Shown piece after piece: positions 1 through 64,000 of a stretch of 64,000 nt of DNA; position 1 is the stretch's first letter; each line of letters begins with the position of its first letter. The notes beneath the pieces are model-generated. The model saw only the letters and a program-made list of their open reading frames with translations, was not told where the DNA came from and did no database searches. Both the position numbers and the translations under genes were made by a program. The stretch comes from Pelagomonas calceolata. Taxonomy: Eukaryota; Sar; Pelagophyceae; Pelagomonadales; Pelagomonadaceae. The DNA is taken from contig CAKKNE010000003.1 in NCBI GenBank assembly GCA_918797485.1, positions 3,596,001-3,660,000 on the forward strand, given 5' to 3'.

Positions 1-664
1 CGCGCTCTCGGAGAGTGCTCCATTCCATCCTTAGGACGGGCCGCGCGGGCCGCGCGGGCCAGTGGGCGGCACGCGCGCGACGTGCGCTTCGCTGGGGCTC
101 CTACGGACGAATGCGCGTTGCCCTCGACGGCTCCTCCGAGGCGTGCGTCGATCGCGCAGATACTAGGACATACTAGCCTCGCCCTTGTGAGCGAGCAGTG
201 GTGCATAAAAGCAGCTAATAGAGGTCCTTAGCCGTGTCTGAATGCGATAAGCTGTGGCGAGTAGAGAGCTGAAGCTGGGATCGGCCGAGATTTGCAAAAA
301 GAGCGGCGCGCGGCGACCATGTGGCGAGCACAAGGCGGCCTCGCGTGCAGCTCACTTTGGCGCCGCGCGGGACGCTACGGCCCTGCGCGGAGCGAAAGGG
401 TGGCACCAGCGGCACGCCGGCGCGCCAGCACACACACGAACAACTGATGCGGGACCCACGGACGGACGGAGACGCGGCGCGGCGCCGGCGGGCGGGCCCG
501 CGCCCGTCCCTCGCCTGGCCGCCCCGCTCCGTCGCCGCGTGCCGATGCCGACGATGCGAGACGCACCGCAAGACGGGGGGAGAGAGCACAACGTCGTACA
601 GAGACCGTAACCCCTCCGTCGCCACGCAGGTAGACACACAGACGAGACAGGACCCGACATAGCC
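1..664 (+). promoter_or_regulatory. Upstream region of RPS16
   Basis: GC-rich stretch with no convincing gene; overlapping open frames on both strands show no recognisable domain. A TATA-like GCATAAAAGC lies at 203-212, far from the RPS16 ATG. A splice-acceptor-like CGCCACGCAG ends at 629, so a 5'UTR intron is possible. This reading is inference. Confidence 0.35.
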
Positions 665-1096
665 ATGTCGGCGATCCAGTCCGTCCAGGTCTTCGGCCGC
701 AAGAAGGCGGCGACGGCCGTGGCCTACTGCAAGCAGGGCCGCGGTTTAATTAAAGTGAACGGGTGCCCGATCGAGCTTTTGGAGCCGGAGATTTTGCGGC
801 TCAAGACCTTCGAGCCCGTGCTACTGCTCGGCCAGACGCGCTTCGCGAACGTCGACATCCGGATCAGAGTGAAGGGCGGCGGCTTCACGGCCCAAATTTA
901 TGCCATTCGCCAGGCGATCGCGAAGAGCCTCGTCGCGTACTACCAAAAATACGTCGACGAGGCGTCGAAGACGGAGATCCGGGACATCCTCATGCAGTAC
1001 GACCGCACGCTGCTGGTCGCGGATCCGCGCCGGTGCGAGTCGAAGAAGTTCGGCGGGCCGAGCGCGCGCGCGCGCTACCAGAAGTCGTACCGCTAG
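665..1096 (+). CDS. RPS16: 40S ribosomal protein S16 (uS9)
   Basis: Single-exon gene for a 143-residue protein, the normal length for eukaryotic uS9/RPS16, a small-subunit protein whose basic C-terminal tail reaches toward the decoding site. The sequence starts with [17 protein letters not shown], has the conserved [18 protein letters not shown] core, and ends in the diagnostic [14 protein letters not shown] tail. The ATG at 665 is the only sensible start. The gene is uninterrupted. Its last codons and 3' flank (1081-1123) recur at 2396-2440 and 3771-3813 between the downstream zinc-finger genes, so this gene's tail was copied when that array expanded. Identification is very secure. Confidence 0.97.
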
Positions 1097-1125
1097 GCTG
1101 TGGGCGTAACTAGTGTCTCTTAAAC

Positions 1126-2292
1126 CTATCGCGGCGATGGCGTCATCGCGGCGAACGCCTCAGTGATGGAGCCCACGTCCGAGTCGCGAGCGCTCAGCGT
1201 AGCTCGCGACGCTCGCAGTTGGCGCTCAATCACTGTTGTGAGCGGGTGCGCGCCACCGAGCACGCGCCGCGCGGTCCGTGCCGTCTCTTCAAGCGTCGTC
1301 ACAGCTCCGCGGAGATCGTCGAGCGTGGAGCCGGTGTCAAAACAGATCGACGCCGCATAACCAAATCTCATCTTGAGCGTGATGTCATGATTATCTCCGA
1401 GAACGCGTCGCGCCACAGGAGTTATTCGGCGCAGCAACGTCTTGGCTTCTTCGAAGTGCTGTAGTTGGACAAGGGACGTCGCATAGTTGTTGGCCGCTAG
1501 GAGGGTTTGCAGATGCTCCTCGCCGTGTAACCTTAAACGCCCGGAGTATACGTCTCGCCGTATGCGCAGGCACTCTTCTACCCGTCCAACCGCTTCATAC
1601 GAGCTCGCAAGATTGCTCTGACCGGCGAGCATGTCATCTTCTGGTGAACCAATTCGCCGCAGCATAGACAATATGGCCTCTCTTACGGACAACGCCTCAT
1701 AATTTCCTGCTTCGTGTAAACCATTCCCAAGCTGGTCCATCGCGACTAACCGAACCTGGTCCGTCTCCGAAAGCCCCAAGTACGTCTTCCAGCACGCCCA
1801 CCCGAGCGCGCACGCCACGACGCCGTGGTACTCTTGCTCGCATAGACTACACGTGTTCCACCGCGCCCACCTCTCGTCCAATTTGTCGTCCAAATGGTTC
1901 TCCTCGGCCTCCGCGACCAAAATCTTCGCCTGCTCCGCCAGGCACGACACGTGCACGAAGCCCGCCGTCCCGCGACAGGAACAACCGCGCACGAGGCCCT
2001 CCTTCGTTTTCCAGTGCAAGGCTTGCGTGCAGATGTAGCACGTCTGCCCCTTCGTGTCCTCGGCGCACGCCTCCGCCGCGACCGCGACGGCCTTCGTATA
2101 CCGCTGGTCAGCGTTGTACTGCTCAGCGCCACCAGAGCGCTTTATTTTCTTGCAGAGCTGGTCGTGCCCGCCTTCTTTCCAGTGCTGCACCTGGCAGGCT
2201 GCCCCGCAGTAGCGCGTGCTGCAGCGGCCGCATTTCTTGCCCCTGGTTAAGCCAAGGTCGGTGGCGCAGACGGCGCAGTGCGTGAGGATCAT
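1126..2292 (-). CDS. MYND + RING-CH + TPR protein, array 1 copy A
   Basis: 388-residue member of the window's expanded family. Residues about 6-47 form a MYND-like zinc finger (CAVC, CGRC, C..C, H...C). Residues about 85-150 form a RING-CH (C4HC3) finger with CYIC, CSC, HVSC and CSLC ligands followed by a conserved ALGWACWKTYLG stretch. The rest (about 185-370) is kinesin-light-chain-like TPR repeats (VYSGRLRLHGEEH..TL.AANNYA). RING-CH fingers usually belong to E3 ubiquitin ligases and MYND fingers bind proline-rich peptides, so a substrate-recognition role for the TPRs is inference. The last codons (FAAMTPSPR) are written by the dispersed word at 1129-1143, which also occurs inside introns here. 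A CTAG motif lies at 2362-2384, about 70 bp upstream. Confidence 0.85.
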   Translation of the reverse strand: MILTHCAVCATDLGLTRGKKCGRCSTRYCGAACQVQHWKEGGHDQLCKKIKRSGGAEQYNADQRYTKAVAVAAEACAEDTKGQTCYICTQALHWKTKEGLVRGCSCRGTAGFVHVSCLAEQAKILVAEAEENHLDDKLDERWARWNTCSLCEQEYHGVVACALGWACWKTYLGLSETDQVRLVAMDQLGNGLHEAGNYEALSVREAILSMLRRIGSPEDDMLAGQSNLASSYEAVGRVEECLRIRRDVYSGRLRLHGEEHLQTLLAANNYATSLVQLQHFEEAKTLLRRITPVARRVLGDNHDITLKMRFGYAASICFDTGSTLDDLRGAVTTLEETARTARRVLGGAHPLTTVIERQLRASRATLSARDSDVGSITEAFAAMTPSPR

Positions 2293-2361
2293 CTCGTTAG
2301 ACGGTTGTGTCGCGGCGGCAGCGTGGGGCAGCCCTACAATGTCTAAAAGCCTCTCGCAAAG

Positions 2362-2384
2362 GCTAGTGCCTTACAGCCGCTAGC
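2362..2384 (-). promoter_or_regulatory. CTAG-flanked upstream motif of copy A
   Basis: On the minus strand reads GCTAGCGGCTGTAAGGCACT followed by AGC, 70-92 bp upstream of the copy A start codon. Nearly the same motif is found at similar places before many other genes in the window. A core-promoter or leader role is inferred from position and recurrence. Confidence 0.5.
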
Positions 2385-2395
2385 CGCCGCCAGTG

Positions 2396-2440
2396 GTCGT
2401 ACCGCTATAGGCTGCGTGTGGCGTAACTAGTGTCTCTTAA
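2396..2440 (+). repeat. Copied RPS16 3' end (diverged copy)
   Basis: Resembles RPS16 1084-1123 (last codons, stop and 3' flank including CGTAACTAGTGTCTCTTAA) with a few changes. It sits between copies A and B of the MYND array, directly at the 3' side of copy B, and marks a duplication junction. It has no coding role of its own. Confidence 0.85.
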
Positions 2441-2448
2441 CTTACCTG

Positions 2449-3621
2449 CTACGCGGCGCCCAGGGCCCCGAGCGCGTCCCCGAGGGCCTCGACGTCGCGG
2501 GCGGCGAGCGCGGCTCGCGCGTCTCGTAGGGATTCCTCATGTCCCGTTGTGGTCGGGTGCGAGGCGCCAAAAACGCGCCGCGCGGTCCGTTCCGTGTCCT
2601 CGAGCGTCGTCACGGCCTCGCGGACATCGTCGAGCGTGGCGGCGGTGTCCCGGCAGAGCGCCTCCGCGTATTTCCACCTCATCTTGAGCGTGATTTCGCT
2701 ACTCTCATCGAGAACGCGTCGCGCCACGGGAATCATTTTGTGCAGCAGCGACTTGGCTTCTGCGTAGCGCTTTAGATGGGTAAGGGAGATCGCATAGTTG
2801 TTGGCTGCCATAAGGGTGCCTCTATTTTCCTCGCCATTGAGCTTCAACTGTCCGGAGTATACGTCTCGCTGCATAGATGAGGCCTCTTCGAGCCGTCCGA
2901 GATTATGATACGAGACCGCAAGATTGGCCTGCACGTCGAGAATTCGTCCTGCTGATGCGCCAGCGCGCCGCCGCATAGCCAACTCGGCCTCTTGCACGGA
3001 CAACGCCTCCTCGAAGCGTCCCGCATCGCCTAAACCTATCCCAAGTAGCATCATCGCAGCACCCCGAGGCCAGTCCGTCTCCGGCCGACCAAGGTACGTC
3101 TTCCAGCACGCCCAACTGAGCGCGCAAAAAACGACGCCGTGATAGTCTTGCTCACACAAGCTACACGTGTGCCACCGGTCCCACCTCCCCTTGAGGGCCA
3201 AATTGTTCTCCTCGGCCTCGTCATTCAAAATCTTCGCCTGCTCCGCCAAGCACGAAACGTGCGCGATGCCCGTCCTGCCAGAAGCAACGCCATCACGATC
3301 TCCACACGCGCATCCGCGCACGAGGCCTTCTCCGGTGCGTGAGTGCACGGCCTCCATACAAATATAGCACGTCTGGCCCCTCGTGTCGTCGGCGCACGCC
3401 TCGACCGCGACCGCGACCGCCTCGTTACATTTTATGTCGGCGTGGTATTGCTCCGCGCCGCCGGCGCGCCTAATCCGTCGACAGAGCGCCTCGTGTCCGC
3501 CCCTCTCCCAGTGCTGCACCTGGCAGTCAGGCCCACAGTAGCGCGTGCTGCAGCGGCCGCATTTCTTCCCCAAGCTTAAGCCAAGGTCGGTGGCGCAGAC
3601 GGCGCACTGCGTGAGGATCAT
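2449..3621 (-). CDS. MYND + RING-CH + TPR protein, array 1 copy B
   Basis: 390-residue paralogue of copy A with the same order: MYND finger at about 6-47, RING-CH finger at about 85-155 and TPR repeats to about residue 360. Its RING-CH finger is unusual in carrying extra residues (ACGDRDGVASGRTGIAH) between the third and fourth ligand groups, which may loosen the fold. It also has CRRI rather than CKKI after the MYND finger and ends with an Ala/Gly/Leu-rich tail. Between its 3' end and copy A lies a diverged copy of the RPS16 tail. The upstream CTAG motif is at 3693-3715. Function beyond a probable ubiquitin-ligase scaffold is not shown by the sequence. Confidence 0.83.
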   Translation of the reverse strand: MILTQCAVCATDLGLSLGKKCGRCSTRYCGPDCQVQHWERGGHEALCRRIRRAGGAEQYHADIKCNEAVAVAVEACADDTRGQTCYICMEAVHSRTGEGLVRGCACGDRDGVASGRTGIAHVSCLAEQAKILNDEAEENNLALKGRWDRWHTCSLCEQDYHGVVFCALSWACWKTYLGRPETDWPRGAAMMLLGIGLGDAGRFEEALSVQEAELAMRRRAGASAGRILDVQANLAVSYHNLGRLEEASSMQRDVYSGQLKLNGEENRGTLMAANNYAISLTHLKRYAEAKSLLHKMIPVARRVLDESSEITLKMRWKYAEALCRDTAATLDDVREAVTTLEDTERTARRVFGASHPTTTGHEESLRDARAALAARDVEALGDALGALGAA

Positions 3622-3692
3622 CTTGTATGTGGTCTAACCGCTCGGGGGCAGCCCTGCGATGCAAAATGCCTTGCCAAGCTCGATGGCTAAAT

Positions 3693-3715
3693 GCTAGTGC
3701 CTTACAGCCGCTAGC
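3693..3715 (-). promoter_or_regulatory. CTAG-flanked upstream motif of copy B
   Basis: Same motif as at 2362-2384, 72-94 bp upstream of copy B and in the same orientation relative to the gene. Role inferred. Confidence 0.5.
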
Positions 3716-3738
3716 CGCCGCAGGGTGGGTTCAATAAG

Positions 3739-3760
3739 TGGCTCTCTCTCTCTCTCTCTC
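3739..3760. repeat. (TC)n microsatellite with acceptor-like end
   Basis: A CT/TC run followed by CCGCAG just before the third copy of the RPS16 tail. It resembles a polypyrimidine tract with a 3' splice site, but no functional exon follows. It is either a simple repeat or a fossil of an intron that once preceded the last RPS16 codons. Confidence 0.6.
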
Positions 3761-3770
3761 CGCAGGTTGT

Positions 3771-3813
3771 GAAGTCGTACCGCTAGGCTGTGGGCGTAAC
3801 TAGTGTCTCTTAA
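3771..3813 (+). repeat. Copied RPS16 3' end (43 nt, identical)
   Basis: These 43 nt are identical by eye to RPS16 positions 1081-1123: the codons for KSYR, the stop and the 3' flank. The identity ends abruptly on the upstream side. The piece lies just 3' of copy C and shows that tandem duplication of the MYND unit carried along the end of RPS16. Confidence 0.9.
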
Positions 3814-3831
3814 CCTCGCGGCGGCGGCGTG

Positions 3832-5001
3832 CTACGCGGTGCCCATCGCTCCAACCAGCTCCCGGAGGGCCTCGACGTCGCGGGCGCCGAGAGCCACTTC
3901 GAGCACCGCTCGTGATGCTCGCAATTCGCCCCCAATCCCTTCTGTGAGGGGGTGCGCGCCACCAAAAACGCGCCGCGCTGTCCGTTCTACTTCTTCGAGC
4001 GTCGTCACGGCCTCGCGGCGATTGTCGAGCGTGGCGGCGGGGTCCCGGCAGAGCGCTTGCGCGTACATCGACCGCATCTTGAGCGTGAGTTCATCGCTCT
4101 CTCTGAGAACGCGTCGCGCCACAGGAGTTATTCGGCGCAGCAACGTCTTGGCTTCTTCGAAGCGCTTTAGACCAACAAGGCGCGACGCGTAGTTGTTGGC
4201 TGCTATGAGGGTTTGCGGATGCTCCTCGCCGTGTAACCTTAAACGCCCGGAGTATACGTCTCGTTCCATGCTTAGAGCCTTTTCAAGATCTCTAACCGCT
4301 GCACACGCGATCGCAAGAGCGCTCTGTGCGGCGAGTATGTTTTCTTCTGATGCGCCATGGCGCCGCATCATAGCCAAGTCGGCCTCTCTCACGGACAACG
4401 CATCCGCCAAGTGTCCTACCTCGTGTAAACCGTTTCCAAGCAGGCTCATCGCACCACTCAGTACGGGTTCAGTCTCAGGTCGATCCAGGTACGTCTTCCA
4501 GCACGCCCACCCGAGCGCACATAACACGACGCCGTGGTACTTTTGCTCGCACAGGCCGCACGTGTCCCACCGCAGCCACCGTTCATTCGCCTTGTCGAGC
4601 AAATTATTCTCCTCGGCCTCCGCGATCAAAATCTTCGCCTGCTCCACCAGGCACGACACGTGCGCGAAGCCAGATGTGCCGCGACACGAACACCCACGCA
4701 CGAGGCCCTCCTTTGTTTTCCAGTGGAGGGCCTGCGTGCAGATGTAGCACGTCTGGCCCTTGGTGTCCTCGGCGCACGCCGTCGCCGCGACCGCGACGGC
4801 CTCCGAGTACTTGTTATTTGCGTGGTATTGCTCAGCGCCACCAGAGCGCTTTATTTTCTTACAGAGCTGGTCATGACCGCCCTCTTTCCAGTGCTGCACC
4901 TGGCATTCAGGCCCACAGTAGCGCGTGCTGCAGCGGCCGCATTTCTTGCCCAAGGATAAGCCAAGCTCGGTGGCGCAGACGGCGCACTGCGTGAGGATCA
5001 T
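3832..5001 (-). CDS. MYND + RING-CH + TPR protein, array 1 copy C
   Basis: 389-residue paralogue of copies A and B. The MYND finger (CAVC..CGRC..C..C..H..C, residues about 6-47) is followed by a RING-CH finger (CYIC, CSC, HVSC, CGLC) and the ALGWACWKTYLDRPE segment, then by TPR repeats with the family signature VYSGRLRLHGEEHPQTL. It is closer to copy A than to copy B in the finger region and keeps the compact RING-CH spacing. All three array members face the same way, each with its own CTAG motif upstream (here 5074-5096), so they are probably transcribed separately. A role as an E3-type adaptor is inference. Confidence 0.85.
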   Translation of the reverse strand: MILTQCAVCATELGLSLGKKCGRCSTRYCGPECQVQHWKEGGHDQLCKKIKRSGGAEQYHANNKYSEAVAVAATACAEDTKGQTCYICTQALHWKTKEGLVRGCSCRGTSGFAHVSCLVEQAKILIAEAEENNLLDKANERWLRWDTCGLCEQKYHGVVLCALGWACWKTYLDRPETEPVLSGAMSLLGNGLHEVGHLADALSVREADLAMMRRHGASEENILAAQSALAIACAAVRDLEKALSMERDVYSGRLRLHGEEHPQTLIAANNYASRLVGLKRFEEAKTLLRRITPVARRVLRESDELTLKMRSMYAQALCRDPAATLDNRREAVTTLEEVERTARRVFGGAHPLTEGIGGELRASRAVLEVALGARDVEALRELVGAMGTA

Positions 5002-5073
5002 CTCGTTAGACGAGTGTCGCGGAGGCAGCGTGGGGCAGCCCTAGAGCTAGCAAAGCCTCTCGACGCTTGAAAG

Positions 5074-5096
5074 GCTAGTGTCTTACAGCCGCTAGC
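5074..5096 (-). promoter_or_regulatory. CTAG-flanked upstream motif of copy C
   Basis: Motif with the TAAGACACTAG variant, 73-95 bp upstream of copy C. Role inferred from recurrence. Confidence 0.5.
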
Positions 5097-5240
5097 TGCC
5101 AGCAAAAACCACTACACTTGAACACATCATCTCTTACTCATCTAGCCGCCTGTCAGTACCCTCCGTTGAAAGCCCATTTCGAATTCGAGCGACGACTCCG
5201 AGCGACTCCTCGATCTGCCTCGCGTCGGCTCTCGAGGGGC

Positions 5241-5822
5241 TCATTGGTAATCCTCGCCGAGGATCTCGCTCTGCAAAGCTCGCTGTTCATCGGCGTATTC
5301 CTGGGCCCTCGCCATCATCTTATCATAGCAGTCCTCGCAGTACTTGTTGCCGTCCACTTCGGTGTAGCAGTCGTCGCCGTCGCAACACAAGACCATGTCA
5401 CAGTCCTCGCAGGAGCTGCGGCAGTCCTCGCAAAGGTCTCGCCCTCCCTCGAGGTCGCATCCTCCCTCGCAGCTTCGCAGCACGCAGTCGTCCTCGACGC
5501 ACCTCGAGCACGCAAACACCTTGTCGCAGACATCGCAGGACCGCCACACGCCGGCCGGTGTTGCCTCCTGCGCTTCGTCGCACCACTGGCAGATGACGGC
5601 GCCGCACGCGCACTTCATCATAAACGAGGCCTCCTTGGTACACCGCGGGCTCCGCGGCGCCTCGAACCTCCCGCCCACTGCCTCGAATTCGCGCCAGCGC
5701 GTGCATCCTTTAAAGTACGAGGGGTCGGTGAGCGGCAGCGGCGGCTCCTCGTATTCGGAACCGTCCCCGCGCCTTGGCCGCTTCGCGCGCGGCGCGCCGT
5801 CGACGGCCTCGGCACTTGCCAT
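5241..5822 (-). CDS. Cysteine-rich putative zinc-binding protein
   Basis: 193-residue protein I do not recognise. The first 30 residues are basic and disordered (AKRPRRGDG could serve as a nuclear signal). From about residue 57 to 165 it is packed with Cys pairs (CACGAVICQWC, SCDVCDKVFACSRC, CVLRSCEGGC, LCEDC, CEDCDMVLCC, YCEDCYD), a spacing that suggests several cross-braced zinc fingers of a degenerate B-box/RING/PHD-like kind. The C-terminus is a short acidic helix. The start at 5822 gives the longest frame with a plausible ATG. Divergently placed from array 1 with a 239-bp gap. A zinc-binding role is inferred from Cys spacing only. Confidence 0.7.
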   Translation of the reverse strand: MASAEAVDGAPRAKRPRRGDGSEYEEPPLPLTDPSYFKGCTRWREFEAVGGRFEAPRSPRCTKEASFMMKCACGAVICQWCDEAQEATPAGVWRSCDVCDKVFACSRCVEDDCVLRSCEGGCDLEGGRDLCEDCRSSCEDCDMVLCCDGDDCYTEVDGNKYCEDCYDKMMARAQEYADEQRALQSEILGEDYQ

Positions 5823-6120
5823 CTATGAGAGCGCTCTCAGACAGGGTGTCACACGGTTGATCTTCGGTTCTCTAGCCGAACGTGCTCGTCAGACAGCACA
5901 AAACAGTCGTTTCTGTCAAGCGTGCAGCGCAAGATGCGTCGCGGAGCAGCCGAAGCCTCTGATCTCATCGGCTGACCCTAACCCGACGACGACGGGTTTT
6001 TAGCCCCGCACGAAACGCGCGCGCGCGGCGAAGAGTATGGCCCGCTACCTCGCAGGTTTTCGACCACCTCGACGCCGTCGACGGAGCCTAGCATCAATCC
6101 CTACTTACGCCCCACGACCC

Positions 6121-8783
6121 CTAGAGCGCCCGCGCCTCGGCGTTCAGCTCGCGCAGTCTCTTCTCGATGGTCGCCTTCTCCGCGGCGATACGCGCCAGCT
6201 TCTTCCGAGCCGACGACTGCGACTTCGGTGGAGGCGCCTTGATCGGCGGCGTCCGCACCGGCGTCCCACCGCGCGGGAAGCAGTCGTCGACGAGGCGCTG
6301 GTAGGGCATCCTTTGCGACCCATCGACGCCGTACCAAATCAGCAGTTCGCGCATGCCGCCCTCGACGATCGTCGCTTTCAAGTCCCGGAAGGCCCGCAGC
6401 AAGTCCTTCTCGTCGAGCATCCCGCTTCCACTCTTATCCAGTCGCACGCAAGTACCCAGCAACAAGTCGCGAGGCCGCACTACTTTCTTCTTACCGACGG
6501 AAGCCCGCGGCAACGCCTTCAGAATCGAGTCCCGGATCTGGCCCACTAATTGTTTAACTCGTTTCGGCGTCTCAACGACAACGGGCTTCGAGGGATCCTG
6601 CGTCGAACGACCATGCACTCACGCGACGCGTCGACGCTCGGACGATCATGAAGACGCCATCTTCCCAAAGTTCAAGTTGAGAAATCGATTTACATTTGAC
6701 GCTGAGTCACGGACGTGGAATTCGTTGGCCTTCGCCGTCGCCATGAAGTGGAGGCACCTGCGGCGGTGTCGCGTGATCGTCTCCACGAGAGACGATGCAT
6801 GGTCGGGGACGCCGCGGGACGTGCGTCTTCCCGAGCTCCTCGACTAAATCCATGTAGTGGATCTCCCCATCCCCGAAGCGCCCCTGCTCGCCCTTGCGGT
6901 CGTAGTAATTGACCAGTTGATGCGCCGTATTATCGTCGATCTGCAAACCGCAGCGCCCGATCGCGCCCACGAATTCTTTGGTGTTGAGCTCGCCACTACT
7001 ATCCTGGTCCCAGGCCTGGAACGCCTCCCGTAAAATGGACGTGACCGTGCCGCCTGCGCGGAGCATCGCGGTCGCGTCGACGGCGTCCCGAGGACCACGT
7101 AGACTCTCGTGGGACCACGTTGTCTCGTGAAGACGCCATCTTCATGAAAGCGGTCCCTCTGATGACACACCGCGGTCCGAAACAGCTCAAATTCGAAAAC
7201 GAGACCACCCACGACCTGCTCTCCCGGAGACGACGCATGGTGTGAAGGCACCGACGTGGGACGCCGCGACCGCACCCTTCCGGACCATGATGGCAAAAAG
7301 AGCGGTCTTGAGTCGTACTTTGAACTCCTCGGCCAATTGGCAAGGGACCTTCTCCAGCGGGCGATTCGTGAACATGAACTGCATCATGCGCTCGTCGTCG
7401 TGGGCCTTGCCCCGCGTCGACGGCTCGGCCCGGTCCAGCTTCCGGAGCGTCTCCAACGTCGCGGCGTCATTATATTGCTTCGTGAAGTGCGGCACGCCCG
7501 CCGTTATGTCCTTCACGAGCTGGTCGTAGCGCATCTCGCCCTTGCCCGTCGAATCGTAGAGGTCCACAATTTGCACGGCCTCGTCCTCGGACATGGCCAG
7601 ATTCAGCTGCCACATGGCGTTGCCTGCGCCGCGGCGTCGTGACGCCATCTTCCCAAAGTTCAAGTTGACGCGGAGTCCGCACGGAACTCGTCGTAGTCCA
7701 ATTTTCCAGAGGCGTCCTTGTCCCAGTTGAGGAACGCGTTCCTTACCAAATACCTGCGTGCGGAAACGCGGTCTCGAGGGTGGTCTCGGGTCCGAATTCG
7801 AGCCGAGGCGGTCCGAATGGCCTCAAACTCGAAAAAGAAACGACCCACGCCCTCGTGAGACAGACACGAGTCCCAGCAACGAAGGGAAGCCACCCCAACA
7901 CGCCAAGACGCCGAGCTCCGCGCCGCTCGTTCTCGCCCTTGCCCGCGATGTGTCTGAACAATTTTTGCCTCACTTTTTTTATAAATCTTCTGAGCACCGG
8001 CGGGAAGGGCCCGTCCGGCCTTGCCGATTTAGGTATAGGTGGTTGGGGCTGTAAAAAATGCGTCGAGGCGTTGACCACGTCCTCAATGAGTAAGTCGTAG
8101 GTCATCTCATTTTTCTGTACTGATGTATATGCGGACTCGACGCCGCCGTAATACCCGACTAAATAAGACGCGTCGGCTTGGGAGATGTCCAAGCCTAAAC
8201 TTCTAATAGCTTTCCGGAATTCCGTGGAGTCGATCGTGCCGCTACAATCCGCGTCCCAGTTCAGGAAGCATTCTCTTAAATAGGTCCCTTCCGTGCCGCC
8301 GTGCTCCCTACTCTTCTTGTCGAGGACGCGTCTTATTCTTCTCACAAAATCAGTGACTTTTTTGTCGGGCCTCGCGTTCTTCGCCTGGAGGGCGGCCTGC
8401 TTCTGGGCGAATTTCACCTGTGTGTTGTCGAGCGTGAGTGGCGCGCTCGCGTCGACGGCGTGGAGCGTGACGGCCCTCGCGAGGCGCGTGGACTCTCGCG
8501 TGATCATGATCTCACGAAGACGCCATCGGCGCGGTCCGAAGCGGCTCAAATTTGGACCAGAGACCACCCACTTCCATCGTTCCTGGCGACGACGCGCGTC
8601 GATGGCGTAAGGCTCCATATTGACGCTGGGACGGACGGCCGCGAAGTCCTCGTGCTTGCGCTGCTCCGCGAAACAGGACCACTTGACGTCGGGGAGGTTT
8701 TGTTCTTCCCGGTAGGCGGCGCGCCGCGCCTCCATGACGGCCTTGGGGTCCGCCGGGGCGGCGTTGCTGGCGGCGCGGCCCAT
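6121..8783 (-). CDS. Multi-EF-hand calcium-binding protein, six exons
   Basis: Exons on the minus strand: 8783-8637, 8417-7924, 7753-7683, 7623-7276, 7053-6821, 6597-6121 (589 residues). Splice phases 0, 2, 1, 1, 0 all close. The protein has four repeats of a paired EF-hand unit; canonical loops are DADCSGTIDSTE, DKDASGKLDYDE, DQDSSGELNTKE and DKSGSGMLDEKD, each followed by a degenerate partner (for example DSTGKGEMRYDQL). It ends in a basic coiled coil (ARKKLARIAAEKATIEKRL). Such tandem EF-hand proteins in algae are often flagellar or cytoskeletal Ca2+ sensors, which is inference here. Intron density is far above the rest of the window, and the introns share sequence with introns of unrelated genes. 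The exon 2/3 donor is either GC (preferred, because repeat lengths then match) or a GT 24 nt further on. Confidence 0.8.
6598..6820 (-). mobile_element. Introner-like intron, EF-hand intron 5 (223 nt, composite)
   Basis: GT-AG, phase 0. Begins GTCCCGCGGCGTCCC like other introns here. Its second half (GACTCAGCGTCAA ... TTTCTCAACTTGAA ... GATGGCGTC) matches EF-hand intron 3 and the aminotransferase intron, so two introner types seem joined. Mobility is inferred from repetition. Confidence 0.65.
7054..7275 (-). mobile_element. Introner-like intron, EF-hand intron 4 (222 nt)
   Basis: GT-AG, phase 1, joining RKG to GTVTSILREAF. It carries the block GTGGGTGGTCTCGTTTTCGA..TTTGAGC..TTCGGACCGCG, the GCCTTCAC..CCATGCGTCGTCTCC block near its 5' end and the word TCGCGTCGACGGCGT (7072-7086, plus strand). 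The same blocks occur in introns of glycine decarboxylase, TTD14-like and oxygenase-like genes. Confidence 0.75.
7624..7682 (-). mobile_element. Short introner-like intron, EF-hand intron 3 (59 nt)
   Basis: GT-AG, phase 1, between DEF(R) and NAMWQLNLAMSEDE. Contains TCAACTTGAACTTTGGGAAG next to GATGGCGTC, also present in intron 5 of the same gene. It has the same length as helicase intron 1. Confidence 0.7.
7754..7923 (-). mobile_element. Introner-like intron, EF-hand intron 2 (170 nt, GC donor)
   Basis: Probable GC-AG intron, phase 2, joining GENER to YLVRNAF. Carries the CACGAGGGCGTGGGTCGTTTC..TTCGAGTTTGAGG..ATTCGGACCGC block. An in-phase GT donor 24 nt downstream is the alternative and would add eight residues. 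Confidence 0.65.
8418..8636 (-). mobile_element. Introner-like intron, EF-hand intron 1 (219 nt)
   Basis: GT-AG, phase 0, joining EDFAA to VKFAQKQ. The frame happens to stay open through it. Alignment of its blocks (GCGTCAATATGG, CCTTACGCCATCGACGCGCG, GTGGGTGGTCTCTGG..TTTGAGC..TTCGGACCGCG, CACGCCGTCGACGCGAG) with the other introns identifies it as intronic. Confidence 0.65.
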
Positions 8784-9254
8784 GGTGTGCTAGGCTGCTA
8801 GGCTTTTGGTCGATGGCGTGTTTTGTGCTGCCCGCGGTGGTCCGCGGCGCGGCGGCAGGGTCGAAGCTCTAGCGTGGACCGTTTGTGGTCCCGCCGGTCC
8901 AGCCCTTGGCCTCGCGCTCGCGTTAAATAGGGAGAGTCCAGAGAGCGCGCTGTTTGCTCCTAGTGGCGGCCCGGACGCCGCAGGCGCTGCCCGGCGGGCC
9001 TGAGGCGTCGGGAGCTTTCGTCCGTCGAGGGCTGGCGGGGCACGCGTACGGATTCGCTAGCGCACTTTGAGACACTAGCTCGACAGCGATTTTAGTGAAG
9101 CTCCTCCTTGGACGCCTTTATCGACCCCGCTGCGACAGCTCAGGCCGTCTCACAGTCCCCAGGAGTCCCTCGCTAGCCGCTCACGCCGCCAGCACCCAAA
9201 AAAAGCCGTCAGCGCGTGCGTTCAAGCCGTACAAGCAACCACAGCTAAAACACC
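8784..9254. promoter_or_regulatory. Divergent promoter region, EF-hand gene / RPL36
   Basis: 471-bp gap between head-to-head genes. It holds a CTAG motif at 9056-9079 oriented toward RPL36 and a TTAAATAG word near 8923. No convincing gene is seen. Confidence 0.45.
9056..9079 (+). promoter_or_regulatory. CTAG-flanked upstream motif of RPL36
   Basis: Reads GCTAGCGCACTTTGAGACAC then TAGC, a variant of the family motif, about 175 bp upstream of the RPL36 ATG. Confidence 0.4.
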
Positions 9255-9566
9255 ATGGCCCCCACGCGCGTCATGAAGAACTTCGAGACGACGAAGCTGG
9301 CCAAGGCCCAGCGGCCCAAGCACCGCAAGGGCCGGCCGAGCAAGCGCAACGTTGTGGTGAAGGAGGTCGTGAGCGAGGTCGCCGGGCTCCTCCCGTACGA
9401 AAAGAGACTACTCGACATGCTTTCCGGCACGGGCGACGGCGCGGACAAGCGCATGTACAAGTACGCCAAACAAAGATTGGGCACGCACAAGCGCGCCGTC
9501 GCGAAGCGGGAAGCGATCAAGGACGTCCACGCGAAGCTCAAGGCGCGCCAGGCCATGGGCAACTAA
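9255..9566 (+). CDS. RPL36: 60S ribosomal protein L36 (eL36)
   Basis: Single-exon gene for a 103-residue basic protein, the usual eL36 length. The family core is visible: RPKHRKGRPSKRNVVVKEVVSEV near the N-terminus, then GLLPYEKRLLDML and the C-terminal helix KRMYKYAKQRLGTHKRAVAKRE. It is a structural component of the cytosolic large subunit. The ATG at 9255 follows an A-rich AAACACC context. Its 3' coding end overlaps the coding end of the convergent dehydrogenase gene by 29 nt, so the two transcripts must overlap. Identification is secure. Confidence 0.96.
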   Translation: MAPTRVMKNFETTKLAKAQRPKHRKGRPSKRNVVVKEVVSEVAGLLPYEKRLLDMLSGTGDGADKRMYKYAKQRLGTHKRAVAKREAIKDVHAKLKARQAMGN

Positions 9567-10587
9567 ATACTAGTGTTTCAACTCTGGTGTAGATACTAGT
9601 CTTAGCCCCCGCCAGTTCGTCCATCACTCGATCAACGACCATCAATGATACGGCATCTTGGGCTTCTCGCGTCGCCGCGCCGATGTGAGGCGTGGCCGAG
9701 AACCCCTCCATGCCAAATAGGGGCGAGTCCACGCAAGGCTCCTCCGCAAAAACATCGGTAGCGTAGCTCGTTAACAACCCTTCGTTCAGACACTCTACTA
9801 TCTCACTCTCGACAGCAATCCCCCCGCGGGCCACATTAACCAGATGCCTTCCACACTCCTCCGACGGCATCAAATCGATCAAATCACGACCCACAAGGTT
9901 CCTCGTTCCCTCATTCAGGGGGCAGCTCAGGACGACGTGCGTAGACCGCGCGAAAAGTGACTGAGGCGAATCGGCGAACAGCACTCCACTTTCGTAGGCC
10001 TCGTCCGCGTCCAATGAAGGAGAGTGAGCAGCAACGTCCATGCCAAAGGCCACACACAACCAAGCTATTTCTCTCGCTATTCTCCCAAAGCCGAGGAGTC
10101 CCAATTTCTTCCCTCCCAGCTCGTGGGCCGACGACGCAGCACTACCTTTGAACGCTTTGAACGCGCCATTCGCTACGGCTTTATCAGCTTGAATTAAACC
10201 ACGCGCGCACTGGAGTAGGTGGGCCATGCACAGCTCGGACACTGCTCTGGTAGAGGCGCCAGCGCTCGTCACGACGGGAATCTTTCTTTTCGCCGCCGCG
10301 TCGAGGTCGATGTTATCTAAGCCGACGCCCGCCCTCCCGATGCATCTTAATGACGGTGCTTGCTCGATCAGAGCCGCTGTTAGGGTCGTCGCGCTCCGCA
10401 CTATGACACCGTCGGCACTCGACAAAGCTTCTTGCAACGATCGATCATTTAGTTCTTCGATCTTGGCGCCCCGTTCCGCGAGTCGTTCTAACCCGCAGGG
10501 CGCGAGGCCGTCGGTGACGAGCACTGTAGGTGTGAGAGCGCTGCAGGCTGCCGCGAGCCCCAGGAGCGCACGCGTCGCGCGCTGCAT
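9538..10587 (-). CDS. D-3-phosphoglycerate-dehydrogenase-like 2-hydroxyacid dehydrogenase
   Basis: 349 residues from the preferred start at 10587, which gives a hydrophobic leader (MQRATRALLGLAAACSALTP) suggesting organelle or ER targeting; the frame stays open upstream. It has the 2-hydroxyacid dehydrogenase fold: NAD-binding GLLGFGRIAREIA, the arginine segment NVARGGIAVESEI, the acidic DVFAEEP and the catalytic histidine in TPHIGAATREAQ. The N-terminal part (VLVTDGLAPCGLERL, GRAGVGLDNID) is most like phosphoglycerate dehydrogenase, first enzyme of phosphorylated serine synthesis. It lacks the C-terminal ACT/ASB domains, so a hydroxypyruvate or glyoxylate reductase role cannot be excluded. 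Its coding end overlaps RPL36 tail to tail. Confidence 0.8.
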   Translation of the reverse strand: MQRATRALLGLAAACSALTPTVLVTDGLAPCGLERLAERGAKIEELNDRSLQEALSSADGVIVRSATTLTAALIEQAPSLRCIGRAGVGLDNIDLDAAAKRKIPVVTSAGASTRAVSELCMAHLLQCARGLIQADKAVANGAFKAFKGSAASSAHELGGKKLGLLGFGRIAREIAWLCVAFGMDVAAHSPSLDADEAYESGVLFADSPQSLFARSTHVVLSCPLNEGTRNLVGRDLIDLMPSEECGRHLVNVARGGIAVESEIVECLNEGLLTSYATDVFAEEPCVDSPLFGMEGFSATPHIGAATREAQDAVSLMVVDRVMDELAGAKTSIYTRVETLVFSCPWPGAP

Positions 10588-10853
10588 CGCTGTTCTGGGC
10601 TTCGCCCGCGCCGGTGGCGTCGACCGATTGCCTGCACTAGTTCTAAGCCTGCCAGAGCGCCTGATCTGCGAGCAGAGCGTGCAGAGCAGAGACTGCTTGC
10701 CGGAGAGCGCTGCTGCAAAAGCACCGCTGCAAGCAAAGCAAAGCAGAGGCACAGGTCGCGCAGACTGTTATTCGAGAGCTACGAGAGCCCTGTAACACTA
10801 TACAACGCTGAGCGAGCCGCCGGCGCAAACAGCACTGCCTGCAGCACAGCAGG

Positions 10854-11897
10854 ATGTCCTCCTGGTTCAGCAGCAGCGCCCAAGCACCGCCACCGCAAGA
10901 AGGCATGTCGCCGGGCGTCGAGAAGGCCCTCGCCTTCCTCATTCTAGCAATGATCGGTCGTTTACTGAAGCATCGATTCAGCGCACCGCAGCTCGCCGGA
11001 GTACAGAGGTTGATCATGGACGCCACCTTACCTTGTACCATATTCAAAGCGTTGTGCGCCGTGTCGCTCGATGTTGAGTTGTTGCGGTGGCCGCTACTTG
11101 GTGTTGCGTTTGTCATAGTACAACTGGCGGCCGCAGCAGTAGCATCGAAACTCTTCTTCGCCGACACCATAAGACAGCAAACGGCCCGCTACCAGCTCGC
11201 GACGGCGGCGCCCGGTTTGAGCGCTTTCGTATTCATAAAAGAGTTTGTGGGAGACGCGTACGCCGGCCCCGCGGCCCTTTTTGACCTCCCTTATAAACTG
11301 TATCTGGTACTGGTCCTGCCCTTCCTGCTCGGCGTGCCGGCTCCATCAATGTCAAAGCTCGTCACGGACCCGCTGAACGTGTCTATTCTTGGTGGATTGG
11401 CAATCGCGTTTACGAAGACGCCCTACGCGTCTCTCGGCGCTCTTGGTCAGGCCGCATCGCTATTGGCAGGTGCACAGACGCCCATCCTCTTCGTTTTGAT
11501 CGGGGCCAAGGTCAAGCTAAGTGGCGCGACGCCTGCGGTGTGCCTCGCGCTGTTGATGTTGAGGCACGCGGCGTGTTACGTCTACGTCGCCATTGCTTCA
11601 TTCGGCACCGACGCCGAACGGATGACTCTATTGTTGTTGGCGCAAGCGGCCGTCTCGGTCGTCGGCTGGGGGCAGATCAGTCGCGCGCGGGACGCCGGCG
11701 GGAGTTATGATGTGGACCTCGCCTTCGACGTCGTTGGTTATAGTATGCCGCTGACGATGGCGCTGCAGACGGCGGCGTGTTTAGGCGTGCTTCCTTCGCT
11801 GACCGTCATGCCGTTGATATGTCTTATTGCGGGCGGCGCGGGCTGGGCGCTGCTGCGGCGGAAGGGGTCCGACGACGCGCTCGCGAAGGTGGCGTAG
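10854..11897 (+). CDS. Auxin-efflux-carrier (AEC/PIN-likes) type membrane transporter
   Basis: 347-residue polytopic membrane protein with about ten hydrophobic segments in two halves. The segment GVQRLIMDATLPCTIFKAL resembles the first-helix region of the AEC family, and the second half (SILGGLAIAFTKTP..LGQAASLLAGAQTPILFVLIGAKV) matches the family pattern in which PxxLFxxG-like helices face the substrate path. Family members export auxin or organic acids; no substrate can be read here. It is divergent from the dehydrogenase gene with 266 bp between starts, so promoter elements are probably shared. A different ten-helix carrier family is the main alternative. Confidence 0.55.
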   Translation: MSSWFSSSAQAPPPQEGMSPGVEKALAFLILAMIGRLLKHRFSAPQLAGVQRLIMDATLPCTIFKALCAVSLDVELLRWPLLGVAFVIVQLAAAAVASKLFFADTIRQQTARYQLATAAPGLSAFVFIKEFVGDAYAGPAALFDLPYKLYLVLVLPFLLGVPAPSMSKLVTDPLNVSILGGLAIAFTKTPYASLGALGQAASLLAGAQTPILFVLIGAKVKLSGATPAVCLALLMLRHAACYVYVAIASFGTDAERMTLLLLAQAAVSVVGWGQISRARDAGGSYDVDLAFDVVGYSMPLTMALQTAACLGVLPSLTVMPLICLIAGGAGWALLRRKGSDDALAKVA

Positions 11898-12278
11898 GGG
11901 TAAGTTCAAGTTTCCAAGCTGTCCAGGCGAGGCGACTCGGTTTCTGTACGGAGGCCCTTGGGGAAGACACCGCGCGTCGCCGATTCATCGGCGGCGGGCG
12001 CGTGCCGCGTCTTTCATGAACAGCATACCTCCTTCTACGCAGAGCCGCCTCGGCAAGCCCCCCGGAACGGTGTGCGACGTTCGCAGGCATCGACGCGGCT
12101 CGCTGCCGCCTCGGAGCTTATGCAGCGCTAGCTGCCGGCGCCGCCTTTTCACCGGCCCTGCGGAGCGAAGCTGCCAGGACCGCCGCCGCGAAGAGCCACA
12201 GCACTGCTCCAAGGAGCAGCCCCCAAAGAACGCCACCAAACGCCGTCGGGGCAGCCTTAGGGCAGCCTTAACCCCAAA
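11898..12278. other. Intergenic region, no gene seen
   Basis: 381 bp between two plus-strand genes. Open frames on both strands look like GC-rich shadows. It has a CGCTAGCTG word near 12126 reminiscent of half of the CTAG motif. Nothing else is recognised. Confidence 0.4.
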
Positions 12279-13514
12279 ATGGCCCACGCCCGTCGCCGCC
12301 TCCAGGGCGGCCCCGTCTCGGAGACCTGCGTCCGCGACGCCGCCGAGGACTTGAACCAATATGGCGAGAAGGTCGGCGTGAACCAATTGCTGGGCGAATA
12401 TGCGATACGCATACTGCGAGATAAACCTCCCGATCCCGTGAGCTACCTCATAGAAGAGATTTCCAAAAGACCCTTCCTCGTGAAGAATTTAGCTGGGCGG
12501 AACGCCTTCTACCGGGACCCTCGGAAAGATACGGCGGAGCAGCGAGCGCGGTTTTCTGCATCTGCGGCGGCGTTCTTTGCCTCGCAAGAATGCCAGCGGA
12601 TCTGCTCCCAAAAAGCGAAAGAGGCCCAGGACTGGCAGGCGCCCTCGACGCTACTCCATGGCGCGCCCGTCGCGCAGAACATCGCTAATACCTCAAGTGG
12701 GCCTCGTTTGCTAGGTCCCGGCGAGCAGTCGGTAGACGAAGGCCCTGCTTACGCTAGGCAATCAGGAGCCTACTCCGTCGACTTCGTCGCTGCTCTCGTG
12801 AGCGCTTCTTTATGCTCTTCTCAGGGCGACGCTGATAGATTTGACAGTGGCGTGCTCGGCACTCATCTGTTGCGGGGCTATCTGTGCGGCCTGACGCCCG
12901 TCGCGGCGCCGTCGCGGGAGGACCCGTATCCGAAAGCGCCGAGACCGGCGGCGCTCACGCCTCCCTTGGGGGGCGAGCCTCTGTTCGCCGAGGATTCGCA
13001 AGTGGACGCGACGACGACCGCAAGGACGGAAACGGCGACGGCGAACGCCGTCAACGATGAGGTGGTGGAGAAGATCAAGGAGCGGTTCGAAGATGAAGTT
13101 GTGGCCAGTGGAAAAGTTCATGGGCGCTACCACGTCGCGCTCGCCTCGGGAAAAGTGATCGAAGCCTGGCCGGCCCCCGAGACGCAGGGGTTGGCTGGCT
13201 TGGAGCGGGTCTATCGAGCTCTAGATGCGCCTCCCCTCGTCCCTCTCGATGGACTGGTAGCGCAGGAATGTGAACCGTGTTGCCGGTGGGATGGAGTGGC
13301 CTCATCGAATGAAGAGGCGGAGCGCATCGCGTTGTGGCTGGGCGCCTCATTGGGCGTGCTCCACGCGGGCTCCGCCGGCCACCTGCCCGAGCTGCGCAAG
13401 CACGCCGAGTCGACTTATAGACAGCACGCGGCCGTCGCGGGCGACGTCGAGTCGTTGGTGCGGACGGCCTGGGCGAACTACGCGAAGCAGGTCGAGGGGC
13501 TTGCGTCTAAGTAG
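12279..13514 (+). CDS. RIIa/Dpy-30-fold domain protein, possibly flagellar
   Basis: 411-residue protein. Residues about 24-60 (YGEKVGVNQLLGEYAIRILRD then KPPDPVSYLIEEISKRP) fit the RIIalpha/Dpy-30 docking fold that binds A-kinase-anchoring helices and is common in radial-spoke and other axonemal proteins. The middle is low-complexity. Residues about 245-330 (VVEKIKERFEDEVVASGKVHGRYHVALASGKVIEAWP) and the C-terminal helical part are not recognised. The ATG at 12279 immediately precedes the basic MAHARRRL start. An axonemal role fits the presence of a PG-rich-repeat protein and EF-hand protein in the window but is inference. Confidence 0.6.
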   Translation: MAHARRRLQGGPVSETCVRDAAEDLNQYGEKVGVNQLLGEYAIRILRDKPPDPVSYLIEEISKRPFLVKNLAGRNAFYRDPRKDTAEQRARFSASAAAFFASQECQRICSQKAKEAQDWQAPSTLLHGAPVAQNIANTSSGPRLLGPGEQSVDEGPAYARQSGAYSVDFVAALVSASLCSSQGDADRFDSGVLGTHLLRGYLCGLTPVAAPSREDPYPKAPRPAALTPPLGGEPLFAEDSQVDATTTARTETATANAVNDEVVEKIKERFEDEVVASGKVHGRYHVALASGKVIEAWPAPETQGLAGLERVYRALDAPPLVPLDGLVAQECEPCCRWDGVASSNEEAERIALWLGASLGVLHAGSAGHLPELRKHAESTYRQHAAVAGDVESLVRTAWANYAKQVEGLASK

Positions 13515-13606
13515 CTTGAGTCTGCTCGATGGCGTCTCGAGAGAACTCCGACCGGCACAGAACGAGGCGACGCGTGGGCAAGTGCGTAGTTACGAAAACA
13601 AAACTG

Positions 13607-13972
13607 TTACCGGGGCGCCTCTCGCTCGCCCACGGGGTCCATTGCTACAGGCGCGGGCGTCGGCGCGGGCGACGGCGCGGCGACGAGGACCGCCTTGGCA
13701 GCCCGGTGTCGACTCCACGTGACGACGGCGGCCGCGCCTGCCAATAGCGATGCTTTGGGGCCGAAAATAACCGTGGCAACGCAACAAGCTAGCACTTTTG
13801 CCCGTCGCGACCGGGGCGCGTCCTTCGCCCACGAGCCCACGCGCAGGAGCGGCCGGCCCTCCTCGACGTCGTCCTCCGTCCAGTCCTCTCGTTTCGCGGG
13901 GGTGTCGAAGATGTCGTCGACGCTCGTGGCGTAGCCAAAGTCCATCTCAGGCGCGTGGCTCGAGCGTCGCAT
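13607..13972 (-). CDS. Small single-pass membrane protein, unknown
   Basis: 121 residues, not recognised. The N-terminal half is acidic (MDFGYATSVDDIFDTPAKREDWTEDDVEEG). A hydrophobic span (KVLACCVATVIFGPKASLLAGAAAVVTW, about residues 60-87) could cross a membrane once or twice. The C-terminus is Ala/Pro-rich and may be disordered. A GCTATATAAC word lies only about 20 bp upstream of the ATG on the minus strand. The gene is convergent with the RIIa-domain gene. The main support is codon-like composition and a clear start context, so it is a moderate call. Confidence 0.5.
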   Translation of the reverse strand: MRRSSHAPEMDFGYATSVDDIFDTPAKREDWTEDDVEEGRPLLRVGSWAKDAPRSRRAKVLACCVATVIFGPKASLLAGAAAVVTWSRHRAAKAVLVAAPSPAPTPAPVAMDPVGEREAPR

Positions 13973-14342
13973 CCGCGTCCGGGAGAGTTATATAGCAAAA
14001 GCCAATACCAGTCTGGAGGATGCTCGCTAGACGCCGGTTCTGCCGTCGAGCGATTGGAATTGTCTCGTTGGCGTCGCGATGATTCTCGTCCAATCACGCC
14101 CGTGGCTTAAGAGCCGATGGTGGGTTGCCCGCCGCGCCTGGAGACTTCTAGCGTCTTGTAACACACTAGCAAGTCCTTGGTCGACTTGTGCAAGGCCGCA
14201 GCGGCGACAGCACTGCGCCATTGCTTGTTAACAGCCTGCAAGCAACCTCCGGACACGCACTAATACGACAACCAAACAGCTTCAACGCCTTCACGCCAGC
14301 CGCCGCGAGCAGCCACTGCAGAGCCGAAACCACTGCAGTGTT
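13973..14342. promoter_or_regulatory. Divergent intergenic region
   Basis: 370 bp between head-to-head genes. Contains a TATA-like word (13988-13997) next to the minus-strand gene and a TGTAACACACTAGCAAG half-motif near 14157 pointing toward the TPR gene. Confidence 0.4.
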
Positions 14343-15377
14343 ATGGCTGCGCAAGAGGAGACGACGCAGCGCGCCGTCTTCGTCGACACGTCCAACGAGC
14401 CGCGGACCGACGAGGAGGCCGTCTCCATGTGCACGCAAGGATTAGAGAGAGCGACGGCGCCGCGGGACATTGCTGACTTACAATTTCGGCTGGCCAATGC
14501 GCAGGTGCGGCGCGGCTTCCCCGAGCTAGCTGTCGCAGCGTTCCGGGCGTGCGTCGCGGCGGACCCGCGTCGTCTAGACGCGTTCAACAACCTTGGATTA
14601 TTGTTGTTGAGACGGTACGACTACGGCGCGGCGGCGACCGAGTTCCGTCATGGTTTAGCAGTCAGCGAGAGCGCGGAGCTCCTGCTCAACCTGGGCGTCG
14701 CCGTCGAGCACGCAGGTGATGTGGAGGAAGCCCAACGGTGCTACGAGCGAGTCATAACAATAGCGCCGAAGGATGCACGACCGCACGCAAATCTGGGCGC
14801 GCTGGCCGCGAAGCGAGGCGCGCTGGACGAAGCAATAGCGTGCCATCGAAAAGCTGTGGAACTAAATCCGGACGACCCCTGGCTTTCGTTTAATTTAGGT
14901 GATGCGCTCGAAGATGCTGGGGATGACGAAAGTGCGATACGAGCCTACGAGGCCTCAATACAATTACCCTGCGCGAAGAACAACCTCGCGGGGCTCCTTG
15001 AAAAGAGCGGGGACTACGACAGGGCCGAAGCGCTGTACGCCGAGTGCTGTGCGCAGAGCCCCGACGACTACGATTTCGCGGTGAACCGCGCGTGCTGTGC
15101 GCGATCTAGAGGTGTTGATGCCGAGGCGCTCTTCGCGGACGCCGCGAAACTTTGTGAGAGGCCCTACGCCTGCGCGTTTAACCTCGCGGAGCTCGCGGCG
15201 GCGCGCGGCGACATCCAGACGGCCCTCGCCCGGGCGAAGGAGGCCGTCGCCTACGCCGATGAGGAGGAAATTGACGACGCGCGGGAACTGCTGCGGGCGC
15301 TCCTCGAGGCGTGGCGCGATTCGTTGGACGACGCGAACGTGATCGAGGACGCGCTGGCGCACGGGTTGGAGATTTGA
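14343..15377 (+). CDS. TPR-repeat protein
   Basis: 344 residues made almost wholly of tetratricopeptide repeats: LQFRLANAQVRRGFPELAVAAFR, FNNLGLLLLRRYDYGAAATEFR, LLLNLGVAVEHAGDVEEAQRCYE, PHANLGALAAKRGALDEAIACHRKA, LSFNLGDALEDAGDDESAIRAYE and two or three weaker units toward the C-terminus. These resemble the canonical TPRs of O-GlcNAc-transferase and chaperone-adaptor proteins rather than the kinesin-light-chain type of the RING-CH family elsewhere in the window. There is no catalytic domain, signal peptide or membrane segment, so it is probably a cytosolic scaffold. The ATG at 14343 opens directly into an acidic lead-in. Confidence 0.8.
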   Translation: MAAQEETTQRAVFVDTSNEPRTDEEAVSMCTQGLERATAPRDIADLQFRLANAQVRRGFPELAVAAFRACVAADPRRLDAFNNLGLLLLRRYDYGAAATEFRHGLAVSESAELLLNLGVAVEHAGDVEEAQRCYERVITIAPKDARPHANLGALAAKRGALDEAIACHRKAVELNPDDPWLSFNLGDALEDAGDDESAIRAYEASIQLPCAKNNLAGLLEKSGDYDRAEALYAECCAQSPDDYDFAVNRACCARSRGVDAEALFADAAKLCERPYACAFNLAELAAARGDIQTALARAKEAVAYADEEEIDDARELLRALLEAWRDSLDDANVIEDALAHGLEI

Positions 15378-15522
15378 TAAGTTTTGTGTTGTGTCTCCTG
15401 AGTGGTACAGAGCGATCGAAGATCGAGAGTCGTGCGTCCGCACCTACGCGCACGCGCGGCCCGGCACGCCATCGCCGTGTAGCACGTAGTGTATGTATCT
15501 ATCGTTAGGGGGGGAAGGGGCT

Positions 15523-18365
15523 CTACTCCTCGTAGACGCTCACCGGCGGGCACGTGCAAATCAGGTGCCGGTCGCCGTGGACGTTGTCGACGCGGCCGAC
15601 GGTGGGCCAGAACTTCGAGTCCTTGACGTACGGGAGAGGGAAGGCCGCCGTCTCGCGCGAGTAGGCCCGGTCCCAGTCGTCCGTGACGACGTCGTCCATC
15701 GTGTGCGGCGCGTGGTGGAGCGGCGAGTCCTCGAGCTTCACGGCGCCGTCCTCGACGTCCTTGATCTCCGCGCGGATCGCGAGGAGCGCGTCGCAGAACC
15801 GATCGAGTTCGGCCCTGTCTTCGCTTTCTGTAGGTTCGATCATCAGCGTCCCGGGCACGGGCCAGGACATCGTCGGGCTGTGGAAGCCGTAGTCCTGCAA
15901 TCTTTTGGCCACGTCCTCCTCCACCACTCCCGCCTTCTTGAACTCTCTGAGATCAATTATAAATTCGTGGGCGCATTGCCCGTTGGCACCCCGGAACAAC
16001 ACGGAATACGCATCTTCGAGCCTCTTCGCCATGTAGTTCGCGTTCAAAATAGCAATGGCCGACGCGCGAGCTAAGCCCTGAGCACCTAACATCTTGATGT
16101 ACATCCACGAGATCGGTAGGATGAGGGAAGAACCGTAGGGCGCGGCGGCGACGGCCGACTCCGAACCACGAGAATCACCGGTGGACGCATCAACAGCGGT
16201 AACCGTGTGTCCCGGCAGGAACGGCGCGAGATGAGCATTCACGCCGATCGCGCCGACGCCGGGCCCGCCGCCGCCGTGCGGGATGCCTGTGCGCACATCG
16301 ACGAGTGAGCCTCGCGATCCTCAGAGGCCCAAATTCGGCCACGACCCCCGAGAGGTACCCGCGACCGTATTGAGAGAGTAGCAACTCTCTACGACCGCGA
16401 GAGACCCCACATTGAAGTACAACTTGAACTCTGGAAAATACAAAACGTCTTGTGCATGTTCAAATGACACACGTCGGCGCCGCAGGTGCCCGGCGACGTC
16501 AGGCCGCACTGCGCGTTGAGATTGGCGCCGTCCATATACACCTGGCCGCCGCATTCATGGGTGATTCTAGTTAGATCGGTAATGGTCTCCTCGAAGACGC
16601 CGTACGTCGACGGGTAGGTCACCATGATCGCCGACAGGTTGTCCTTGTGTTTTTCCGCCTTGGCCTTGAAATCTTCTAAATCGATGTTGCCGTCGTCGTC
16701 GGACTTGACCTGTGTATGGACAATGTCAACATCTCGCCTCGGCGCGACACGACTCTCGGGACGTCCGAGGGACCGGCATCGCCCGCCACGCCATCGATGC
16801 GACCCTGCCTCGCGTCGATGGCGTCAACAGAGCCCGTCTCTCATGTTGAAGCAATGTTGAAGCAGCTTCAAGGACACTGATGTGGCACAATGACGCATTT
16901 CAGGCCCGCCATGACGGCCGAGGCCGGGTTCGTGCCGTGCGCGGAGACGGGGATGAGGCACACGTTTCTATGCCCTTCGCCGATGCTTTGTTGATACGCT
17001 CTGATAGCAAGTAACCCAGCGTACTCGCCGGAAGCACCACTATTGGGTTGGACCGATACCGCGTCGAAGCCCGTAATTTTACATAAATCGGCATTCAGCG
17101 ACGCGATCATCTCCACATACCCATCCGTCTGTTCCCGAGGGGCAAACGGGTGCACATCACTAAATTCCGGCCACGTCACGGGAATCATCTCGGCCGTGGC
17201 ATTTAATTTCATCGTGCAGCTTCCGAGCGAGATCATGCTGTGGTTCAGGGCCAGGTCCTTGTCCTCGAGCTGCTTGAGGTAGCGCAGCATCTGCGACTCG
17301 GACTTGTGGGTGTTGAAGACGGCGTGCGGGAGCAAGTTGTTTCGGCCCTTGACAGATGAGGTGTCCGCTAAAGCATCGACGTCGCCAGCATCAACCCCAA
17401 ACACATCTTCTAGAATAGATACTAAGTCTTCTCTCGTCACGGTCTCGCCGAAGGACAATCCAACTTCGTCGGGGCCGAACACTCGTAAATTAAAACCCGC
17501 TTTCTCAGCTTTCTCGGCAATTGAGGCGGAGTCGCACTTGACCACGATGGTGTCGAAGGCCGGCTCCGAGGCCTGGATGCCCGCCTTGTTCAAGGCGGAA
17601 GACGCGGCCTTGGCCAGGCCGAGGCAGCGTCTGGCGATGTCCTGCAACCCGTCGGGGCCGTGGTAGATGGCGTAGGCCGCGGCCATGTTCGCTAACAAAG
17701 CTTGCGCCGTGCAGATGTTGGACGTCGCCTTGTCTCTCCGGATGTGCTGTTCCCGCGTCTGCATGGCCATCCTCAGAGCTCTTCCTTTGCGCTCGTTGGC
17801 CTCGACGGTCTCGCCGATAATTCTACCAGGCATCCTTCTGGCGTACTTCTCGCTGGTGGCCATGTAGGCCGCGTGCGGGCCCCCGAAGCCCATCGGGACG
17901 CCGTAGCGCTGCATACTACCAACACAGATGTCCGCGCCGAAGGTGCCCGGGGCTGGTAAGAGTGTTAACGCTAATGGATCCGCAGCTACTACAGACAAAG
18001 CGCCGGCGTCATGAGCTCTAGCAGAAACACCAGCGGCATCCCCAACCACATCTCCACGGGTATTGGGATACTGCCACAGCACGCCAATACAAGCGTCGCC
18101 CAGATCAGCCGACGTCGCGTCCCCGACCACCACGTCAATCCCAAGAGCTTCGCACCGCGTCTTGACCACCGCGATCGTCTGCGGGTGGCACTGCGCGTCG
18201 GCGAAGAAGGTCATGGCGCCCTTCTTCTTGCCGTTCTTCGACAACGCGACGCACATGGACATGGCCTCGGCGGCCGCCGTGGCCTCGTCGAGCAGCGACG
18301 CGTTGGCCATCTCCATACCAGTTAACTCAGTGACTAAAGTCTGGTAGTTCAGCAGCATCTCGAGG

Positions 18366-18415
<50 letters not shown>

Positions 18416-19235
18416 CGGGTTCTCGAGCATGTTCCTGAGAATCACATAAGGCGTATGGGTCTCATTATACCCTTGGCCGATGAGCGACTTCAGGACCTTG
18501 TTCTTGTCGGCCATGGATCTGAGGAGTGAAAGGGCTTCGGTCTCGGACATGGCGGCCGACGTGTGGGAGCCTGCGTGTGTCGCGGTGTCCGAATCGGCTC
18601 AAACTCAAAAAATAAACCACCCACGTCATCGTGAGATGGCCACGAGTCGTTCGAATGATGTGAAGGCGCCTCTACACTTGAAAACGCGGAGATACGGACC
18701 GAGCTCCATCGGTTCTTCAAGCCTGATATTAGCGGGCACGGTGCTCGTCACTAACTCGTCGAGACTTTCGAAGCCGATCGTCTTCAACATCTCGAGCTGG
18801 TCCTTCTCGGAGGGGCCCATGTGGCGGCGCTCGAAGGTGTCGAGCCTGCGTGCGTTTTGCGTGAGTTCGTCGCGCGGTCGGCGCGGTGTCGCTCGGGTGT
18901 GTTTTCTCGTTCTCTCGTCGTCGCGCGTCGCTGCGCAGCGGTGCGAGCTCTCCGCGTCGACGGCGAATCGGCGCGCAGCCGTTGGTCGACGTGACAGTTC
19001 AGCCGCGATTCGCGCGCGTGAGTCGGCGGCCTTCCTTTTTTCGTGGCGCCGCGTAGGAGCGCTGCAAATCAATGGACGCGGCCGCGCGCGGGTCCAGAGC
19101 CTTGACCGGCGTCTCGCTGTTCGGGTAGATGTGCGCGATCGGCTTGCCAGCGGCTGCGGCGGCCGTGGATTTGTTGCGCAGCAAAGCCCGGAGCAGGCGC
19201 ATCTTCGTCTCGCGTGTCTTCGGCGCGAGCATCAT
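15523..19235 (-). CDS. GLDC: Glycine decarboxylase P-protein, mitochondrial, five exons
   Basis: Exons: 19235-19078, 18845-18700, 18570-16889, 16709-16442, 16286-15523; phases 2, 1, 0, 1 all close, giving 1005 residues, the usual P-protein size. P-protein uses pyridoxal phosphate to decarboxylate glycine and passes the aminomethyl group to H-protein in the mitochondrial glycine cleavage system, a key photorespiratory step. Visible marks are [58 protein letters not shown] and the PLP-lysine segment [16 protein letters not shown], which intron 4 splits. [19 protein letters not shown] is a plausible mitochondrial presequence; an in-frame Met 33 nt further on (19202) is an alternative start. Intron 1 is the least certain boundary. 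Confidence 0.95.
16287..16441 (-). other. GLDC intron 4 (155 nt)
   Basis: GT-AG, phase 1, inserted within the Cys codon right after HKTF of the PLP-binding motif. It has no strong match to the main introner blocks apart from a TTCAAGTTG word. Confidence 0.85.
16710..16888 (-). mobile_element. GLDC intron 3 (179 nt) with inverted-repeat core
   Basis: GT-AG, phase 0, joining GLKCVI to [10 protein letters not shown]. Holds the dispersed word as an inverted pair, ACGCCATCGATGCGA (16788-16802) and TCGCGTCGATGGCGT (16810-16824), able to form a hairpin. Confidence 0.7.
18571..18699 (-). mobile_element. Introner-like intron, GLDC intron 2 (129 nt)
   Basis: GT-AG, phase 1. Shares GGCGCCTTCACATCATT, CATCTCACGATGACGTGGGT, TTTGAGC..ATTCGGAC blocks with EF-hand introns 2 and 4 and the TTD14-like intron. 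Confidence 0.75.
18846..19077 (-). other. GLDC intron 1 (232 nt)
   Basis: GT-AG, phase 2, joining ALDPRAA(A) to [11 protein letters not shown]. Chosen because it restores the P-protein N-terminal reading with matching phase. No clear introner blocks were seen. Confidence 0.6.
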
Positions 19236-19610
19236 GATGCACCGCTGAGGCCTTCCCGCAGGCCTTCTTGCTGTGTCGCGTCGGCTACGTCGCGATGCAC
19301 AGCTAATTTAAGATGTGTGTCACACAGCCTCGGCTCTGCCTCTCCATTTGCACCCCCCGTTTTACGCCTCCGGAGATCCCTGGCATGAGTCCTCCGTACG
19401 CGATAGACCAGAAGAAGGGAGCGGTGGCATCTTGCACCCCCACCCGCAAATCCGGCCACTGTGCGGACGCGTCCCGGAACCGTCTCCCGGCCTAACCTTA
19501 CGCACGGCCTCCCCGACGTATCCCGCGGCGTCGGGATCGGCGCGTGGCCCACCGGGCAGCGGTGCTCTCCCTTGGCAGAGGCCAAAATCCCACTTTGTCC
19601 ACGGTAAAGC
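19236..19610. promoter_or_regulatory. Divergent region GLDC / coiled-coil gene
   Basis: 375 bp between head-to-head starts. No convincing gene or CTAG motif seen; presumably holds both promoters. Confidence 0.4.
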
Positions 19611-21713
19611 ATGGCGGAATTTGGCGCTGGGGGCGCCGGGCTGCGCGACGAGGACCGCCGCGCCCTCAAGGAGGGCAAGAAGCTGCTGAAGAAGGCGCTC
19701 GGGGCTGCCGGCATGGGCGGTCTCCTCGGAAAGGGCAAGAGTAAAGAGAAGCTCCGGCGCGAGAAGGAGCGGCGGCGCGCGGAGGAACAGGCGCGAGCTG
19801 CGGCCGAGACCCGAGCGAGGCAAAACGAGATCCGCGCGAGGCAAAACGCGGCCCGAGCCGCGATGGTGCGGCGGTGCGCGGCGGCCGAGCGCGCCAAGGC
19901 GGACGCAGCGCGCGCCGAGGCGGCTACGGAGCGGGCCGAAGCCTCGACAGCGCGCGCCGAGGCCGAAGCCGACTCCAAGAGGCTAGCGGCGGAGCGCGCC
20001 GCGGACGCGGCCGCACGCGCCGAGGCGGAAGCCGGCCTTGAGTCGGACCGGGCCGCCGTTGCGATGGAACGAGCAGCAGCCGCGGCTGCGCGCGCGGAGG
20101 CGGAGTCAGACTATAAGAGCCTGGCGGCGGAAGAGGCGCTCTCGGCGCGGGCGACCGAGGACGCCGAGGCGCTGCGCTCGGCAATCGAGGCGGAGCGCGC
20201 CGCGTCCCAAGCGCGTGCCCAGAGGGAAGCTGAGGCCGAGCGGCGCCGCCAAGCGGTCGAGGAGGCCGCACAGCGGAGGGAGCGAGCTCTTCGGGAACAG
20301 ATTCGGACGATGGAGCGCGAGCTCGAGGAGCACGAGGGGGGTGGCTTCGCTGACGTCTGTGGCCTCTTCGGCGGCGTTTCCGGCGGCGTCGCGGCGCGGG
20401 CGCGCGGCGCGGCGCTCCGCGAGGCCAAGCAGGAACTGGAGCGGCGGCGGGCCGAGCTGGCGGTAGTGGTGGCCCAGAGCGCGGACCGCGAGCGGGCCTT
20501 CGCCGACGAGCTGGCGGCAGAGCGAGAAGCGCGCGAGGCCGTGAACACTGAAGCGGCGCGCTACCTGGCGCGGTGGTACGCGACCAGCTTCGAGCTGCAG
20601 ACGGCAGAGAAGCATGCGCAAAATACAATCGACTTGAAGAATCTCGAGCTCCGGGAGGAGGTGGAACGGAGCAACGCCATGAAGACAGAATTGGAGTACG
20701 AGGCGGAAAGAAAAGCTGCGATGGACGTAGAACTCGGACAAGCTTCGCTCAGGGAACGTCTCGCCGAGGCCAAGCTACAGGACACCGTGGCCGAGCTAAG
20801 CCGGTTGAAAGCAGAGTTGGAGCAGGCGCGGTCGACGGCCGCGCCGGTAGGCAATGAAGGGGAGCTAGTAGCCGACCTGGACAAGTTAGATAGAGCAGTA
20901 TCGTCGCTGCTCGAGAAGAAAAACCAACTGAAAAGCGAAGTACGGGAGACATGCAGAGGGATGCCGATTAACAATAACGGCCACTCAATCGAGTACGCTA
21001 TGAAGGCTGTAGAAAAGGACTTCGAAAATATGAGCAAAATGATCCGAGAGTTCCGTTCGCGGGCCGAGGCCCAAAGGCCGTCGGCGGCGGCGTCGGAGGA
21101 GCCGCTGCCCGTCGGCACAGAGGTGAAGCTCGTAGGGTGTGCATTCAACACAAGCTTCAACGGGCGTCGCGGCATCATCGTCGAGGCGTCCCAGGATCTC
21201 ATCGACCGGGGCCGGGTGGCAGTTAGGCTCGGCGGGGGAGCCACGCTGCCGTTTAGCCGCAAGAACGTCGTGAAATGGTCACCGGAACAGGCTGCTGGCG
21301 CCCCGGCATATGCCTTCGGTGCGAGCTCGCCTGCACCGCCGGCGCCTGCGCCTGCAGGCGGTCCGGCGTTCACATTCGGCGCCGCGCTGCCGCCGCCCGC
21401 GCCCCCGCCGCCCCGGGCTCCGCAGCCGGCGGTGGTTCAACAAACGACCTACTACTCTTCGTCGCCGTCTCCGCAAATCTACATCCCCCGACCCGCACCG
21501 ACCCCGCCGCGGAGAAGTAGCAGCGGCGGCGCGCGCATGGGCACGGTCCTACGGAACGACGGCATGCCGGACCGCCGGTACGCGAGCCCCCGGCCGGTGA
21601 CGACCAGCGGCCGCCCGGACCGGCGCTTCAGCGTCAACCGGCCGGCGACTTCTTCCACGCGCAGCTCCGGGAGCAGCTCCGGGAGAAGAAGTGGTGGGAC
21701 GAGGCGTAAATGA
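19611..21713 (+). CDS. Long Ala/Glu/Arg coiled-coil protein
   Basis: 700-residue protein, family not recognised. After a short Gly-rich start, residues about 40-480 form an almost unbroken charged coiled coil (repeated ERA.AAAARAEAE-type units, then EEVERSNAMKTELEYEAERKAAM). A small beta-rich module follows at about 500-555 (GTEVKLVGCAFNTSFNGRRG then VAVRLGGGATLPFSRKNVVKW), which looks KOW/SH3-like. The tail is Pro/Ala/Gly- and Arg/Ser-rich and disordered. Overall it resembles a cytoskeletal or centrosomal scaffold, but this is inferred from composition. The extreme GC bias produces long false frames on the opposite strand. Only 26 bp separate it from the convergent TTD14-like gene. Confidence 0.7.
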   Translation: MAEFGAGGAGLRDEDRRALKEGKKLLKKALGAAGMGGLLGKGKSKEKLRREKERRRAEEQARAAAETRARQNEIRARQNAARAAMVRRCAAAERAKADAARAEAATERAEASTARAEAEADSKRLAAERAADAAARAEAEAGLESDRAAVAMERAAAAAARAEAESDYKSLAAEEALSARATEDAEALRSAIEAERAASQARAQREAEAERRRQAVEEAAQRRERALREQIRTMERELEEHEGGGFADVCGLFGGVSGGVAARARGAALREAKQELERRRAELAVVVAQSADRERAFADELAAEREAREAVNTEAARYLARWYATSFELQTAEKHAQNTIDLKNLELREEVERSNAMKTELEYEAERKAAMDVELGQASLRERLAEAKLQDTVAELSRLKAELEQARSTAAPVGNEGELVADLDKLDRAVSSLLEKKNQLKSEVRETCRGMPINNNGHSIEYAMKAVEKDFENMSKMIREFRSRAEAQRPSAAASEEPLPVGTEVKLVGCAFNTSFNGRRGIIVEASQDLIDRGRVAVRLGGGATLPFSRKNVVKWSPEQAAGAPAYAFGASSPAPPAPAPAGGPAFTFGAALPPPAPPPPRAPQPAVVQQTTYYSSSPSPQIYIPRPAPTPPRRSSSGGARMGTVLRNDGMPDRRYASPRPVTTSGRPDRRFSVNRPATSSTRSSGSSSGRRSGGTRRK

Positions 21714-21739
21714 AGAGTACTATACCACACTACTAAACC

Positions 21740-23174
21740 TTACCACGCCCCCCGCCGCGGGTCCGCGTTCGCGTCGCCATCATAGGGATCGTTCGACACC
21801 TCGCCCGCGAGCATCATGGTCCGCGCATAGCTATCGTGCGCCGACGACGAGAACCAGTGCTTCGTGGTCACATCCACTTTCGCTTCCAAGAACGGAGGAA
21901 AGGAGAACTCGCCCTTGGGCGCCTCGACGAAGAGCGTGGTCGTGCCGGACGCGGATTCGGGCGAGTGGAACGTGTCGAGCATGTAGTACTCGTCGCGCCA
22001 CAAAAACGCGCGCCGCGTCTTCTTGATCTTCAGGCGGCCCGGGTCCCGCGTTTTGAGCAATGCTTTATATTCTCTGAGAGATAGGGTCCTTTCGGACGTC
22101 GAGTGCTCGTCGCCGACCATTTTACCCCGCACGCGATGGTGGTACGTCGCGGGACCGCCCCCGACGCTCGACTTCTTCGTGACACGCGACTCGCTTCCAT
22201 CGGAGGTCCTCAAAAAAACGTGCTCCAGCTTCCACTCCGCCGGCTCCAATTGCGCTAAAGCCTGTTCGTCGACGTTGCGCACGATCCACCAGCGCGGCTG
22301 CGATCTGGGTCCAGGGACACCGAGACTTCGACACACAACATCAACCGTTTTTCGTATTTTTTCTTCGAAGCTCCCCGTGCCGTTCTCCACCACGTGCAGC
22401 GCGTTGTGGCCGACCCAGGCCCTGGCTAGCCTTCCGTCCAGCGCGATGGCCTCCGGACGACTTTCCATCCGAGCCTTGTTGTTCTCCAACGTGTAGAAGC
22501 GCTCGGCGCCGATCGCCGCGGTCACTAAATGCACTACGGCTTCATATCTCTGGTCGCGTAGTTGCGGTATCGTCCAATTGAACTCCTCGAGGACCTGCGC
22601 GTGATGAAATGCGCTCAAACTCGAAAATGAGACCACCCCCGGCATCGTGAGATGGAGGCGAGTACGATCTCCGAAGAAAGGCCTCGGGACGCCGCAGTCA
22701 TGCGTCATCAAATTGATCTTTGCCCACGTACGCCAAGACGTCCATCGTACCTCGATCCATCAAGAGCACGGCGTGCCTCCCTTCTGAGAGGGAGCACTTC
22801 TCGGCGATGTCGCGGAAATTGTCCTCGAGGGCCATCTGTATTTTCAGCACAGAAACCTCCCAGTCGCGGTGTTGCCGTTGCGTGTAGTTCCCGGGCTTCG
22901 CGCCTCCGGTAATAGTTAGCGTGGCGACCTCCGGAACGACAAACACGTCGAACCCCATGTTTTGTAACCGTAAAGATAATTTGGCCATCGCCGTGGTTTT
23001 TCCGGCACACGGGCCGCCGGTGATGACGATGCGGTGGACGCGCGGCGGTCCGAGCTTGTCGGACGACGCCTTCCAGGTCGTGCGTTTTTGGAGGGTGTCC
23101 TCGTCGCATCTCGTGAGTGCGGCGAGCGTGGCGCAGGGCGCGGCGTGCCGTAAGCGGAGCGCGGCGCGCCACAT
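21740..23174 (-). CDS. TTD14-like P-loop NTPase / CYTH-domain protein, two exons
   Basis: Exons 23174-22704 and 22594-21740, phase 0, 441 residues. The N-terminal half is an AAA_28 type P-loop NTPase: Walker A GGPCAGKTTAM, then VPEVATLTITGG and LLMDRGTMDVLAYVGKDQFDD. The C-terminal half (from about residue 215) looks like a CYTH/triphosphate-tunnel fold: YEAVVHLVTAA upstream, RRWW-type RWWIVRNVDE, KKSSVGGG and YYMLDTF. This order matches animal TTD14 (TRPL translocation defect 14), which binds GTP and phosphatidic acid in vesicle traffic, and its protist relatives. MWRAALRLRHAAPCATLAAL may be a targeting leader. The intron appears to use a GC donor; a GT donor 18 nt upstream would delete conserved residues. 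Confidence 0.75.
22595..22703 (-). mobile_element. Introner-like intron in TTD14-like gene (109 nt, GC donor)
   Basis: Starts GCATGACTGCGGCGTCCCGA and ends CACGCGCAG; phase 0. Contains CATCTCACGATGCCGGGGGT and TCATTTTCGAGTTTGAGC, shared with GLDC intron 2 and EF-hand introns. Confidence 0.7.
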
Positions 23175-23646
23175 GGTGATCCGTGCGGTCGCGGCGGCGG
23201 CGTGCAGCGGCGTGCAGTGCAGTTGGGCAAAGCTTGTTTGAGTGCAGCAATCTGCTGCAGCGCGGTGGTCGCGCCGGCGGCAGCGTGCAGCTGTGGTGCG
23301 GGTGGGGGAGCTGATTTGAATGCAAGCTGTGGCACAAGCTGTGTCCGCGCTGCTCCAGCGAACGGCGTGCGTGCCAGATGTAGCCCGCACCGCTCTATAC
23401 CCCAATGCAGCTGTAAGCACACCGTTGCCAAAGTGCAAAGCAAAACAGCTTAGCGTCGATAGACACACTAGCAACTGGCCGGCCAAGCTTTGCCAAGGCC
23501 TCGCCAGGCGAATACTGGCGGAATCCGAAGCCAAGAGCTGCCAAGAGCTTGCCCAAGGCTGTGCACACACGACACCTTGGCGCCTTGACCGCGCACGGCA
23601 GTGCAAAGCGTCTCCCTGCAAGCCTCTCCCCAGCAGCCGAACAGCC
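23175..23646. promoter_or_regulatory. Divergent region TTD14-like / GT4 gene
   Basis: 472 bp between head-to-head starts. An ACACACTAGCAACTGG half-motif lies near 23463. The plus-strand frame of the GT4 gene stays open here but shows no domain. Confidence 0.4.
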
Positions 23647-25320
23647 ATGACGCCGTCGCTGCGCCGCCTCGTCACCCTCGCCTGCTGCGCCGCCGCCGCC
23701 AAGAAGCCGCCCCCGAAACGCGTCGCGTTAGTCTCGTTTGCCGCCCCGTGGGACTACGGCCCCTACGCGCACCAGCTGCGAGAGCTCGCCGAGCACTGGC
23801 TGTCGACGCACCACGTCGTCTGGATCGGGTTGTCGGGCACCGTCGACCGCATCCAGTATGGAGCGCCGAAGATCTCGCCGCTGGTCGGCTACCGGGGCGC
23901 AGGGATGAGCAAAGATCCCGTAAAAAAAGTTTCGAAACTCAACCGCATCTTCGAGAAGGAAAAAATTGATTTTGCCATTACTTTATGTGACCTGAACAAC
24001 GTGGGCGGGGACGAGGCCTTCGTCATACCGACGATCGCATGGTTTCCGTCGCACACCGGGGAATTGGATCTGGCTTCTGCCCATGCTTTAAGGGCTTATG
24101 ACGCCGTCGCGGCTCTGTCGCCGTCGGATGCTCGTTCCATCGGGAGGGAACTACCGTCGAAGCGAGTCGCTCGCATCCCGCACGTCGTGGATGGCCGCAA
24201 ACATGTGTCTACCGATGATAGAGCACTACTGAGAAAGAAATGGAACGTACCTACAGATGCCTTCGTGCCGGTCATGTCCTTCGGGAACTATGCAAGTGAC
24301 GATAGGAAGGGTGTGGACGTCGCTGCTCTAGCTTACTCCGATTTCTGTCGGAGCTACCAGCAGCCTTCTTACCTATATATCAGAGCGGTCACGATCAACG
24401 CGTCGATAGGCCATCGCATGGCCGCCTCCCTCCCAGTAGAAAGCATGTTTAGAGCTGCCGGCGTGCCTTCGGGACGGTACGTCGTCGACACCGTCGAACG
24501 CGACTATGCGGAAAGTCTCGAAGTTGTGGCATTGGCGGACGTGTTACTGCACCCGTCCCGGTCCGAGGGCTTCGGCATGCTCGTGCTCGAGGCGCAGCAC
24601 ATCGGCGTGCCCGTGATCACGACGAGAAGAGGTGCCATGAAGGACTACACGATGCACGGAGTTTCTGTAAAACCCGTGCAGCGCGAGTGGCTCAACATCG
24701 GCTACGTCGCGACGCCCGACGTCCACGGCGTCGCCGAGGCGCTGCGAGGCGTCGCGAACGGCACGTGCTGCGACGCGAACGGCGAAAAACAGCGAGCTAT
24801 AGATGTGGTCACGAACTCGATGTCCCGGACGTCCGTCGGCTGGGCCTTCGACGACCTCGTCGATACCATATCGAGAAGACCATTACTTCCCAGTGTCTTG
24901 AGGTACGGGTCGACGTCGTGCAGCGTCATACAAGAACAGGACCACGAATGGGTCGTTATTGCCGACCGGCAGCACGTCCTTGACGCGCATGCGTTATCAA
25001 CAGCTATCGAGGACCTCAATAGTAGGGACGCGCCGCCTTTGGTCGTCGTCAAAACCTTAGAATTGTTCGACAAAGTGGCCTCGCCCTTCGACGCCGATTC
25101 ACTGTTGAACGTAAGGCCGGTCGCACTTGCAAGGGCAGGCGAGCTCAAACGAGCCATGGAGCAGGCGGCGTCGTTCATGGACCGGGCCGTCGACGAGGCC
25201 GTGCGCGGTTTGATCAAGCGGGCGTCGGCCCAAGACATTCTGTTGGACGTCGTCGCCGCGCGGCGGTGGGTCGACCCGATCAATAATCCCAACTGGAACG
25301 CGCGGCCGGCGGGGCTCTAA
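23647..25320 (+). CDS. GT4-type glycosyltransferase
   Basis: 557 residues from the preferred ATG at 23647, which opens a short hydrophobic leader (MTPSLRRLVTLACCAAAA), so secretory targeting is likely. The frame is open upstream, but without domain content. The core follows the retaining GT-B fold: N-terminal VALVSFAAPWDYGPYAHQLRELA, then FVPVMSFGNYASDDRKGVDV and the GT4 donor-site signature RSEGFGMLVLEAQHIGVPVITT with its E-x7-E pair. It presumably transfers a sugar from a nucleotide donor to a glycan or glycoprotein; the donor is unknown. Its stop overlaps the stop of the convergent RING-CH/TPR gene. About 70 nt of its 3' end recur at 26570-26635 and a scrap at 27861-27875. Confidence 0.85.
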   Translation: MTPSLRRLVTLACCAAAAKKPPPKRVALVSFAAPWDYGPYAHQLRELAEHWLSTHHVVWIGLSGTVDRIQYGAPKISPLVGYRGAGMSKDPVKKVSKLNRIFEKEKIDFAITLCDLNNVGGDEAFVIPTIAWFPSHTGELDLASAHALRAYDAVAALSPSDARSIGRELPSKRVARIPHVVDGRKHVSTDDRALLRKKWNVPTDAFVPVMSFGNYASDDRKGVDVAALAYSDFCRSYQQPSYLYIRAVTINASIGHRMAASLPVESMFRAAGVPSGRYVVDTVERDYAESLEVVALADVLLHPSRSEGFGMLVLEAQHIGVPVITTRRGAMKDYTMHGVSVKPVQREWLNIGYVATPDVHGVAEALRGVANGTCCDANGEKQRAIDVVTNSMSRTSVGWAFDDLVDTISRRPLLPSVLRYGSTSCSVIQEQDHEWVVIADRQHVLDAHALSTAIEDLNSRDAPPLVVVKTLELFDKVASPFDADSLLNVRPVALARAGELKRAMEQAASFMDRAVDEAVRGLIKRASAQDILLDVVAARRWVDPINNPNWNARPAGL

Positions 25321-26369
25321 GTTAGTTTTTTACGTGCCAGGTAGGCCGCGGCGAGGGCGAGCGCGGCGGCGGCAAAGATGGCGACGCACGTTGGCGCGTG
25401 TTCGTGGATGCTGAGCATTGCTCGCGCGTTTCGCAGATGGCGCTCAATCCCCGCTGTGGTCGGGTGCGCACCGCCGAACACGCGCCGCGCGATCCGGTCC
25501 GTGTCCTCGAGCAACGCCACGGCCTCGCGGAGATCGTCGAGCGTGGCGGCGGGGTCGTCGTAGAGCGTCCGCGCGTAAATCGACCTCATCCTGAGCGTGA
25601 ATTCATGATTCTCGCCGATAACGCGTCGCGCCACGGGCATCATTTTGCGCATGAAAGAATTGGCTTCTTCGAAGCGCTCTTGCTGATTAAGGGACGCCGC
25701 GCAGTTGAGGGCCGCTCGGAGGGTCCCTTGATGTTCCTCGCCATAGAGCTTCAAACGTCCTGAGTACACGTCGTGAAACATGTTTGAGGCCTCTCCAAGG
25801 CGTCCAAGTTCTCCATACGTGCACGCAAGATTGGTCTGCAAGCCGAGAATGTTGGCTTCTGATGCGCCAAGTCGCCGCAGCGTAGCCAACTCAGCCTCCA
25901 TCACGGACAACGCATCCTCGTAGTGCTCTGCCCTGGATAAACCGTTTCCGAGCTGCTCCATCCCCATGCGCCGAAGCTCGTCCACCTCCGGCCGACCCAA
26001 GTACGTCTTCCAGCACGCCCATCCGAGCGCGCACGCCACGTCGCCGTGGTACTTTTGCTCGCACAGGCTGCACGTGTGCCACCGATGCCACTGCGACACT
26101 TTATTATTCTCCTCGGCCTCGGCACACAAAATCTTCGCCTGCTCCGCGAGGCACGACACGTGCGCAAAGCCAGACGTTCCGCGGCACGCGCACATGCGCA
26201 CGAGGCCCTCCTTCGTTTTCCAGTGGAGGGCCTCCGTGCAAATGTAGCACGTCTGACCCTTGGTGTCGCCGGCGCATTTCTCGACGGCCTCCGCGACGGC
26301 CTCCGTGTATTTTGGGGCAGCCATGTCGGCGTCGAGCAGCGAGGGCGGGGCAGCCGCGGACGCAGCCAT
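25317..26369 (-). CDS. RING-CH + TPR protein with C-terminal tail anchor, array 2 copy D
   Basis: 350 residues from the ATG at 26369. It lacks the MYND finger of array 1 but keeps the RING-CH finger (CYIC, CACRG, HVSC, CSLC), the ALGWACWKTYLG segment and kinesin-light-chain-type TPRs. The C-terminus is a hydrophobic helix with a basic end (VAIFAAAALALAAAYLARKKLT), typical of a tail anchor, so it may act as a membrane-bound, MARCH-like ubiquitin ligase; that is inference. Its stop codon overlaps that of the GT4 gene by three bases. The CTAG motif is at 26464-26486. The frame is open further upstream, but the added residues look like leader. Confidence 0.83.
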   Translation of the reverse strand: MAASAAAPPSLLDADMAAPKYTEAVAEAVEKCAGDTKGQTCYICTEALHWKTKEGLVRMCACRGTSGFAHVSCLAEQAKILCAEAEENNKVSQWHRWHTCSLCEQKYHGDVACALGWACWKTYLGRPEVDELRRMGMEQLGNGLSRAEHYEDALSVMEAELATLRRLGASEANILGLQTNLACTYGELGRLGEASNMFHDVYSGRLKLYGEEHQGTLRAALNCAASLNQQERFEEANSFMRKMMPVARRVIGENHEFTLRMRSIYARTLYDDPAATLDDLREAVALLEDTDRIARRVFGGAHPTTAGIERHLRNARAMLSIHEHAPTCVAIFAAAALALAAAYLARKKLT

Positions 26370-26463
26370 GACTTTGCACTGCCTCGCGCGAGTCGGCAGA
26401 ATTTGGGGGGGAAGGCACTGAACCAGCCCTCCCTCCGCGGATCTGCTTCGGTGCTTGTGAATT

Positions 26464-26486
26464 GCTAGTGCCTTACAGCCGCTAGC
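26464..26486 (-). promoter_or_regulatory. CTAG-flanked upstream motif of copy D
   Basis: Same motif as for copies A-C, 95-117 bp upstream of copy D in the same relative orientation. Role inferred. Confidence 0.5.
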
Positions 26487-26569
26487 TGCTCTCGTCTCCC
26501 CGCCCTGTGCACCGTAACAATTAGCCGTTTTACTTGCTCGTGTTAACCATCTCTCACGCATTTGGTTAT

Positions 26570-26635
26570 CGCGGCGAGGCGGTGGGTGGACCCCATCAAT
26601 AACCCGAACTGGAACGCGCGGCCGGCGGGGCTCTA
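26570..26635 (+). pseudogene. Copied 3' end of the GT4 gene
   Basis: Encodes a near-copy of the last GT4 residues (RRWVDPINNPNWNARPAGL and stop) placed at the 3' side of copy E exactly as the true gene end sits beside copy D. It is a fragment without promoter or upstream exon and marks a tandem-duplication junction. Confidence 0.9.
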
Positions 26636-27712
26636 AGTGAGTTTTTTACGTAACACTAGCACGGCCGCGACGGCGAGCGCGGCGGCGGCGTAGATGATGG
26701 CGGCGCCGCGCGTTCGCGCTTCTTCGCGGACTTCTTCGCGGAGCGCGGCTCGCGCTTGTCGCAGGTTATCCTCCATCGCCGTTGTGAGCGGATGCGCGCC
26801 GCCGAGCACGCGTCGCGCGGTCCGTTCCAACTCCTCGAGCGTATTCACTGACTCGATGGTATCGTCGAGCGTGGCGCCTTCGTCTAGGTAGAGCGCCATC
26901 GCGTACATCCACCCCAGCGAGAGTGTAAGACGATGATCATCTCCGAAGACGCGCCGCGCCACGGGCACCGTTCTGCGCAGCAGCAACTTGGCTTCTTCGA
27001 AGCTCTGTAGATTATAAAGGGACGCCGCGTAGTTGTTGGCCGTTCGGACGGTATCTTCATGTTCTTCGCCGTAGAACTTCAAATGTCCGGAGTATGCATC
27101 CTGTCGCATCTGCAAGGCCTGTTCTAACCGTCCGAGCTTATCATACAAGTTCCCAAGATTGCCCTGCACAACGAGAATGCTTGCTTCTGACGCGCCAAGG
27201 CGCCGCTTCATAGCCAACTCGGCCTCTCGCACAGTCAACGCGTCCTCGTGGTGTTCTGCGGCGGACAAACCGTTCCCTAGCGACGTCATCGCCAAGCTCC
27301 GAGCCACGTTCCCCTCCGGCCGCCCCACGTACGTCTTCCAGCACGCCCAGCCGAGCGCGCACTGGACGACGCCTTGGTACCGTTGCTCGCACAGGCTGCA
27401 CGAGTACCACCGCTTCCACCTCGCATCCCTCACCTTCCAGTCCAAATTGTTCTCCTCGGCCTCCGCGACCAAAATCTTCGCCTGCTCCGCCAGACACGAC
27501 ACGTGCACGAAACCCGCCGTCCCGCGGCACGAGCACATACGCACGAGGCCTTCCTTCGTTTTCCAGTGGAGGGCCTCCGTGCAGATGTAGCACGTCTGGC
27601 CCTTGGTGTCGTCGGCGCATTTCTCGGCCGCGACCGCGACGGCCTCATTGGATTTTTGGGCAGCCAGGTCGGCGTCATGCAGCCAGCCCCTGTCAGCCGC
27701 GGGTGCGGCCAT
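26633..27712 (-). CDS. RING-CH + TPR protein with C-terminal tail anchor, array 2 copy E
   Basis: 359-residue close paralogue of copy D, with the same lack of MYND, RING-CH finger (CYIC, CSCRG, HVSC, CSLC), TPR core (GNGLSAAEHHEDALTVREAELAMKRRLGASEASIL) and tail anchor (AAIIYAAAALAVAAVLVLRKKLT). It starts MAAPAADRGWLHDADLAAQKS, closely like copy D's MAASAAAPPSLLDADMAAPKY. Shared flanks, including the copied GT4 tail, show it arose from copy D (or the reverse) by tandem duplication. Unlike its neighbours it has no clear full CTAG motif upstream, only degenerate CTAG words, so its expression may differ. Confidence 0.83.
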   Translation of the reverse strand: MAAPAADRGWLHDADLAAQKSNEAVAVAAEKCADDTKGQTCYICTEALHWKTKEGLVRMCSCRGTAGFVHVSCLAEQAKILVAEAEENNLDWKVRDARWKRWYSCSLCEQRYQGVVQCALGWACWKTYVGRPEGNVARSLAMTSLGNGLSAAEHHEDALTVREAELAMKRRLGASEASILVVQGNLGNLYDKLGRLEQALQMRQDAYSGHLKFYGEEHEDTVRTANNYAASLYNLQSFEEAKLLLRRTVPVARRVFGDDHRLTLSLGWMYAMALYLDEGATLDDTIESVNTLEELERTARRVLGGAHPLTTAMEDNLRQARAALREEVREEARTRGAAIIYAAAALAVAAVLVLRKKLT

Positions 27713-27860
27713 GACTGCTTGTCCTTAGCATAAGCTTTCCCCCATGTGCCTTGAGGCGACTGCTACTCTTGACACCTACTAGCCGCGCGGCCGGACGGGT
27801 GGGCCCGGGGGGAGCGGGACGGGTACGGGGAACCCTGCGACGTAACTAGCCTCAGCCTCA

Positions 27861-27875
27861 GCGGCCGGCGGGGCT
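27861..27875 (+). repeat. Third scrap of the GT4 gene end
   Basis: GCGGCCGGCGGGGCT matches the last codons of the GT4 gene just before its stop and again lies at the 3' side of an array 2 gene (copy F). It is short, so on its own it would be weak, but the position repeats the pattern of copies D and E. Confidence 0.6.
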
Positions 27876-27883
27876 TTAGTAAT

Positions 27884-29341
27884 TTATTGGATTATACATC
27901 GCTCGGTAGGCCGCGGCGGCGGCGAGCGCGGCGGCGGCGTCGAGGAGGTACTTGGCGTCCGAGGCGGCGGCGGCGGCGGGGCACACTCGCGTTCCGACGT
28001 CGCGGCCAGAAATAATTTTTGACGGGCCGTGTTAATTTTCTGCATGGCATCGGACGCGTCGGGCGCGCCGCACTTGTCTGGATGGAATAAAATGGCCAAC
28101 GCTTGGTATGCCTCCTTGACTTCATGCTTTGGCGCCCCGCGTTGGACGCCGAGGATCATATCTGGCTCCTTTTCTGCGTCGATGTCGCGTATTCGATCGA
28201 TCGCTCGCCTCTGCCAACTTTGCATCTCCAACCCCGTCATGCCCGCCGGGGGCCTGGCTTCGGCCCTGCGTTTCGCGGCTTCCTGGGCTTTGTTCGCCGC
28301 GGCCTCTTGGCGCCGCCGGCGCGCGGCGGCGGCCTCTTGGCGCTGGCGTTCTGCGGCGGCCTCTTGGCGCCGGCGCTCGGCGGCCTCTTGGCGCCGGCGC
28401 TCGGCTGCCTCTTCGCGCTGGCGCCTGGCGGCCTCGAGCCGGAGCGCCGCGAGCTCCTCTTCGTCGGCCGGCGTCCACGCCTCGGCTTGGCGCTGGCGCT
28501 CCGCGGCCTGGCGCTCCGCGGCTAAGCACCGCTCTAGGAACCGGCGCTCCGCGGCCGCCTGGCCCTCCACGCTCCACGGCGTAGGGAGGTACGACCTCGC
28601 CTCGGTCTGCGCCCGCCTGGCGTCCGGAGCGGCGGCGGCGCGCGGTCGCGCTTCTACCCTTCGCACGCCCTCGACGTGCTCGCGGCATACCGGACACTTC
28701 CGCTCCAGTCGGGGGTCTCGCGCACACGACCCACAAAAGACGACGTGTCCGCAAGGGATGCAGAAGTGGTCGCTCTGCGAAGCCATGCAGATGACGCACC
28801 GCGACGTCGTTTCGTCGTCTGGCGTCGGCTCCGAGGATCGGCCTGAACGGCGGAGCGCGGCTCGCGCTTTTCGCAATTCATCCTCAATCGCCGAGGTGAG
28901 CCGGTGCGCGCCACCGAGCACGCGCCGGGTGGTCCGCGTCGTCTCCTCGAGCGTCGCCACGGCCTCGCGGAGCTCAGCGAGCGTGGCACCGGCGTCTTTG
29001 TAGAGCGCCTCCGCGTAAACCCAACGCATCTTGAGCACGATGCCAAACCTTCCATTATAAGTACTCTCACTCTCTCCATTATAAACATCCTTCCCAAGAA
29101 CGCATCCCGCCACGGGCAGCGTCCTGCGTAACAATGCTTTGACTTCTTTGTAGCTCGGAGGTTGTAGCTCGCTAAGCGTCACCGCGAGGTCGTTGGCTGC
29201 TCGGAGGGTTTCCGGATGCTCCTGGCCGTAGAGCTTCAGAAACCCTTCGTATACGCCTCGCTGCAGGCGCAAGGCCCTTCCAAGCCGAGGGGGGTTAAGC
29301 TGTTTCAACCTTAATGCGTTATTCGCCTGGAAGGCGAGCAT
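27884..29341 (-). CDS. TPR + RING + coiled-coil + J-domain chimera, array 2 copy F
   Basis: 485-residue protein. Residues about 20-165 match the last TPRs of the array family (VYEGFLKLYGQEHPETLRAANDLA, MRWVYAEALYKDAGATL). Residues about 182-222 form a C3HC4 RING of the IAP/MEX type (CVICMASQSDHFCIPCGH..CGSCARDP..CPVC). A basic Arg/Glu/Gln coiled coil follows, then a J-like domain with HPDKC at about 425. Such a J domain would couple to Hsp70, and the RING suggests ubiquitin transfer; combining both is inference. The TPR part lacks the RING-CH finger of its paralogues. A degenerate MYND segment lies just upstream in another frame (about 29350-29470), so the present start is either a truncated gene or downstream of an unseen splice. 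Confidence 0.7.
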   Translation of the reverse strand: MLAFQANNALRLKQLNPPRLGRALRLQRGVYEGFLKLYGQEHPETLRAANDLAVTLSELQPPSYKEVKALLRRTLPVAGCVLGKDVYNGESESTYNGRFGIVLKMRWVYAEALYKDAGATLAELREAVATLEETTRTTRRVLGGAHRLTSAIEDELRKARAALRRSGRSSEPTPDDETTSRCVICMASQSDHFCIPCGHVVFCGSCARDPRLERKCPVCREHVEGVRRVEARPRAAAAPDARRAQTEARSYLPTPWSVEGQAAAERRFLERCLAAERQAAERQRQAEAWTPADEEELAALRLEAARRQREEAAERRRQEAAERRRQEAAAERQRQEAAAARRRRQEAAANKAQEAAKRRAEARPPAGMTGLEMQSWQRRAIDRIRDIDAEKEPDMILGVQRGAPKHEVKEAYQALAILFHPDKCGAPDASDAMQKINTARQKLFLAATSERECAPPPPPPRTPSTSSTPPPRSPPPRPTERCIIQ

Positions 29342-29480
29342 ATTTTGATACCTCGGCCTGTTGCTGGGCAGCCCGGTCGGCGCCGTGCAGTCGCTGGCAG
29401 GCGAGGCTGCAGTAGGGCTGGTTCCGGCAGCGGCCGCAGATCTTGAGGGCGTCGTGCCTGCAGGCGGCAGGTCTTAGACC
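29342..29480 (-). pseudogene. Degenerate MYND-finger segment upstream of copy F
   Basis: On the minus strand one frame reads ICGRCRNQPYCSLACQRLHG, the second half of a MYND finger, but the first CxxC pair is missing and the frame runs into a stop just inside copy F, which uses a different frame. It is either a decayed N-terminal domain or an exon joined by splicing that I could not define. Confidence 0.6.
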
Positions 29481-29555
29481 ATGCCTGGGCGGCAGGTCTT
29501 AGACCGCTGGGACCGCTGGGCAGCCTTGGCGTGTGGCGGATCCCAGGGTCGGATT

Positions 29556-29575
29556 GCTAGTGCCTTACCGCTAGG
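29556..29575 (-). promoter_or_regulatory. CTAG-flanked motif between copy F and the SET gene
   Basis: CCTAGCGGTAAGGCACTAGC on the minus strand, oriented toward copy F (about 215 bp upstream of its ATG) and 73 bp before the SET gene start on the other strand. Confidence 0.45.
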
Positions 29576-29647
29576 TGCTTGCTCGGCGCGGCCAAATTAG
29601 TCTCACATTTCGATTGCTTTCAAGACCCCGGCAGCCATTCGTGACAA

Positions 29648-30541
29648 ATGCGACGCCTGCTCCTCCTCGCAGCCACCACCCACGCCCTCGACGCGCTGCA
29701 CGCGTTGATCGACGCCCACCCGAGGGGCCTCCGCCGCGTACGAGTCGCCCAGACATTATTAGGAAGGGGCCTCGTCGCGACCTGTCCACTAGCCGCAGAT
29801 GAAGCATGCTTGCGGATACCTTATGATCTTTGTGCCATAGAATCCGACAATGAAGAGAGCCACTGGGCGTCGCGGATGGCGAGCCGTCTTGTGAGAAACG
29901 AGTTGCAAGCTGAGCACAAAGCGTCGCTGCCGGAACCACCAGACGTCCTGCCGCGATGGCCCGACGAAGCCATAGACGCGCTCGGGGACCCATCGCTCTC
30001 AAGTGAATGCGACGCGATCTTTTTTTGGAGGGACGCGCAGTGGGCCGCGCATCTTGAACGGCATCCTGGCGATGATGAGAGAGACCGGTACGTCGATGCC
30101 TTGGATCTGGTGTGCAGTCGGACAGTAAGGTGCGGAGACAAGTTGGTCCTGGCGCCGTTGTTAGACATGGCGAACCACGGTCCCGACGGCTGCTCATATA
30201 AATGTGAAGGAGACAGTGTGGCGCTGTACACGTCCAGAGCCTTGGCGGAAGGCGACGAGGTTTGTTTGAACTACGGCAGTCGCCCGAACGGTGAGTGGTT
30301 GCTGCATTATGGCTTCCTGCCCCCTTCCAATAAAAATGATGTGCAGTCGTTGGGAGGGCCCTACGCCGTGGGCTGGGGCGACCTGCCCCTGCTCGAAAAC
30401 GACGGACGCGTCGCGGAGGTGCGGGAGGCGCTGGACGCGGTCCTGGGCGACGTGGGCATGCTCGACGATCCGCGGCGGGATCTTATTAATGAGTACCGCA
30501 CACAACGGCGGCGGCTCTTGCAGGCGGCGTGCGGGGACTAG
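29648..30541 (+). CDS. SET-domain protein methyltransferase (LSMT/SETD3 type)
   Basis: 297 residues. The SET-domain marks of the Rubisco-LSMT/SETD3 class are present: an N-terminal GRGLVATCPLAADEACLRIPYDL (SET-N), then LVLAPLLDMANH (the NH of the AdoMet site), ALAEGDEVCLNYGSRPNGEWLLHYGF. It lacks most of the C-terminal Rubisco-LSMT substrate-binding domain, so it is shorter than typical members (about 450-500). It begins MRRLLLLAATTHALDALHAL, which may be a signal or plastid-type bipartite leader. It would methylate lysine or histidine side chains of an unknown protein. A CTAG motif lies 73 bp upstream. Confidence 0.75.
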   Translation: MRRLLLLAATTHALDALHALIDAHPRGLRRVRVAQTLLGRGLVATCPLAADEACLRIPYDLCAIESDNEESHWASRMASRLVRNELQAEHKASLPEPPDVLPRWPDEAIDALGDPSLSSECDAIFFWRDAQWAAHLERHPGDDERDRYVDALDLVCSRTVRCGDKLVLAPLLDMANHGPDGCSYKCEGDSVALYTSRALAEGDEVCLNYGSRPNGEWLLHYGFLPPSNKNDVQSLGGPYAVGWGDLPLLENDGRVAEVREALDAVLGDVGMLDDPRRDLINEYRTQRRRLLQAACGD

Positions 30542-30565
30542 TGTGTGCTAATTTTGTCTTACTTG

Positions 30566-31529
30566 TCATGACGGAGCCAGTTCATAGAAGTGCGGCGTCT
30601 GGCTTTCCATCACTTGAATCTGGGCCGGCCGCGCCGACGGTTGAGTAGAAGCGAAGTTGAGGCAGACCAGCACTCTTTCACCGTTCACTTTTGCCAAGTC
30701 ACCGGCAGAAAACGGCGCGGTTCTATGAGGCGCCCTCCCATCCACAACTATAGCGTCGCCCAGCTCATAGTCGTAGACCTTCACCTCGTCGATACAATCC
30801 CAGGTCCGATATTCTAACCGATACGCGTCCGGCGCCGGCCGAGTGTCTCTGAGAGGTAAGAGTACAGAAAAGGCCTCGTGGTCCTGGCACGGGCCCCAGT
30901 CCTCGTGCCACCGCGCGATGTCGTCGGTGATGCCCGCTTTCGCACCGACGATGGAGATGAAGCTCGCCGCCGAGAGTTGTACACTATTTTCCGCTTCCCA
31001 TCCGCCGCTGTAGACGGACGCCTCCATGGCCGGCAGAAAATGTTGTGCGAGGGGCCGGAAGAGGTCCAACGTCTCGCTATCAGCAGCATAGAGCCAGCGC
31101 ATGGCCCTGGTCGTGCCTGCGCGAATCGCGGTCCCGACGCGGTCCACGACCTCCTCTCCTGGAGACGACGCGCGTCGATGGCGTGAAGGCGCCGCAGCAC
31201 CGCGGGACGCCGAGATACTGACCAGCAGCGTAGCAGTGAAACCCGCCATCACTCACGCGGAGCTCCGTGCTGGCTGCAGGTGGTGCCAATTCCGGAACTA
31301 AAGCGTCGCGGTAGTTGCTTTTGAGGTCGTCGAAGGCCCGGGCGATCGGCGCCAGCGTCGCATGCGCGTCATTTGTACTGTGCGCCCACCTATGGGCGCA
31401 GACGCCCTTGACGGCCAGCGAGCTCAGGCCGCGCATGTCGTCGTTTGTTCGAGGTTTGGCGCCGAAGAGGGCGCCGAGCTTGAGGCCGGCGGCGAGGCGG
31501 AGCAGCAGCAGCGTGCAGGCGGCCCGCAT
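30566..31529 (-). CDS. Secreted or organellar 2OG-Fe(II)-oxygenase-like protein, two exons
   Basis: Exons 31529-31223 and 31116-30566, phase 1, 285 residues. The N-terminus (MRAACTLLLLRLAAGLKLGALF) is a signal-peptide-like leader. The C-terminal half has a cupin-like pattern: IARWHEDWGPCQDHEAFSVLLPL, a long strand stretch with YELGDAIVVDGRAPHRTAPFSAGD and RVLVCLNF. HEDW and APHRT could supply the His-x-Asp/Glu...His metal triad of phytanoyl- or prolyl-hydroxylase-like enzymes. The exact subfamily is not recognised and enzymatic activity is inference. It is convergent with the SET gene with a 24-bp gap. Confidence 0.55.
31117..31222 (-). mobile_element. Introner-like intron in oxygenase-like gene (106 nt)
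   Basis: Starts GTCAGTATCTCGGCGTCCCG and ends TTCGCGCAG; phase 1. Contains GCCTTCACGCCATCGACGCG and CGTCGTCTCCAGGAGAGGAG, matching EF-hand introns 1 and 4. A more canonical GTGAGT donor upstream fails the phase test. Confidence 0.7.
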
Positions 31530-31875
31530 GGTGGCTTGCTGCTCTCTGGGTTATGATGACAGGGGCCAAATGCTGCTGATTTTTGCTCAGATGGTCCGCA
31601 GCACTGGACAGAAATGAACGCACCAGCTTTTGGACTTGTTTCGTGCCGCCAGTGTCAGTTATAGGGCCGGCTGTAAGCTCACGACCGTCGTATCATCTCA
31701 CGCCAAGTCTAGTACGCGTATCTCTAGTGGTAATCGACGCACATGTGCGACACAAGCAAAACGTGCCGCAATCGAGGCTTAAGAACACCTCATGTACCAC
31801 CCTTGACGCCTTCGACGCGACCGACCACCGACCACCCCGCACATAACATGAACTAGTCGTAAGAAACTTAGGCCC
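31530..31875. other. Intergenic region upstream of oxygenase-like gene, no gene seen
   Basis: 346 bp between two minus-strand genes. Holds the dispersed word ACGCCTTCGACGCGA at 31806-31820. Otherwise nothing recognised. Confidence 0.4.
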
Positions 31876-33576
31876 CTAGAACACCAGCTCCCGGCACTGC
31901 TCCGCAATCGCCACGTTGTAGGTCGGCTTCAATAAGTTGCCAAACGGCATCTCGTAGTCGTAATTGCCCGGACCGGGCTCGTCCGGGACGTCTGGATGCT
32001 GGTAGAGCGGCCCGCCCGGCCCGAACCGCTCCGCCGAGACGACCATGACCCGCTTGCGGTTCGGCTCGATGTGGTAGTCGTGGGCCAAGTTAAATGATCC
32101 TGGTCCAGGAACGCCATTGTCGCGATCTTTCCTGCGACCGCCGCCATGGAGCTTGGCCGTACCAGAAGCGTTCCAGTCGATGCCCTTCACATTATAAGCT
32201 GTGGGTGCGGGTCCATCCCTCCCATAGTCGAGCCCGCGAGGCGCACCGGAAGCAAACGCGGCCGTACATTGGCGGCACTGCTTCGGTAACGGGCCCTTCA
32301 TCTGTCGAGGTTGGCCCCGGAACCACAGACCGAGCGAGGGGCCCCGCTTGCGATGCCCAGGAATCTCGACCACTGAACGGCCGTGCACGTCGGGCACGTC
32401 TCGTTTTCGCTCTTTGGCCACTTGAAATCTAGTTTGGGACGTGCCAAACGCACCGGTCCTGGACGACACGCGTCGCCGCATCTCGTCGATCACACCGTTC
32501 GCCGGCTCGTAAGCTCCAGGGCCGGCCCCGTGGCTCCCTCGCGTCCAGTCCGTGCGACCTCCGCAGCCAAAGCCCGTTCTCGCGGGTCCTAAATGACGAG
32601 AACGTCTCCGCGTCCGTTGTTCAAATGCATTTGATTGTCCTACGTACTGGCCCGGTCCTGGTGATGTGTATCTCCCACCGGAGAACGAGTTGTCGAAGCG
32701 CGAACCGCCGTGCGAGAAGTAGGTGCCCTTCCGGCCCGGCGCCTGGGAGGCATCCGACGCGGCGATCTCATAGCTTCCTGGGCCTGGAGAGGGCTTCTTC
32801 AGGCCCGCGCCGAGGTCGCCATCGATAGAATTACGACCGACGCCGCTCGCAAAGGCCGCGGATTTCCGCGGTTTGCCGTCGCGCGTCCCGGGAGAATTTG
32901 GTCTTTGGACGTATTCCGTCGGCTTCGGGTGTTCGTAGGGGTTGAACGGTGGGACGATCTCGACCGGCCGCTCGAACGTCGAGTGGCCGCTCGTACGGGC
33001 TAAATCAGCTTTGGGCACATGCGCACCTTTCACATGTCTCGGTCTATAGTCACTGGGACCGGGCATGGACATCTTGGTCCCGTCGTAGCCCTCGTCGACG
33101 CGCATCTGCTGGACGAGCTCCCCATCAGGCCCTTCCTCGTACCCAAAACTCTGGTGGTGCCCTGGTATGGACGGTGCGGTCGGCACCCTTTCCCAGGAGA
33201 CCGCTGGAGGCGGCGGCGGCGCCTGGGGCCTCCGCTTGAAGTCGACGTCCATCCTGAGATAAGCGCCCGGTCCCGGCGTGTCTTCTATGCGTCTTTTGTC
33301 CTGGCGGCCCGCGGTCTTGGACCGCATCGGTCCCGAAGCCGCTTGTATAGGTACATTGGAGCACATGCGGTCGTCCTTGACCACGTATTCTGCCGGCGAG
33401 GGGCCGTCGAGCAACGCGGAATTCCCAGAAAAGACGCGCTGGGCGTGGCCGAAGCCCGCAGTGGTCGGCTTGGCATTGCCAAAACCACCATATTCTCCCG
33501 GGTTGTAGCTTCCGGGGCCGAGCACCTCGTTGCCCGTCTGGTCGGGGAAGCGGGTCACGGTGTCGACCGAAAACAT
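31876..33576 (-). CDS. PG-rich repeat (STPGR/SHIPPO-type) protein
   Basis: 566 residues from ATG 33576, the first Met that leads straight into the repeats. It consists of repeated PGPGxY motifs spaced by 40-70 residues: LGPGSYNPG, TPGPGAYL, MPGPSDYRP, SPGPGSYEI, SPGPGQYVG, GAGPGAYEP, GPAPTAYNV, VPGPGSFNL and EPGPGNYDY. Proteins with these sperm-tail PG-rich repeats associate with axonemal or cortical microtubules (several are microtubule inner proteins), so a flagellar role is likely by family, not shown here. The C-terminal YNVAIAEQCRELVF may be a specific end motif. The gene is divergent from RUVBL2. Confidence 0.85.
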   Translation of the reverse strand: MFSVDTVTRFPDQTGNEVLGPGSYNPGEYGGFGNAKPTTAGFGHAQRVFSGNSALLDGPSPAEYVVKDDRMCSNVPIQAASGPMRSKTAGRQDKRRIEDTPGPGAYLRMDVDFKRRPQAPPPPPAVSWERVPTAPSIPGHHQSFGYEEGPDGELVQQMRVDEGYDGTKMSMPGPSDYRPRHVKGAHVPKADLARTSGHSTFERPVEIVPPFNPYEHPKPTEYVQRPNSPGTRDGKPRKSAAFASGVGRNSIDGDLGAGLKKPSPGPGSYEIAASDASQAPGRKGTYFSHGGSRFDNSFSGGRYTSPGPGQYVGQSNAFEQRTRRRSRHLGPARTGFGCGGRTDWTRGSHGAGPGAYEPANGVIDEMRRRVSSRTGAFGTSQTRFQVAKERKRDVPDVHGRSVVEIPGHRKRGPSLGLWFRGQPRQMKGPLPKQCRQCTAAFASGAPRGLDYGRDGPAPTAYNVKGIDWNASGTAKLHGGGRRKDRDNGVPGPGSFNLAHDYHIEPNRKRVMVVSAERFGPGGPLYQHPDVPDEPGPGNYDYEMPFGNLLKPTYNVAIAEQCRELVF

Positions 33577-35520
<1,944 letters not shown>

Positions 35521-35725
35521 TTTTTGTTACGCGCGCCCTGCGTAACCTCACGTATCTTTCTTTCTTGTGTCGTGCGCGGCGATGGCGTCGAGGTGGATTT
35601 GGGGGCTCGTAGGAGTCGTGGGCGGCGACGGCGCGCCGCCGCGGCGCGGGAATTAAGCTCTGAACTTCACTGTTCGGGGGTCAGCCGGAGAGGTCTGCTT
35701 TCAAAAGCCATCCGCCTGGGCCTGT

Positions 35726-35777
35726 ATACATGTATACTACATATATGAATATATATATACATATATATATATATACA
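35726..35777. repeat. (TA)n-rich microsatellite
   Basis: Run of TATACA/ATATAT units, strikingly AT-rich against the surrounding DNA. Confidence 0.9.
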
Positions 35778-35929
35778 CGGATTCCTACTAGTGTGTTGAT
35801 ACGCTAGATCACCAGGTCTTGCGGCTCGCCAAAATACACCAGCGATTGACGACGCCTTCTACGGTCCGATTGGTGAATTATATCACCTCCAGCCTAGTTT
35901 TCATACAAGTTCGACGGAACCGGAGCCGA

Positions 35930-36490
35930 CGGCCCGCGCTCGGAGGGCGGGAAAAGAATTCTACTAGACAACTCCCGAGTTTATGTTCGTTTCCTTCCGT
36001 TTGTTGGTGGTAGATTCCATCTATGCCGAATCAGTGCCCACTGAGCTATTTGAGGTGATCCGTATGAGCCGCGCGATTCGTCGACTTTGGTACCGCGCGT
36101 TTACATATAAACGGGTAAATAAGTAAAACCCGCGAGTATCAGCGACTCCACCATCCAGATGGACCATAAAGCCGTTGTTCTATTCACAATCGACCGACTT
36201 GCCCGTTCTCCGCGGACGACGGTGCGTAGACGGAGGGCGGGAAAGGGCCCAGACCGGTGGTTTATAAAATAAATTTGCTTTTCAGGCGCTTTAGTAGTGG
36301 GACGGGCCAGATAACCGGGATGAGCGCCTACTACATTGCTCGAGACCCCACGATGCTCCGCGCGGCTCGGCCAACTCCCGAGCCCACGATCTCACTAATT
36401 TCGAACACAAGACTGAATCTGCGACTATCAGCCCGTGTACCATCACCATGGACCGTGATGCGATCATTTATTTCATGACCGACCGACTTG
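35930..36490 (+). repeat. Two diverged direct repeat units, about 292 bp apart
   Basis: CGGAGGGCGGGAAA occurs at about 35939 and 36231, and CGACCGACTTGC at about 36186 and 36478, the same spacing. Between them GCGAGTATCAGC..ATGGACC matches GCGACTATCAGC..ATGGACC imperfectly. It looks like an old tandem duplication of non-coding DNA. Confidence 0.6.
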
Positions 36491-36972
36491 CGCGCGGTCC
36501 AGATCAAGATGTTCACGTCCCGAGCGTGGGCAGCCAAAAGTACCCTTCTTATAATGTAGATGTCATATACTTGTAATTGACTATCGGTGGGGTAGTATGG
36601 GGTCCAACGAGACCGCTACGGCGACTACTGGGGGGCCTCGGGTAATTGGCGTTTTTGCCGGGAACGGGGCGCCATCGGGTCCAAATTAGTTACTTTTTTC
36701 GGATGTAGATCGGCCCTCGGACTCGCTCCGGGATAGATCTGGGGTCGGGTGTCCCCCTAGACCGCATGCGGCGGTGCTTGGTGCTCCCCAGAGAGCTCTG
36801 GATCGAAATCTTTGGCAAATCATGGTCCAGAGCAATAGAGCGCAAAGGACCTTGCTTATATGTATGCACCGATGGAAGCCGCCGCGCGTGCGGTGTAGGC
36901 GCTTGCGCACGTCTACTACCGACCAAAAGCGCCCCCCTGGAGACCTCCGGGCCGCCACTGACAGGATTCCAT

Positions 36973-37110
36973 CGACGCGGCCGCCATGGCGGCGTCGTCA
37001 ATATCGCGAATTAAAAAAAATATTTTTTTCGCCCCCCAGTATGTGTCCCATTGATCTCTTTGGACCAGTAGCGAACCGAACGGTGCTCAAACGGCTGCAT
37101 GGCGCGCAGC
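36973..37110 (-). repeat. Left arm of inverted repeat
   Basis: The reverse complement of this stretch matches 38768-38905 at high identity by eye, including TTCGGTTCG, GGTCCAAAGAGATCAAT and ACTGGGGGGCGAAAAAAATA. The two arms enclose the gene at 37221-38555. Confidence 0.85.
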
Positions 37111-37220
37111 TGTCTGCAGATTTTTCAGAAGGAGACATGTCTAGTACGTCTATGATCTAAGCAAGCAACGACTTTCACGTTGTGCGATTTTTTGAGGGCA
37201 ACAGGTGTCGTACCGGTGCA

Positions 37221-38555
37221 ATGGCTGCTGCGCGACAGATCGTCGTGCGTTTCACCAGCACCAGCACGGCACCGGCGGCTGCTGCGCGCCTCGCGTCGCT
37301 CCGCCAGCGCGTCCTCACGGTTTGCCGCAGTGTCTACAATTTTCAGAAGCCGCGGCGCCGCGCGCGCGCGCGGCCCTGCCAGGCGGCCTCCGCGGCGCTG
37401 CGGCAGCGCAGCGGCCGGGAACGCGGCTCAACGCGCCCGGCGCCGCCGTTCGCTCCGACCGCACGCCAACAGCCGCCGGTTGCAATTCACAAATCGCAGA
37501 ACCGCGCGCGCTCGCCCTGGAAGCGATGGCCCTCCGCCATCACGCCATCACGCGCCGCCGCGCCGCAGGTCCCTGCCTCGATAAATGGCGCCGACGCCCT
37601 CGCCCGCCACGTCGCCGCGTCGTACCGCCTCAAGGACGCCGCCGTGCGCCTGAACTGGAAGGGCCGGCCTTTGGCCAGAGACGCCGCCGTCCGCACGTGC
37701 CTCGCGTCCGCGGAGCCGCCGGTTCTCGAAGCCCGATTGGCCCAGCCGCGGCCGACGCCGGCGCCCCACGGGCCCCATTCGCGAGCCGCGACGGCCGCCA
37801 CCCAATCGGGCAAGCGGCGGCGCCCCGTCGACGACGACCAGCTCAGGCCGACGTCGCGGCGGCGGCGCGCGACCGACGACTCGCTCGACTCGTGTTCGTT
37901 GAGCGACGGCTACCCCATGTCCGACTACGAGGACGCCGACGAGCCGCTCTACGCGAAACCGCTCCTGGCGGCGCACAAGGCGCCGCTGGTCCCGAGCTGG
38001 GCGCGCGAGCTGTCCGACGACGTGCTGCGAGAGCAGTCGACGATCGACCCCCTCGCGGTTTTTGTAGATCCATCTGAAAAACCGGTGGACCTGCGAGCCA
38101 TCCTGGGAAGGTCTCCGGTGGCGCCGCGGCGCAAGGTCCGCGCTAGGCAGGAGGCCCTGGACGCGACGTCGCCGTCGCAGTGGCCGTCGGCGCGCGGCGG
38201 CGGCGCGCCGGTCGACATTTGCCTCGTGGTCTTGGCCGGAGACACGCTACGGTCGCCGTTGGACGCGGGCGGCGTCGTGCGCCGCGGCGCGGAGTACGCG
38301 ACGATCATGCGCGACGTGGACACCTTCGGCAACCTCAGAAGGCACTACGCGAAGCACCACGGCCTCCGCGAGAGCGAGCTGGCCCTCTGGTCGCGGCAGC
38401 CCGGGAAACAGGACGTGAGGCTGTCGCTCGACGCCTGCGCGCGGCACTACCACCTGAGCGGCACGGCTACTGTGGTGGTCACGATCGCCGACGGGTCCGA
38501 TCAACGCCGGTCGCGCCTCGTGCCGCGGCGCCTGTCGGCGTCGCTCTCCGACTGA
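37221..38555 (+). CDS. Protein with two possible ubiquitin/SUMO-like folds (RENi-like?)
   Basis: 444 residues from ATG 37221; an in-frame Met at 37182 is the alternative. Not securely recognised. The first 110 residues are basic and disordered. Residues about 118-174 (INGADALARHVAASYRLKDAAVRLNWKGRPLARDAAVRTCL) and about 333-427 (MRDVDTFGNLRRHYAKHHGLRESELALW then TATVVVTIADG) each look like a beta-grasp ubiquitin/SUMO-like domain. The linker has acidic Ser-rich patches (DDSLDSCSLSDGYPMSDYEDADE), possible SUMO-interacting motifs. Two SUMO-like domains would fit the Rad60/Esc2/NIP45 family of genome-stability proteins, but the wide spacing between the domains is unusual. The gene is enclosed by inverted repeats. 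Confidence 0.55.
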   Translation: MAAARQIVVRFTSTSTAPAAAARLASLRQRVLTVCRSVYNFQKPRRRARARPCQAASAALRQRSGRERGSTRPAPPFAPTARQQPPVAIHKSQNRARSPWKRWPSAITPSRAAAPQVPASINGADALARHVAASYRLKDAAVRLNWKGRPLARDAAVRTCLASAEPPVLEARLAQPRPTPAPHGPHSRAATAATQSGKRRRPVDDDQLRPTSRRRRATDDSLDSCSLSDGYPMSDYEDADEPLYAKPLLAAHKAPLVPSWARELSDDVLREQSTIDPLAVFVDPSEKPVDLRAILGRSPVAPRRKVRARQEALDATSPSQWPSARGGGAPVDICLVVLAGDTLRSPLDAGGVVRRGAEYATIMRDVDTFGNLRRHYAKHHGLRESELALWSRQPGKQDVRLSLDACARHYHLSGTATVVVTIADGSDQRRSRLVPRRLSASLSD

Positions 38556-39076
38556 GCCTCTCTCTCTCTACGCCGTCCCGAAGCAGCACGCCGCGTTATT
38601 TAAGTATCATTACACTCACTGTCTCGCTCGGGCTTTTGGGCTTTGCATAGCCCAAGGACGGGCATTGGACATTGGGGGTCCCGGCGGGAGGCTGATTGGA
38701 GATTGGCCCGGGAAGATTGGAGATTGGAGTCTGGGCCCGGCGCGGATTCCGCGAGGAACTCCTAGACGCGACATGCAATTGTTTGAGTATCGTTCGGTTC
38801 GATACAGGTCCAAAGAGATCAATTGGGCACTTACTGGGGGGCGAAAAAAATATTTTTTTAAATTCGCGATATTGACGGTCCCGCCACGACGGCCACGTCG
38901 ATCACGTGCGCCTGAAGACCGCTCACGCACATCCGCAGCACCAGCCCCCGCGACGAAGCGCGGTCCCCTCATTCGCGAACGCCCGGAAAAAAATCAAACA
39001 AAAACACAGAACAAAATTCCGCGTGCAGTTCCTCTCCCCCGGCTGGTGCCGCCCTGACTGTTACTAACTACGTTAT
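38556..39076. other. Intergenic region with repeat arm
   Basis: 521 bp. Includes the right inverted-repeat arm (38768-38905) and a short tandem run of GATTGGAGATTGG near 38695-38730. No gene seen. Confidence 0.5.
38768..38905 (+). repeat. Right arm of inverted repeat
   Basis: Partner of 36973-37110; see that entry. Together the arms could be ends of a non-autonomous element or two copies of a dispersed repeat in opposite orientation. Confidence 0.85.
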
Positions 39077-42000
39077 TCACGTATCTTTACACTCACGCAC
39101 ACGGTATCCTTCAATGGCCTCCTGGGGCACCCACGACGCCTGGCGGCACGTCGGGCACTCGACGCGCTGGCCCCTTCTTGTGGAGGGCGCGTTGTCGGCC
39201 CAGGCGTGGCTCACGAGCTGGCCGGCGCCGAAGAGGCAGTCGGCGTGGAGGCGGTGGCCGCACGCCTCGAGGCTCGGCGCGTCAGAGTCGAGGGGCTCGA
39301 GGCAGATGGCGCAGCACGGCTCCTCCTCGGGCAGCGCGTCCGAGGCGGCGGCGGCGGCGTCGGCGGCGTCGCCACCGACGAGCTCCCACTTCCGCTCGCC
39401 GGGCGTCTCAAGATCCTCATCCCAGAGAGACCCGTCGTCGTAGGTGACCTCGTGGCGCCGGCCGTCGAACGCGTTCACCGTCCCCGTGAACCACTCGCGG
39501 TCGTGGGGCCACCAGATGCGAACCTTGCGGCCGATCAGGGCCGGCCCGCACGGCGCCGTCGCGGCGGGGCGTTCCTCCTCCGCTTTGCTGTCCTCTTCGC
39601 CATCAGCCTCGTCGACAACGTTCCTCGCCTCGAACTTGCCGCGGATGACTAAGCGCGCTTTCGACGGACGCGACACGAGATCGGAGATGTCCTTGCGGTC
39701 GCGAAGTTCCGCAAACGCGGCGGCGGCGTCGTCCCGAGTCGCGAACCGCCGCCAACTTTTTTCGCCGGTGCGTCGGACCTCTACGAGTCCAAGCCTCGGC
39801 CTCTTGCGGGCCGGGGCCGCGTCATCGTCGCCCGACGACCCATCGCCTACATTTCGCGCCTCGTACTTGTCGCGGATGTGTTGAGGGGCCAGAAAATTCT
39901 TGTCGATGAGCCAAGAGATATAATACGCTTTCAGCCCGGTGAATGCCCTCGCCGCGTCCGCCCGCGAAGCGAAGCGCCGCCACTCCTTGTCGCCGACGCG
40001 GCGGACCTCACACGCTAGTTCGCCGTTCGAGCGGGGCGCAGTCGTCGGCGCGTCGTCTTCGCCGTCGTCACCATCGACGGCGTTTCGCGCCTCGTATCGC
40101 TCGCGGATAAGGTGCGGAGCCGGATCTGTCGGGGTTTTGTTGATGAGCCGTCCAATATTCTGACTAGACAGGCCGGGAAACACACCATCCGCGGCCGCCC
40201 GGGAATCGAAGCGCCGCCACTTTTCATCTCCAACCTCGCGGACCTCGCAGGCGAGTCTCGTCCCGCTAGGCGCCGACGCCCGCGCTTCCGCGGTGTCGGC
40301 CGGCCCCGACGCCGACCCTTCGGCCGCCGGAGCGGCCGAGCCCACCCGCTCGGCCACCGCAGCGCGCCGCTTCTTCAGAGGGCGAACCAGCGCCTCGACG
40401 ACGCCCCACTCCTTGTCGTTCGACCCGTCGCTGTACTGCAGATCCACGACCCCAAAGCCGCGTACCGCCCTCACGCCGATCACGATCGCCGGGTAGTAAT
40501 CGAGACCTGCCTTCCAGCGCGCCTCCACGGCGTCGCCGACGGCGTAGCGCGCCGACGCGGGCGCCGGCTCCTTCGCATGCAGGGACTCGTCGTCGTCGGA
40601 GCTGTCGGTGCTCGGGCGCCGCCCGGACGCGGCGGCGGGGGCCGGCGCCGGCGCCGGCGCACCGGTCTCGGTCAGCAGCTCGGGATAGTGCGCCCGCGCG
40701 ACTGCGAGCAGGCTTCGGTACACCTTCGTGTCGCCCGCGCGCGTGTAGCTCCGGTCGATGGACCCCTTGCCATCGTCGCGCCTCCTCTCCGTCGTGTCCC
40801 ACTGATCCCGGGTCATGCGCGTGACGAGCGCGTCGTAGTCGCAGCGGACGCCCCATCTTTCGGATGTGGAAGGACTCCAGCCCGCGCCAGCCAAGCCACC
40901 CGCGGCGGATTTTGCCGTAGGCGCGCGCGTCGAGGCGCGAAACGCAGTCCGCTTACGCTTCGGCGGTGGCGCCTTCGGTGGCGCGGCGGCGGCGGATGCC
41001 GCAGCGGGCGCCGGCGCTGGTGCCGGCGCTGGTGCCGGCGCTGGTGCCGGCGCTGGTGCCGCCTCGGCCTCGTCGCCGGTCGCGGCCTCCTGCGAGACGC
41101 AGGCGAAGCAGTCGCGGCCGACCGTGCTCGTCCGCCGGTTGACGAACGCGTCGATGGGTTTGCGCGCGTCGCAGCGCGAGCAGCGGAACAACCGCCCAAG
41201 GAGCGCGTCCGTCGTCGTCACATTGTCGGCCTGGGCCTGGGGCTCGCTGTACTCCTCCACCTCTGGCGCCATGCCGCTCTCGCCTGGGACCGAGGCTCGG
41301 CACTTCTTCGAGCAGAACCAGTGCCCGCTCGGCACCGCGCCCAAGCCGGCGCAGTAGTAGTGCGCCTCGACGGTGCAGCCGTCGCCGTCACAAAGCAGGA
41401 TCGAACCCGGATCCGCGCCCGACGCGCACAGGGCGCAGTCCTCGCGCGCGAATGCCCAGGTTGCGCCGAGGTAGGGCTCGCCCGTGCGACATGCGTTGTT
41501 GATGCGCGACTCGTGCGTCTCTCCGGCCGGCGCGTCGTCGTCCACGCGGTAGCACTGCGCCGCCGTGCGCGCGGTACAAAAGTACTTGTGTACCTTGTTT
41601 CTACCACTCGCCCGCTCGACCGCGCGGGAACCATCGCCGAGCCGCCTCGACGCGCGGCAGGGGCAGTCGGCCTCGAGGGTCGAGCACTCGCGCACCCTAC
41701 AGGTCAGGCCGATGTCGGCACATGTCGTCGACCGAGAGGCACTCCGGCCGGAGGGCAGCGCCCTGATCTTCCGACAGCGCGCGCAGCGGATCCGCGGCAC
41801 GTTTGAGCAGGACGGTTTGACCAGGACGCGCCCTCGCGCAGCGTCGACGGCGATCGCAGCGTTCCGCGCGAACGCCTTGGCCGCCTCGTGCACTGCGTGG
41901 CCGGGAGGGTTGTACCTCGTCGCGTTCGCCACGATGAGATCGAGCCTGTCGGCTAGCTGGGCGACGCTCGTGACCCTGCGGCTCGTGATGTCGGTCCGGA

Positions 42001-43843
42001 GCGTCGAGAGGTCCATGGGCTCTGCTACGACGTCGAGATAGTCCGGCACGTAAAGCGTGTCGACGGGCTCCCGGAAGAAGGCAGACTCTTGGCCTTTTAT
42101 GAGCTCGACGGTCGCTGCCAGCAGCGCGCTGCGCGTCGCTGCCGCGGCGTTGCTGTCGGCCTCGTCGTCGCGGCGAGCGGCGCGTGGTACCGCGCGGAGC
42201 ACTCGACGTTGTGCCGGCTCGGCGCGCACCGAGGCCACTAACTTGCCCGGGGCGACCCGGCCTCCCAGCTTTATGCGCACGCCAAGTGTCGCGGCCCCGC
42301 GCCGCGTCAACGAGACCGGCGCCGGCGCCTCTTGTGCGGCCTTGAAATCGTAGCCGCAGCCAGGACACTCATTCGCCCTGCAGCCGACGGGCTCGCCACA
42401 TTCTGGACACGGCTTCTGTCGCGGGCGGTAGGACACGTAAACGTTCTCAGCAACGACGCGGCGCGCCTCGAAGCGCGCGCGGACGGCGGGCGGGCACTCG
42501 GACGGATGGTTAAGGAGAGCCGAGAGAGTATTTTCTGTCAGTCCGGGGAACGCGCGGACGGCAAGGCTCTGCGACGCAAACCGTTCCCACGCACCACCGG
42601 ACCGACGGACCTCGCACACCTTGCCGCAGCCCCCTTTTGCCGGCACGTCCAAGCCGGGCCGATAGACCCGGGTGGCCACGAGCGCGGCTGCACCTTCCGA
42701 GGCGTAGTTCCCGAGAAAGTCGTCTCCGAGCTGCACGCGGAAGCGCCCGTTTGGGAGCCGGTAGACGCCATCACGCACACCCGAAGACCTCGGCGGCGGC
42801 AAGCCGCGGTAATCGAACTTGAGACCATTGGCGTGGGTCGTGCGGCCGCAGACGCCGTCCTCGACCCATGGCTCGGGGAGGCCCCACTCGCGGGCGGCGG
42901 CCGCGCAATCGCTGTAGGCCGCGAGCTCCGTTCCCGTCGCCGGATCGACCCAAGCGATGGGCGCTCCTTCCCGCGACAAGGACGGCGGCTCGCGCCGAGT
43001 CAAGTGATGGAAGTCCTCGAGGGTGTCCAGGTCGTCGCATAGCAAACGCGTGACGCGGCGCCGCATCGCCGCGTCATCCGTACCGGCACCGGCCAGGATG
43101 CGCGTGAAATGAGCCATCCTCCCGCTCGCGCGGAGGCCCTCGCGGAAGGCGTAGGCGGCGAACGGGCGCGCGGGCGCGGCGACGCAGCCGGCGCGCGCCT
43201 CGAAGCTCGTCGCGGTCATGACGGCGCCGACCATCGCCTCGCCGAGCGCCGCGAGCGGATGCCCCGTCGCCGCGTCTGCCGGCGGCGCCGTTACCTCGGC
43301 GAAGACGTCCGCTTCGCGTCGCTCTTGCTGCGCGCGCCGGCCCATCGCCGCGGCCAGCGCCTGCAACCCTGGCTTCAGCGTCCGCTCGTCGCCGTATTCG
43401 TCGAACGAGCGCGCCGACCGGAGGAGCTCCTCCTCGAGGCGCTGCGCTAGCTTCGGCACTTTGCGCTGCCAGTCCGCGTCTCCGGGCCTCCGGCTCTGCA
43501 GGAGCCGGGCGACGCTCCGGACCGTCTTCAGCCGCTCGGAGACGTGCTGTGCCCTGACGTACCAGGCTGGGTCGCGTGGTTCTTCCGGCGCGGCAGCCGG
43601 CGCTGGAGGCGGAGGGGGCGCGACGACGCGGAGGAAGCGCTCGGGCGTCGCCCAGACTTTGCCGTCGTCTTCGTAGCGGACGCGCCAGACACGCTCATCA
43701 TAACCTGGTCGAGGGCAACCACTCGGCAGCTCGTGTACGGTCCCGGGCGCGACGACCGTCCCGCGGTACCGCGCCGTATGTTCGGGGCCGAACGCCTGTG
43801 GCGCTGCCTCGACGACCGTGCCGACGCAGATGCGATGCGCCAT
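39077..43843 (-). CDS. Giant chromatin reader: AP2-like, bromodomain, PHD, Tudor-like, RING
   Basis: 1588 residues in one uninterrupted exon. In order: Tudor/BAH-like start (about 1-75); AP2/ERF-like module (about 358-395); Zn ribbon CPECG..CPGCG (479-497); bromodomain (about 570-680; PDYLDVVAEPMDLSTL, ANATRYNPPGHAVH); Cys-rich segment (685-730); PHD finger (803-848; CALC..CDGDGC..HYYC..WFCSKKC); Pro-Ala repeat (about 929-950); Tudor/Agenet-like domains (about 1100-1157 and 1433-1490); C-terminal RING (1510-1568; CAIC..CGHRLHADC..CPTC). Four copies of an unrecognised 55-60-residue unit (EVRR.G...W.RFAS...A..AF..L) lie at about 409-467, 1198-1255, 1278-1333 and 1353-1411. Acetyl- and methyl-lysine reading with ubiquitin-ligase activity is inferred from the domains. 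Confidence 0.8.
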   Translation of the reverse strand: MAHRICVGTVVEAAPQAFGPEHTARYRGTVVAPGTVHELPSGCPRPGYDERVWRVRYEDDGKVWATPERFLRVVAPPPPPAPAAAPEEPRDPAWYVRAQHVSERLKTVRSVARLLQSRRPGDADWQRKVPKLAQRLEEELLRSARSFDEYGDERTLKPGLQALAAAMGRRAQQERREADVFAEVTAPPADAATGHPLAALGEAMVGAVMTATSFEARAGCVAAPARPFAAYAFREGLRASGRMAHFTRILAGAGTDDAAMRRRVTRLLCDDLDTLEDFHHLTRREPPSLSREGAPIAWVDPATGTELAAYSDCAAAAREWGLPEPWVEDGVCGRTTHANGLKFDYRGLPPPRSSGVRDGVYRLPNGRFRVQLGDDFLGNYASEGAAALVATRVYRPGLDVPAKGGCGKVCEVRRSGGAWERFASQSLAVRAFPGLTENTLSALLNHPSECPPAVRARFEARRVVAENVYVSYRPRQKPCPECGEPVGCRANECPGCGYDFKAAQEAPAPVSLTRRGAATLGVRIKLGGRVAPGKLVASVRAEPAQRRVLRAVPRAARRDDEADSNAAAATRSALLAATVELIKGQESAFFREPVDTLYVPDYLDVVAEPMDLSTLRTDITSRRVTSVAQLADRLDLIVANATRYNPPGHAVHEAAKAFARNAAIAVDAARGRVLVKPSCSNVPRIRCARCRKIRALPSGRSASRSTTCADIGLTCRVRECSTLEADCPCRASRRLGDGSRAVERASGRNKVHKYFCTARTAAQCYRVDDDAPAGETHESRINNACRTGEPYLGATWAFAREDCALCASGADPGSILLCDGDGCTVEAHYYCAGLGAVPSGHWFCSKKCRASVPGESGMAPEVEEYSEPQAQADNVTTTDALLGRLFRCSRCDARKPIDAFVNRRTSTVGRDCFACVSQEAATGDEAEAAPAPAPAPAPAPAPAPAPAAASAAAAPPKAPPPKRKRTAFRASTRAPTAKSAAGGLAGAGWSPSTSERWGVRCDYDALVTRMTRDQWDTTERRRDDGKGSIDRSYTRAGDTKVYRSLLAVARAHYPELLTETGAPAPAPAPAAASGRRPSTDSSDDDESLHAKEPAPASARYAVGDAVEARWKAGLDYYPAIVIGVRAVRGFGVVDLQYSDGSNDKEWGVVEALVRPLKKRRAAVAERVGSAAPAAEGSASGPADTAEARASAPSGTRLACEVREVGDEKWRRFDSRAAADGVFPGLSSQNIGRLINKTPTDPAPHLIRERYEARNAVDGDDGEDDAPTTAPRSNGELACEVRRVGDKEWRRFASRADAARAFTGLKAYYISWLIDKNFLAPQHIRDKYEARNVGDGSSGDDDAAPARKRPRLGLVEVRRTGEKSWRRFATRDDAAAAFAELRDRKDISDLVSRPSKARLVIRGKFEARNVVDEADGEEDSKAEEERPAATAPCGPALIGRKVRIWWPHDREWFTGTVNAFDGRRHEVTYDDGSLWDEDLETPGERKWELVGGDAADAAAAASDALPEEEPCCAICLEPLDSDAPSLEACGHRLHADCLFGAGQLVSHAWADNAPSTRRGQRVECPTCRQASWVPQEAIEGYRVRECKDT

Positions 43844-44253
43844 CTCGGGCTTGACGCTCGGATCGCACGCGCCGGGTGGTGGGCAGCCGATCTCACGCCA
43901 GGGCCGAATAACAGCTGCCTATCCGCCGCGCGACGCGCTGCCCGAGGCGGAGGGGCGTCTCCCGCGTGTCTACTATGGGCAGACCCGAGACGGGGCAGCC
44001 GCAACAGCCTGCGGAGAGCGCATTTAAAGCTCGATCCCGATCCTAGTGTGTTACATGCCGCTAGTTCAGGGGCTGGGTTCCATTGCTCGCTGGCTGAGAC
44101 GCTAACCGACTCAGCAGCAAGCGCACAGGACTCCCACGAGACCGCTTTCGACCGCTAAGAAAGATCGAGACCGCTGCGATCTCGTAACGAGCAAAAACGC
44201 AGCCGGCCCACCCAAGAGAGCATCGAGTCCCACGCCGTGCGACGGGGATAAAA
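43844..44253. promoter_or_regulatory. Divergent region chromatin reader / helicase
   Basis: 410 bp between head-to-head starts. A CATTTAAAGC word lies near 44021 and a CTAG motif at 44043-44065. Confidence 0.45.
44043..44065 (-). promoter_or_regulatory. CTAG-flanked motif upstream of the chromatin reader
   Basis: Minus strand reads ACTAGCGGCATGTAACACAC then TAG, about 200-222 bp upstream of the chromatin-reader ATG. Confidence 0.45.
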
Positions 44254-47200
44254 ATGGACTTCACGAAGTTCTTCGCGCCGCCCGCGCCCGCGCCCGCCAA
44301 GAAGCGGCGCGCGACGAAGGCCAAGCCGCCGCCGAAGCGCCTCAAACCGGACTCGACGCCGCTGCCGCCCAAATACGCGTCGCTGCTGACGCAATACGAC
44401 CAGCTCCGCCAGGTGGCCCGGTCGCTCGAGGCGATGCGCGTGCGCACGACGCTGGCGCAGCTCTGTGGTGCGGTGCCGCAACTCTCACTCACGGAGGCGA
44501 CGGTGCGGACGTGCGCGCTGGCGTGTCCGCGCGCGCTGACCGTCGACGATTCCGACGGTACTCCGCTGGTCGTCTTCCCGAAGCTCTCCGACTCAGATCG
44601 GAGGCGCGGCGCGACGTACGAGGCGGCGCGGAGGTCGACGCTCGAATGTTCTCTCAGAGAGCAGGCGGACGCGGCGCACGCTTGTTGGCTAGCGCAACGG
44701 AGCCTGGAGCCACCCTTGAATGGTTACCACGCGGATTTTGATGAGGGACCACAACTAGGGCAAGCGCCGAAACCACCACCTCCGTCGCCGGCCAAAATAA
44801 AACCGCAGCCGCCGACCGACGCCCTACTCCCCCTCCAGCGCCTAGCTGGCGAGGCCTGGTACGAGGGCCAGGCTGTTCGAGTCGAAACTTTAGAAAAGCG
44901 GCCGGGCCGCTACGCGTCGGTTACGAAACCGCTGCCCGACCAGGTGCGCAAGTTCCTAGAACCGCTGCGACTCTACGAGCACCAAGCTAGAGCGATTGAC
45001 GCTTCATTGGGTGGCGCCGACGTCGCGTTAGCCACGGGGACGGCGTCGGGCAAGACCTTGTCCTACGTCGTACCTGCCTTGTGTGCGGCCGCATCAACGG
45101 ACGGCTGCGTCGCGCTGTTCCTGTTCCCGACCAAAGCCCTCGCCCAGGACCAGCTCGCCTCCCTCAAACGAGCTATTGAAGCGTGCTCGCTGGACGCTTC
45201 ATGCTCGACGCTGGACGGCGACACTGCAGATGAGGAGAGACAATCGATAGCGCAGTCGCCGTCGACGTTCATCATCACGAACCCCGACATGCTCCACTAC
45301 ACGTTGTTGCCCGGAGCGTCGCAAAGGTGGCGGCGATTGTTTGATGACTTACGTTACGTCGTCGTCGACGAGGCTCATGTTTACGTCGGAGGCTTCGGCG
45401 CCCACGTCGCCGCGGTGTTGCGGCGTCTACAAAGGTTAGCGCCGTCCTGTCAATATTTTGCGTGTTCTGCTACGGTCCGCGACGCGGCCGGGCACGCTTC
45501 TTCACTCCTACCGCCCTCGTCGCGCCAGCTGGTCGTGATCGACGACGACGCGTCGCCGCGGGGCCCGAAGCAGGTCGTGGTGTGGAACCCGCCCCTCAAG
45601 AAAGAGAAGAAAATTAAGAGGAAGAAAGTCGAGGCAGAAACGGACGAGTATAATTCCGACACCGAGGAGTACGACGAGGACCAAGCCTTACAGGGCGAGG
45701 AGAAGGCCCGCGCGGCGATGATGCTCGCGGAGCGCAAAGCTCTGGCCGTGGAAGGTACTGATGGTGAGCCTATCAGAAGGAAGTCGGCCATCGTCGAGGC
45801 GGCTCGGATAGTGGCTTCTCTGACCTCGCACGGCGTGCGCACGCTCTGCTTCGCGAAGACGCGCAAGCTCCAGGAGCTCGTTTTGGGATATGCGTGCGAG
45901 CGGTCCTCGACAAGATTAGCTGGTTACAGGGGCGGCTACACGCCTGCCGAGAGACGTAGGATCGAGTCAGACTTCTTCGAGGGCCGGCTGGACGGCGTCG
46001 TCGCGACCTGTGCTTTAGAGTTAGGTGTGGACGTGGGAGATCTTGACGCCACAGTACACTTAGGATGGCCCGGGAGCCGCTGCTCTTTAAGGCAGCAGGC
46101 GGGGCGGGCGGGCCGAGATCCCGCGCGAGCGTCGTTGGCCGTGGTCGTCTTGTTCAACGGTCCCTTGGATCAGTTGATGGCGCAGAAGGCGCCGTTGCTG
46201 ACCGGCGAGGTCGAGCCGTGCGCTTTGTTGGTTGCGGCGTGGAAATCAACCAGTGCGTCGGGTGCAGGCATCGCGTCGATGGCGTATTTCCACGCAGGTC
46301 CATCGCGAACGAGCGCGTTTTGAGGGACCAGCTGCTCTGCGCGGCGGCCGAGGCGCCCCTAGCTACAGAAGACCGGGCAAGGTTTGTGGGTCGTAGAGAC
46401 GGGTCTGTACCAGAAGAGTCGGGACGAGTCTACGACCGGGCCCTCGATTCATTGAGAAGGGACGGGAGTCTGGTAGAAAGGTCCAAGGCCCTATGTTGTC
46501 GGAGGAGCGACGTCAAACATGCGAAAAATGTCCCTCTGCGCGTCGTCGATCCAGTTACCATAGAAGTGCGGATCAACGGCGTGGTGCTCGACACCGTGCC
46601 GTACGCTAGAGCGTTCTACGAGTTGTTCGAGGGGGCCATCTACCTGCACCAGGTGCCGGAGCGGCGTCCTTTTGTTTTTGCGACTTCCCCACGCCATCGC
46701 CGCGACGTCGTCTCCTTCCTTGAGTCGGCTCGATGGCGTGGAGGTCGTCGCGGTCTACGCCGCCGGCACGCCATCGCCGCGACCCGTAATGACGCAGGCC
46801 CGCCCCCACCTCGTCACGAAGCTCGACCTCCAAGCTAGATATGCGTCCGTCAAACGGTTGCGGACCTGCGGCTACATCACGGCTTCCAGGAATCACACCG
46901 ACGTCGATCCGGTTCGAGTCCTCGAAGCGAGAGGACCACTAAAAACAGGAGTCGTCCACGTCGTCAGCAAAGTCTGGGGCTACCGGAAAGTTTGTAGGCA
47001 GACCTTCAAAGTGCTCGAGTTGAAGGAATTTTCTCTTCCACCTCTCGAATTTGATAGTAGGGGCACGTGGGTCGACGTCCCGTCTTCCGCAATTGAGAAG
47101 ATGGCTTCGTTGAACCTGGACGCGCGGTCGGGAGTCCACGCGGCGAATCACGCTTTACTGATCGTGGCGCCCTTGTTTGTCGTGGCCGATGCGGCGGATA

Positions 47201-47622
47201 TTTCTACCGAACATGTCTACCCGAGGCAACATCGCCCGAGACCTTTACGCCTTATCTTGTATGATGCGCGGCCCGGGGGCTTGGGGGCGGCCGACGCCTT
47301 GTTCCGACGCTTCCACGCGGCGCTGGGCCAGGCGCGACGATTGCTGTCGGAGTGCCCTTGTCGCTTCAGTTCGGGATGCCCTGCGTGTCTGCATGTGCAT
47401 ACCTGTAGTGGCTACAACGCCAATCTCGATAGACGGGCGGCGCGGATTATTGTGGATGCCGTGCTGCAAGAGCTGCGGTCGATCTGTCAACCCGTCGTCG
47501 AGTCGCCGGCGCGGGCCGCGCGGCTGCGCGACGCCGCCGTTGGTTCTAGGTTGGGCGCGTCGGCGGCGGTCGCGGACGCGTGGGCGCCGTCGCTGCCGGA
47601 CTTTCGGCCGCCCGTCGAGTAG
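44254..47622 (+). CDS. HRQ1: Hrq1/RecQ4-like DEAH-type SF2 helicase with MZB domain, three exons
   Basis: Exons 44254-46238, 46298-46652 and 46798-47622; phases 2 and 0 close, 1054 residues. Starts MDFTKFFAPPAPAPAKKRR, which resembles a PCNA-box/nuclear start. Helicase motifs: Q-like YEHQARAID, Walker A ATGTASGKTL, FLFPTKALAQDQ, DEAH in VVVDEAHVYVGGFG, SAT, LCFAKTRK, ALELGVDVGDLD and QQAGRAGRD. The C-terminal half has LLCAAAEAPL, AIYLHQ|ARPHLVTKLDL and the four-Cys metal site CPCRFSSGCPACLHVHTC of the MZB domain. Hrq1 helicases act in interstrand-crosslink repair and telomere maintenance. A charged acidic/basic insertion (about 450-500) splits the two RecA lobes. Joining YLHQ to ARPHL restores the family sequence. 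Confidence 0.88.
46239..46297 (+). other. Helicase intron 1 (59 nt)
   Basis: GT-AG, phase 2. Ends GGCGTATTTCCACGCAG and contains TCGATGGCGT. Same 59-nt length as EF-hand intron 3. The donor choice rests on phase; homology across this join is weak. Confidence 0.6.
46653..46797 (+). mobile_element. Introner-like intron, helicase intron 2 (145 nt)
   Basis: Starts GTGCCGGAGCGGCGTCC like other introners and ends AATGACGCAG; phase 0. Holds ACGCCATCGCCGCGA twice (46691-46705 and 46768-46782) and an inverted CGATGGCGTGG between them. Confidence 0.75.
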
Positions 47623-47984
47623 TGTGTTGTTAAGATTGTGTCTTGATTTGTGTAGCCCGAATCGGATCACAAGGGCAGTCTGAGTTCAGCTCGGACTTCT
47701 GGTGCCACGGTCGTCCGGCGCGGACGGACAGGAGACCCGTCGGCGCGGCCCTCGCGGCTCCCGACTCACCGACAGGTAGAACGACAGGTGCGAGGGCTCT
47801 CGTGCCGATTTTGCTGGGTACGCGCCGCTTAGTCAGCGGCGCAGGGAATCCGGTCGAGGCGAGAGGTACGCACGACGCTAGTGCAACCGCTTATTTCGCC
47901 GTCAAAAACAGCTTAACGGAGCCTCAGCAAGCGCATTGTTCAGCACGCAAGGCAACTTTTATTACGCGAAAGCACCGGCTGCAA
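47623..47984. other. Intergenic region before glutaredoxin-like gene
   Basis: 362 bp between two plus-strand genes. The downstream frame is open through it but shows no domain. A CGCTAGTGCAACCGC word near 47877 resembles half of the CTAG motif. Confidence 0.4.
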
Positions 47985-48470
47985 ATGAGAAATATCCTCC
48001 TCCTAGCATTGCTGCCGCTGAGCGACGCTTTGGCGGCGCCGGTCCTGCGCGCCGTCTCCTCCGTCACCTCGCCGCTCGCGCCCATCTTCGACAAGCTCGC
48101 ACGGGCATCGGCTGGTAATTACGACGTGCCGGCCGTGCGCGCGGCGATCCATCGGGAACGGCAGTCGGCCCCAGTCGTTATTTTTGGCTACGAGCTCTCG
48201 CCGTTTTGTGGACGGGCGCGCCAGATGCTGGAAGACGAGGGCGTGCACGAGAGCCAGATCAAAATCGTGTCCCTGGGCGCGGCGCCGTCGCTGCCGGGCC
48301 TCATCGCCGAACCTGCAATGGTCGCGGAACTGGCCAACATGTACGGCGCGGGCCTGCCCTGCTGCTTCGTCGACGGTGACAGTATAGGCGACTTTAAACA
48401 GCTCGCGGCGGCGGCCGACGACGGCTCACTTAAAAGGCGTCTGGACGCGGCCGGCGCGCTGGACCCGTAA
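47985..48470 (+). CDS. Glutaredoxin-like protein with N-terminal leader
   Basis: 161 residues from ATG 47985, chosen because it opens a signal-like leader (MRNILLLALLPLSDALAAPVL). The thioredoxin-fold part begins at PVVIFGYELSPFCGRARQMLEDEGV: the active-site position reads SPFC, with one Cys instead of the dithiol CPYC, so a monothiol or redox-inactive function is possible. GLPCCFVDGDSIGDFKQLAAAADDGSLKRRLDAAG matches the TVP/GG end of glutaredoxins, with a PCCF in place of TVPxVF. The leader suggests the secretory pathway or, in a secondary-plastid alga, plastid delivery; both are inference. It is convergent with the RsfS gene with 14 bp between stops. Confidence 0.7.
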   Translation: MRNILLLALLPLSDALAAPVLRAVSSVTSPLAPIFDKLARASAGNYDVPAVRAAIHRERQSAPVVIFGYELSPFCGRARQMLEDEGVHESQIKIVSLGAAPSLPGLIAEPAMVAELANMYGAGLPCCFVDGDSIGDFKQLAAAADDGSLKRRLDAAGALDP

Positions 48471-48484
48471 CTATACACAATGTA

Positions 48485-49165
48485 TTACCAGGCGTCGGGC
48501 GCGTTCGGCGCGTCCCAGAAGTCCTCGAGGTCGTCTTCTTCGTCGAAGAGGTCCTCGTCGTCCAGCAAGTCGTCGGGCCCCTCGGGCGAGACGACCTCGC
48601 TCAAATCCACTTGTTCGGCGTTCTTCCAGATCTCGTCGATGTTGTAGAACTCGCGGGACGCCGGCGTCATGACGTTGACGATGACGTCGCCGAAGTCGAT
48701 GCAGGTCCACCCTCCATCGGCCCCGCCCTCGACGTGATTGGGCGTGCGATCGAAGAGCTCCTTCGCGTCGTCGACGACGGCCGCCGCGACGGCGTCGCAC
48801 TGCGGCCTGCTTCGACCGCAGGCCGCTATTACAAACGATGCTACATCTGTGAGGGGTGCGACGTGGAAGGCAGCAATCGACCTACCTTTTCTCTGGTCCG
48901 CGGCTCGCGCCAAAGCTTCGACGAAGGGCAGCAGCGGGTCCTCACTCACGGACGGGCGCTCCTTCGTGATCGCCGGCGCGTCGTATATACCCTTTAATAA
49001 ATCGCCGCGCTTCCCGCCTTGCCGCACTCGCCCTGCTCCCTTGGGCCTTTGTCGCGTTCCACTGTGCTTCTTGCTCGTTTGTAGTATAACGCGGGGGCGG
49101 CGCGGCGGCGGCGTCGGTTGTAATGCGGCGGCGGCCGCGAGCGCGGCGAGGAGGGAGCACCTCAT
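48485..49165 (-). CDS. RsfS/Iojap ribosome-silencing factor, probably plastid or mitochondrial
   Basis: 226 residues. The RsfS fold is clear from about residue 75: VEALARAADQRKGRSIAAFHVAPLTDVASFVIAACGRSRPQCDAVAAAVVDDAKE, then GWTCIDFGDVIVNVMTPASREFYNIDEIW. RsfS binds ribosomal protein uL14 and blocks subunit joining, lowering translation when energy is scarce; eukaryotic members work in organelles. The N-terminus MRCSLLAALAAAAALQPT is signal-like with a basic stretch after it, fitting a bipartite plastid leader in a stramenopile. The C-terminus has a long acidic tail (LLDDEDLFDEEDDLEDFWD), unusual for the family. A CTAG motif lies at 49310-49332. Confidence 0.88.
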   Translation of the reverse strand: MRCSLLAALAAAAALQPTPPPRRPRVILQTSKKHSGTRQRPKGAGRVRQGGKRGDLLKGIYDAPAITKERPSVSEDPLLPFVEALARAADQRKGRSIAAFHVAPLTDVASFVIAACGRSRPQCDAVAAAVVDDAKELFDRTPNHVEGGADGGWTCIDFGDVIVNVMTPASREFYNIDEIWKNAEQVDLSEVVSPEGPDDLLDDEDLFDEEDDLEDFWDAPNAPDAW

Positions 49166-49561
49166 CCTAGGCGGCCCGCTAGCGATACCGCGTCGCTGCG
49201 CTTGTTGTTGTAGCCGCTCGCAGGGATGAAAAGGTTACGTTAGCGGCGATGCAAGCCCGGTAAAGGCAGCAGCGCGCTCTGAACTGCAATGGGCCCCTGG
49301 GGGCTGATTCTAGTGTCTTACGCCCCGCTAGTGTGCTAGCGACGGGTACGAGCGACGGTTCGACTCAAGGCTCCCGCCCGGATCCGTCGCGTTGTCGTTT
49401 TGTCCCGTTTGTGCGGGCGCCGACCCCAAGAGGTACTAGGCTTTTGCCCGGAGAGCAAGTGGAGCAAGTGCCATTTCAAGCACGTACTAAGCCGTCGTAC
49501 AGCTGCCCATTTATTGCCACTGTCAGCCTTCGTAGGCAGCCCATCTATTGCAGCAGTGGTC
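49166..49561. promoter_or_regulatory. Divergent region RsfS / RING-CH copy G
   Basis: 396 bp between head-to-head starts with one CTAG motif. The copy G frame extends upstream to 49400, but without family similarity. Confidence 0.45.
49310..49332 (-). promoter_or_regulatory. CTAG-flanked motif upstream of RsfS
   Basis: Minus strand reads ACTAGCGGGGCGTAAGACAC then TAG, about 145-167 bp upstream of the RsfS ATG. Confidence 0.45.
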
Positions 49562-50620
49562 ATGGCCGAGCTCGTCGTTGCGGTGCCGCCGCTGCTGAGA
49601 GCTGACCAAGCCGAGCAGAGATACAATGAGGCTGTTCAGGCCGCGGTGGAGAAATGCGCGGCGGACACGGCGGGCCGGACATGCTTTATTTGTATGGACG
49701 GCGCGGCTGCGGAGGGCCTCGTGCGCGGATGCGCCTGCCGAGGCGGGGCAGGATATGCGCACTTGTCGTGCTTGGCGCGGGGGGCGCAGGTCGCGGTCGA
49801 GCGCAGCGCCGATGGGCTAGGCTTTGAGCGGTGGCACAAGTGCGGCCTGTGCGAGCAACGGTACCACGGCGACGTGAAGTGCGCACTCGGGTGGGCGTGC
49901 TGGAAGACGTACGTGGGCCGGCCAGAGACGGACGAGGTTCGGGTCCACGCGATGGCGTTTCTTGGGAACGGTTTAAGCGCAGCAAAATACCACGACGAGG
50001 CGTTGTCCGTGAAAGAGGCCCTGTTGTCTACGTATCGGCGAGTTGGCGCACCAGAGGGCCACATGCTTGGCCAGATGGGCGAAATTGCGACTTCGTATCA
50101 TATGCTTGGACGGTTTGAAACTTCCAACCGGTTGTATCGAGATGTGTACTCCGGACGTTTGAGGCTCGACGGCGAAGGACATGAAGAGACCCTCCTAGCA
50201 GCCACCAACTACGCGACCGCCCTTCTTGCTCTAGGTCGCTACGAAGAAGGCAAGTCGCTGCTGCGCAAAACGATACCCGCGTCGCAACGCACTCTCGGCG
50301 AGAGTAATGAAATCACGCTCGGTCTGAGGTGCAATTACGCTCTGGCGCTCTACGAAGACCCCGACGCCACGCTCGACGATCTCAGCGAGGCCGTGACGAC
50401 GCTCGAGGACGCAAGACGGATCGCACGACGCGTGTTCGGTGGCACGCATCCGCACACAACGGGGATTGATGGAGCCCTACAAAACGCGCGCGCAGCCCTC
50501 CGTGCACTCTCGTCGAAAGCAACCGAAGATGCTTGTAGTAGATTAAGGGAGGAAATCGCGCGGCTCAAGGCCGAGAACGCCGAACTCCAAGAACGCCGCA
50601 CTCGACGCCGTCTCGGATAA
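49562..50620 (+). CDS. RING-CH + TPR protein with C-terminal coiled coil, copy G
   Basis: 352 residues from ATG 49562. No MYND finger. The RING-CH finger (CFIC, CACRG, HLSC, CGLC) is shorter than in other copies between the first two pairs (CFICMDGAAAEGLVRGCACRG). The ALGWACWKTYVGRPE segment and TPRs follow (VYSGRLRLDGEGHEETLLAATNYA). The tail is a short heptad coiled coil (SRLREEIARLKAENAELQERR) where copies D and E have a membrane anchor, so this member may dimerise and stay soluble (inference). It is the most diverged full family member here and stands alone, away from both arrays. Confidence 0.83.
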   Translation: MAELVVAVPPLLRADQAEQRYNEAVQAAVEKCAADTAGRTCFICMDGAAAEGLVRGCACRGGAGYAHLSCLARGAQVAVERSADGLGFERWHKCGLCEQRYHGDVKCALGWACWKTYVGRPETDEVRVHAMAFLGNGLSAAKYHDEALSVKEALLSTYRRVGAPEGHMLGQMGEIATSYHMLGRFETSNRLYRDVYSGRLRLDGEGHEETLLAATNYATALLALGRYEEGKSLLRKTIPASQRTLGESNEITLGLRCNYALALYEDPDATLDDLSEAVTTLEDARRIARRVFGGTHPHTTGIDGALQNARAALRALSSKATEDACSRLREEIARLKAENAELQERRTRRRLG

Positions 50621-50637
50621 ATAACAACACCTCTTAG

Positions 50638-51882
50638 TTAGTCCCCGCCCGCGACCTCGGGATTCCCGGCGCCCAGCGCCTGACTCGCGCGCCGCAGCTC
50701 GCCCTCCGCCGCCTCGAGCGCCGCCGCGGCGCCGTCGTCGTCCTCCTCCTCGAGCGTTGGAGACCGCGGCGACGTGGGAAATGTGGAAGAGTACCACTCC
50801 TGGAAGGCGCCGTCGTCGCCCGAGACGTGACTCGTCGCCCACATCTTGCGCCAGGCCTTCTCGTGGGCCTTGGACCCCGGCGTCGCGCTGAGCAGGCCGA
50901 GGCGGTCGCTCGCCACCGTATCTGTTGGTGCTGTTGAGAGTGATCGCCGCACCGCGGGACTCGGCGTTTCCGTGGCGCTCCGTCGTCGTCTCCGCGCGCC
51001 CCAGTCTCGAGCCTTTGGCACGATGGGCGTGGGCGACACCTCCCGCGGCCTGGCAGGTGGCTCCACTCGCAGGCGGCGGTGGTCCCTTAGGACCACTAAC
51101 CCGAGCACGAGCGCCTGCAAAGCGGCCACCGCCGCCCAGACATACGACGGATGCGAAGAAGGAGGTTCCTTCGGTGACGGCAGCGCTCTAACATCAAACA
51201 CAGACGTGTTCTGGTGTTGACCATCGTCAAAGAGCACGTCGACGAATTTCCCAGAGACAGACCGCGCGACGCCGCGCTGGAACGTGCCATCCCTTCGAGC
51301 CATCACTCGCGAACCTTCCGTGACCTGAATACCAGTAGGCTTCGCCGGTGTGGACGACGCGAAGCCGCGAGCGACGGCCTCGCGACAGATCGTCGCGGAG
51401 ATCATGTCGCATTCAGGCTCCGGGATATCTCGCTTCCGACACCACTCCTTGGCTACTTCACGAGCGGTCTCGCCCTTCCGAATAGGCACAGGAGCATAAT
51501 TCTGCGCAACAATCAGCTCGAAAGAACTTGTCACGACGTCATCTACACATATGGACCATAACCTCAAATCCCGTCTGTTGGCCGCATCTAATTTCATCTC
51601 GCGGGCGAGCTCCCGGACCGCGTGGGCGTCGGCGCCCGTCAAGCCCCGCTTCGCGGCGAAGCTCCGGGCGACTTCCTCGTGGTTGTCGTCCCACGCGACC
51701 TCGAGGATCTGGTCCGCGTGGCCGTCCTGGAGCAGTCTGACGGCGCGTTTATAGTCGCGCGTCGTGTAGGCGTTCTCGAGGGCTTCTCGGACGAATTGCG
51801 CTAGGTTCTCGGGCGGCGCCGCGGGCGCCTCGTTGGCTCCGGCCGCCAGGGCGCAGGCGAGGAGCAGGAGCGGGCGCCGCAT
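50638..51882 (-). CDS. Signal-peptide, Tudor-like, single-pass membrane protein
   Basis: 414 residues, not recognised as a family. MRRPLLLLACALAAGANEAPAAPP is a clear signal peptide. Residues about 25-180 are helical with several Cys (LRLWSICVDDVVTSSFELIVAQNY, WCRKRDIPEPECDMISATIC). A small Tudor/SH3-like module follows at about 195-240 (GSRVMARRDGTFQRGVARSVSGKFVDVLFDDGQ), then one transmembrane helix (YVWAAVAALQALVLGLVVL, about 255-275) and a basic, Ser/Pro-rich, probably cytosolic tail ending in an acidic helix. The topology suggests a lumenal sensor-like domain with a cytosolic tail, which is inference. A CTAG motif lies at 52110-52133. Confidence 0.65.
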   Translation of the reverse strand: MRRPLLLLACALAAGANEAPAAPPENLAQFVREALENAYTTRDYKRAVRLLQDGHADQILEVAWDDNHEEVARSFAAKRGLTGADAHAVRELAREMKLDAANRRDLRLWSICVDDVVTSSFELIVAQNYAPVPIRKGETAREVAKEWCRKRDIPEPECDMISATICREAVARGFASSTPAKPTGIQVTEGSRVMARRDGTFQRGVARSVSGKFVDVLFDDGQHQNTSVFDVRALPSPKEPPSSHPSYVWAAVAALQALVLGLVVLRDHRRLRVEPPARPREVSPTPIVPKARDWGARRRRRSATETPSPAVRRSLSTAPTDTVASDRLGLLSATPGSKAHEKAWRKMWATSHVSGDDGAFQEWYSSTFPTSPRSPTLEEEDDDGAAAALEAAEGELRRASQALGAGNPEVAGGD

Positions 51883-52315
51883 GGCTCTCGAGGGTTGTCT
51901 GGCAGCCTTTGGAAGATTCCTCCACCGCTACGCCCACTGGGACCAAAAGGAGCGGTTTTGCCTGGGGAGCTTCCCGCGGCACGGTGCGCGCGCCGCTTGC
52001 AACCAGGCAGTGGCAACGGGCCTCGAGGCGACTCCTGCGCTGCGACAATAAGCTGAGACGCGTTGTCGGCGGCACACAGCCTCGTTTTTGCTCGTCGGAT
52101 TTTTGGCTTGCTAGTGCCTTACACGCCGCTAGCACGACGAGTCAAGGTCTGGCTGATACAAGCCGCTGAAATCATTAGAATTGGGTTTTGGCAGTGTTTT
52201 GTGCTCTTTCGGTCCTCATCCATCGGTCTCCAGCGGCGCAACACGTGTAACCTAGCCTCTCTGGTCAGCATCACTGCAGCAGTCTCGGAGCCTCACCAGC
52301 ACACGCGGTGCGCCT
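51883..52315. promoter_or_regulatory. Divergent region before the CX9C/GNAT pair
   Basis: 433 bp between head-to-head starts. One CTAG motif; no other gene seen. The GNAT frame is open through most of it without domain content. Confidence 0.45.
52110..52133 (-). promoter_or_regulatory. CTAG-flanked motif, 51.9/52.3 kb divergent pair
   Basis: Minus strand reads GCTAGCGGCGTGTAAGGCAC then TAGC. Oriented toward the membrane-protein gene (about 228 bp upstream) and about 183 bp before the CX9C gene. Confidence 0.45.
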
Positions 52316-52495
52316 ATGGACCAGCGCTTCCCCGAGTGCAAAGACCTGCACGCACTCTACCGCAAGTGCTTCGCCCAACAACCGTTCCGCTGGGGCCAGG
52401 CCACGGGCACCACAGAGGACAAGTGCGAGGACGCCTACGAGGCGTTTCGGGAGTGCGTCGAGAACTCGCTCGAAAAACAAAAAGACAAGAAATGA
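52316..52495 (+). CDS. Twin CX9C protein (Mdm35/TRIAP1-like)
   Basis: 59-residue small gene. Two CX9C pairs are exact: C8-KDLHALYRK-C18 and C37-EDAYEAFRE-C47, forming the coiled-coil-helix-coiled-coil-helix fold oxidised by Mia40 in the mitochondrial intermembrane space. The order and flanking residues (C.DL...Y..CF, then C...F..CV...L) are close to Mdm35/TRIAP1, which holds PRELI/Ups proteins that shuttle phosphatidic acid and phosphatidylserine between mitochondrial membranes. It begins MDQRFPECK and ends EKQKDKK. The stop codon TGA (52493-52495) overlaps the ATG of the GNAT gene in an ATGA, pointing to a dicistronic message or nested transcripts. Confidence 0.85.
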   Translation: MDQRFPECKDLHALYRKCFAQQPFRWGQATGTTEDKCEDAYEAFRECVENSLEKQKDKK

Positions 52496-53049
52496 TCGCT
52501 CCGGTCCTGTTGTTCATAGGCCTCCGCTATTCAGAAAGACGGCGACACGTCCTAAAGGCGTCGGAGGACGTCCTGCTCCTGGAAGCTGGAATAGAGGACC
52601 TGGGCGAGGCGTCCGTGCTGTTAGTGACGTCGTTTTTCGGCGAAAGAAACCCGTCCTTTCTAGCCGTGGCGGCCCATCGGGAGCACCGTAGACTAAGAGA
52701 GCACCACGGCGGCGACAAACACATCCAGCTCATCGCGCGCTCGCCGGCAGGCGATGCTGTGGGGTATGTGGATTGTGACGGGCGGCCGTCGAAGTCGCCG
52801 GGACGGCCTCGACCATATGTCTCTGACTTAGCTGTGCGGGAGGATTATCGGCGCCGAGGCCTGGCGACGTGCTTAGTCCAGAAATGCGAATCTATTGTTA
52901 AAGCCTGGGCCTTCGACCGCGTCTTCCTGAAGGTCGAGGCGTCGAACGAAGCTGCTCGCAAAATGTACGGCGAGCTGGGCTACGAGGTCGTGGCCATGGA
53001 CGGCGCGCCGTCAAAACAAATCTGTACCATTAAGAAGTCCCTACTCTGA
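52492..53049 (+). CDS. GNAT-family N-acetyltransferase
   Basis: 185 residues from ATG 52492. The acetyl-CoA-binding motif A is clear: PYVSDLAVREDYRRRGLATCLVQKCE (R-R-x-G-x-A/G pattern), followed by FDRVFLKVEASNEAARKMYGELGYEV, the usual GNAT C-terminal beta-bulge and helix. It resembles Rim-like or plastid GNATs; the substrate is unknown. The start overlaps the stop of the upstream CX9C gene by ATGA. The frame is open upstream for about 430 nt, so an alternative first exon reaching over the CX9C gene cannot be excluded, but the upstream translation has no domain features. It ends just before a 34-nt palindrome. Confidence 0.82.
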   Translation: MIAPVLLFIGLRYSERRRHVLKASEDVLLLEAGIEDLGEASVLLVTSFFGERNPSFLAVAAHREHRRLREHHGGDKHIQLIARSPAGDAVGYVDCDGRPSKSPGRPRPYVSDLAVREDYRRRGLATCLVQKCESIVKAWAFDRVFLKVEASNEAARKMYGELGYEVVAMDGAPSKQICTIKKSLL

Positions 53050-53062
53050 GCTTGCCTACTAG

Positions 53063-53096
53063 ACTCGCGTCGAAGGCGTACGCCGTCGACGCGAGT
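53063..53096. terminator. 34-nt near-perfect palindrome between convergent genes
   Basis: ACTCGCGTCGAAGGCGT followed directly by ACGCCGTCGACGCGAGT; 16 of 17 positions pair. It lies 14 bp after the GNAT stop and before the convergent WW-protein end (53131). The half-site is the same dispersed word found in introners. A transcript-end hairpin is one reading; element debris is another. Confidence 0.6.
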
Positions 53097-53130
53097 TAGT
53101 CGGGATAAACACACACACGTTAGATCAGTA

Positions 53131-53694
53131 CTACGTCGTACTCAGCTTCTTGTAGGCCGGCCGCGATCGGAAGCACTCGCAGCAGTCGTCGTCGGACGAG
53201 TCCGAGTCCGATTCAGATGATGATTCAGATGAAGACGACTCGGAGTACCGGGCCGCGCGCTTCGACGCCTTGCCCGTCGAGGGTTTCGGTATGGGCTGCG
53301 CCGCGACGGGTGTTGGTGCCGCCGGCAGCTCGTGCTCCCAGACGGAGTTGCCGTTTGCATCGTAGCGGTAGGCGTAGCCGCTGGCCGGGTCGACGGCGCG
53401 CGTCCAAAGATGGGGGTCGGCGGGCGGCGGCGGCGCGCGCGGCGGCGGCGGCGCGGCGCGCGGCGGCGGCGCCGTGTCGAGCCAGACGCTCCGCTGGTCG
53501 CTCGGCAGCACGCGCGCCGCGAAATCATCGCCGAGGCGCAGCTGGCTCGCGTCGAACGGCGGCGGCGCGGGCCGCGCTTTACTGGCGCTCCGTTGCAGTT
53601 CCCGCTCCAATGCTTTCACTAGATTCGGGTCCTCACCGAGCGCCGCGATTTGCTCTTTGTGCGAGGCGAGCCAGGCGAGCTCCTGCTCCGCCAT
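53131..53694 (-). CDS. WW-domain protein, small
   Basis: 187 residues. Starts with a short helix (MAEQELAWLASHKEQIAALGEDPNLVKALERELQ), then a Pro/Ala/Arg-rich linker. A single WW-like domain lies at about 95-125 (LWTRAVDPASGYAYRYDANGNSVWEHE): first Trp, the GYAYRYD strand and the second Trp are present, though the final Pro is missing. The tail has a long Ser/Glu/Asp run (SESSSSESSSESDSDSSDDD) likely to be phosphorylated and ends in a Cys pair. WW domains bind proline-rich peptides and are common in splicing and transcription factors; the role here is unknown. Confidence 0.7.
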   Translation of the reverse strand: MAEQELAWLASHKEQIAALGEDPNLVKALERELQRSASKARPAPPPFDASQLRLGDDFAARVLPSDQRSVWLDTAPPPRAAPPPPRAPPPPADPHLWTRAVDPASGYAYRYDANGNSVWEHELPAAPTPVAAQPIPKPSTGKASKRAARYSESSSSESSSESDSDSSDDDCCECFRSRPAYKKLSTT

Positions 53695-54139
53695 GCCGCG
53701 TTCAGGGAGGTCGCTGCGCTTTCTAGCTCACACCTCGAGATGATTGCTCGCTCCAGCAGCGTCGGGCAGCCCAAAGCGCTCCGGTGCCGTGAGAGCTCGT
53801 CGTCACGGTTCTGTTTCGAGGCGTGCTGCCCCACCGGGCTGCCTCGTGCGGTCAGATAGGCGCAAAATGGCTCACAAAATCGATCGAGAGGTGATAGTAC
53901 CCGCACGTTTAGCTCGAGCTTCCGCGTTCTATGCGTCGGCGGCACGCCCCCGGAAGCCTCGAGTTCACCGCTCCTGCGCGCGCCGATGGGTGAGCACCCG
54001 AACCCCATTTGATTGCCGACTTTGGCTCGTCAAAAGCTGTGCCGCGGCCGCCCAAACGCGCAGCCCCGGCCCCGCCCCGCCGCCCCGCGCCGCGCCCCGC
54101 GCGCTCCACGCCAGCCCACGCGCCGCGCGCCGCAGCCCC
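53695..54139. promoter_or_regulatory. Divergent region WW protein / NF-YC
   Basis: 445 bp between head-to-head starts. The NF-YC frame is open through it without domain content. No CTAG motif seen. Confidence 0.4.
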
Positions 54140-54673
54140 ATGGCCGACGCCGCCCCTACCGCCGAAGACATGGCCGCGGCCGCCGCCGCTCTTGGAGCGG
54201 TCGGCGCCGTGGGAACGAAGCGGCCCCGCTCGCCCCTCGACGACGAGGAGGAAGAGGAGGACGACGAGAGCGTCGAGGGGCCGTCCCTCTCCGAACTGGA
54301 GGCCGCGGCCGACAGTGCGATGTACAGCGAGCAAACTAAAATCTGCCAGGCCGTCAAGGTCGAAAGCGGGGCACCGGTCATCTATCCCTACCACCGCGTG
54401 AGACGTATCATGAAGGCGGAAGACCAGGTGCAGGCGCTACTTGAAAAACGGCAGCCGCTCGCATTGGGGCGGGAAGCGCCTAGAGTGATGGCGAAAGCTT
54501 GCGAGTTGTTTACGCGGTCGCTATCGGCGAGAGCCTGGGCCGGCGCGCATAGAAAAGGCCGGAAGTGTTTGAGGAGGCGCGACGTCGGGAACGCGATCGT
54601 CCGGCACTCGGAGTTCGACTTCCTGATCGACGTGCGGCCGACGGCCGAGGACGGGGCGCAGGACATCGCCTAA
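54140..54673 (+). CDS. NFYC: NF-YC-like histone-fold transcription factor subunit
   Basis: 177 residues from ATG 54140. After an acidic lead (DDEEEEEDDESVEG) the histone fold spans about 85-165: IYPYHRVRRIMKAEDQVQ, PRVMAKACELFTRSLSARAW, RKCLRRRDVGNAIVRHSEFDFLIDV. RIMK, the FT..L..RAW helix 2 end and the FDFLID C-terminus are typical of NF-YC (HAP5), which pairs with NF-YB and recruits NF-YA to CCAAT boxes. The sequence deviates from canonical NF-YC in loop 1 (LLEKRQPLALGREAPRV insertion), so a related DPB3/POLE4-like subunit is an alternative. The acidic N-terminus may be an activation region. Confidence 0.78.
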   Translation: MADAAPTAEDMAAAAAALGAVGAVGTKRPRSPLDDEEEEEDDESVEGPSLSELEAAADSAMYSEQTKICQAVKVESGAPVIYPYHRVRRIMKAEDQVQALLEKRQPLALGREAPRVMAKACELFTRSLSARAWAGAHRKGRKCLRRRDVGNAIVRHSEFDFLIDVRPTAEDGAQDIA

Positions 54674-54713
54674 GGAGGGGTTGTTTTCTGTTTGGGGAGG
54701 GGGCGCGGCGGAG

Positions 54714-54736
54714 GCTAGCGGCAGTAAGGCACTAGC
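54714..54736 (+). promoter_or_regulatory. CTAG-flanked upstream motif of copy H
   Basis: GCTAGCGGCAGTAAGGCACT then AGC, 76-98 bp upstream of the copy H ATG. Best match to the array 1 motif. Confidence 0.5.
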
Positions 54737-54811
54737 CTTAGCCCGAGGCTTAACTTGAGCAGGCATTTTGCATCCGTAGGGCTGCCCCCGAGCGATCTGA
54801 CCACATGCAAG

Positions 54812-55984
54812 ATGATCCTCACGCAGTGCGCCGTCTGCGCTGCCCCACTGGGTTTATCATTGGGCAAGAAATGCGGCCGCTGCAGCACGCGCTACTGTGG
54901 GCCTGAATGCCAGGTGCAGCACTGGAAAGAGGGCGGTCATGACCAGCTCTGCAAACCAATGAAAAAGGCAGGCGGCGCCGAGCAATACAACGCAAATAAG
55001 AAGTACACGGAGGCCGTGACGGTCGCGGCGGAGGCGTGCGCGGAGGACACCAAGGGCCAGACGTGCTACATCTGCACGCAAGCCGTCCACTGGAAAACGA
55101 AGGAGGGTCTCGTGCGCGGTTGCTCGTGCCGCGGCACGGCGGGCTTTGCGCACGTGTCGTGCTTGGCGGAGGAGGCGAAGGTTTTGATGGACGAGGCCGA
55201 GGAGAACAATTTGGGCTACGATGCAATGACTGAGAGGTGGAGGCGGAGGTACAAATGCAGCCTTTGCGAGCAAGACTACCACGGCGTCGTGGCCTGCGCG
55301 CTCGGGTGGGCGTGCTGGAAGACGTACGTGGGGCGGCCGGAGACGGCCGAGCTTCGGAGCTTTGCGATGAAGCTGCTTGGGCTCGGTTTATGCGCTGCAA
55401 AGCACTACGCGGACGCGTTGTCCGTGCAAGAGGCTCATTTGTCTTTGCTGCGGCGTATTGGCGCGCCAGAAGACAGCATTCTCGGCATGCAGACCAATCT
55501 TTCGAGTACGTATGGCCAGCTTGGACGGGATGAAGAGGCCCTGTCGATGAAACGAGACGTATACTCCGGACATTTGAAGCTTTACGGCGCCCAAAATAGA
55601 CACACCTTCATACCAGCCAACAACTACGCGACGTCCCTTATTAGTCTCGAGCGCTTCGAAGAAGCCAAGGTGTTGCTGCGCAAAACGATGCCCGTGGCGC
55701 GGCGCGTTCTCGGGGAGGGTTGTGAGGCCACGCTCATAATAAGGCTGAATTACGCGAAGGCGTTCTACAGGGACACCGGCGCCACGCACGATGATCTCCG
55801 TGAAGCCGTGACCACGCTCGAGGAGCTAGAAACGACCGCGCGACGAGTGCTCGGAGGATCATATCCGACCACAGTGACGATCGAGGCGTCACTGCAAGAC
55901 GCGCGCGCAGCCCTCCGCGCCCGCGAGGCGCCCGAAGTCCTCCAAACGGCCGACGACCTCGCCGCCCATTTTGATAGCTTGTAA
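54812..55984 (+). CDS. MYND + RING-CH + TPR protein, copy H
   Basis: 390 residues from ATG 54812, the start shared by all MYND members (MILTQCAVCA). The MYND finger, RING-CH finger (CYIC, CSCRG, HVSC, CSLC), ALGWACWKTYVGRPE and TPRs are in the same order as in array 1, from which it differs by scattered substitutions, including EEAKVLMDEAEENN in place of EQAKILVAEAEE. The C-terminus (EVLQTADDLAAHFDSL) differs from array 1. It also carries the array 1 type upstream motif, so the promoter moved with the gene. It stands on the opposite strand from array 1 and is convergent with the GT25 gene. Confidence 0.85.
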   Translation: MILTQCAVCAAPLGLSLGKKCGRCSTRYCGPECQVQHWKEGGHDQLCKPMKKAGGAEQYNANKKYTEAVTVAAEACAEDTKGQTCYICTQAVHWKTKEGLVRGCSCRGTAGFAHVSCLAEEAKVLMDEAEENNLGYDAMTERWRRRYKCSLCEQDYHGVVACALGWACWKTYVGRPETAELRSFAMKLLGLGLCAAKHYADALSVQEAHLSLLRRIGAPEDSILGMQTNLSSTYGQLGRDEEALSMKRDVYSGHLKLYGAQNRHTFIPANNYATSLISLERFEEAKVLLRKTMPVARRVLGEGCEATLIIRLNYAKAFYRDTGATHDDLREAVTTLEELETTARRVLGGSYPTTVTIEASLQDARAALRAREAPEVLQTADDLAAHFDSL

Positions 55985-56007
55985 GGTGATAGTAGTAAAA
56001 ATTGCAC

Positions 56008-57390
56008 TTACTCCACGGCCACCGTGATCTGGCACGGCGTGTCGAAGCAGGTGGGGAGCGACGCGTCGTCCGCGCGGAACGTGTAGTGCACATGCTGGCC
56101 CTCGACGCGCAGGTAGCGCCGCACGGAATCCGACGTGTTGCGCCCGTCGACGTGGGCCACGGCCGGTAGCGCCGCCCACGCGTTAAGCGCGCCGTCGCGC
56201 ACCAGGCGCTCGACGTACGTGTCGACGGGCCGCGCGACCGGAAGGGCACTTTGTGTTAATTTCTGCGCACCCGCCCAGGAGATCAAGGCGCCGCCGATGG
56301 ATGCGTGGGCGCAGCCGCCGTGCAGTTTTGAGACGACCTCACCTTTCTCATACAACTCGCGCGCAGCAGCAACACATCTTTCGGAGATGAACGGTCGCGT
56401 CGTCTCGACGCCGACGTGCGCGTGCCCCGGCACGCCCACGTCCAGCGCCACCAGGTCCCATTCTTCCCCATCTAGCGCTATGAGCACATTTCTCAGAATA
56501 CTTTTGATATCCTCTGATAACACGACGTCGTCTTCAAGCACGAGAGCGTAGGGCAGCCCCCCTTCGACAATGTCGTGCCACGCCGTTAAATGACTGAGCC
56601 AGATCCCTACCTCGCCCTGGCTGAGCACGGAACCTTCTCTGAGGGTTGCTCGCGTCACTCGCGGGGATAACAAGGACCCATCAACACCAGAAATCCACCT
56701 GGCTTGGTCCAATAGTGATGCCCGTTGCAATTGAGCGCGGACGTGCTGCCTCCTCCCGAACGACGACGCCAGATTCAGCACGAAGGTCGGCAGTTCATTT
56801 CTTTCTAGCGCGGTCCGGTACACCCCATGGAATAATGACGTGACTGGTGCCTCAATTGTCATGAGAGATACGGAACGTTCGGAGCCGGGCAGCGTCCTCA
56901 GCACACCAAAAGCTTCGCTTTGTAGGGATCGCTGCCCCGCGCGGACCCGCAGTTGCGCGGCAACGCCTTCAGCCAATGAAACGCGACTAGCGTTGATATC
57001 TAAGATCAAAGAGGCCTCCTCGACGAGTCGTTCCGAGGCCTCTTCCGCGCTCTCGGCGCCGCGCCACTCGACCAACAAACTCCTATCAGAGACGCGGACG
57101 GCGACGGCCGCATGCAACGTGTCAGTCTTCGCGGCGACTTGTTCCAATTCCTGGGCGATGGGCTGCTGAGCGCAGTTCTGCACCGCTCTCCTGTACTCGC
57201 CCCTGAACGCCGCGACGCCGCCGATACCTAGAGAAGCCAGAAACGCAGCATATGAGGATGACGCTCCCAGGTCGGCGAAGCGGGGCACGGCGACGGCGAC
57301 GCCCTCGAAGGTCGCGCTCACGAAGGCGTCGGCCTCTTTTTCAGGTAAGGGGATGGCCACGGCCGCCGCCACGAGCAGCAAGTATCTCAT
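56008..57390 (-). CDS. GT25-family glycosyltransferase
   Basis: 460 residues from ATG 57390, which opens a hydrophobic leader (MRYLLLVAAAVAIPLP), giving a secretory-pathway protein. The C-terminal half is a GT25 (LPS/collagen galactosyltransferase type) domain: LPTFVLNLASSFGRRQHVRAQLQRASL, ISGVDGSLL, LSQGEVGIWLSHLTAWHDIVEGGLPYALVLEDDVVLSEDI and WDLVALDVG, with the metal-binding DD in LEDDV. The N-terminal half (about 20-190) is not recognised. The donor is probably UDP-sugar; the acceptor is unknown. Its ATG overlaps the stop of a 56-codon upstream ORF as ATGA, as in the CX9C/GNAT pair. Confidence 0.8.
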   Translation of the reverse strand: MRYLLLVAAAVAIPLPEKEADAFVSATFEGVAVAVPRFADLGASSSYAAFLASLGIGGVAAFRGEYRRAVQNCAQQPIAQELEQVAAKTDTLHAAVAVRVSDRSLLVEWRGAESAEEASERLVEEASLILDINASRVSLAEGVAAQLRVRAGQRSLQSEAFGVLRTLPGSERSVSLMTIEAPVTSLFHGVYRTALERNELPTFVLNLASSFGRRQHVRAQLQRASLLDQARWISGVDGSLLSPRVTRATLREGSVLSQGEVGIWLSHLTAWHDIVEGGLPYALVLEDDVVLSEDIKSILRNVLIALDGEEWDLVALDVGVPGHAHVGVETTRPFISERCVAAARELYEKGEVVSKLHGGCAHASIGGALISWAGAQKLTQSALPVARPVDTYVERLVRDGALNAWAALPAVAHVDGRNTSDSVRRYLRVEGQHVHYTFRADDASLPTCFDTPCQITVAVE

Positions 57391-57557
57391 GCCGTCGTAC
57401 TGGGCGAGAAGAGCCAGTAGAGCGTCGCGAGCGTGCTGCCGAGCGTCATGCACACACAGAGCAAAAAGCAAATGCTGTCGGCGCGCAGCAGGCGGTCGAC
57501 GAGCGGCGGCGGGCGCGCCACGCCGAGGGATTCGCCGGGCCAGCGCGCCCGGGCCAT
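57387..57557 (-). CDS. Small single-pass membrane ORF overlapping the GT25 start
   Basis: 56 residues: a basic Pro-rich start (MARARWPGESLGVARPPPLVDRL), then one hydrophobic helix (ICFLLCVCMTLGSTLATLYWLF) and a short polar end. Not recognised, but the size and layout are like small ER or mitochondrial membrane subunits. Its TGA (57389-57387) overlaps the GT25 ATG (57390-57388). It could be a true first cistron, a regulatory upstream ORF or chance; the membrane helix and clean start favour a real protein. Confidence 0.5.
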   Translation of the reverse strand: MARARWPGESLGVARPPPLVDRLLRADSICFLLCVCMTLGSTLATLYWLFSPSTTA

Positions 57558-57669
57558 GGCTGCGGCTTGTCGACGTGTATGCGTTTGTTCTTTGGACGGT
57601 CACAACGACCCGGATGCTGCCGCGACCGCTGCGTGCGTCCAAATCGATCACGACGCTGCAGCGCTGCCG

Positions 57670-57692
57670 GCTAGCGTCTGTAAGGCACTAGC
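57670..57692 (+). promoter_or_regulatory. CTAG-flanked upstream motif of copy I
   Basis: GCTAGCGTCTGTAAGGCACT then AGC, 71-93 bp upstream of copy I, the same spacing as in array 1. Confidence 0.5.
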
Positions 57693-57762
57693 CTTGCTCG
57701 AGGCTTTTTTGCAAGCATTTCGCATCGTAGGGCTGCCCCGGGGCGATTTGACCACATAGAAG

Positions 57763-58929
57763 ATGATCCTCACGCAGTGCGCCGTCTGCGCCGCCGAGCT
57801 TGGCTTATCCTTGGGCAAGAAATGCGGCCGCTGCAGCACGCGCTACTGCGGGCCCGAATGCCAGGTGCAGCACTGGAAAGAGGGTGGGCACGATAAGCTC
57901 TGCAAACCAATAAAAAATGCAGGCGGCGCTGAACAATACCACGCAAATAACAAGTACGCGGAGGCCGTCGCGGTCGCGGCGACGGCGTGCGCGGAGGACA
58001 CCAAGGGCCAGACGTGCTACATCTGCACTCAGGCGCTCCACTGGAAAACGAAGGAGGGCCTCGTGCGCGGGTGCTCCTGTCGTGGGACAGCAGGTTTTGC
58101 GCATGTGTCGTGCCTGGCGGAGCAGGCGAAGATTTTGGTCGCTGATGCCGAGGAGAGGAATTTGGACGACAATAAGTGGCATCGGTGGCACACGTGCAGC
58201 CTGTGCGAGCAAAATTACCACGGCGTCGTGGCTTGTGCGGTCGGGTGGGCGTGCTGGAAGACGAGCTTGGGGCGGCCGGAGGCGGACTGGACTCGGCGCT
58301 TGGCGATTGGCGTGCTTGGGAACGGTTTAAACAAGGCAAAACGCCACGAGGCCGCGTTGTCCGTGAGAGAGGCCGAGTTGGCTATGATGTGGCGCCTTGG
58401 CGACTCAGAAGAACACATACTCATCACGCAGACCAATCTTGCGATCAATTACGACCTGCTCGGACGGCGTGAAGAGGCCCTGTCCTTGCGACGAAAGGTA
58501 TACACCGGTTGCCTGAAGCGTAGTGGCGAAGGACATGAACGAACCCTCCGAGCAGCCAGCAACTACGCGTCGTCCTTTACTGGACTGAAGCGCTTCGAAG
58601 AAGCCAGGACACTGTTGCGCAAAACGATGCCCGTGGCGCGACGCGTTCTCGGAGAGAATAATTTTATCACGCTTCATTTGAGGTGCAATTACGCGCAGTC
58701 GCTCTGCTGCGACGCAGCTGCCACGCTCGACGATCACCGCGAGGCCGTGGCGACGCTCGAGGAGATTGAACCTACCGCGCGGCGCGTCCTCGGTAGCGCC
58801 AATCCGTTGGCCGCGCAGATTGAGCGCGAATTACAACAATCGCAAGAGGTGCTCCGCGCCCGCGAAGCATCAGTCGACGTGACCGCTGTCTGCGCGGCAC
58901 TCGACGCGATGGCAGTTAGGAAGACATAA
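57763..58929 (+). CDS. MYND + RING-CH + TPR protein, copy I
   Basis: 388 residues. The N-terminal half is very close to copies C and H: MYND finger (MILTQCAVCAAELGLSLGKK, CGRC..C..C..H..C), then RING-CH (CYIC, CSCRG, HVSC, CSLC) and a WACWKTSLGRPE segment. TPRs follow (VYTGCLKRSGEGHERTL, FEEARTLLRKTMPVARRVLGENN). The last about 30 residues (ASVDVTAVCAALDAMAVRKT) are its own. It keeps the CTAG motif at the usual distance. It lies just beyond the GT25 gene from copy H, in the same orientation, so H and I may be a tandem pair later separated by, or duplicated around, the GT25 locus. Confidence 0.85.
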   Translation: MILTQCAVCAAELGLSLGKKCGRCSTRYCGPECQVQHWKEGGHDKLCKPIKNAGGAEQYHANNKYAEAVAVAATACAEDTKGQTCYICTQALHWKTKEGLVRGCSCRGTAGFAHVSCLAEQAKILVADAEERNLDDNKWHRWHTCSLCEQNYHGVVACAVGWACWKTSLGRPEADWTRRLAIGVLGNGLNKAKRHEAALSVREAELAMMWRLGDSEEHILITQTNLAINYDLLGRREEALSLRRKVYTGCLKRSGEGHERTLRAASNYASSFTGLKRFEEARTLLRKTMPVARRVLGENNFITLHLRCNYAQSLCCDAAATLDDHREAVATLEEIEPTARRVLGSANPLAAQIERELQQSQEVLRAREASVDVTAVCAALDAMAVRKT

Positions 58930-58949
58930 CTTATAGACAACTCCACGAC

Positions 58950-60707
58950 CTACCGCGCGAGCCGCTGCGCGACCATCTGCCAGGCCATCTCCTTGCCGAT
59001 GATTTTGGAGATGTCGGAAGCGGACGCGTCTCCGTCCCACCAGCCGTCTTGTTTCATCTGACGAGCCGCTCTCAGTAAAGCTTGTTTCACCTTCTCGTAG
59101 TCCTCCTCCGAAAAGTCGAGCGAGAACAAGCACCGGCCGGTCCCGACCCAAGACAAACTCAACCCTTCGGCCCTTAGGTAGTACTGGAACATCCAGTGGT
59201 AGCGTCCTGGTTGGGTAAATAAAACGGTCCAGACCGTCGTGAGGTTGTCGACGCGCATCGGTAACGATTCTTCAGCCAACACCTTATTCACAGAATGAAC
59301 CCACGCATCGGTACGAGAAGTAGCCAAGGCATACTTTTGTTGCGTTTCGGGACGCGAGACCCAGTCCAGGAACTCGGCCATGCACGCTAAGGTGAGGGGA
59401 GCCGCACTAAATGTCCCAATAACATAAGCGACGCGTAACGGCCGCGTCTCGTCGAAGCGCTTCATCAGGCGAGAGGGGCCGCAGACGACGCCGTTCGCCA
59501 GGCCGCCGCCAAGCGTCTTCCCATACACGACGACGTCGGCATTGACCCCATAGTATTCTTGGGCCCCTCCAGGAGCCATTCTGAATCCAGTATAAACTTC
59601 GTCAAATAACAATGGGACGTCATTTTTCTGACAGACTTGCTGGAGCGTGTGGAGCCACTTTTTGTAAGCATTGCCTTTCTCGGCGGTCTTTCGCACCTTG
59701 GCGTCCAATAACACGAGGTCGGAAGGTGGAGGAGACCCGGGATTCAGGCCCTGTAAAGGCGAGACGCAGACACACGCTATTTCATCACTTCTAGCGGCAA
59801 TGCATTTCAAAGCGGTGGGGTGCATGTCCTTGAGGTAGAGCACGTCGGAATTCGCTCTCTCACTCCCAGGACCGGGCTGGACGCCGTCCCACCAGCCTGC
59901 GCGGAAACGACGCCGTCGACGCGACCTTCAAGTTGAGAAATCGAAGGAAATTGACGCTGAGTCGGCGCCGTGATAAGCGCCAGCGAATTGCACGATGAGC
60001 TTTCTACGAGTGTTGAAGCGACATAACCGAATGGCGCACATGACGGCTTCCGTGCCGGACATGTGGAAGGAGACCTCTTCTTTATTTGATATAGTTTTGA
60101 GCTTCGGTAGGACGTCTGATATAATCGGATGCACGGGACCCAGGACGTTGGGACCCAACTCCTTGACGCGCGCCCAGCCTCGCTCCACGAACTGCTTGTA
60201 CTGATCATAACCGCAGACGTTGACGCCGTAGGAGCCGGAGACGTCTATCGATTGACCGCCGTCGACGTCTATCAACACACACCCTTTTGAACTTGATGTG
60301 ACAGCGGCCACTTGGTAGCGCTTCCGCGTCTCCGCCTGGAACTGGACGGGCACCCTATTGGTATCGGTGAAGCGGATGTCGCTCAGACCACTTATCAGCG
60401 TCTCGTTTAGCGCCTTGCCTCTGGGACCAGTTAACGCGTCGAACCGTTTTGAGAGTTTGTCGGCGCCTGCTTTGCGCCTCGCGGCGACCTCTTGGGAACA
60501 GCCGTCGGCGCGAAAGTAGGCGTCGCCTTCCAACGAATAGGAGACGATTAGAGGCGCCGCTGCTCTCGCGCCGTAGGGGATAGGCGACATGCAGGCTAAC
60601 GTTAGTAGTCTGCGATAGGTCCATCTTATGATACGGTAGGCGGCGTAGGCGATGAATGCGACGGCGGCGGCTCGCTGGTGCATCGGTCGGGCGGTGATTT
60701 GGTCCAT
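58950..60707 (-). CDS. Membrane-anchored class III aminotransferase / aminomutase-like, two exons
   Basis: Exons 60707-59969 and 59896-58950, phase 1, 561 residues. PLP fold type I, class III: GQSIDVSGSYGVNVCGYDQYKQF, EEVSFHMSGTEAVMCAIRLCRFNTRRKLIVQFAGAYHG|WWDGVQPGPGS, VLVSPLQ-like CVCVSPLQGLNPGS, LLFDEVYTGFRMAPGGAQEYYGVNADVVVYGKTLGGG (PLP lysine in GKTLGG). It resembles glutamate-1-semialdehyde-aminomutase-like domains found in larger or stand-alone proteins, but is not the plastid HemL. An N-terminal helix (AAAVAFIAYAAYRIIRWTYRRLL) suggests membrane anchoring. The start at 60707 is preferred; the frame is open to 60806. The intron apparently uses a GC donor. Confidence 0.82.
59897..59968 (-). 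mobile_element. Introner-like intron in aminotransferase gene (72 nt, GC donor)
   Basis: Starts GCGCCGACTCAGCGTCAATT and ends TTTCCGCGCAG; phase 1, joining AYHG to WWDG. Shares GACTCAGCGTCAA and ATTTCTCAACTTGAA with EF-hand intron 5 and carries the dispersed word at 59910-59924. No GT donor fits. Confidence 0.78.
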
Positions 60708-61067
60708 TGGTTGTGCTGTGCTTAGTTGGCTCTGCGGTTGAGCGTTGCGGCGGCGAGTGGAGCTCGCACGGCTGGTCCTGGGAGAGCTGCGGACCTGCAC
60801 TAGCACTGCTGATGCTTAAGCACCAGTTTAAACAAGCTTTTGGGCTGTGAATGTGCTCCGCATCTCGGCTAGCGTAGTGGTAAGACACTAGAAAGTGGGC
60901 AGGCCTAGTTTAAGCGGTCAAATTGCTGTAAGAAGTGTTCATTTTGCATGCTGGACATCGATGCTGTAACACTTGCAACGCTGCGTCGCACACGAGACCC
61001 GTAGAGCACGCACCACCGATCAGCAGCTGCGCACACGCGACCGCGGCGTCGGCGCACGCGATCAGAC
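60708..61067. promoter_or_regulatory. Divergent region aminotransferase / insertase
   Basis: 360 bp with one CTAG motif (60868-60891). No gene seen. The motif copy here looks like a tRNA A box, but no tRNA is present. Confidence 0.45.
60868..60891 (+). promoter_or_regulatory. CTAG-flanked motif upstream of insertase
   Basis: GCTAGCGTAGTGGTAAGACA then CTAG, about 177-200 bp upstream of the insertase ATG, in the orientation seen for other plus-strand genes. Confidence 0.45.
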
Positions 61068-61886
61068 ATGGCGGCCCGCAGTGCCCTACGCCTGGCGCGG
61101 CGCGCGCGACCCGCACCAAGACTGACGCGTACTTTCATCCCCGACGCGACGCAGCTTTTGATCGACGCGCAAGCGGTCACGGGCCTGCCCTGGTACGCGA
61201 CCATTCCCTGTGCCACGCTTGCGATGAGAAGCGCCCTCGTGCCCGCTTCGCTGATAGCGCGGCGCCACGGGCGGCGCATCAACCTGGCCGCGCCGCATCT
61301 TCGCAAATTACAGCAATTGGCGGCCGAGCGGTCGAAGGAGAAGCCCGACGACAAAATAGGGACGGCGAGGTTGCTCACGACCGGCATCAATGGCATCTTG
61401 AAATTGCATCATGCGAGGCCCTCGTTTCTGTTACTTCCGTTCGCCACGACTCTCCCGTCGATGATCTATCTCGCTCTGGGCGTGCGCGGCCTGCCGGGCG
61501 ACGCTTTGGTGGAGGGCGGGTGCCTGTGGTTCCCTGATTTATCAGTGTCTGATATGTACCTCCCGTGTTTCTGCGTCGCGACCGCATATGCGAACCTGGA
61601 GCGCCAGCTCGCGGCGCCGCCGGGCAATGCCTCCATCGCCGGCGCCGCCAAGAATATTGGCCAGCTCGCGTTAATTGCGACGATGCCCGTGACGTTCGGA
61701 CTGCCTTCGGGCTTCCACCTTTTCTGGCTCTCGTCGACAGCCTTCACGGCGTTGTCGGGCGAGGCGTTTCGAGTGTTAGATAAGCCGCCGCCGGCGCCTC
61801 CTTCTTCACCGGTCGCGGCATCATCGAAGGAGGCGTCGCCGCGACCGCGACGGCGGCGCAAGGGCAAAAAAAAGCGCCGTTCCTAG
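61068..61886 (+). CDS. Oxa1/Cox18-like membrane insertase, mitochondrial
   Basis: 272 residues. The N-terminus (MAARSALRLARRARPAPRLTRTF) is a strong mitochondrial presequence. The YidC/Oxa1 core follows: VTGLPWYATIPCATLAMRSALVPASLIARRHGRRI (first core helix and Arg-rich loop), SFLLLPFATTLPSMIYLALG, LWFPDLSVSDMYLPCFCVATAYANLE, and ALIATMPVTFGLPSGFHLFWLSSTAFTALSGEAFR. These insert proteins into the inner membrane. The short loops and the SGFHLFW helix favour Cox18/Oxa2 (cytochrome oxidase Cox2 tail export) over Oxa1. The C-terminus is basic (PRPRRRRKGKKKRRS), reminiscent of Oxa1's ribosome-binding tail. Confidence 0.82.
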   Translation: MAARSALRLARRARPAPRLTRTFIPDATQLLIDAQAVTGLPWYATIPCATLAMRSALVPASLIARRHGRRINLAAPHLRKLQQLAAERSKEKPDDKIGTARLLTTGINGILKLHHARPSFLLLPFATTLPSMIYLALGVRGLPGDALVEGGCLWFPDLSVSDMYLPCFCVATAYANLERQLAAPPGNASIAGAAKNIGQLALIATMPVTFGLPSGFHLFWLSSTAFTALSGEAFRVLDKPPPAPPSSPVAASSKEASPRPRRRRKGKKKRRS

Positions 61887-62204
61887 TAAGTGTGTCTGTT
61901 GTATGTCTCGCTAGGTGTCCGAGGGCGTCTGCGGAGGCGTTCGCGCGCGGCGCCCGCGGCGTCTTCTCCCTTCGCATTTTGGCAGAGGCAGGGTGCATCG
62001 CAGCGGGCATATCGACGCGCGGCATCACCATCTATCGCATTCTGCGCTTCGCTGGGACCTCTCTGCGTGGGAATTCATCGCCTGCTTAAGCGCTAGCGCT
62101 TGCCGCAGGCCGCAAGCCACAACACCCAGGTTGACCAAAAAGAAAGCAATCGCTGCGGCGTCGGCGCGGTCGGCGCGGACCGATATATTATAGCGATAGT
62201 CGCG
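61887..62204. promoter_or_regulatory. Intergenic region before Tudor/PHD/PWWP gene
   Basis: 318 bp. A CGATATATTATAGCG TATA-like word lies about 10-24 bp upstream of the next ATG and an AAGCGCTAGCGCTTG palindrome near 62088. No gene seen. Confidence 0.45.
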
Positions 62205-63995
62205 ATGGCCACGCCGCTCGCCGCCGGCAGCGACGCCACGCCGCTCGCCACGGCCAGCGAGCAGCTCCGCGCGAGCAACGGCTCGTCGGCGCTCGCCGCC
62301 GCCATCGCCGCGGCCGAAGCCAAAAACGTGCCGCCGCCGCCGGCCATGCCCTCGGTGACCGCCGGGGGAGCCGCCGCGGCGCCGCCGGCGATGCCACCGA
62401 TGACCACCCCGGGCGCCGCGGCGCCGCCCGCGGCCTCGACGCCGAGCGCAGCCGGCGGGTCGCAGGCGGCACCAAGGCCGCCGGTCACGGCGCCGACGCT
62501 GCCCTCGCTGGGCGCCGCGGCCGCCAAAGCGCCAGTAACATTAGCGCGGCGCGTCCAGCCGGCGCCCGTCGCCAAGGATTCTGATGATGACGACGACCTC
62601 GACATCCAGGCCTCGACAAAATCACTGAAAGACGCTCCTGTAGAACCGCCCCCGCCGCCCGGCAGTCGTATTACGGTGCGCTTCAGCGACGGTATTGATT
62701 ATGGCGGCACCGTGCAAAAACTGCTAGATGGAAATAAAGCATTTGTGCTGTACGACGACGGCCAGAGCGAGGCCGTGCAATTTCCTGACAGTGACGTGAA
62801 AATTACGCGCGTCGGCCCGGGCCCGCCGAAGCGCGTGCCGTTGCGAGCGAGGCTGGCGACGGCCGTCCCCCCTTCGGATGAGGATAGCGACGACGACGCT
62901 TTGGATCGAGCGGCTCTGCTGTCCAAGCCGGTGGCTTGGCCCGGCGACAAGGCGCCGTCGAAACCTCGTACGAGGGGTCGGAAGCGGCCCGTTGTCCAGA
63001 AGGACGACGATTCTTCTTCAGACGCGTTGGAGGACATTATTTGCGAGGCGTGTAAAAGAGGCGACGACGAGGCGAATCTCATCGAGTGCGACGCGGGTTG
63101 TGGAAGGTGGCGCCACCTGCGGTGCTGCGCGCCACCCTTAGATACAGTACCAGAAGTTTGGGCCTGCCCGGCTTGTTCAATGCCGAGAGAAGAAGGCGTC
63201 GCGTGCAGAGGCGATGTGGTATTTGCCAAGTTCGCGCACTACCCCTGGTGGCCCGCGACGATTCGATCCCTGAAGACGGATACTGTTAGAATCTCGAAGC
63301 AGCCGCAGCGGCGCGGCCAGCTCACCGGGGTGCATGTGGACGTCTTGTATGTTGGGAGAGACGTGAACGCGACCGTCGACGCGTTAAGGTGCGTGCCCTT
63401 CGAGAGCGGTCTCGCTGAAATGCGGAGCTACGCGCGCGCGACCAAGGGGTCCTTCGACAACGGCGACTGCCCGCGCGACGCGTTCCGCGAAGCTGTTCAA
63501 CTAGCTGTAGATAAGTGCGCGGCGCGCAAGGCCGCTCGCAACAACAGTACTGATGTAGCCCAGTACAAGCAGGCTCTCCTGGACAAGTGCGGCGTCGCGT
63601 CGAAGCTACTCTTAGTACCTGATACCGATGATGATGAGCCCGTGCAGATGACAGCGGCGCCGCCGGTGCCCTTTGCGCAACAACCTTTAGCGAGACCCGT
63701 GATCGCGCAGCCGAAGAAACGGTCGACGGCCTCGGGTCGCGAGTCCACGTCGTCGCGGGACGGGCACCTGTGGTACGCGGCGATGTTGAGGGTGGGCATC
63801 GACGAGGCGACGGCCCTGGAGGCGGTCCGCGAGCGCCTCGACTGCTCCGAGGCCTTCGCGAAGCAGGTCGTCCGGCAGAAGGCTCAACGCCGCGCGTCGA
63901 CGTCCCTGAAGACGTCGCCGACCGAGGACGACTACGCGAAGCCGCGCGTGCAGCTGCGCGCGACCTCCAAAAGGCAGCGGGGGCTGCCCGCCTAG
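62205..63995 (+). CDS. Tudor-like / PHD / PWWP chromatin protein
   Basis: 596 residues from ATG 62205. The first about 125 residues are Ala/Pro-rich and disordered. A Tudor-like module lies at about 152-202 (GSRITVRFSDGIDYGGTVQKL then AFVLYDDGQSEAVQFP). The PHD finger is at about 279-325 (CEAC..NLIECDAGCGRWRHLRCC..WACPAC), followed at once by a PWWP domain (about 334-420; RGDVVFAKFAHYPWWPATI with the intact PWWP-type motif, and VDVLYVGRDVNATVDALRCVPFE). PHD and PWWP domains read histone H3 tail marks and H3K36 methylation on nucleosomes, so a transcription-linked adaptor is likely. The C-terminal helical part is not recognised. The stop is at 63993-63995, five bases before the window end. Confidence 0.85.
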   Translation: MATPLAAGSDATPLATASEQLRASNGSSALAAAIAAAEAKNVPPPPAMPSVTAGGAAAAPPAMPPMTTPGAAAPPAASTPSAAGGSQAAPRPPVTAPTLPSLGAAAAKAPVTLARRVQPAPVAKDSDDDDDLDIQASTKSLKDAPVEPPPPPGSRITVRFSDGIDYGGTVQKLLDGNKAFVLYDDGQSEAVQFPDSDVKITRVGPGPPKRVPLRARLATAVPPSDEDSDDDALDRAALLSKPVAWPGDKAPSKPRTRGRKRPVVQKDDDSSSDALEDIICEACKRGDDEANLIECDAGCGRWRHLRCCAPPLDTVPEVWACPACSMPREEGVACRGDVVFAKFAHYPWWPATIRSLKTDTVRISKQPQRRGQLTGVHVDVLYVGRDVNATVDALRCVPFESGLAEMRSYARATKGSFDNGDCPRDAFREAVQLAVDKCAARKAARNNSTDVAQYKQALLDKCGVASKLLLVPDTDDDEPVQMTAAPPVPFAQQPLARPVIAQPKKRSTASGRESTSSRDGHLWYAAMLRVGIDEATALEAVRERLDCSEAFAKQVVRQKAQRRASTSLKTSPTEDDYAKPRVQLRATSKRQRGLPA

Positions 63996-64000
63996 GGACT

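What the first reader, a model, noticed from the sequence alone, without database searches (positions are those of the whole stretch)
6598..8636. Five introner-like introns in one EF-hand gene
Introns 1, 2, 4 share blocks (GTGGGTGGTCTC..TTTGAGC..TTCGGACCGCG) with introns in GLDC, TTD14-like and oxygenase-like genes, while most genes in the window have none. Sequence-related introns in unrelated genes are the hallmark of introners, known from Aureococcus and Micromonas as non-autonomous DNA transposons.
Basis: partly seen in the sequence, partly recalled or inferred. Interest (0 to 1): 0.75.

Follow-up and report, generated by a model that had tools for sequence, protein, structure and literature searches.

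The report
Intron-making mobile element in algal genes
A calcium-binding-protein gene of a marine alga is cut by six introns, at least three of which belong to one repeated family that has inserted into many unrelated genes and is spliced back out: a clear case of a known but still poorly understood way of making new introns.

Summary
The window lies in a 32.4-Mb, 8-contig genome that fits Pelagomonas calceolata RCC100. The EF-hand gene (minus strand, 8783-6121) needs six introns, not five; removing them gives one open 602-aa frame. A profile from 32 copies elsewhere, chosen only by a right-end motif that was then trimmed off, finds introns 1, 2 and 4 plus one intron each in a GLDC gene, a TTD14-like gene and a third gene (E 4.7e-25 to 4e-12; none in the reversed window). 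Genome-wide the core motif occurs 375 times against 44 in the control. Borders are exact: 35 of 36 frame-testable copies join in frame, and PRP8 with nine introns removed aligns without a gap to known PRP8. Downstream exons begin GT or GC in 108 of 121, and 26 of 121 donors are GC, which fits a donor taken from a short duplicated target. No clear terminal inverted repeats, no 8-bp duplication and no autonomous partner were found, so DNA transposition is likely but unproven. Introners were already suggested for this species in print: a new member of a known kind.

The parts
6121..8783 (-). EF-hand protein gene, 7 exons, 602 aa after removal of six introns
   Evidence: open frame through all junctions; Pfam EF-hand_6 8.6e-22, EF-hand_1 5.8e-20, EF-hand_7 1.8e-17; best PDB matches by sequence CFAP115 3.3e-12 and EFCAB6 1.1e-8, each a sum of weak repeats, followed by calmodulins and FAP252
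8418..8636 (-). intron 1, 219 nt, GT-AG, introner
   Evidence: profile hits 8e-14 and 2e-16; 43 genome matches, itself included
7754..7923 (-). intron 2, 170 nt, GC-AG, introner with a weak inverted partial second copy
   Evidence: profile hits 3.7e-24 and 1.4e-21; inverted hit 7772-7824, E 0.0046; 40 scored genome matches, itself included
7624..7682 (-). intron 3, 59 nt, GT-AG; family-like left end by eye and the short motif shared with intron 6
   Evidence: frame; motif in 35 genome places, control 0
7054..7275 (-). intron 4, 222 nt, GT-AG, introner with the right end GATGCTCCGCGCAG
   Evidence: profile hits 2e-16 and 9e-18; 40 scored genome matches, itself included
6758..6824 (-). intron 5, 67 nt, GC-AG, family-like left end by eye only
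   Evidence: frame continuity (a GT donor broke the frame); no profile hit
6598..6714 (-). intron 6, 117 nt, GT-AG, motif shared with intron 3
   Evidence: frame; motif count
18571..18699 (-). introner in a GLDC (glycine cleavage P-protein) gene, 129 nt
   Evidence: profile hits 7.9e-25 and 4.7e-25; GDC-P 1.3e-150 in the downstream exon; frames join, phase 1
22595..22703 (-). introner in a TTD14-like gene, 109 nt, GC-AG
   Evidence: profile hits 9.8e-13 and 4e-12; AAA_28 1.8e-12 in the upstream exon; frames join, phase 0
31117..31222 (-). introner in a third gene of unknown product, 106 nt
   Evidence: profile hits 1e-15 and 3.4e-17; frames join, phase 1

Best explanation
The introns are copies of an introner: a short (about 70-290 nt) non-coding element that inserted into exons and is removed by the spliceosome as an intron. 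Shown: hundreds of related copies, in unrelated genes where hosts were examined, with exact family-specific borders that restore the frame. Inferred from the borders: each copy brings its own 3' splice site (right end GATGCTCCGCGCAG), while the donor dinucleotide is the left copy of a short duplicated target beginning G-pyrimidine, whose right copy starts the next exon. Insertion at GT then gives a GT-AG intron and insertion at GC a GC-AG intron, some of which later mutate to GT. Inferred without direct proof: spread was by DNA transposition driven by an enzyme encoded elsewhere, and the shorter copies are internal-deletion derivatives.
For: Copies: introns 4, 2 and 1 as queries gave 40, 40 and 43 matches, themselves included, on C1-C6; only the best 40 candidates were scored. 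Core GGGTGGTYTCTTTTTCGA at up to 3 mismatches 375 against 44 control; right end at up to 1 mismatch 233 against 68. Profile from 32 copies not chosen by likeness to the window: six window introns, none in the reversed window. Hosts: 39 exons gave 38 Pfam families, 25 of them shown, all but one of these in a single member. Splicing: 36 copies with unambiguous flanking frames, 35 joined in frame, 32 unreadable if unspliced; 9 of 10 GC-donor copies in frame. PRP8: 549 aa after removal of nine introns aligns ungapped over residues 3-549 to PRP8 chain 9r8v_A; the chain labelled hPrp8 (3jcr_A) covers the same 547 residues with 547. Target signature: exon +1 is G in 119 of 121 (background 0.319, p 3e-56); +2 is T or C in 108 of those 119 (background 0.457, p 4e-25); donor T/C goes with exon +2 T/C (56, 27, 10, 15; p 0.013); donor +3 A goes with exon +3 A (9 of 14 against 21 of 107; p 0.001, a test prompted). 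The matching run at the border is 1.94 against 1.65 permuted, 0 of 1000 permutations as high. In the window, 8 of 9 downstream exons start GY and 3 of 9 donors are GC. 88 of 90 distinct exact right ends have another family block within 310 nt upstream, against 4.9% of random window pieces.
Against: No clear terminal inverted repeats: end-to-end score 10.11 against 9.81 (sd 0.11) with a shuffled right end, a small excess with only TGCG shared at the tips of the consensus ends. Donor-exon agreement is significant at positions 2 and 3 only (p 0.005, 0.0025), borderline at 4 (0.06), absent at 5-8; long matches (6 or more of the first 8) are 6 of 122 against 3.3 permuted, reached by 95 of 1000 permutations. 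The most similar pair (96.5%, L025/L074) shares only the G with its exon. In the unrestricted scan an exon-exon diagonal scored higher (z 4.92) than the junction offset (z 4.2), probably codon periodicity. No autonomous partner: DDE_Tnp_4 none, hAT dimer domain one match at 1.9e-4. Exon starts of ordinary introns of this genome were not available for comparison, so a general GY preference is not excluded. No RNA reads, no related genome, no empty site. The sample was collected by similarity to these introns and to the right-end motif, so right-end conservation is partly by construction.
Confidence: 0.8

Rival explanations
1. The introns spread through RNA: excised introns reverse-spliced into other transcripts, which were copied back into DNA. 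Both splice sites come with the element and there is no duplicated target.
For: Copies are bounded at the splice sites; no clear terminal inverted repeats; 88 of 90 exact right ends belong to intron-like family copies; phases are mixed (14, 11, 10 for phases 1, 2, 0); no donor-exon agreement beyond position 4.
Against: It does not predict that the exon after the intron starts G-pyrimidine in 108 of 121, nor that donor positions 2 and 3 follow that exon. GC donors in 26 of 121 are odd for an element that carries its own donor. Upstream exons show only a weak AG preference (-1 G 63 of 121, -2 A 46 of 121).
Confidence: 0.14
2. Older introns were secondarily invaded by a transposable element, so that similarity lies inside introns that already existed.
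For: Some copies hold an inverted second copy (7 of 122 introns), so rearrangement inside introns does occur.
Against: Family sequence begins at the donor and ends at the acceptor; the shortest copies, about 70 nt, consist of the two ends almost joined (printed).
Confidence: 0.05
3. Compositional artefact: GC-rich sequence and weak motifs read as introns.
For: The shortest block alone is not enriched in the window.
Against: Reversed-window controls empty; genome controls 44 and 68 against 375 and 233; ungapped PRP8 alignment.
Confidence: 0.01

Closest known systems
Introners of Symbiodinium microadriaticum (Fig. 2B legend of PMC9860276; abstract, passages and part 1 of 2 of its results seen)
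   Same: Carry the 3' splice site and take the 5' splice site from the duplicated target.
   Different: There 4-bp target duplications and terminal inverted repeats are reported as clear; here agreement is significant only at positions 2-3 and no clear inverted repeats were found. No sequence comparison was possible.
Introners of Aureococcus (passages and part 1 of the results of PMC9860276; Huff 2016 not held, known only through citations)
   Same: From a pelagophyte relative (relationship from PMC9481584); the P. calceolata genome paper links its 210-nt intron length peak to them.
   Different: The published Aureococcus sp. family 4 carries both splice sites and adds 12 nt to the transcript (4 from the element, 8 from the duplication); here nothing is added in PRP8 and no 8-bp duplication is seen.
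Introner elements suggested in Pelagomonas calceolata RCC100 (passages of PMC9481584)
   Same: Very probably the same genome: 32.4 Mb, 6 nuclear + 2 organelle contigs, 63% GC; same phenomenon.
   Different: The passages seen give only the length peak; Supplementary Note 3 could not be read here, so borders, donors and hosts may already be described there.
Amoebophrya introner elements (passages of PMC7789003)
   Same: Repeated introns in many genes, with short direct repeats (3-5 nt) at exon-intron borders and unusual splice sites.
   Different: There inverted repeats of 8-20 nt and widely varied splice sites; here the borders that I collected are GT-AG or GC-AG (the collecting pattern allowed only these) and no clear end-to-end inverted repeat.

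Membership tests
Introner (criteria of PMC9860276) | groups of similar introns in unrelated genes | tested here: met
[quoted passage not shown]
   border tables; the 30 most similar pairs listed have different exon flanks
Introner (criteria of PMC9860276) | copies are spliced out, leaving a working frame | tested here: met
   35 of 36 in frame; ungapped PRP8; by frame only, RNA reads not available
DNA-transposon-type introner | target site duplication | tested here: inconclusive
   GY in 108 of 121 downstream exons, donor-exon correlation at positions 2-3; no longer duplication, and little in the most similar pair
DNA-transposon-type introner | terminal inverted repeats | tested here: not met
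   10.11 against 9.81 (sd 0.11) shuffled; consensus ends share only TGCG at the tips
DNA-transposon-type introner | autonomous element with the same ends | tested here: inconclusive
   88 of 90 exact right ends have a family block within 310 nt; DDE_Tnp_4 none, hAT one match; other transposase families not searched
Aureococcus introners | 8-bp duplication | tested here: not met
   positions 5-8 show no donor-exon agreement; long matches not above permutation
Aureococcus introners | sequence relationship to Aureococcus copies | not testable with these tools
   no other pelagophyte genome was available to me

The most novel reading that the evidence does not exclude
An introner family without clear inverted repeats that makes GC-AG introns wholesale: because the donor is simply the left copy of a G-pyrimidine target, insertion at GC sites yields working GC-AG introns that are then slowly improved to GT-AG. 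The family has piled up in some dynein and perhaps other flagellar genes and in the gene of the spliceosome's own core protein PRP8, while sister dynein genes kept very long uninterrupted frames.
Probability: 0.35. Interest if true: 0.6.

Novelty: new member of a known kind. Interest (0 to 1): 0.45.

Why it matters
How genomes gain introns is a long-standing question, and introners are a major known source (PMC9860276). This family gives base-exact borders in very conserved genes such as PRP8, a simple testable rule for where the donor comes from, a natural series of GC donors at different stages of change to GT, and a striking split between introner-filled and uninterrupted genes of one protein family in one genome.

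Tried and rejected
Read alone, the block TTCGGACCGCG is not enriched in the window, so the claim was rebuilt on profiles with a reversed control. An 8-bp duplication was sought at many offsets and by long matches and not found. Terminal inverted repeats were sought and not clearly found. RNA hairpins in introns 4 and 1 are not clearly stronger than shuffles (z -1.21 and -0.61). Empty sites in paralogues were sought among the fetched loci; hits spanning a junction were alignments to the same locus or to other loci that I could not read as clean empty sites. A viral link: no match of the EF-hand intron region in phage records; viral contigs gave 0 matches for the core and the right end and 1 for the left end, which I take as chance because the profile finds nothing in that stretch. 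A first left-end pattern was too loose (it matched 94% of random pieces) and was replaced. The copy estimate of about 465 (331 excess core matches divided by 64 of 90) is rough. Only two transposase families were searched.

Rows dropped before counts: of 128 donor-acceptor pairs 127 had enough flank; duplicates by downstream exon were removed, leaving 122 or, without the window, 121; the in-frame test used the 36 with unambiguous frames on both sides (a looser cut gave 41 of 42). The second profile used 32 copies of at most 160 nt. In the cluster and dynein tests I used only the exact-match lists (94 and 59 places), left out the C5 copies of the duplicated C1/C5 end (90 and 54 left) and typed the positions by hand; the 19 dynein loci are my grouping of the 34 matches. 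For the host tally 39 of 56 listed loci were used; 9 had no intron row, the rest lay within 6 kb of one already taken or had short exons. How many of the 39 had no Pfam hit is not shown.

Full report
What the window is. The window is C3:3596001-3660000 of a genome of 32,445,274 bases in 8 contigs. Size, contig number and GC fit the published P. calceolata RCC100 assembly (32.4 Mb, six nuclear contigs, a plastid and a mitochondrial contig, 63% GC; passages of PMC9481584); the identification rests on this fit, not on a name given by a tool. That paper reports 0.45 introns per gene and an intron length peak near 210 nt that it links to the introner elements of Aureococcus, so introners in this species were already suggested. 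A library search for 'introner' with 'Pelagomonas' returned only that paper. Its Supplementary Note 3 could not be read.

The gene. On the minus strand from 8783 to 6121 a chain of seven exons gives one open frame of 602 aa when six introns are removed. A first attempt with a GT donor for intron 5 broke the frame; the GC donor at 6824 restores it. Introns 2 and 5 are therefore GC-AG. The protein has EF-hand domains. Its best PDB matches by sequence are axonemal proteins (axonemal role recalled): CFAP115 (3.3e-12) and EFCAB6 (1.1e-8), each a sum of weak repeats, then calmodulins and FAP252 (1.6e-7). A flagellar role is plausible but not shown.

The family. Introns 4, 2 and 1 as queries gave 40, 40 and 43 matches (themselves included) on C1-C6, with 83, 107 and 70 first-look candidates of which 40 were scored each time. 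A profile from 94 copies outside the window finds introns 1, 2 and 4 and one intron each in three other genes; since many of those copies had been fetched with these introns as queries, the cleaner test is, with 32 copies fetched only through the exact right-end motif and that motif trimmed off. It finds the same six introns at E 4.7e-25 to 4e-12, a weak inverted piece in intron 2 (0.0065), and nothing in the reversed window. Pfam finds GDC-P and AAA_28 in two of the other hosts. Genome counts: core 375 against 44, right end 233 against 68. Among 90 distinct exact right ends 64 carry the core, which gives a rough total near 465 copies. Lengths run from about 70 nt (a copy printed) to 299 nt at most, with most collected copies at 110-149 nt (78 of 127; a biased sample, since this class was searched for). 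The 39 host exons gave 38 Pfam families, among them dynein domains, a kinase, NMD3, a histone deacetylase, a phosphate transporter, squalene/phytoene synthase, condensin, an ABC transporter and a homeobox domain.

Splicing. Among 36 copies whose flanking frames are unambiguous on both sides, 35 are joined in frame by the family borders (a third expected by chance), and 32 of 36 could not be read through unspliced; in the one exception my pattern may have misplaced the donor. The clearest case is a PRP8 gene (L005). Removing nine introns gives 549 residues that align over residues 3-549 without a gap to PRP8 chain 9r8v_A; the chain labelled hPrp8 covers the same 547 residues with 547. By eye eight of the nine look like family members and the ninth is a 44-nt intron of another kind; three use GC donors. 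No residue is added or lost.

Where the donor comes from. In 121 distinct copies outside the window, the exon after the intron begins with G in 119 and with GT or GC in 108 (about 15% expected from nearby coding sequence). In PRP8 these first bases belong to codons of aligned residues, so they were probably there before the insertion. Donor position 2 (T or C) follows exon position 2 (p 0.013), donor position 3 A follows exon position 3 A (p 0.001; prompted), and the asymmetry (27 GT donors with a GC exon, 10 GC donors with a GT exon) is what a slow change of GC donors to GT would give. The best of 165 intron-to-exon offsets is exactly the junction, family-wise p 0.0115. I read this as a short target duplication beginning GY, whose left copy became the donor. 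GC donors at 26 of 121 (3 of 9 in the window) follow without further assumption. High GC donor shares are known for introner families in general (0 to 50% in PMC9860276). The missing control is the exon start of ordinary introns of this genome.

What speaks against a plain DNA transposon. Terminal inverted repeats are not clear. Agreement is significant at positions 2 and 3 only and gone by position 5; long matches are not above permutation. The most similar pair of copies (96.5% over 142 nt, different exon flanks) shares only the G with its exons. Of 90 exact right ends read, 88 have another family block within 310 nt, so those do not mark a longer relative, and two searched transposase families are absent or nearly so. 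The DNA route is my preferred reading; RNA-mediated insertion remains a live rival, and I have raised its odds slightly after the long-match test.

Distribution. Copies cluster: 23 of 54 exact cores and 42 of 90 exact right ends have another listed copy 0.4-15 kb away, against 2.5 and 6.8 at random. Dynein heavy-chain genes hold a large share: 25 of 129 exact-match sites lie within 9 kb of one of 19 dynein AAA_6 loci (1.4 expected, p 4e-24), and all 25 lie at 7 of the 19. Those 7 sit in open pieces of 153-570 aa. Of the other 12, ten sit in open frames of 1795-5136 aa (two of these ten are weak AAA_6 matches), while one (C4:1588 kb, up to 678 aa) and one (C6:1754 kb, up to 176 aa) are also broken up but have no listed copy. 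Why some dyneins are full of introners and others uninterrupted is unexplained.

Verdict. The finding is real and mostly correctly read. It is a well-bounded family within a known kind, in a species where introners had already been suggested.

Noticed in passing
G000 C1, C3, C4, C5 (dynein loci): Dynein heavy-chain genes split: 7 of 19 AAA_6 loci have exact-match introner sites within 9 kb and open pieces of 153-570 aa; of the other 12, ten lie in open frames of 1795-5136 aa and two are broken up without a listed copy.
   Followed up: partly
L005 1-3089 (C3:4278885-4281973): The gene of the spliceosome core protein PRP8 itself carries introner-like introns, eight of the nine removed by my reading; three of the nine have GC donors.
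   Followed up: yes
window 7624-7682 and 6598-6714: Introns 3 and 6 share TTGAACTTTGGGAAGATGGCGTC, a second motif with 35 genome places and none in the control, several of them in the same gene clusters as the main family.
   Followed up: partly
window 1126-5001, 25317-27712, 49400-50620, 54755-55984, 57763-58929: Related open frames of about 1.1-1.2 kb, repeated on both strands of the window (pairs of repeats at roughly 70-90% identity).
   Followed up: no
L033, L047, L050, L053, L108, L124, L125: Seven of 122 collected introns hold an inverted second copy of part of the element, as intron 2 of the EF-hand gene does weakly.
   Followed up: partly
G000 C1:248-371 kb and C5:248-371 kb: Copies appear at nearly the same positions on C1 and C5, which fits the duplicated chromosome ends reported in PMC9481584.
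   Followed up: no
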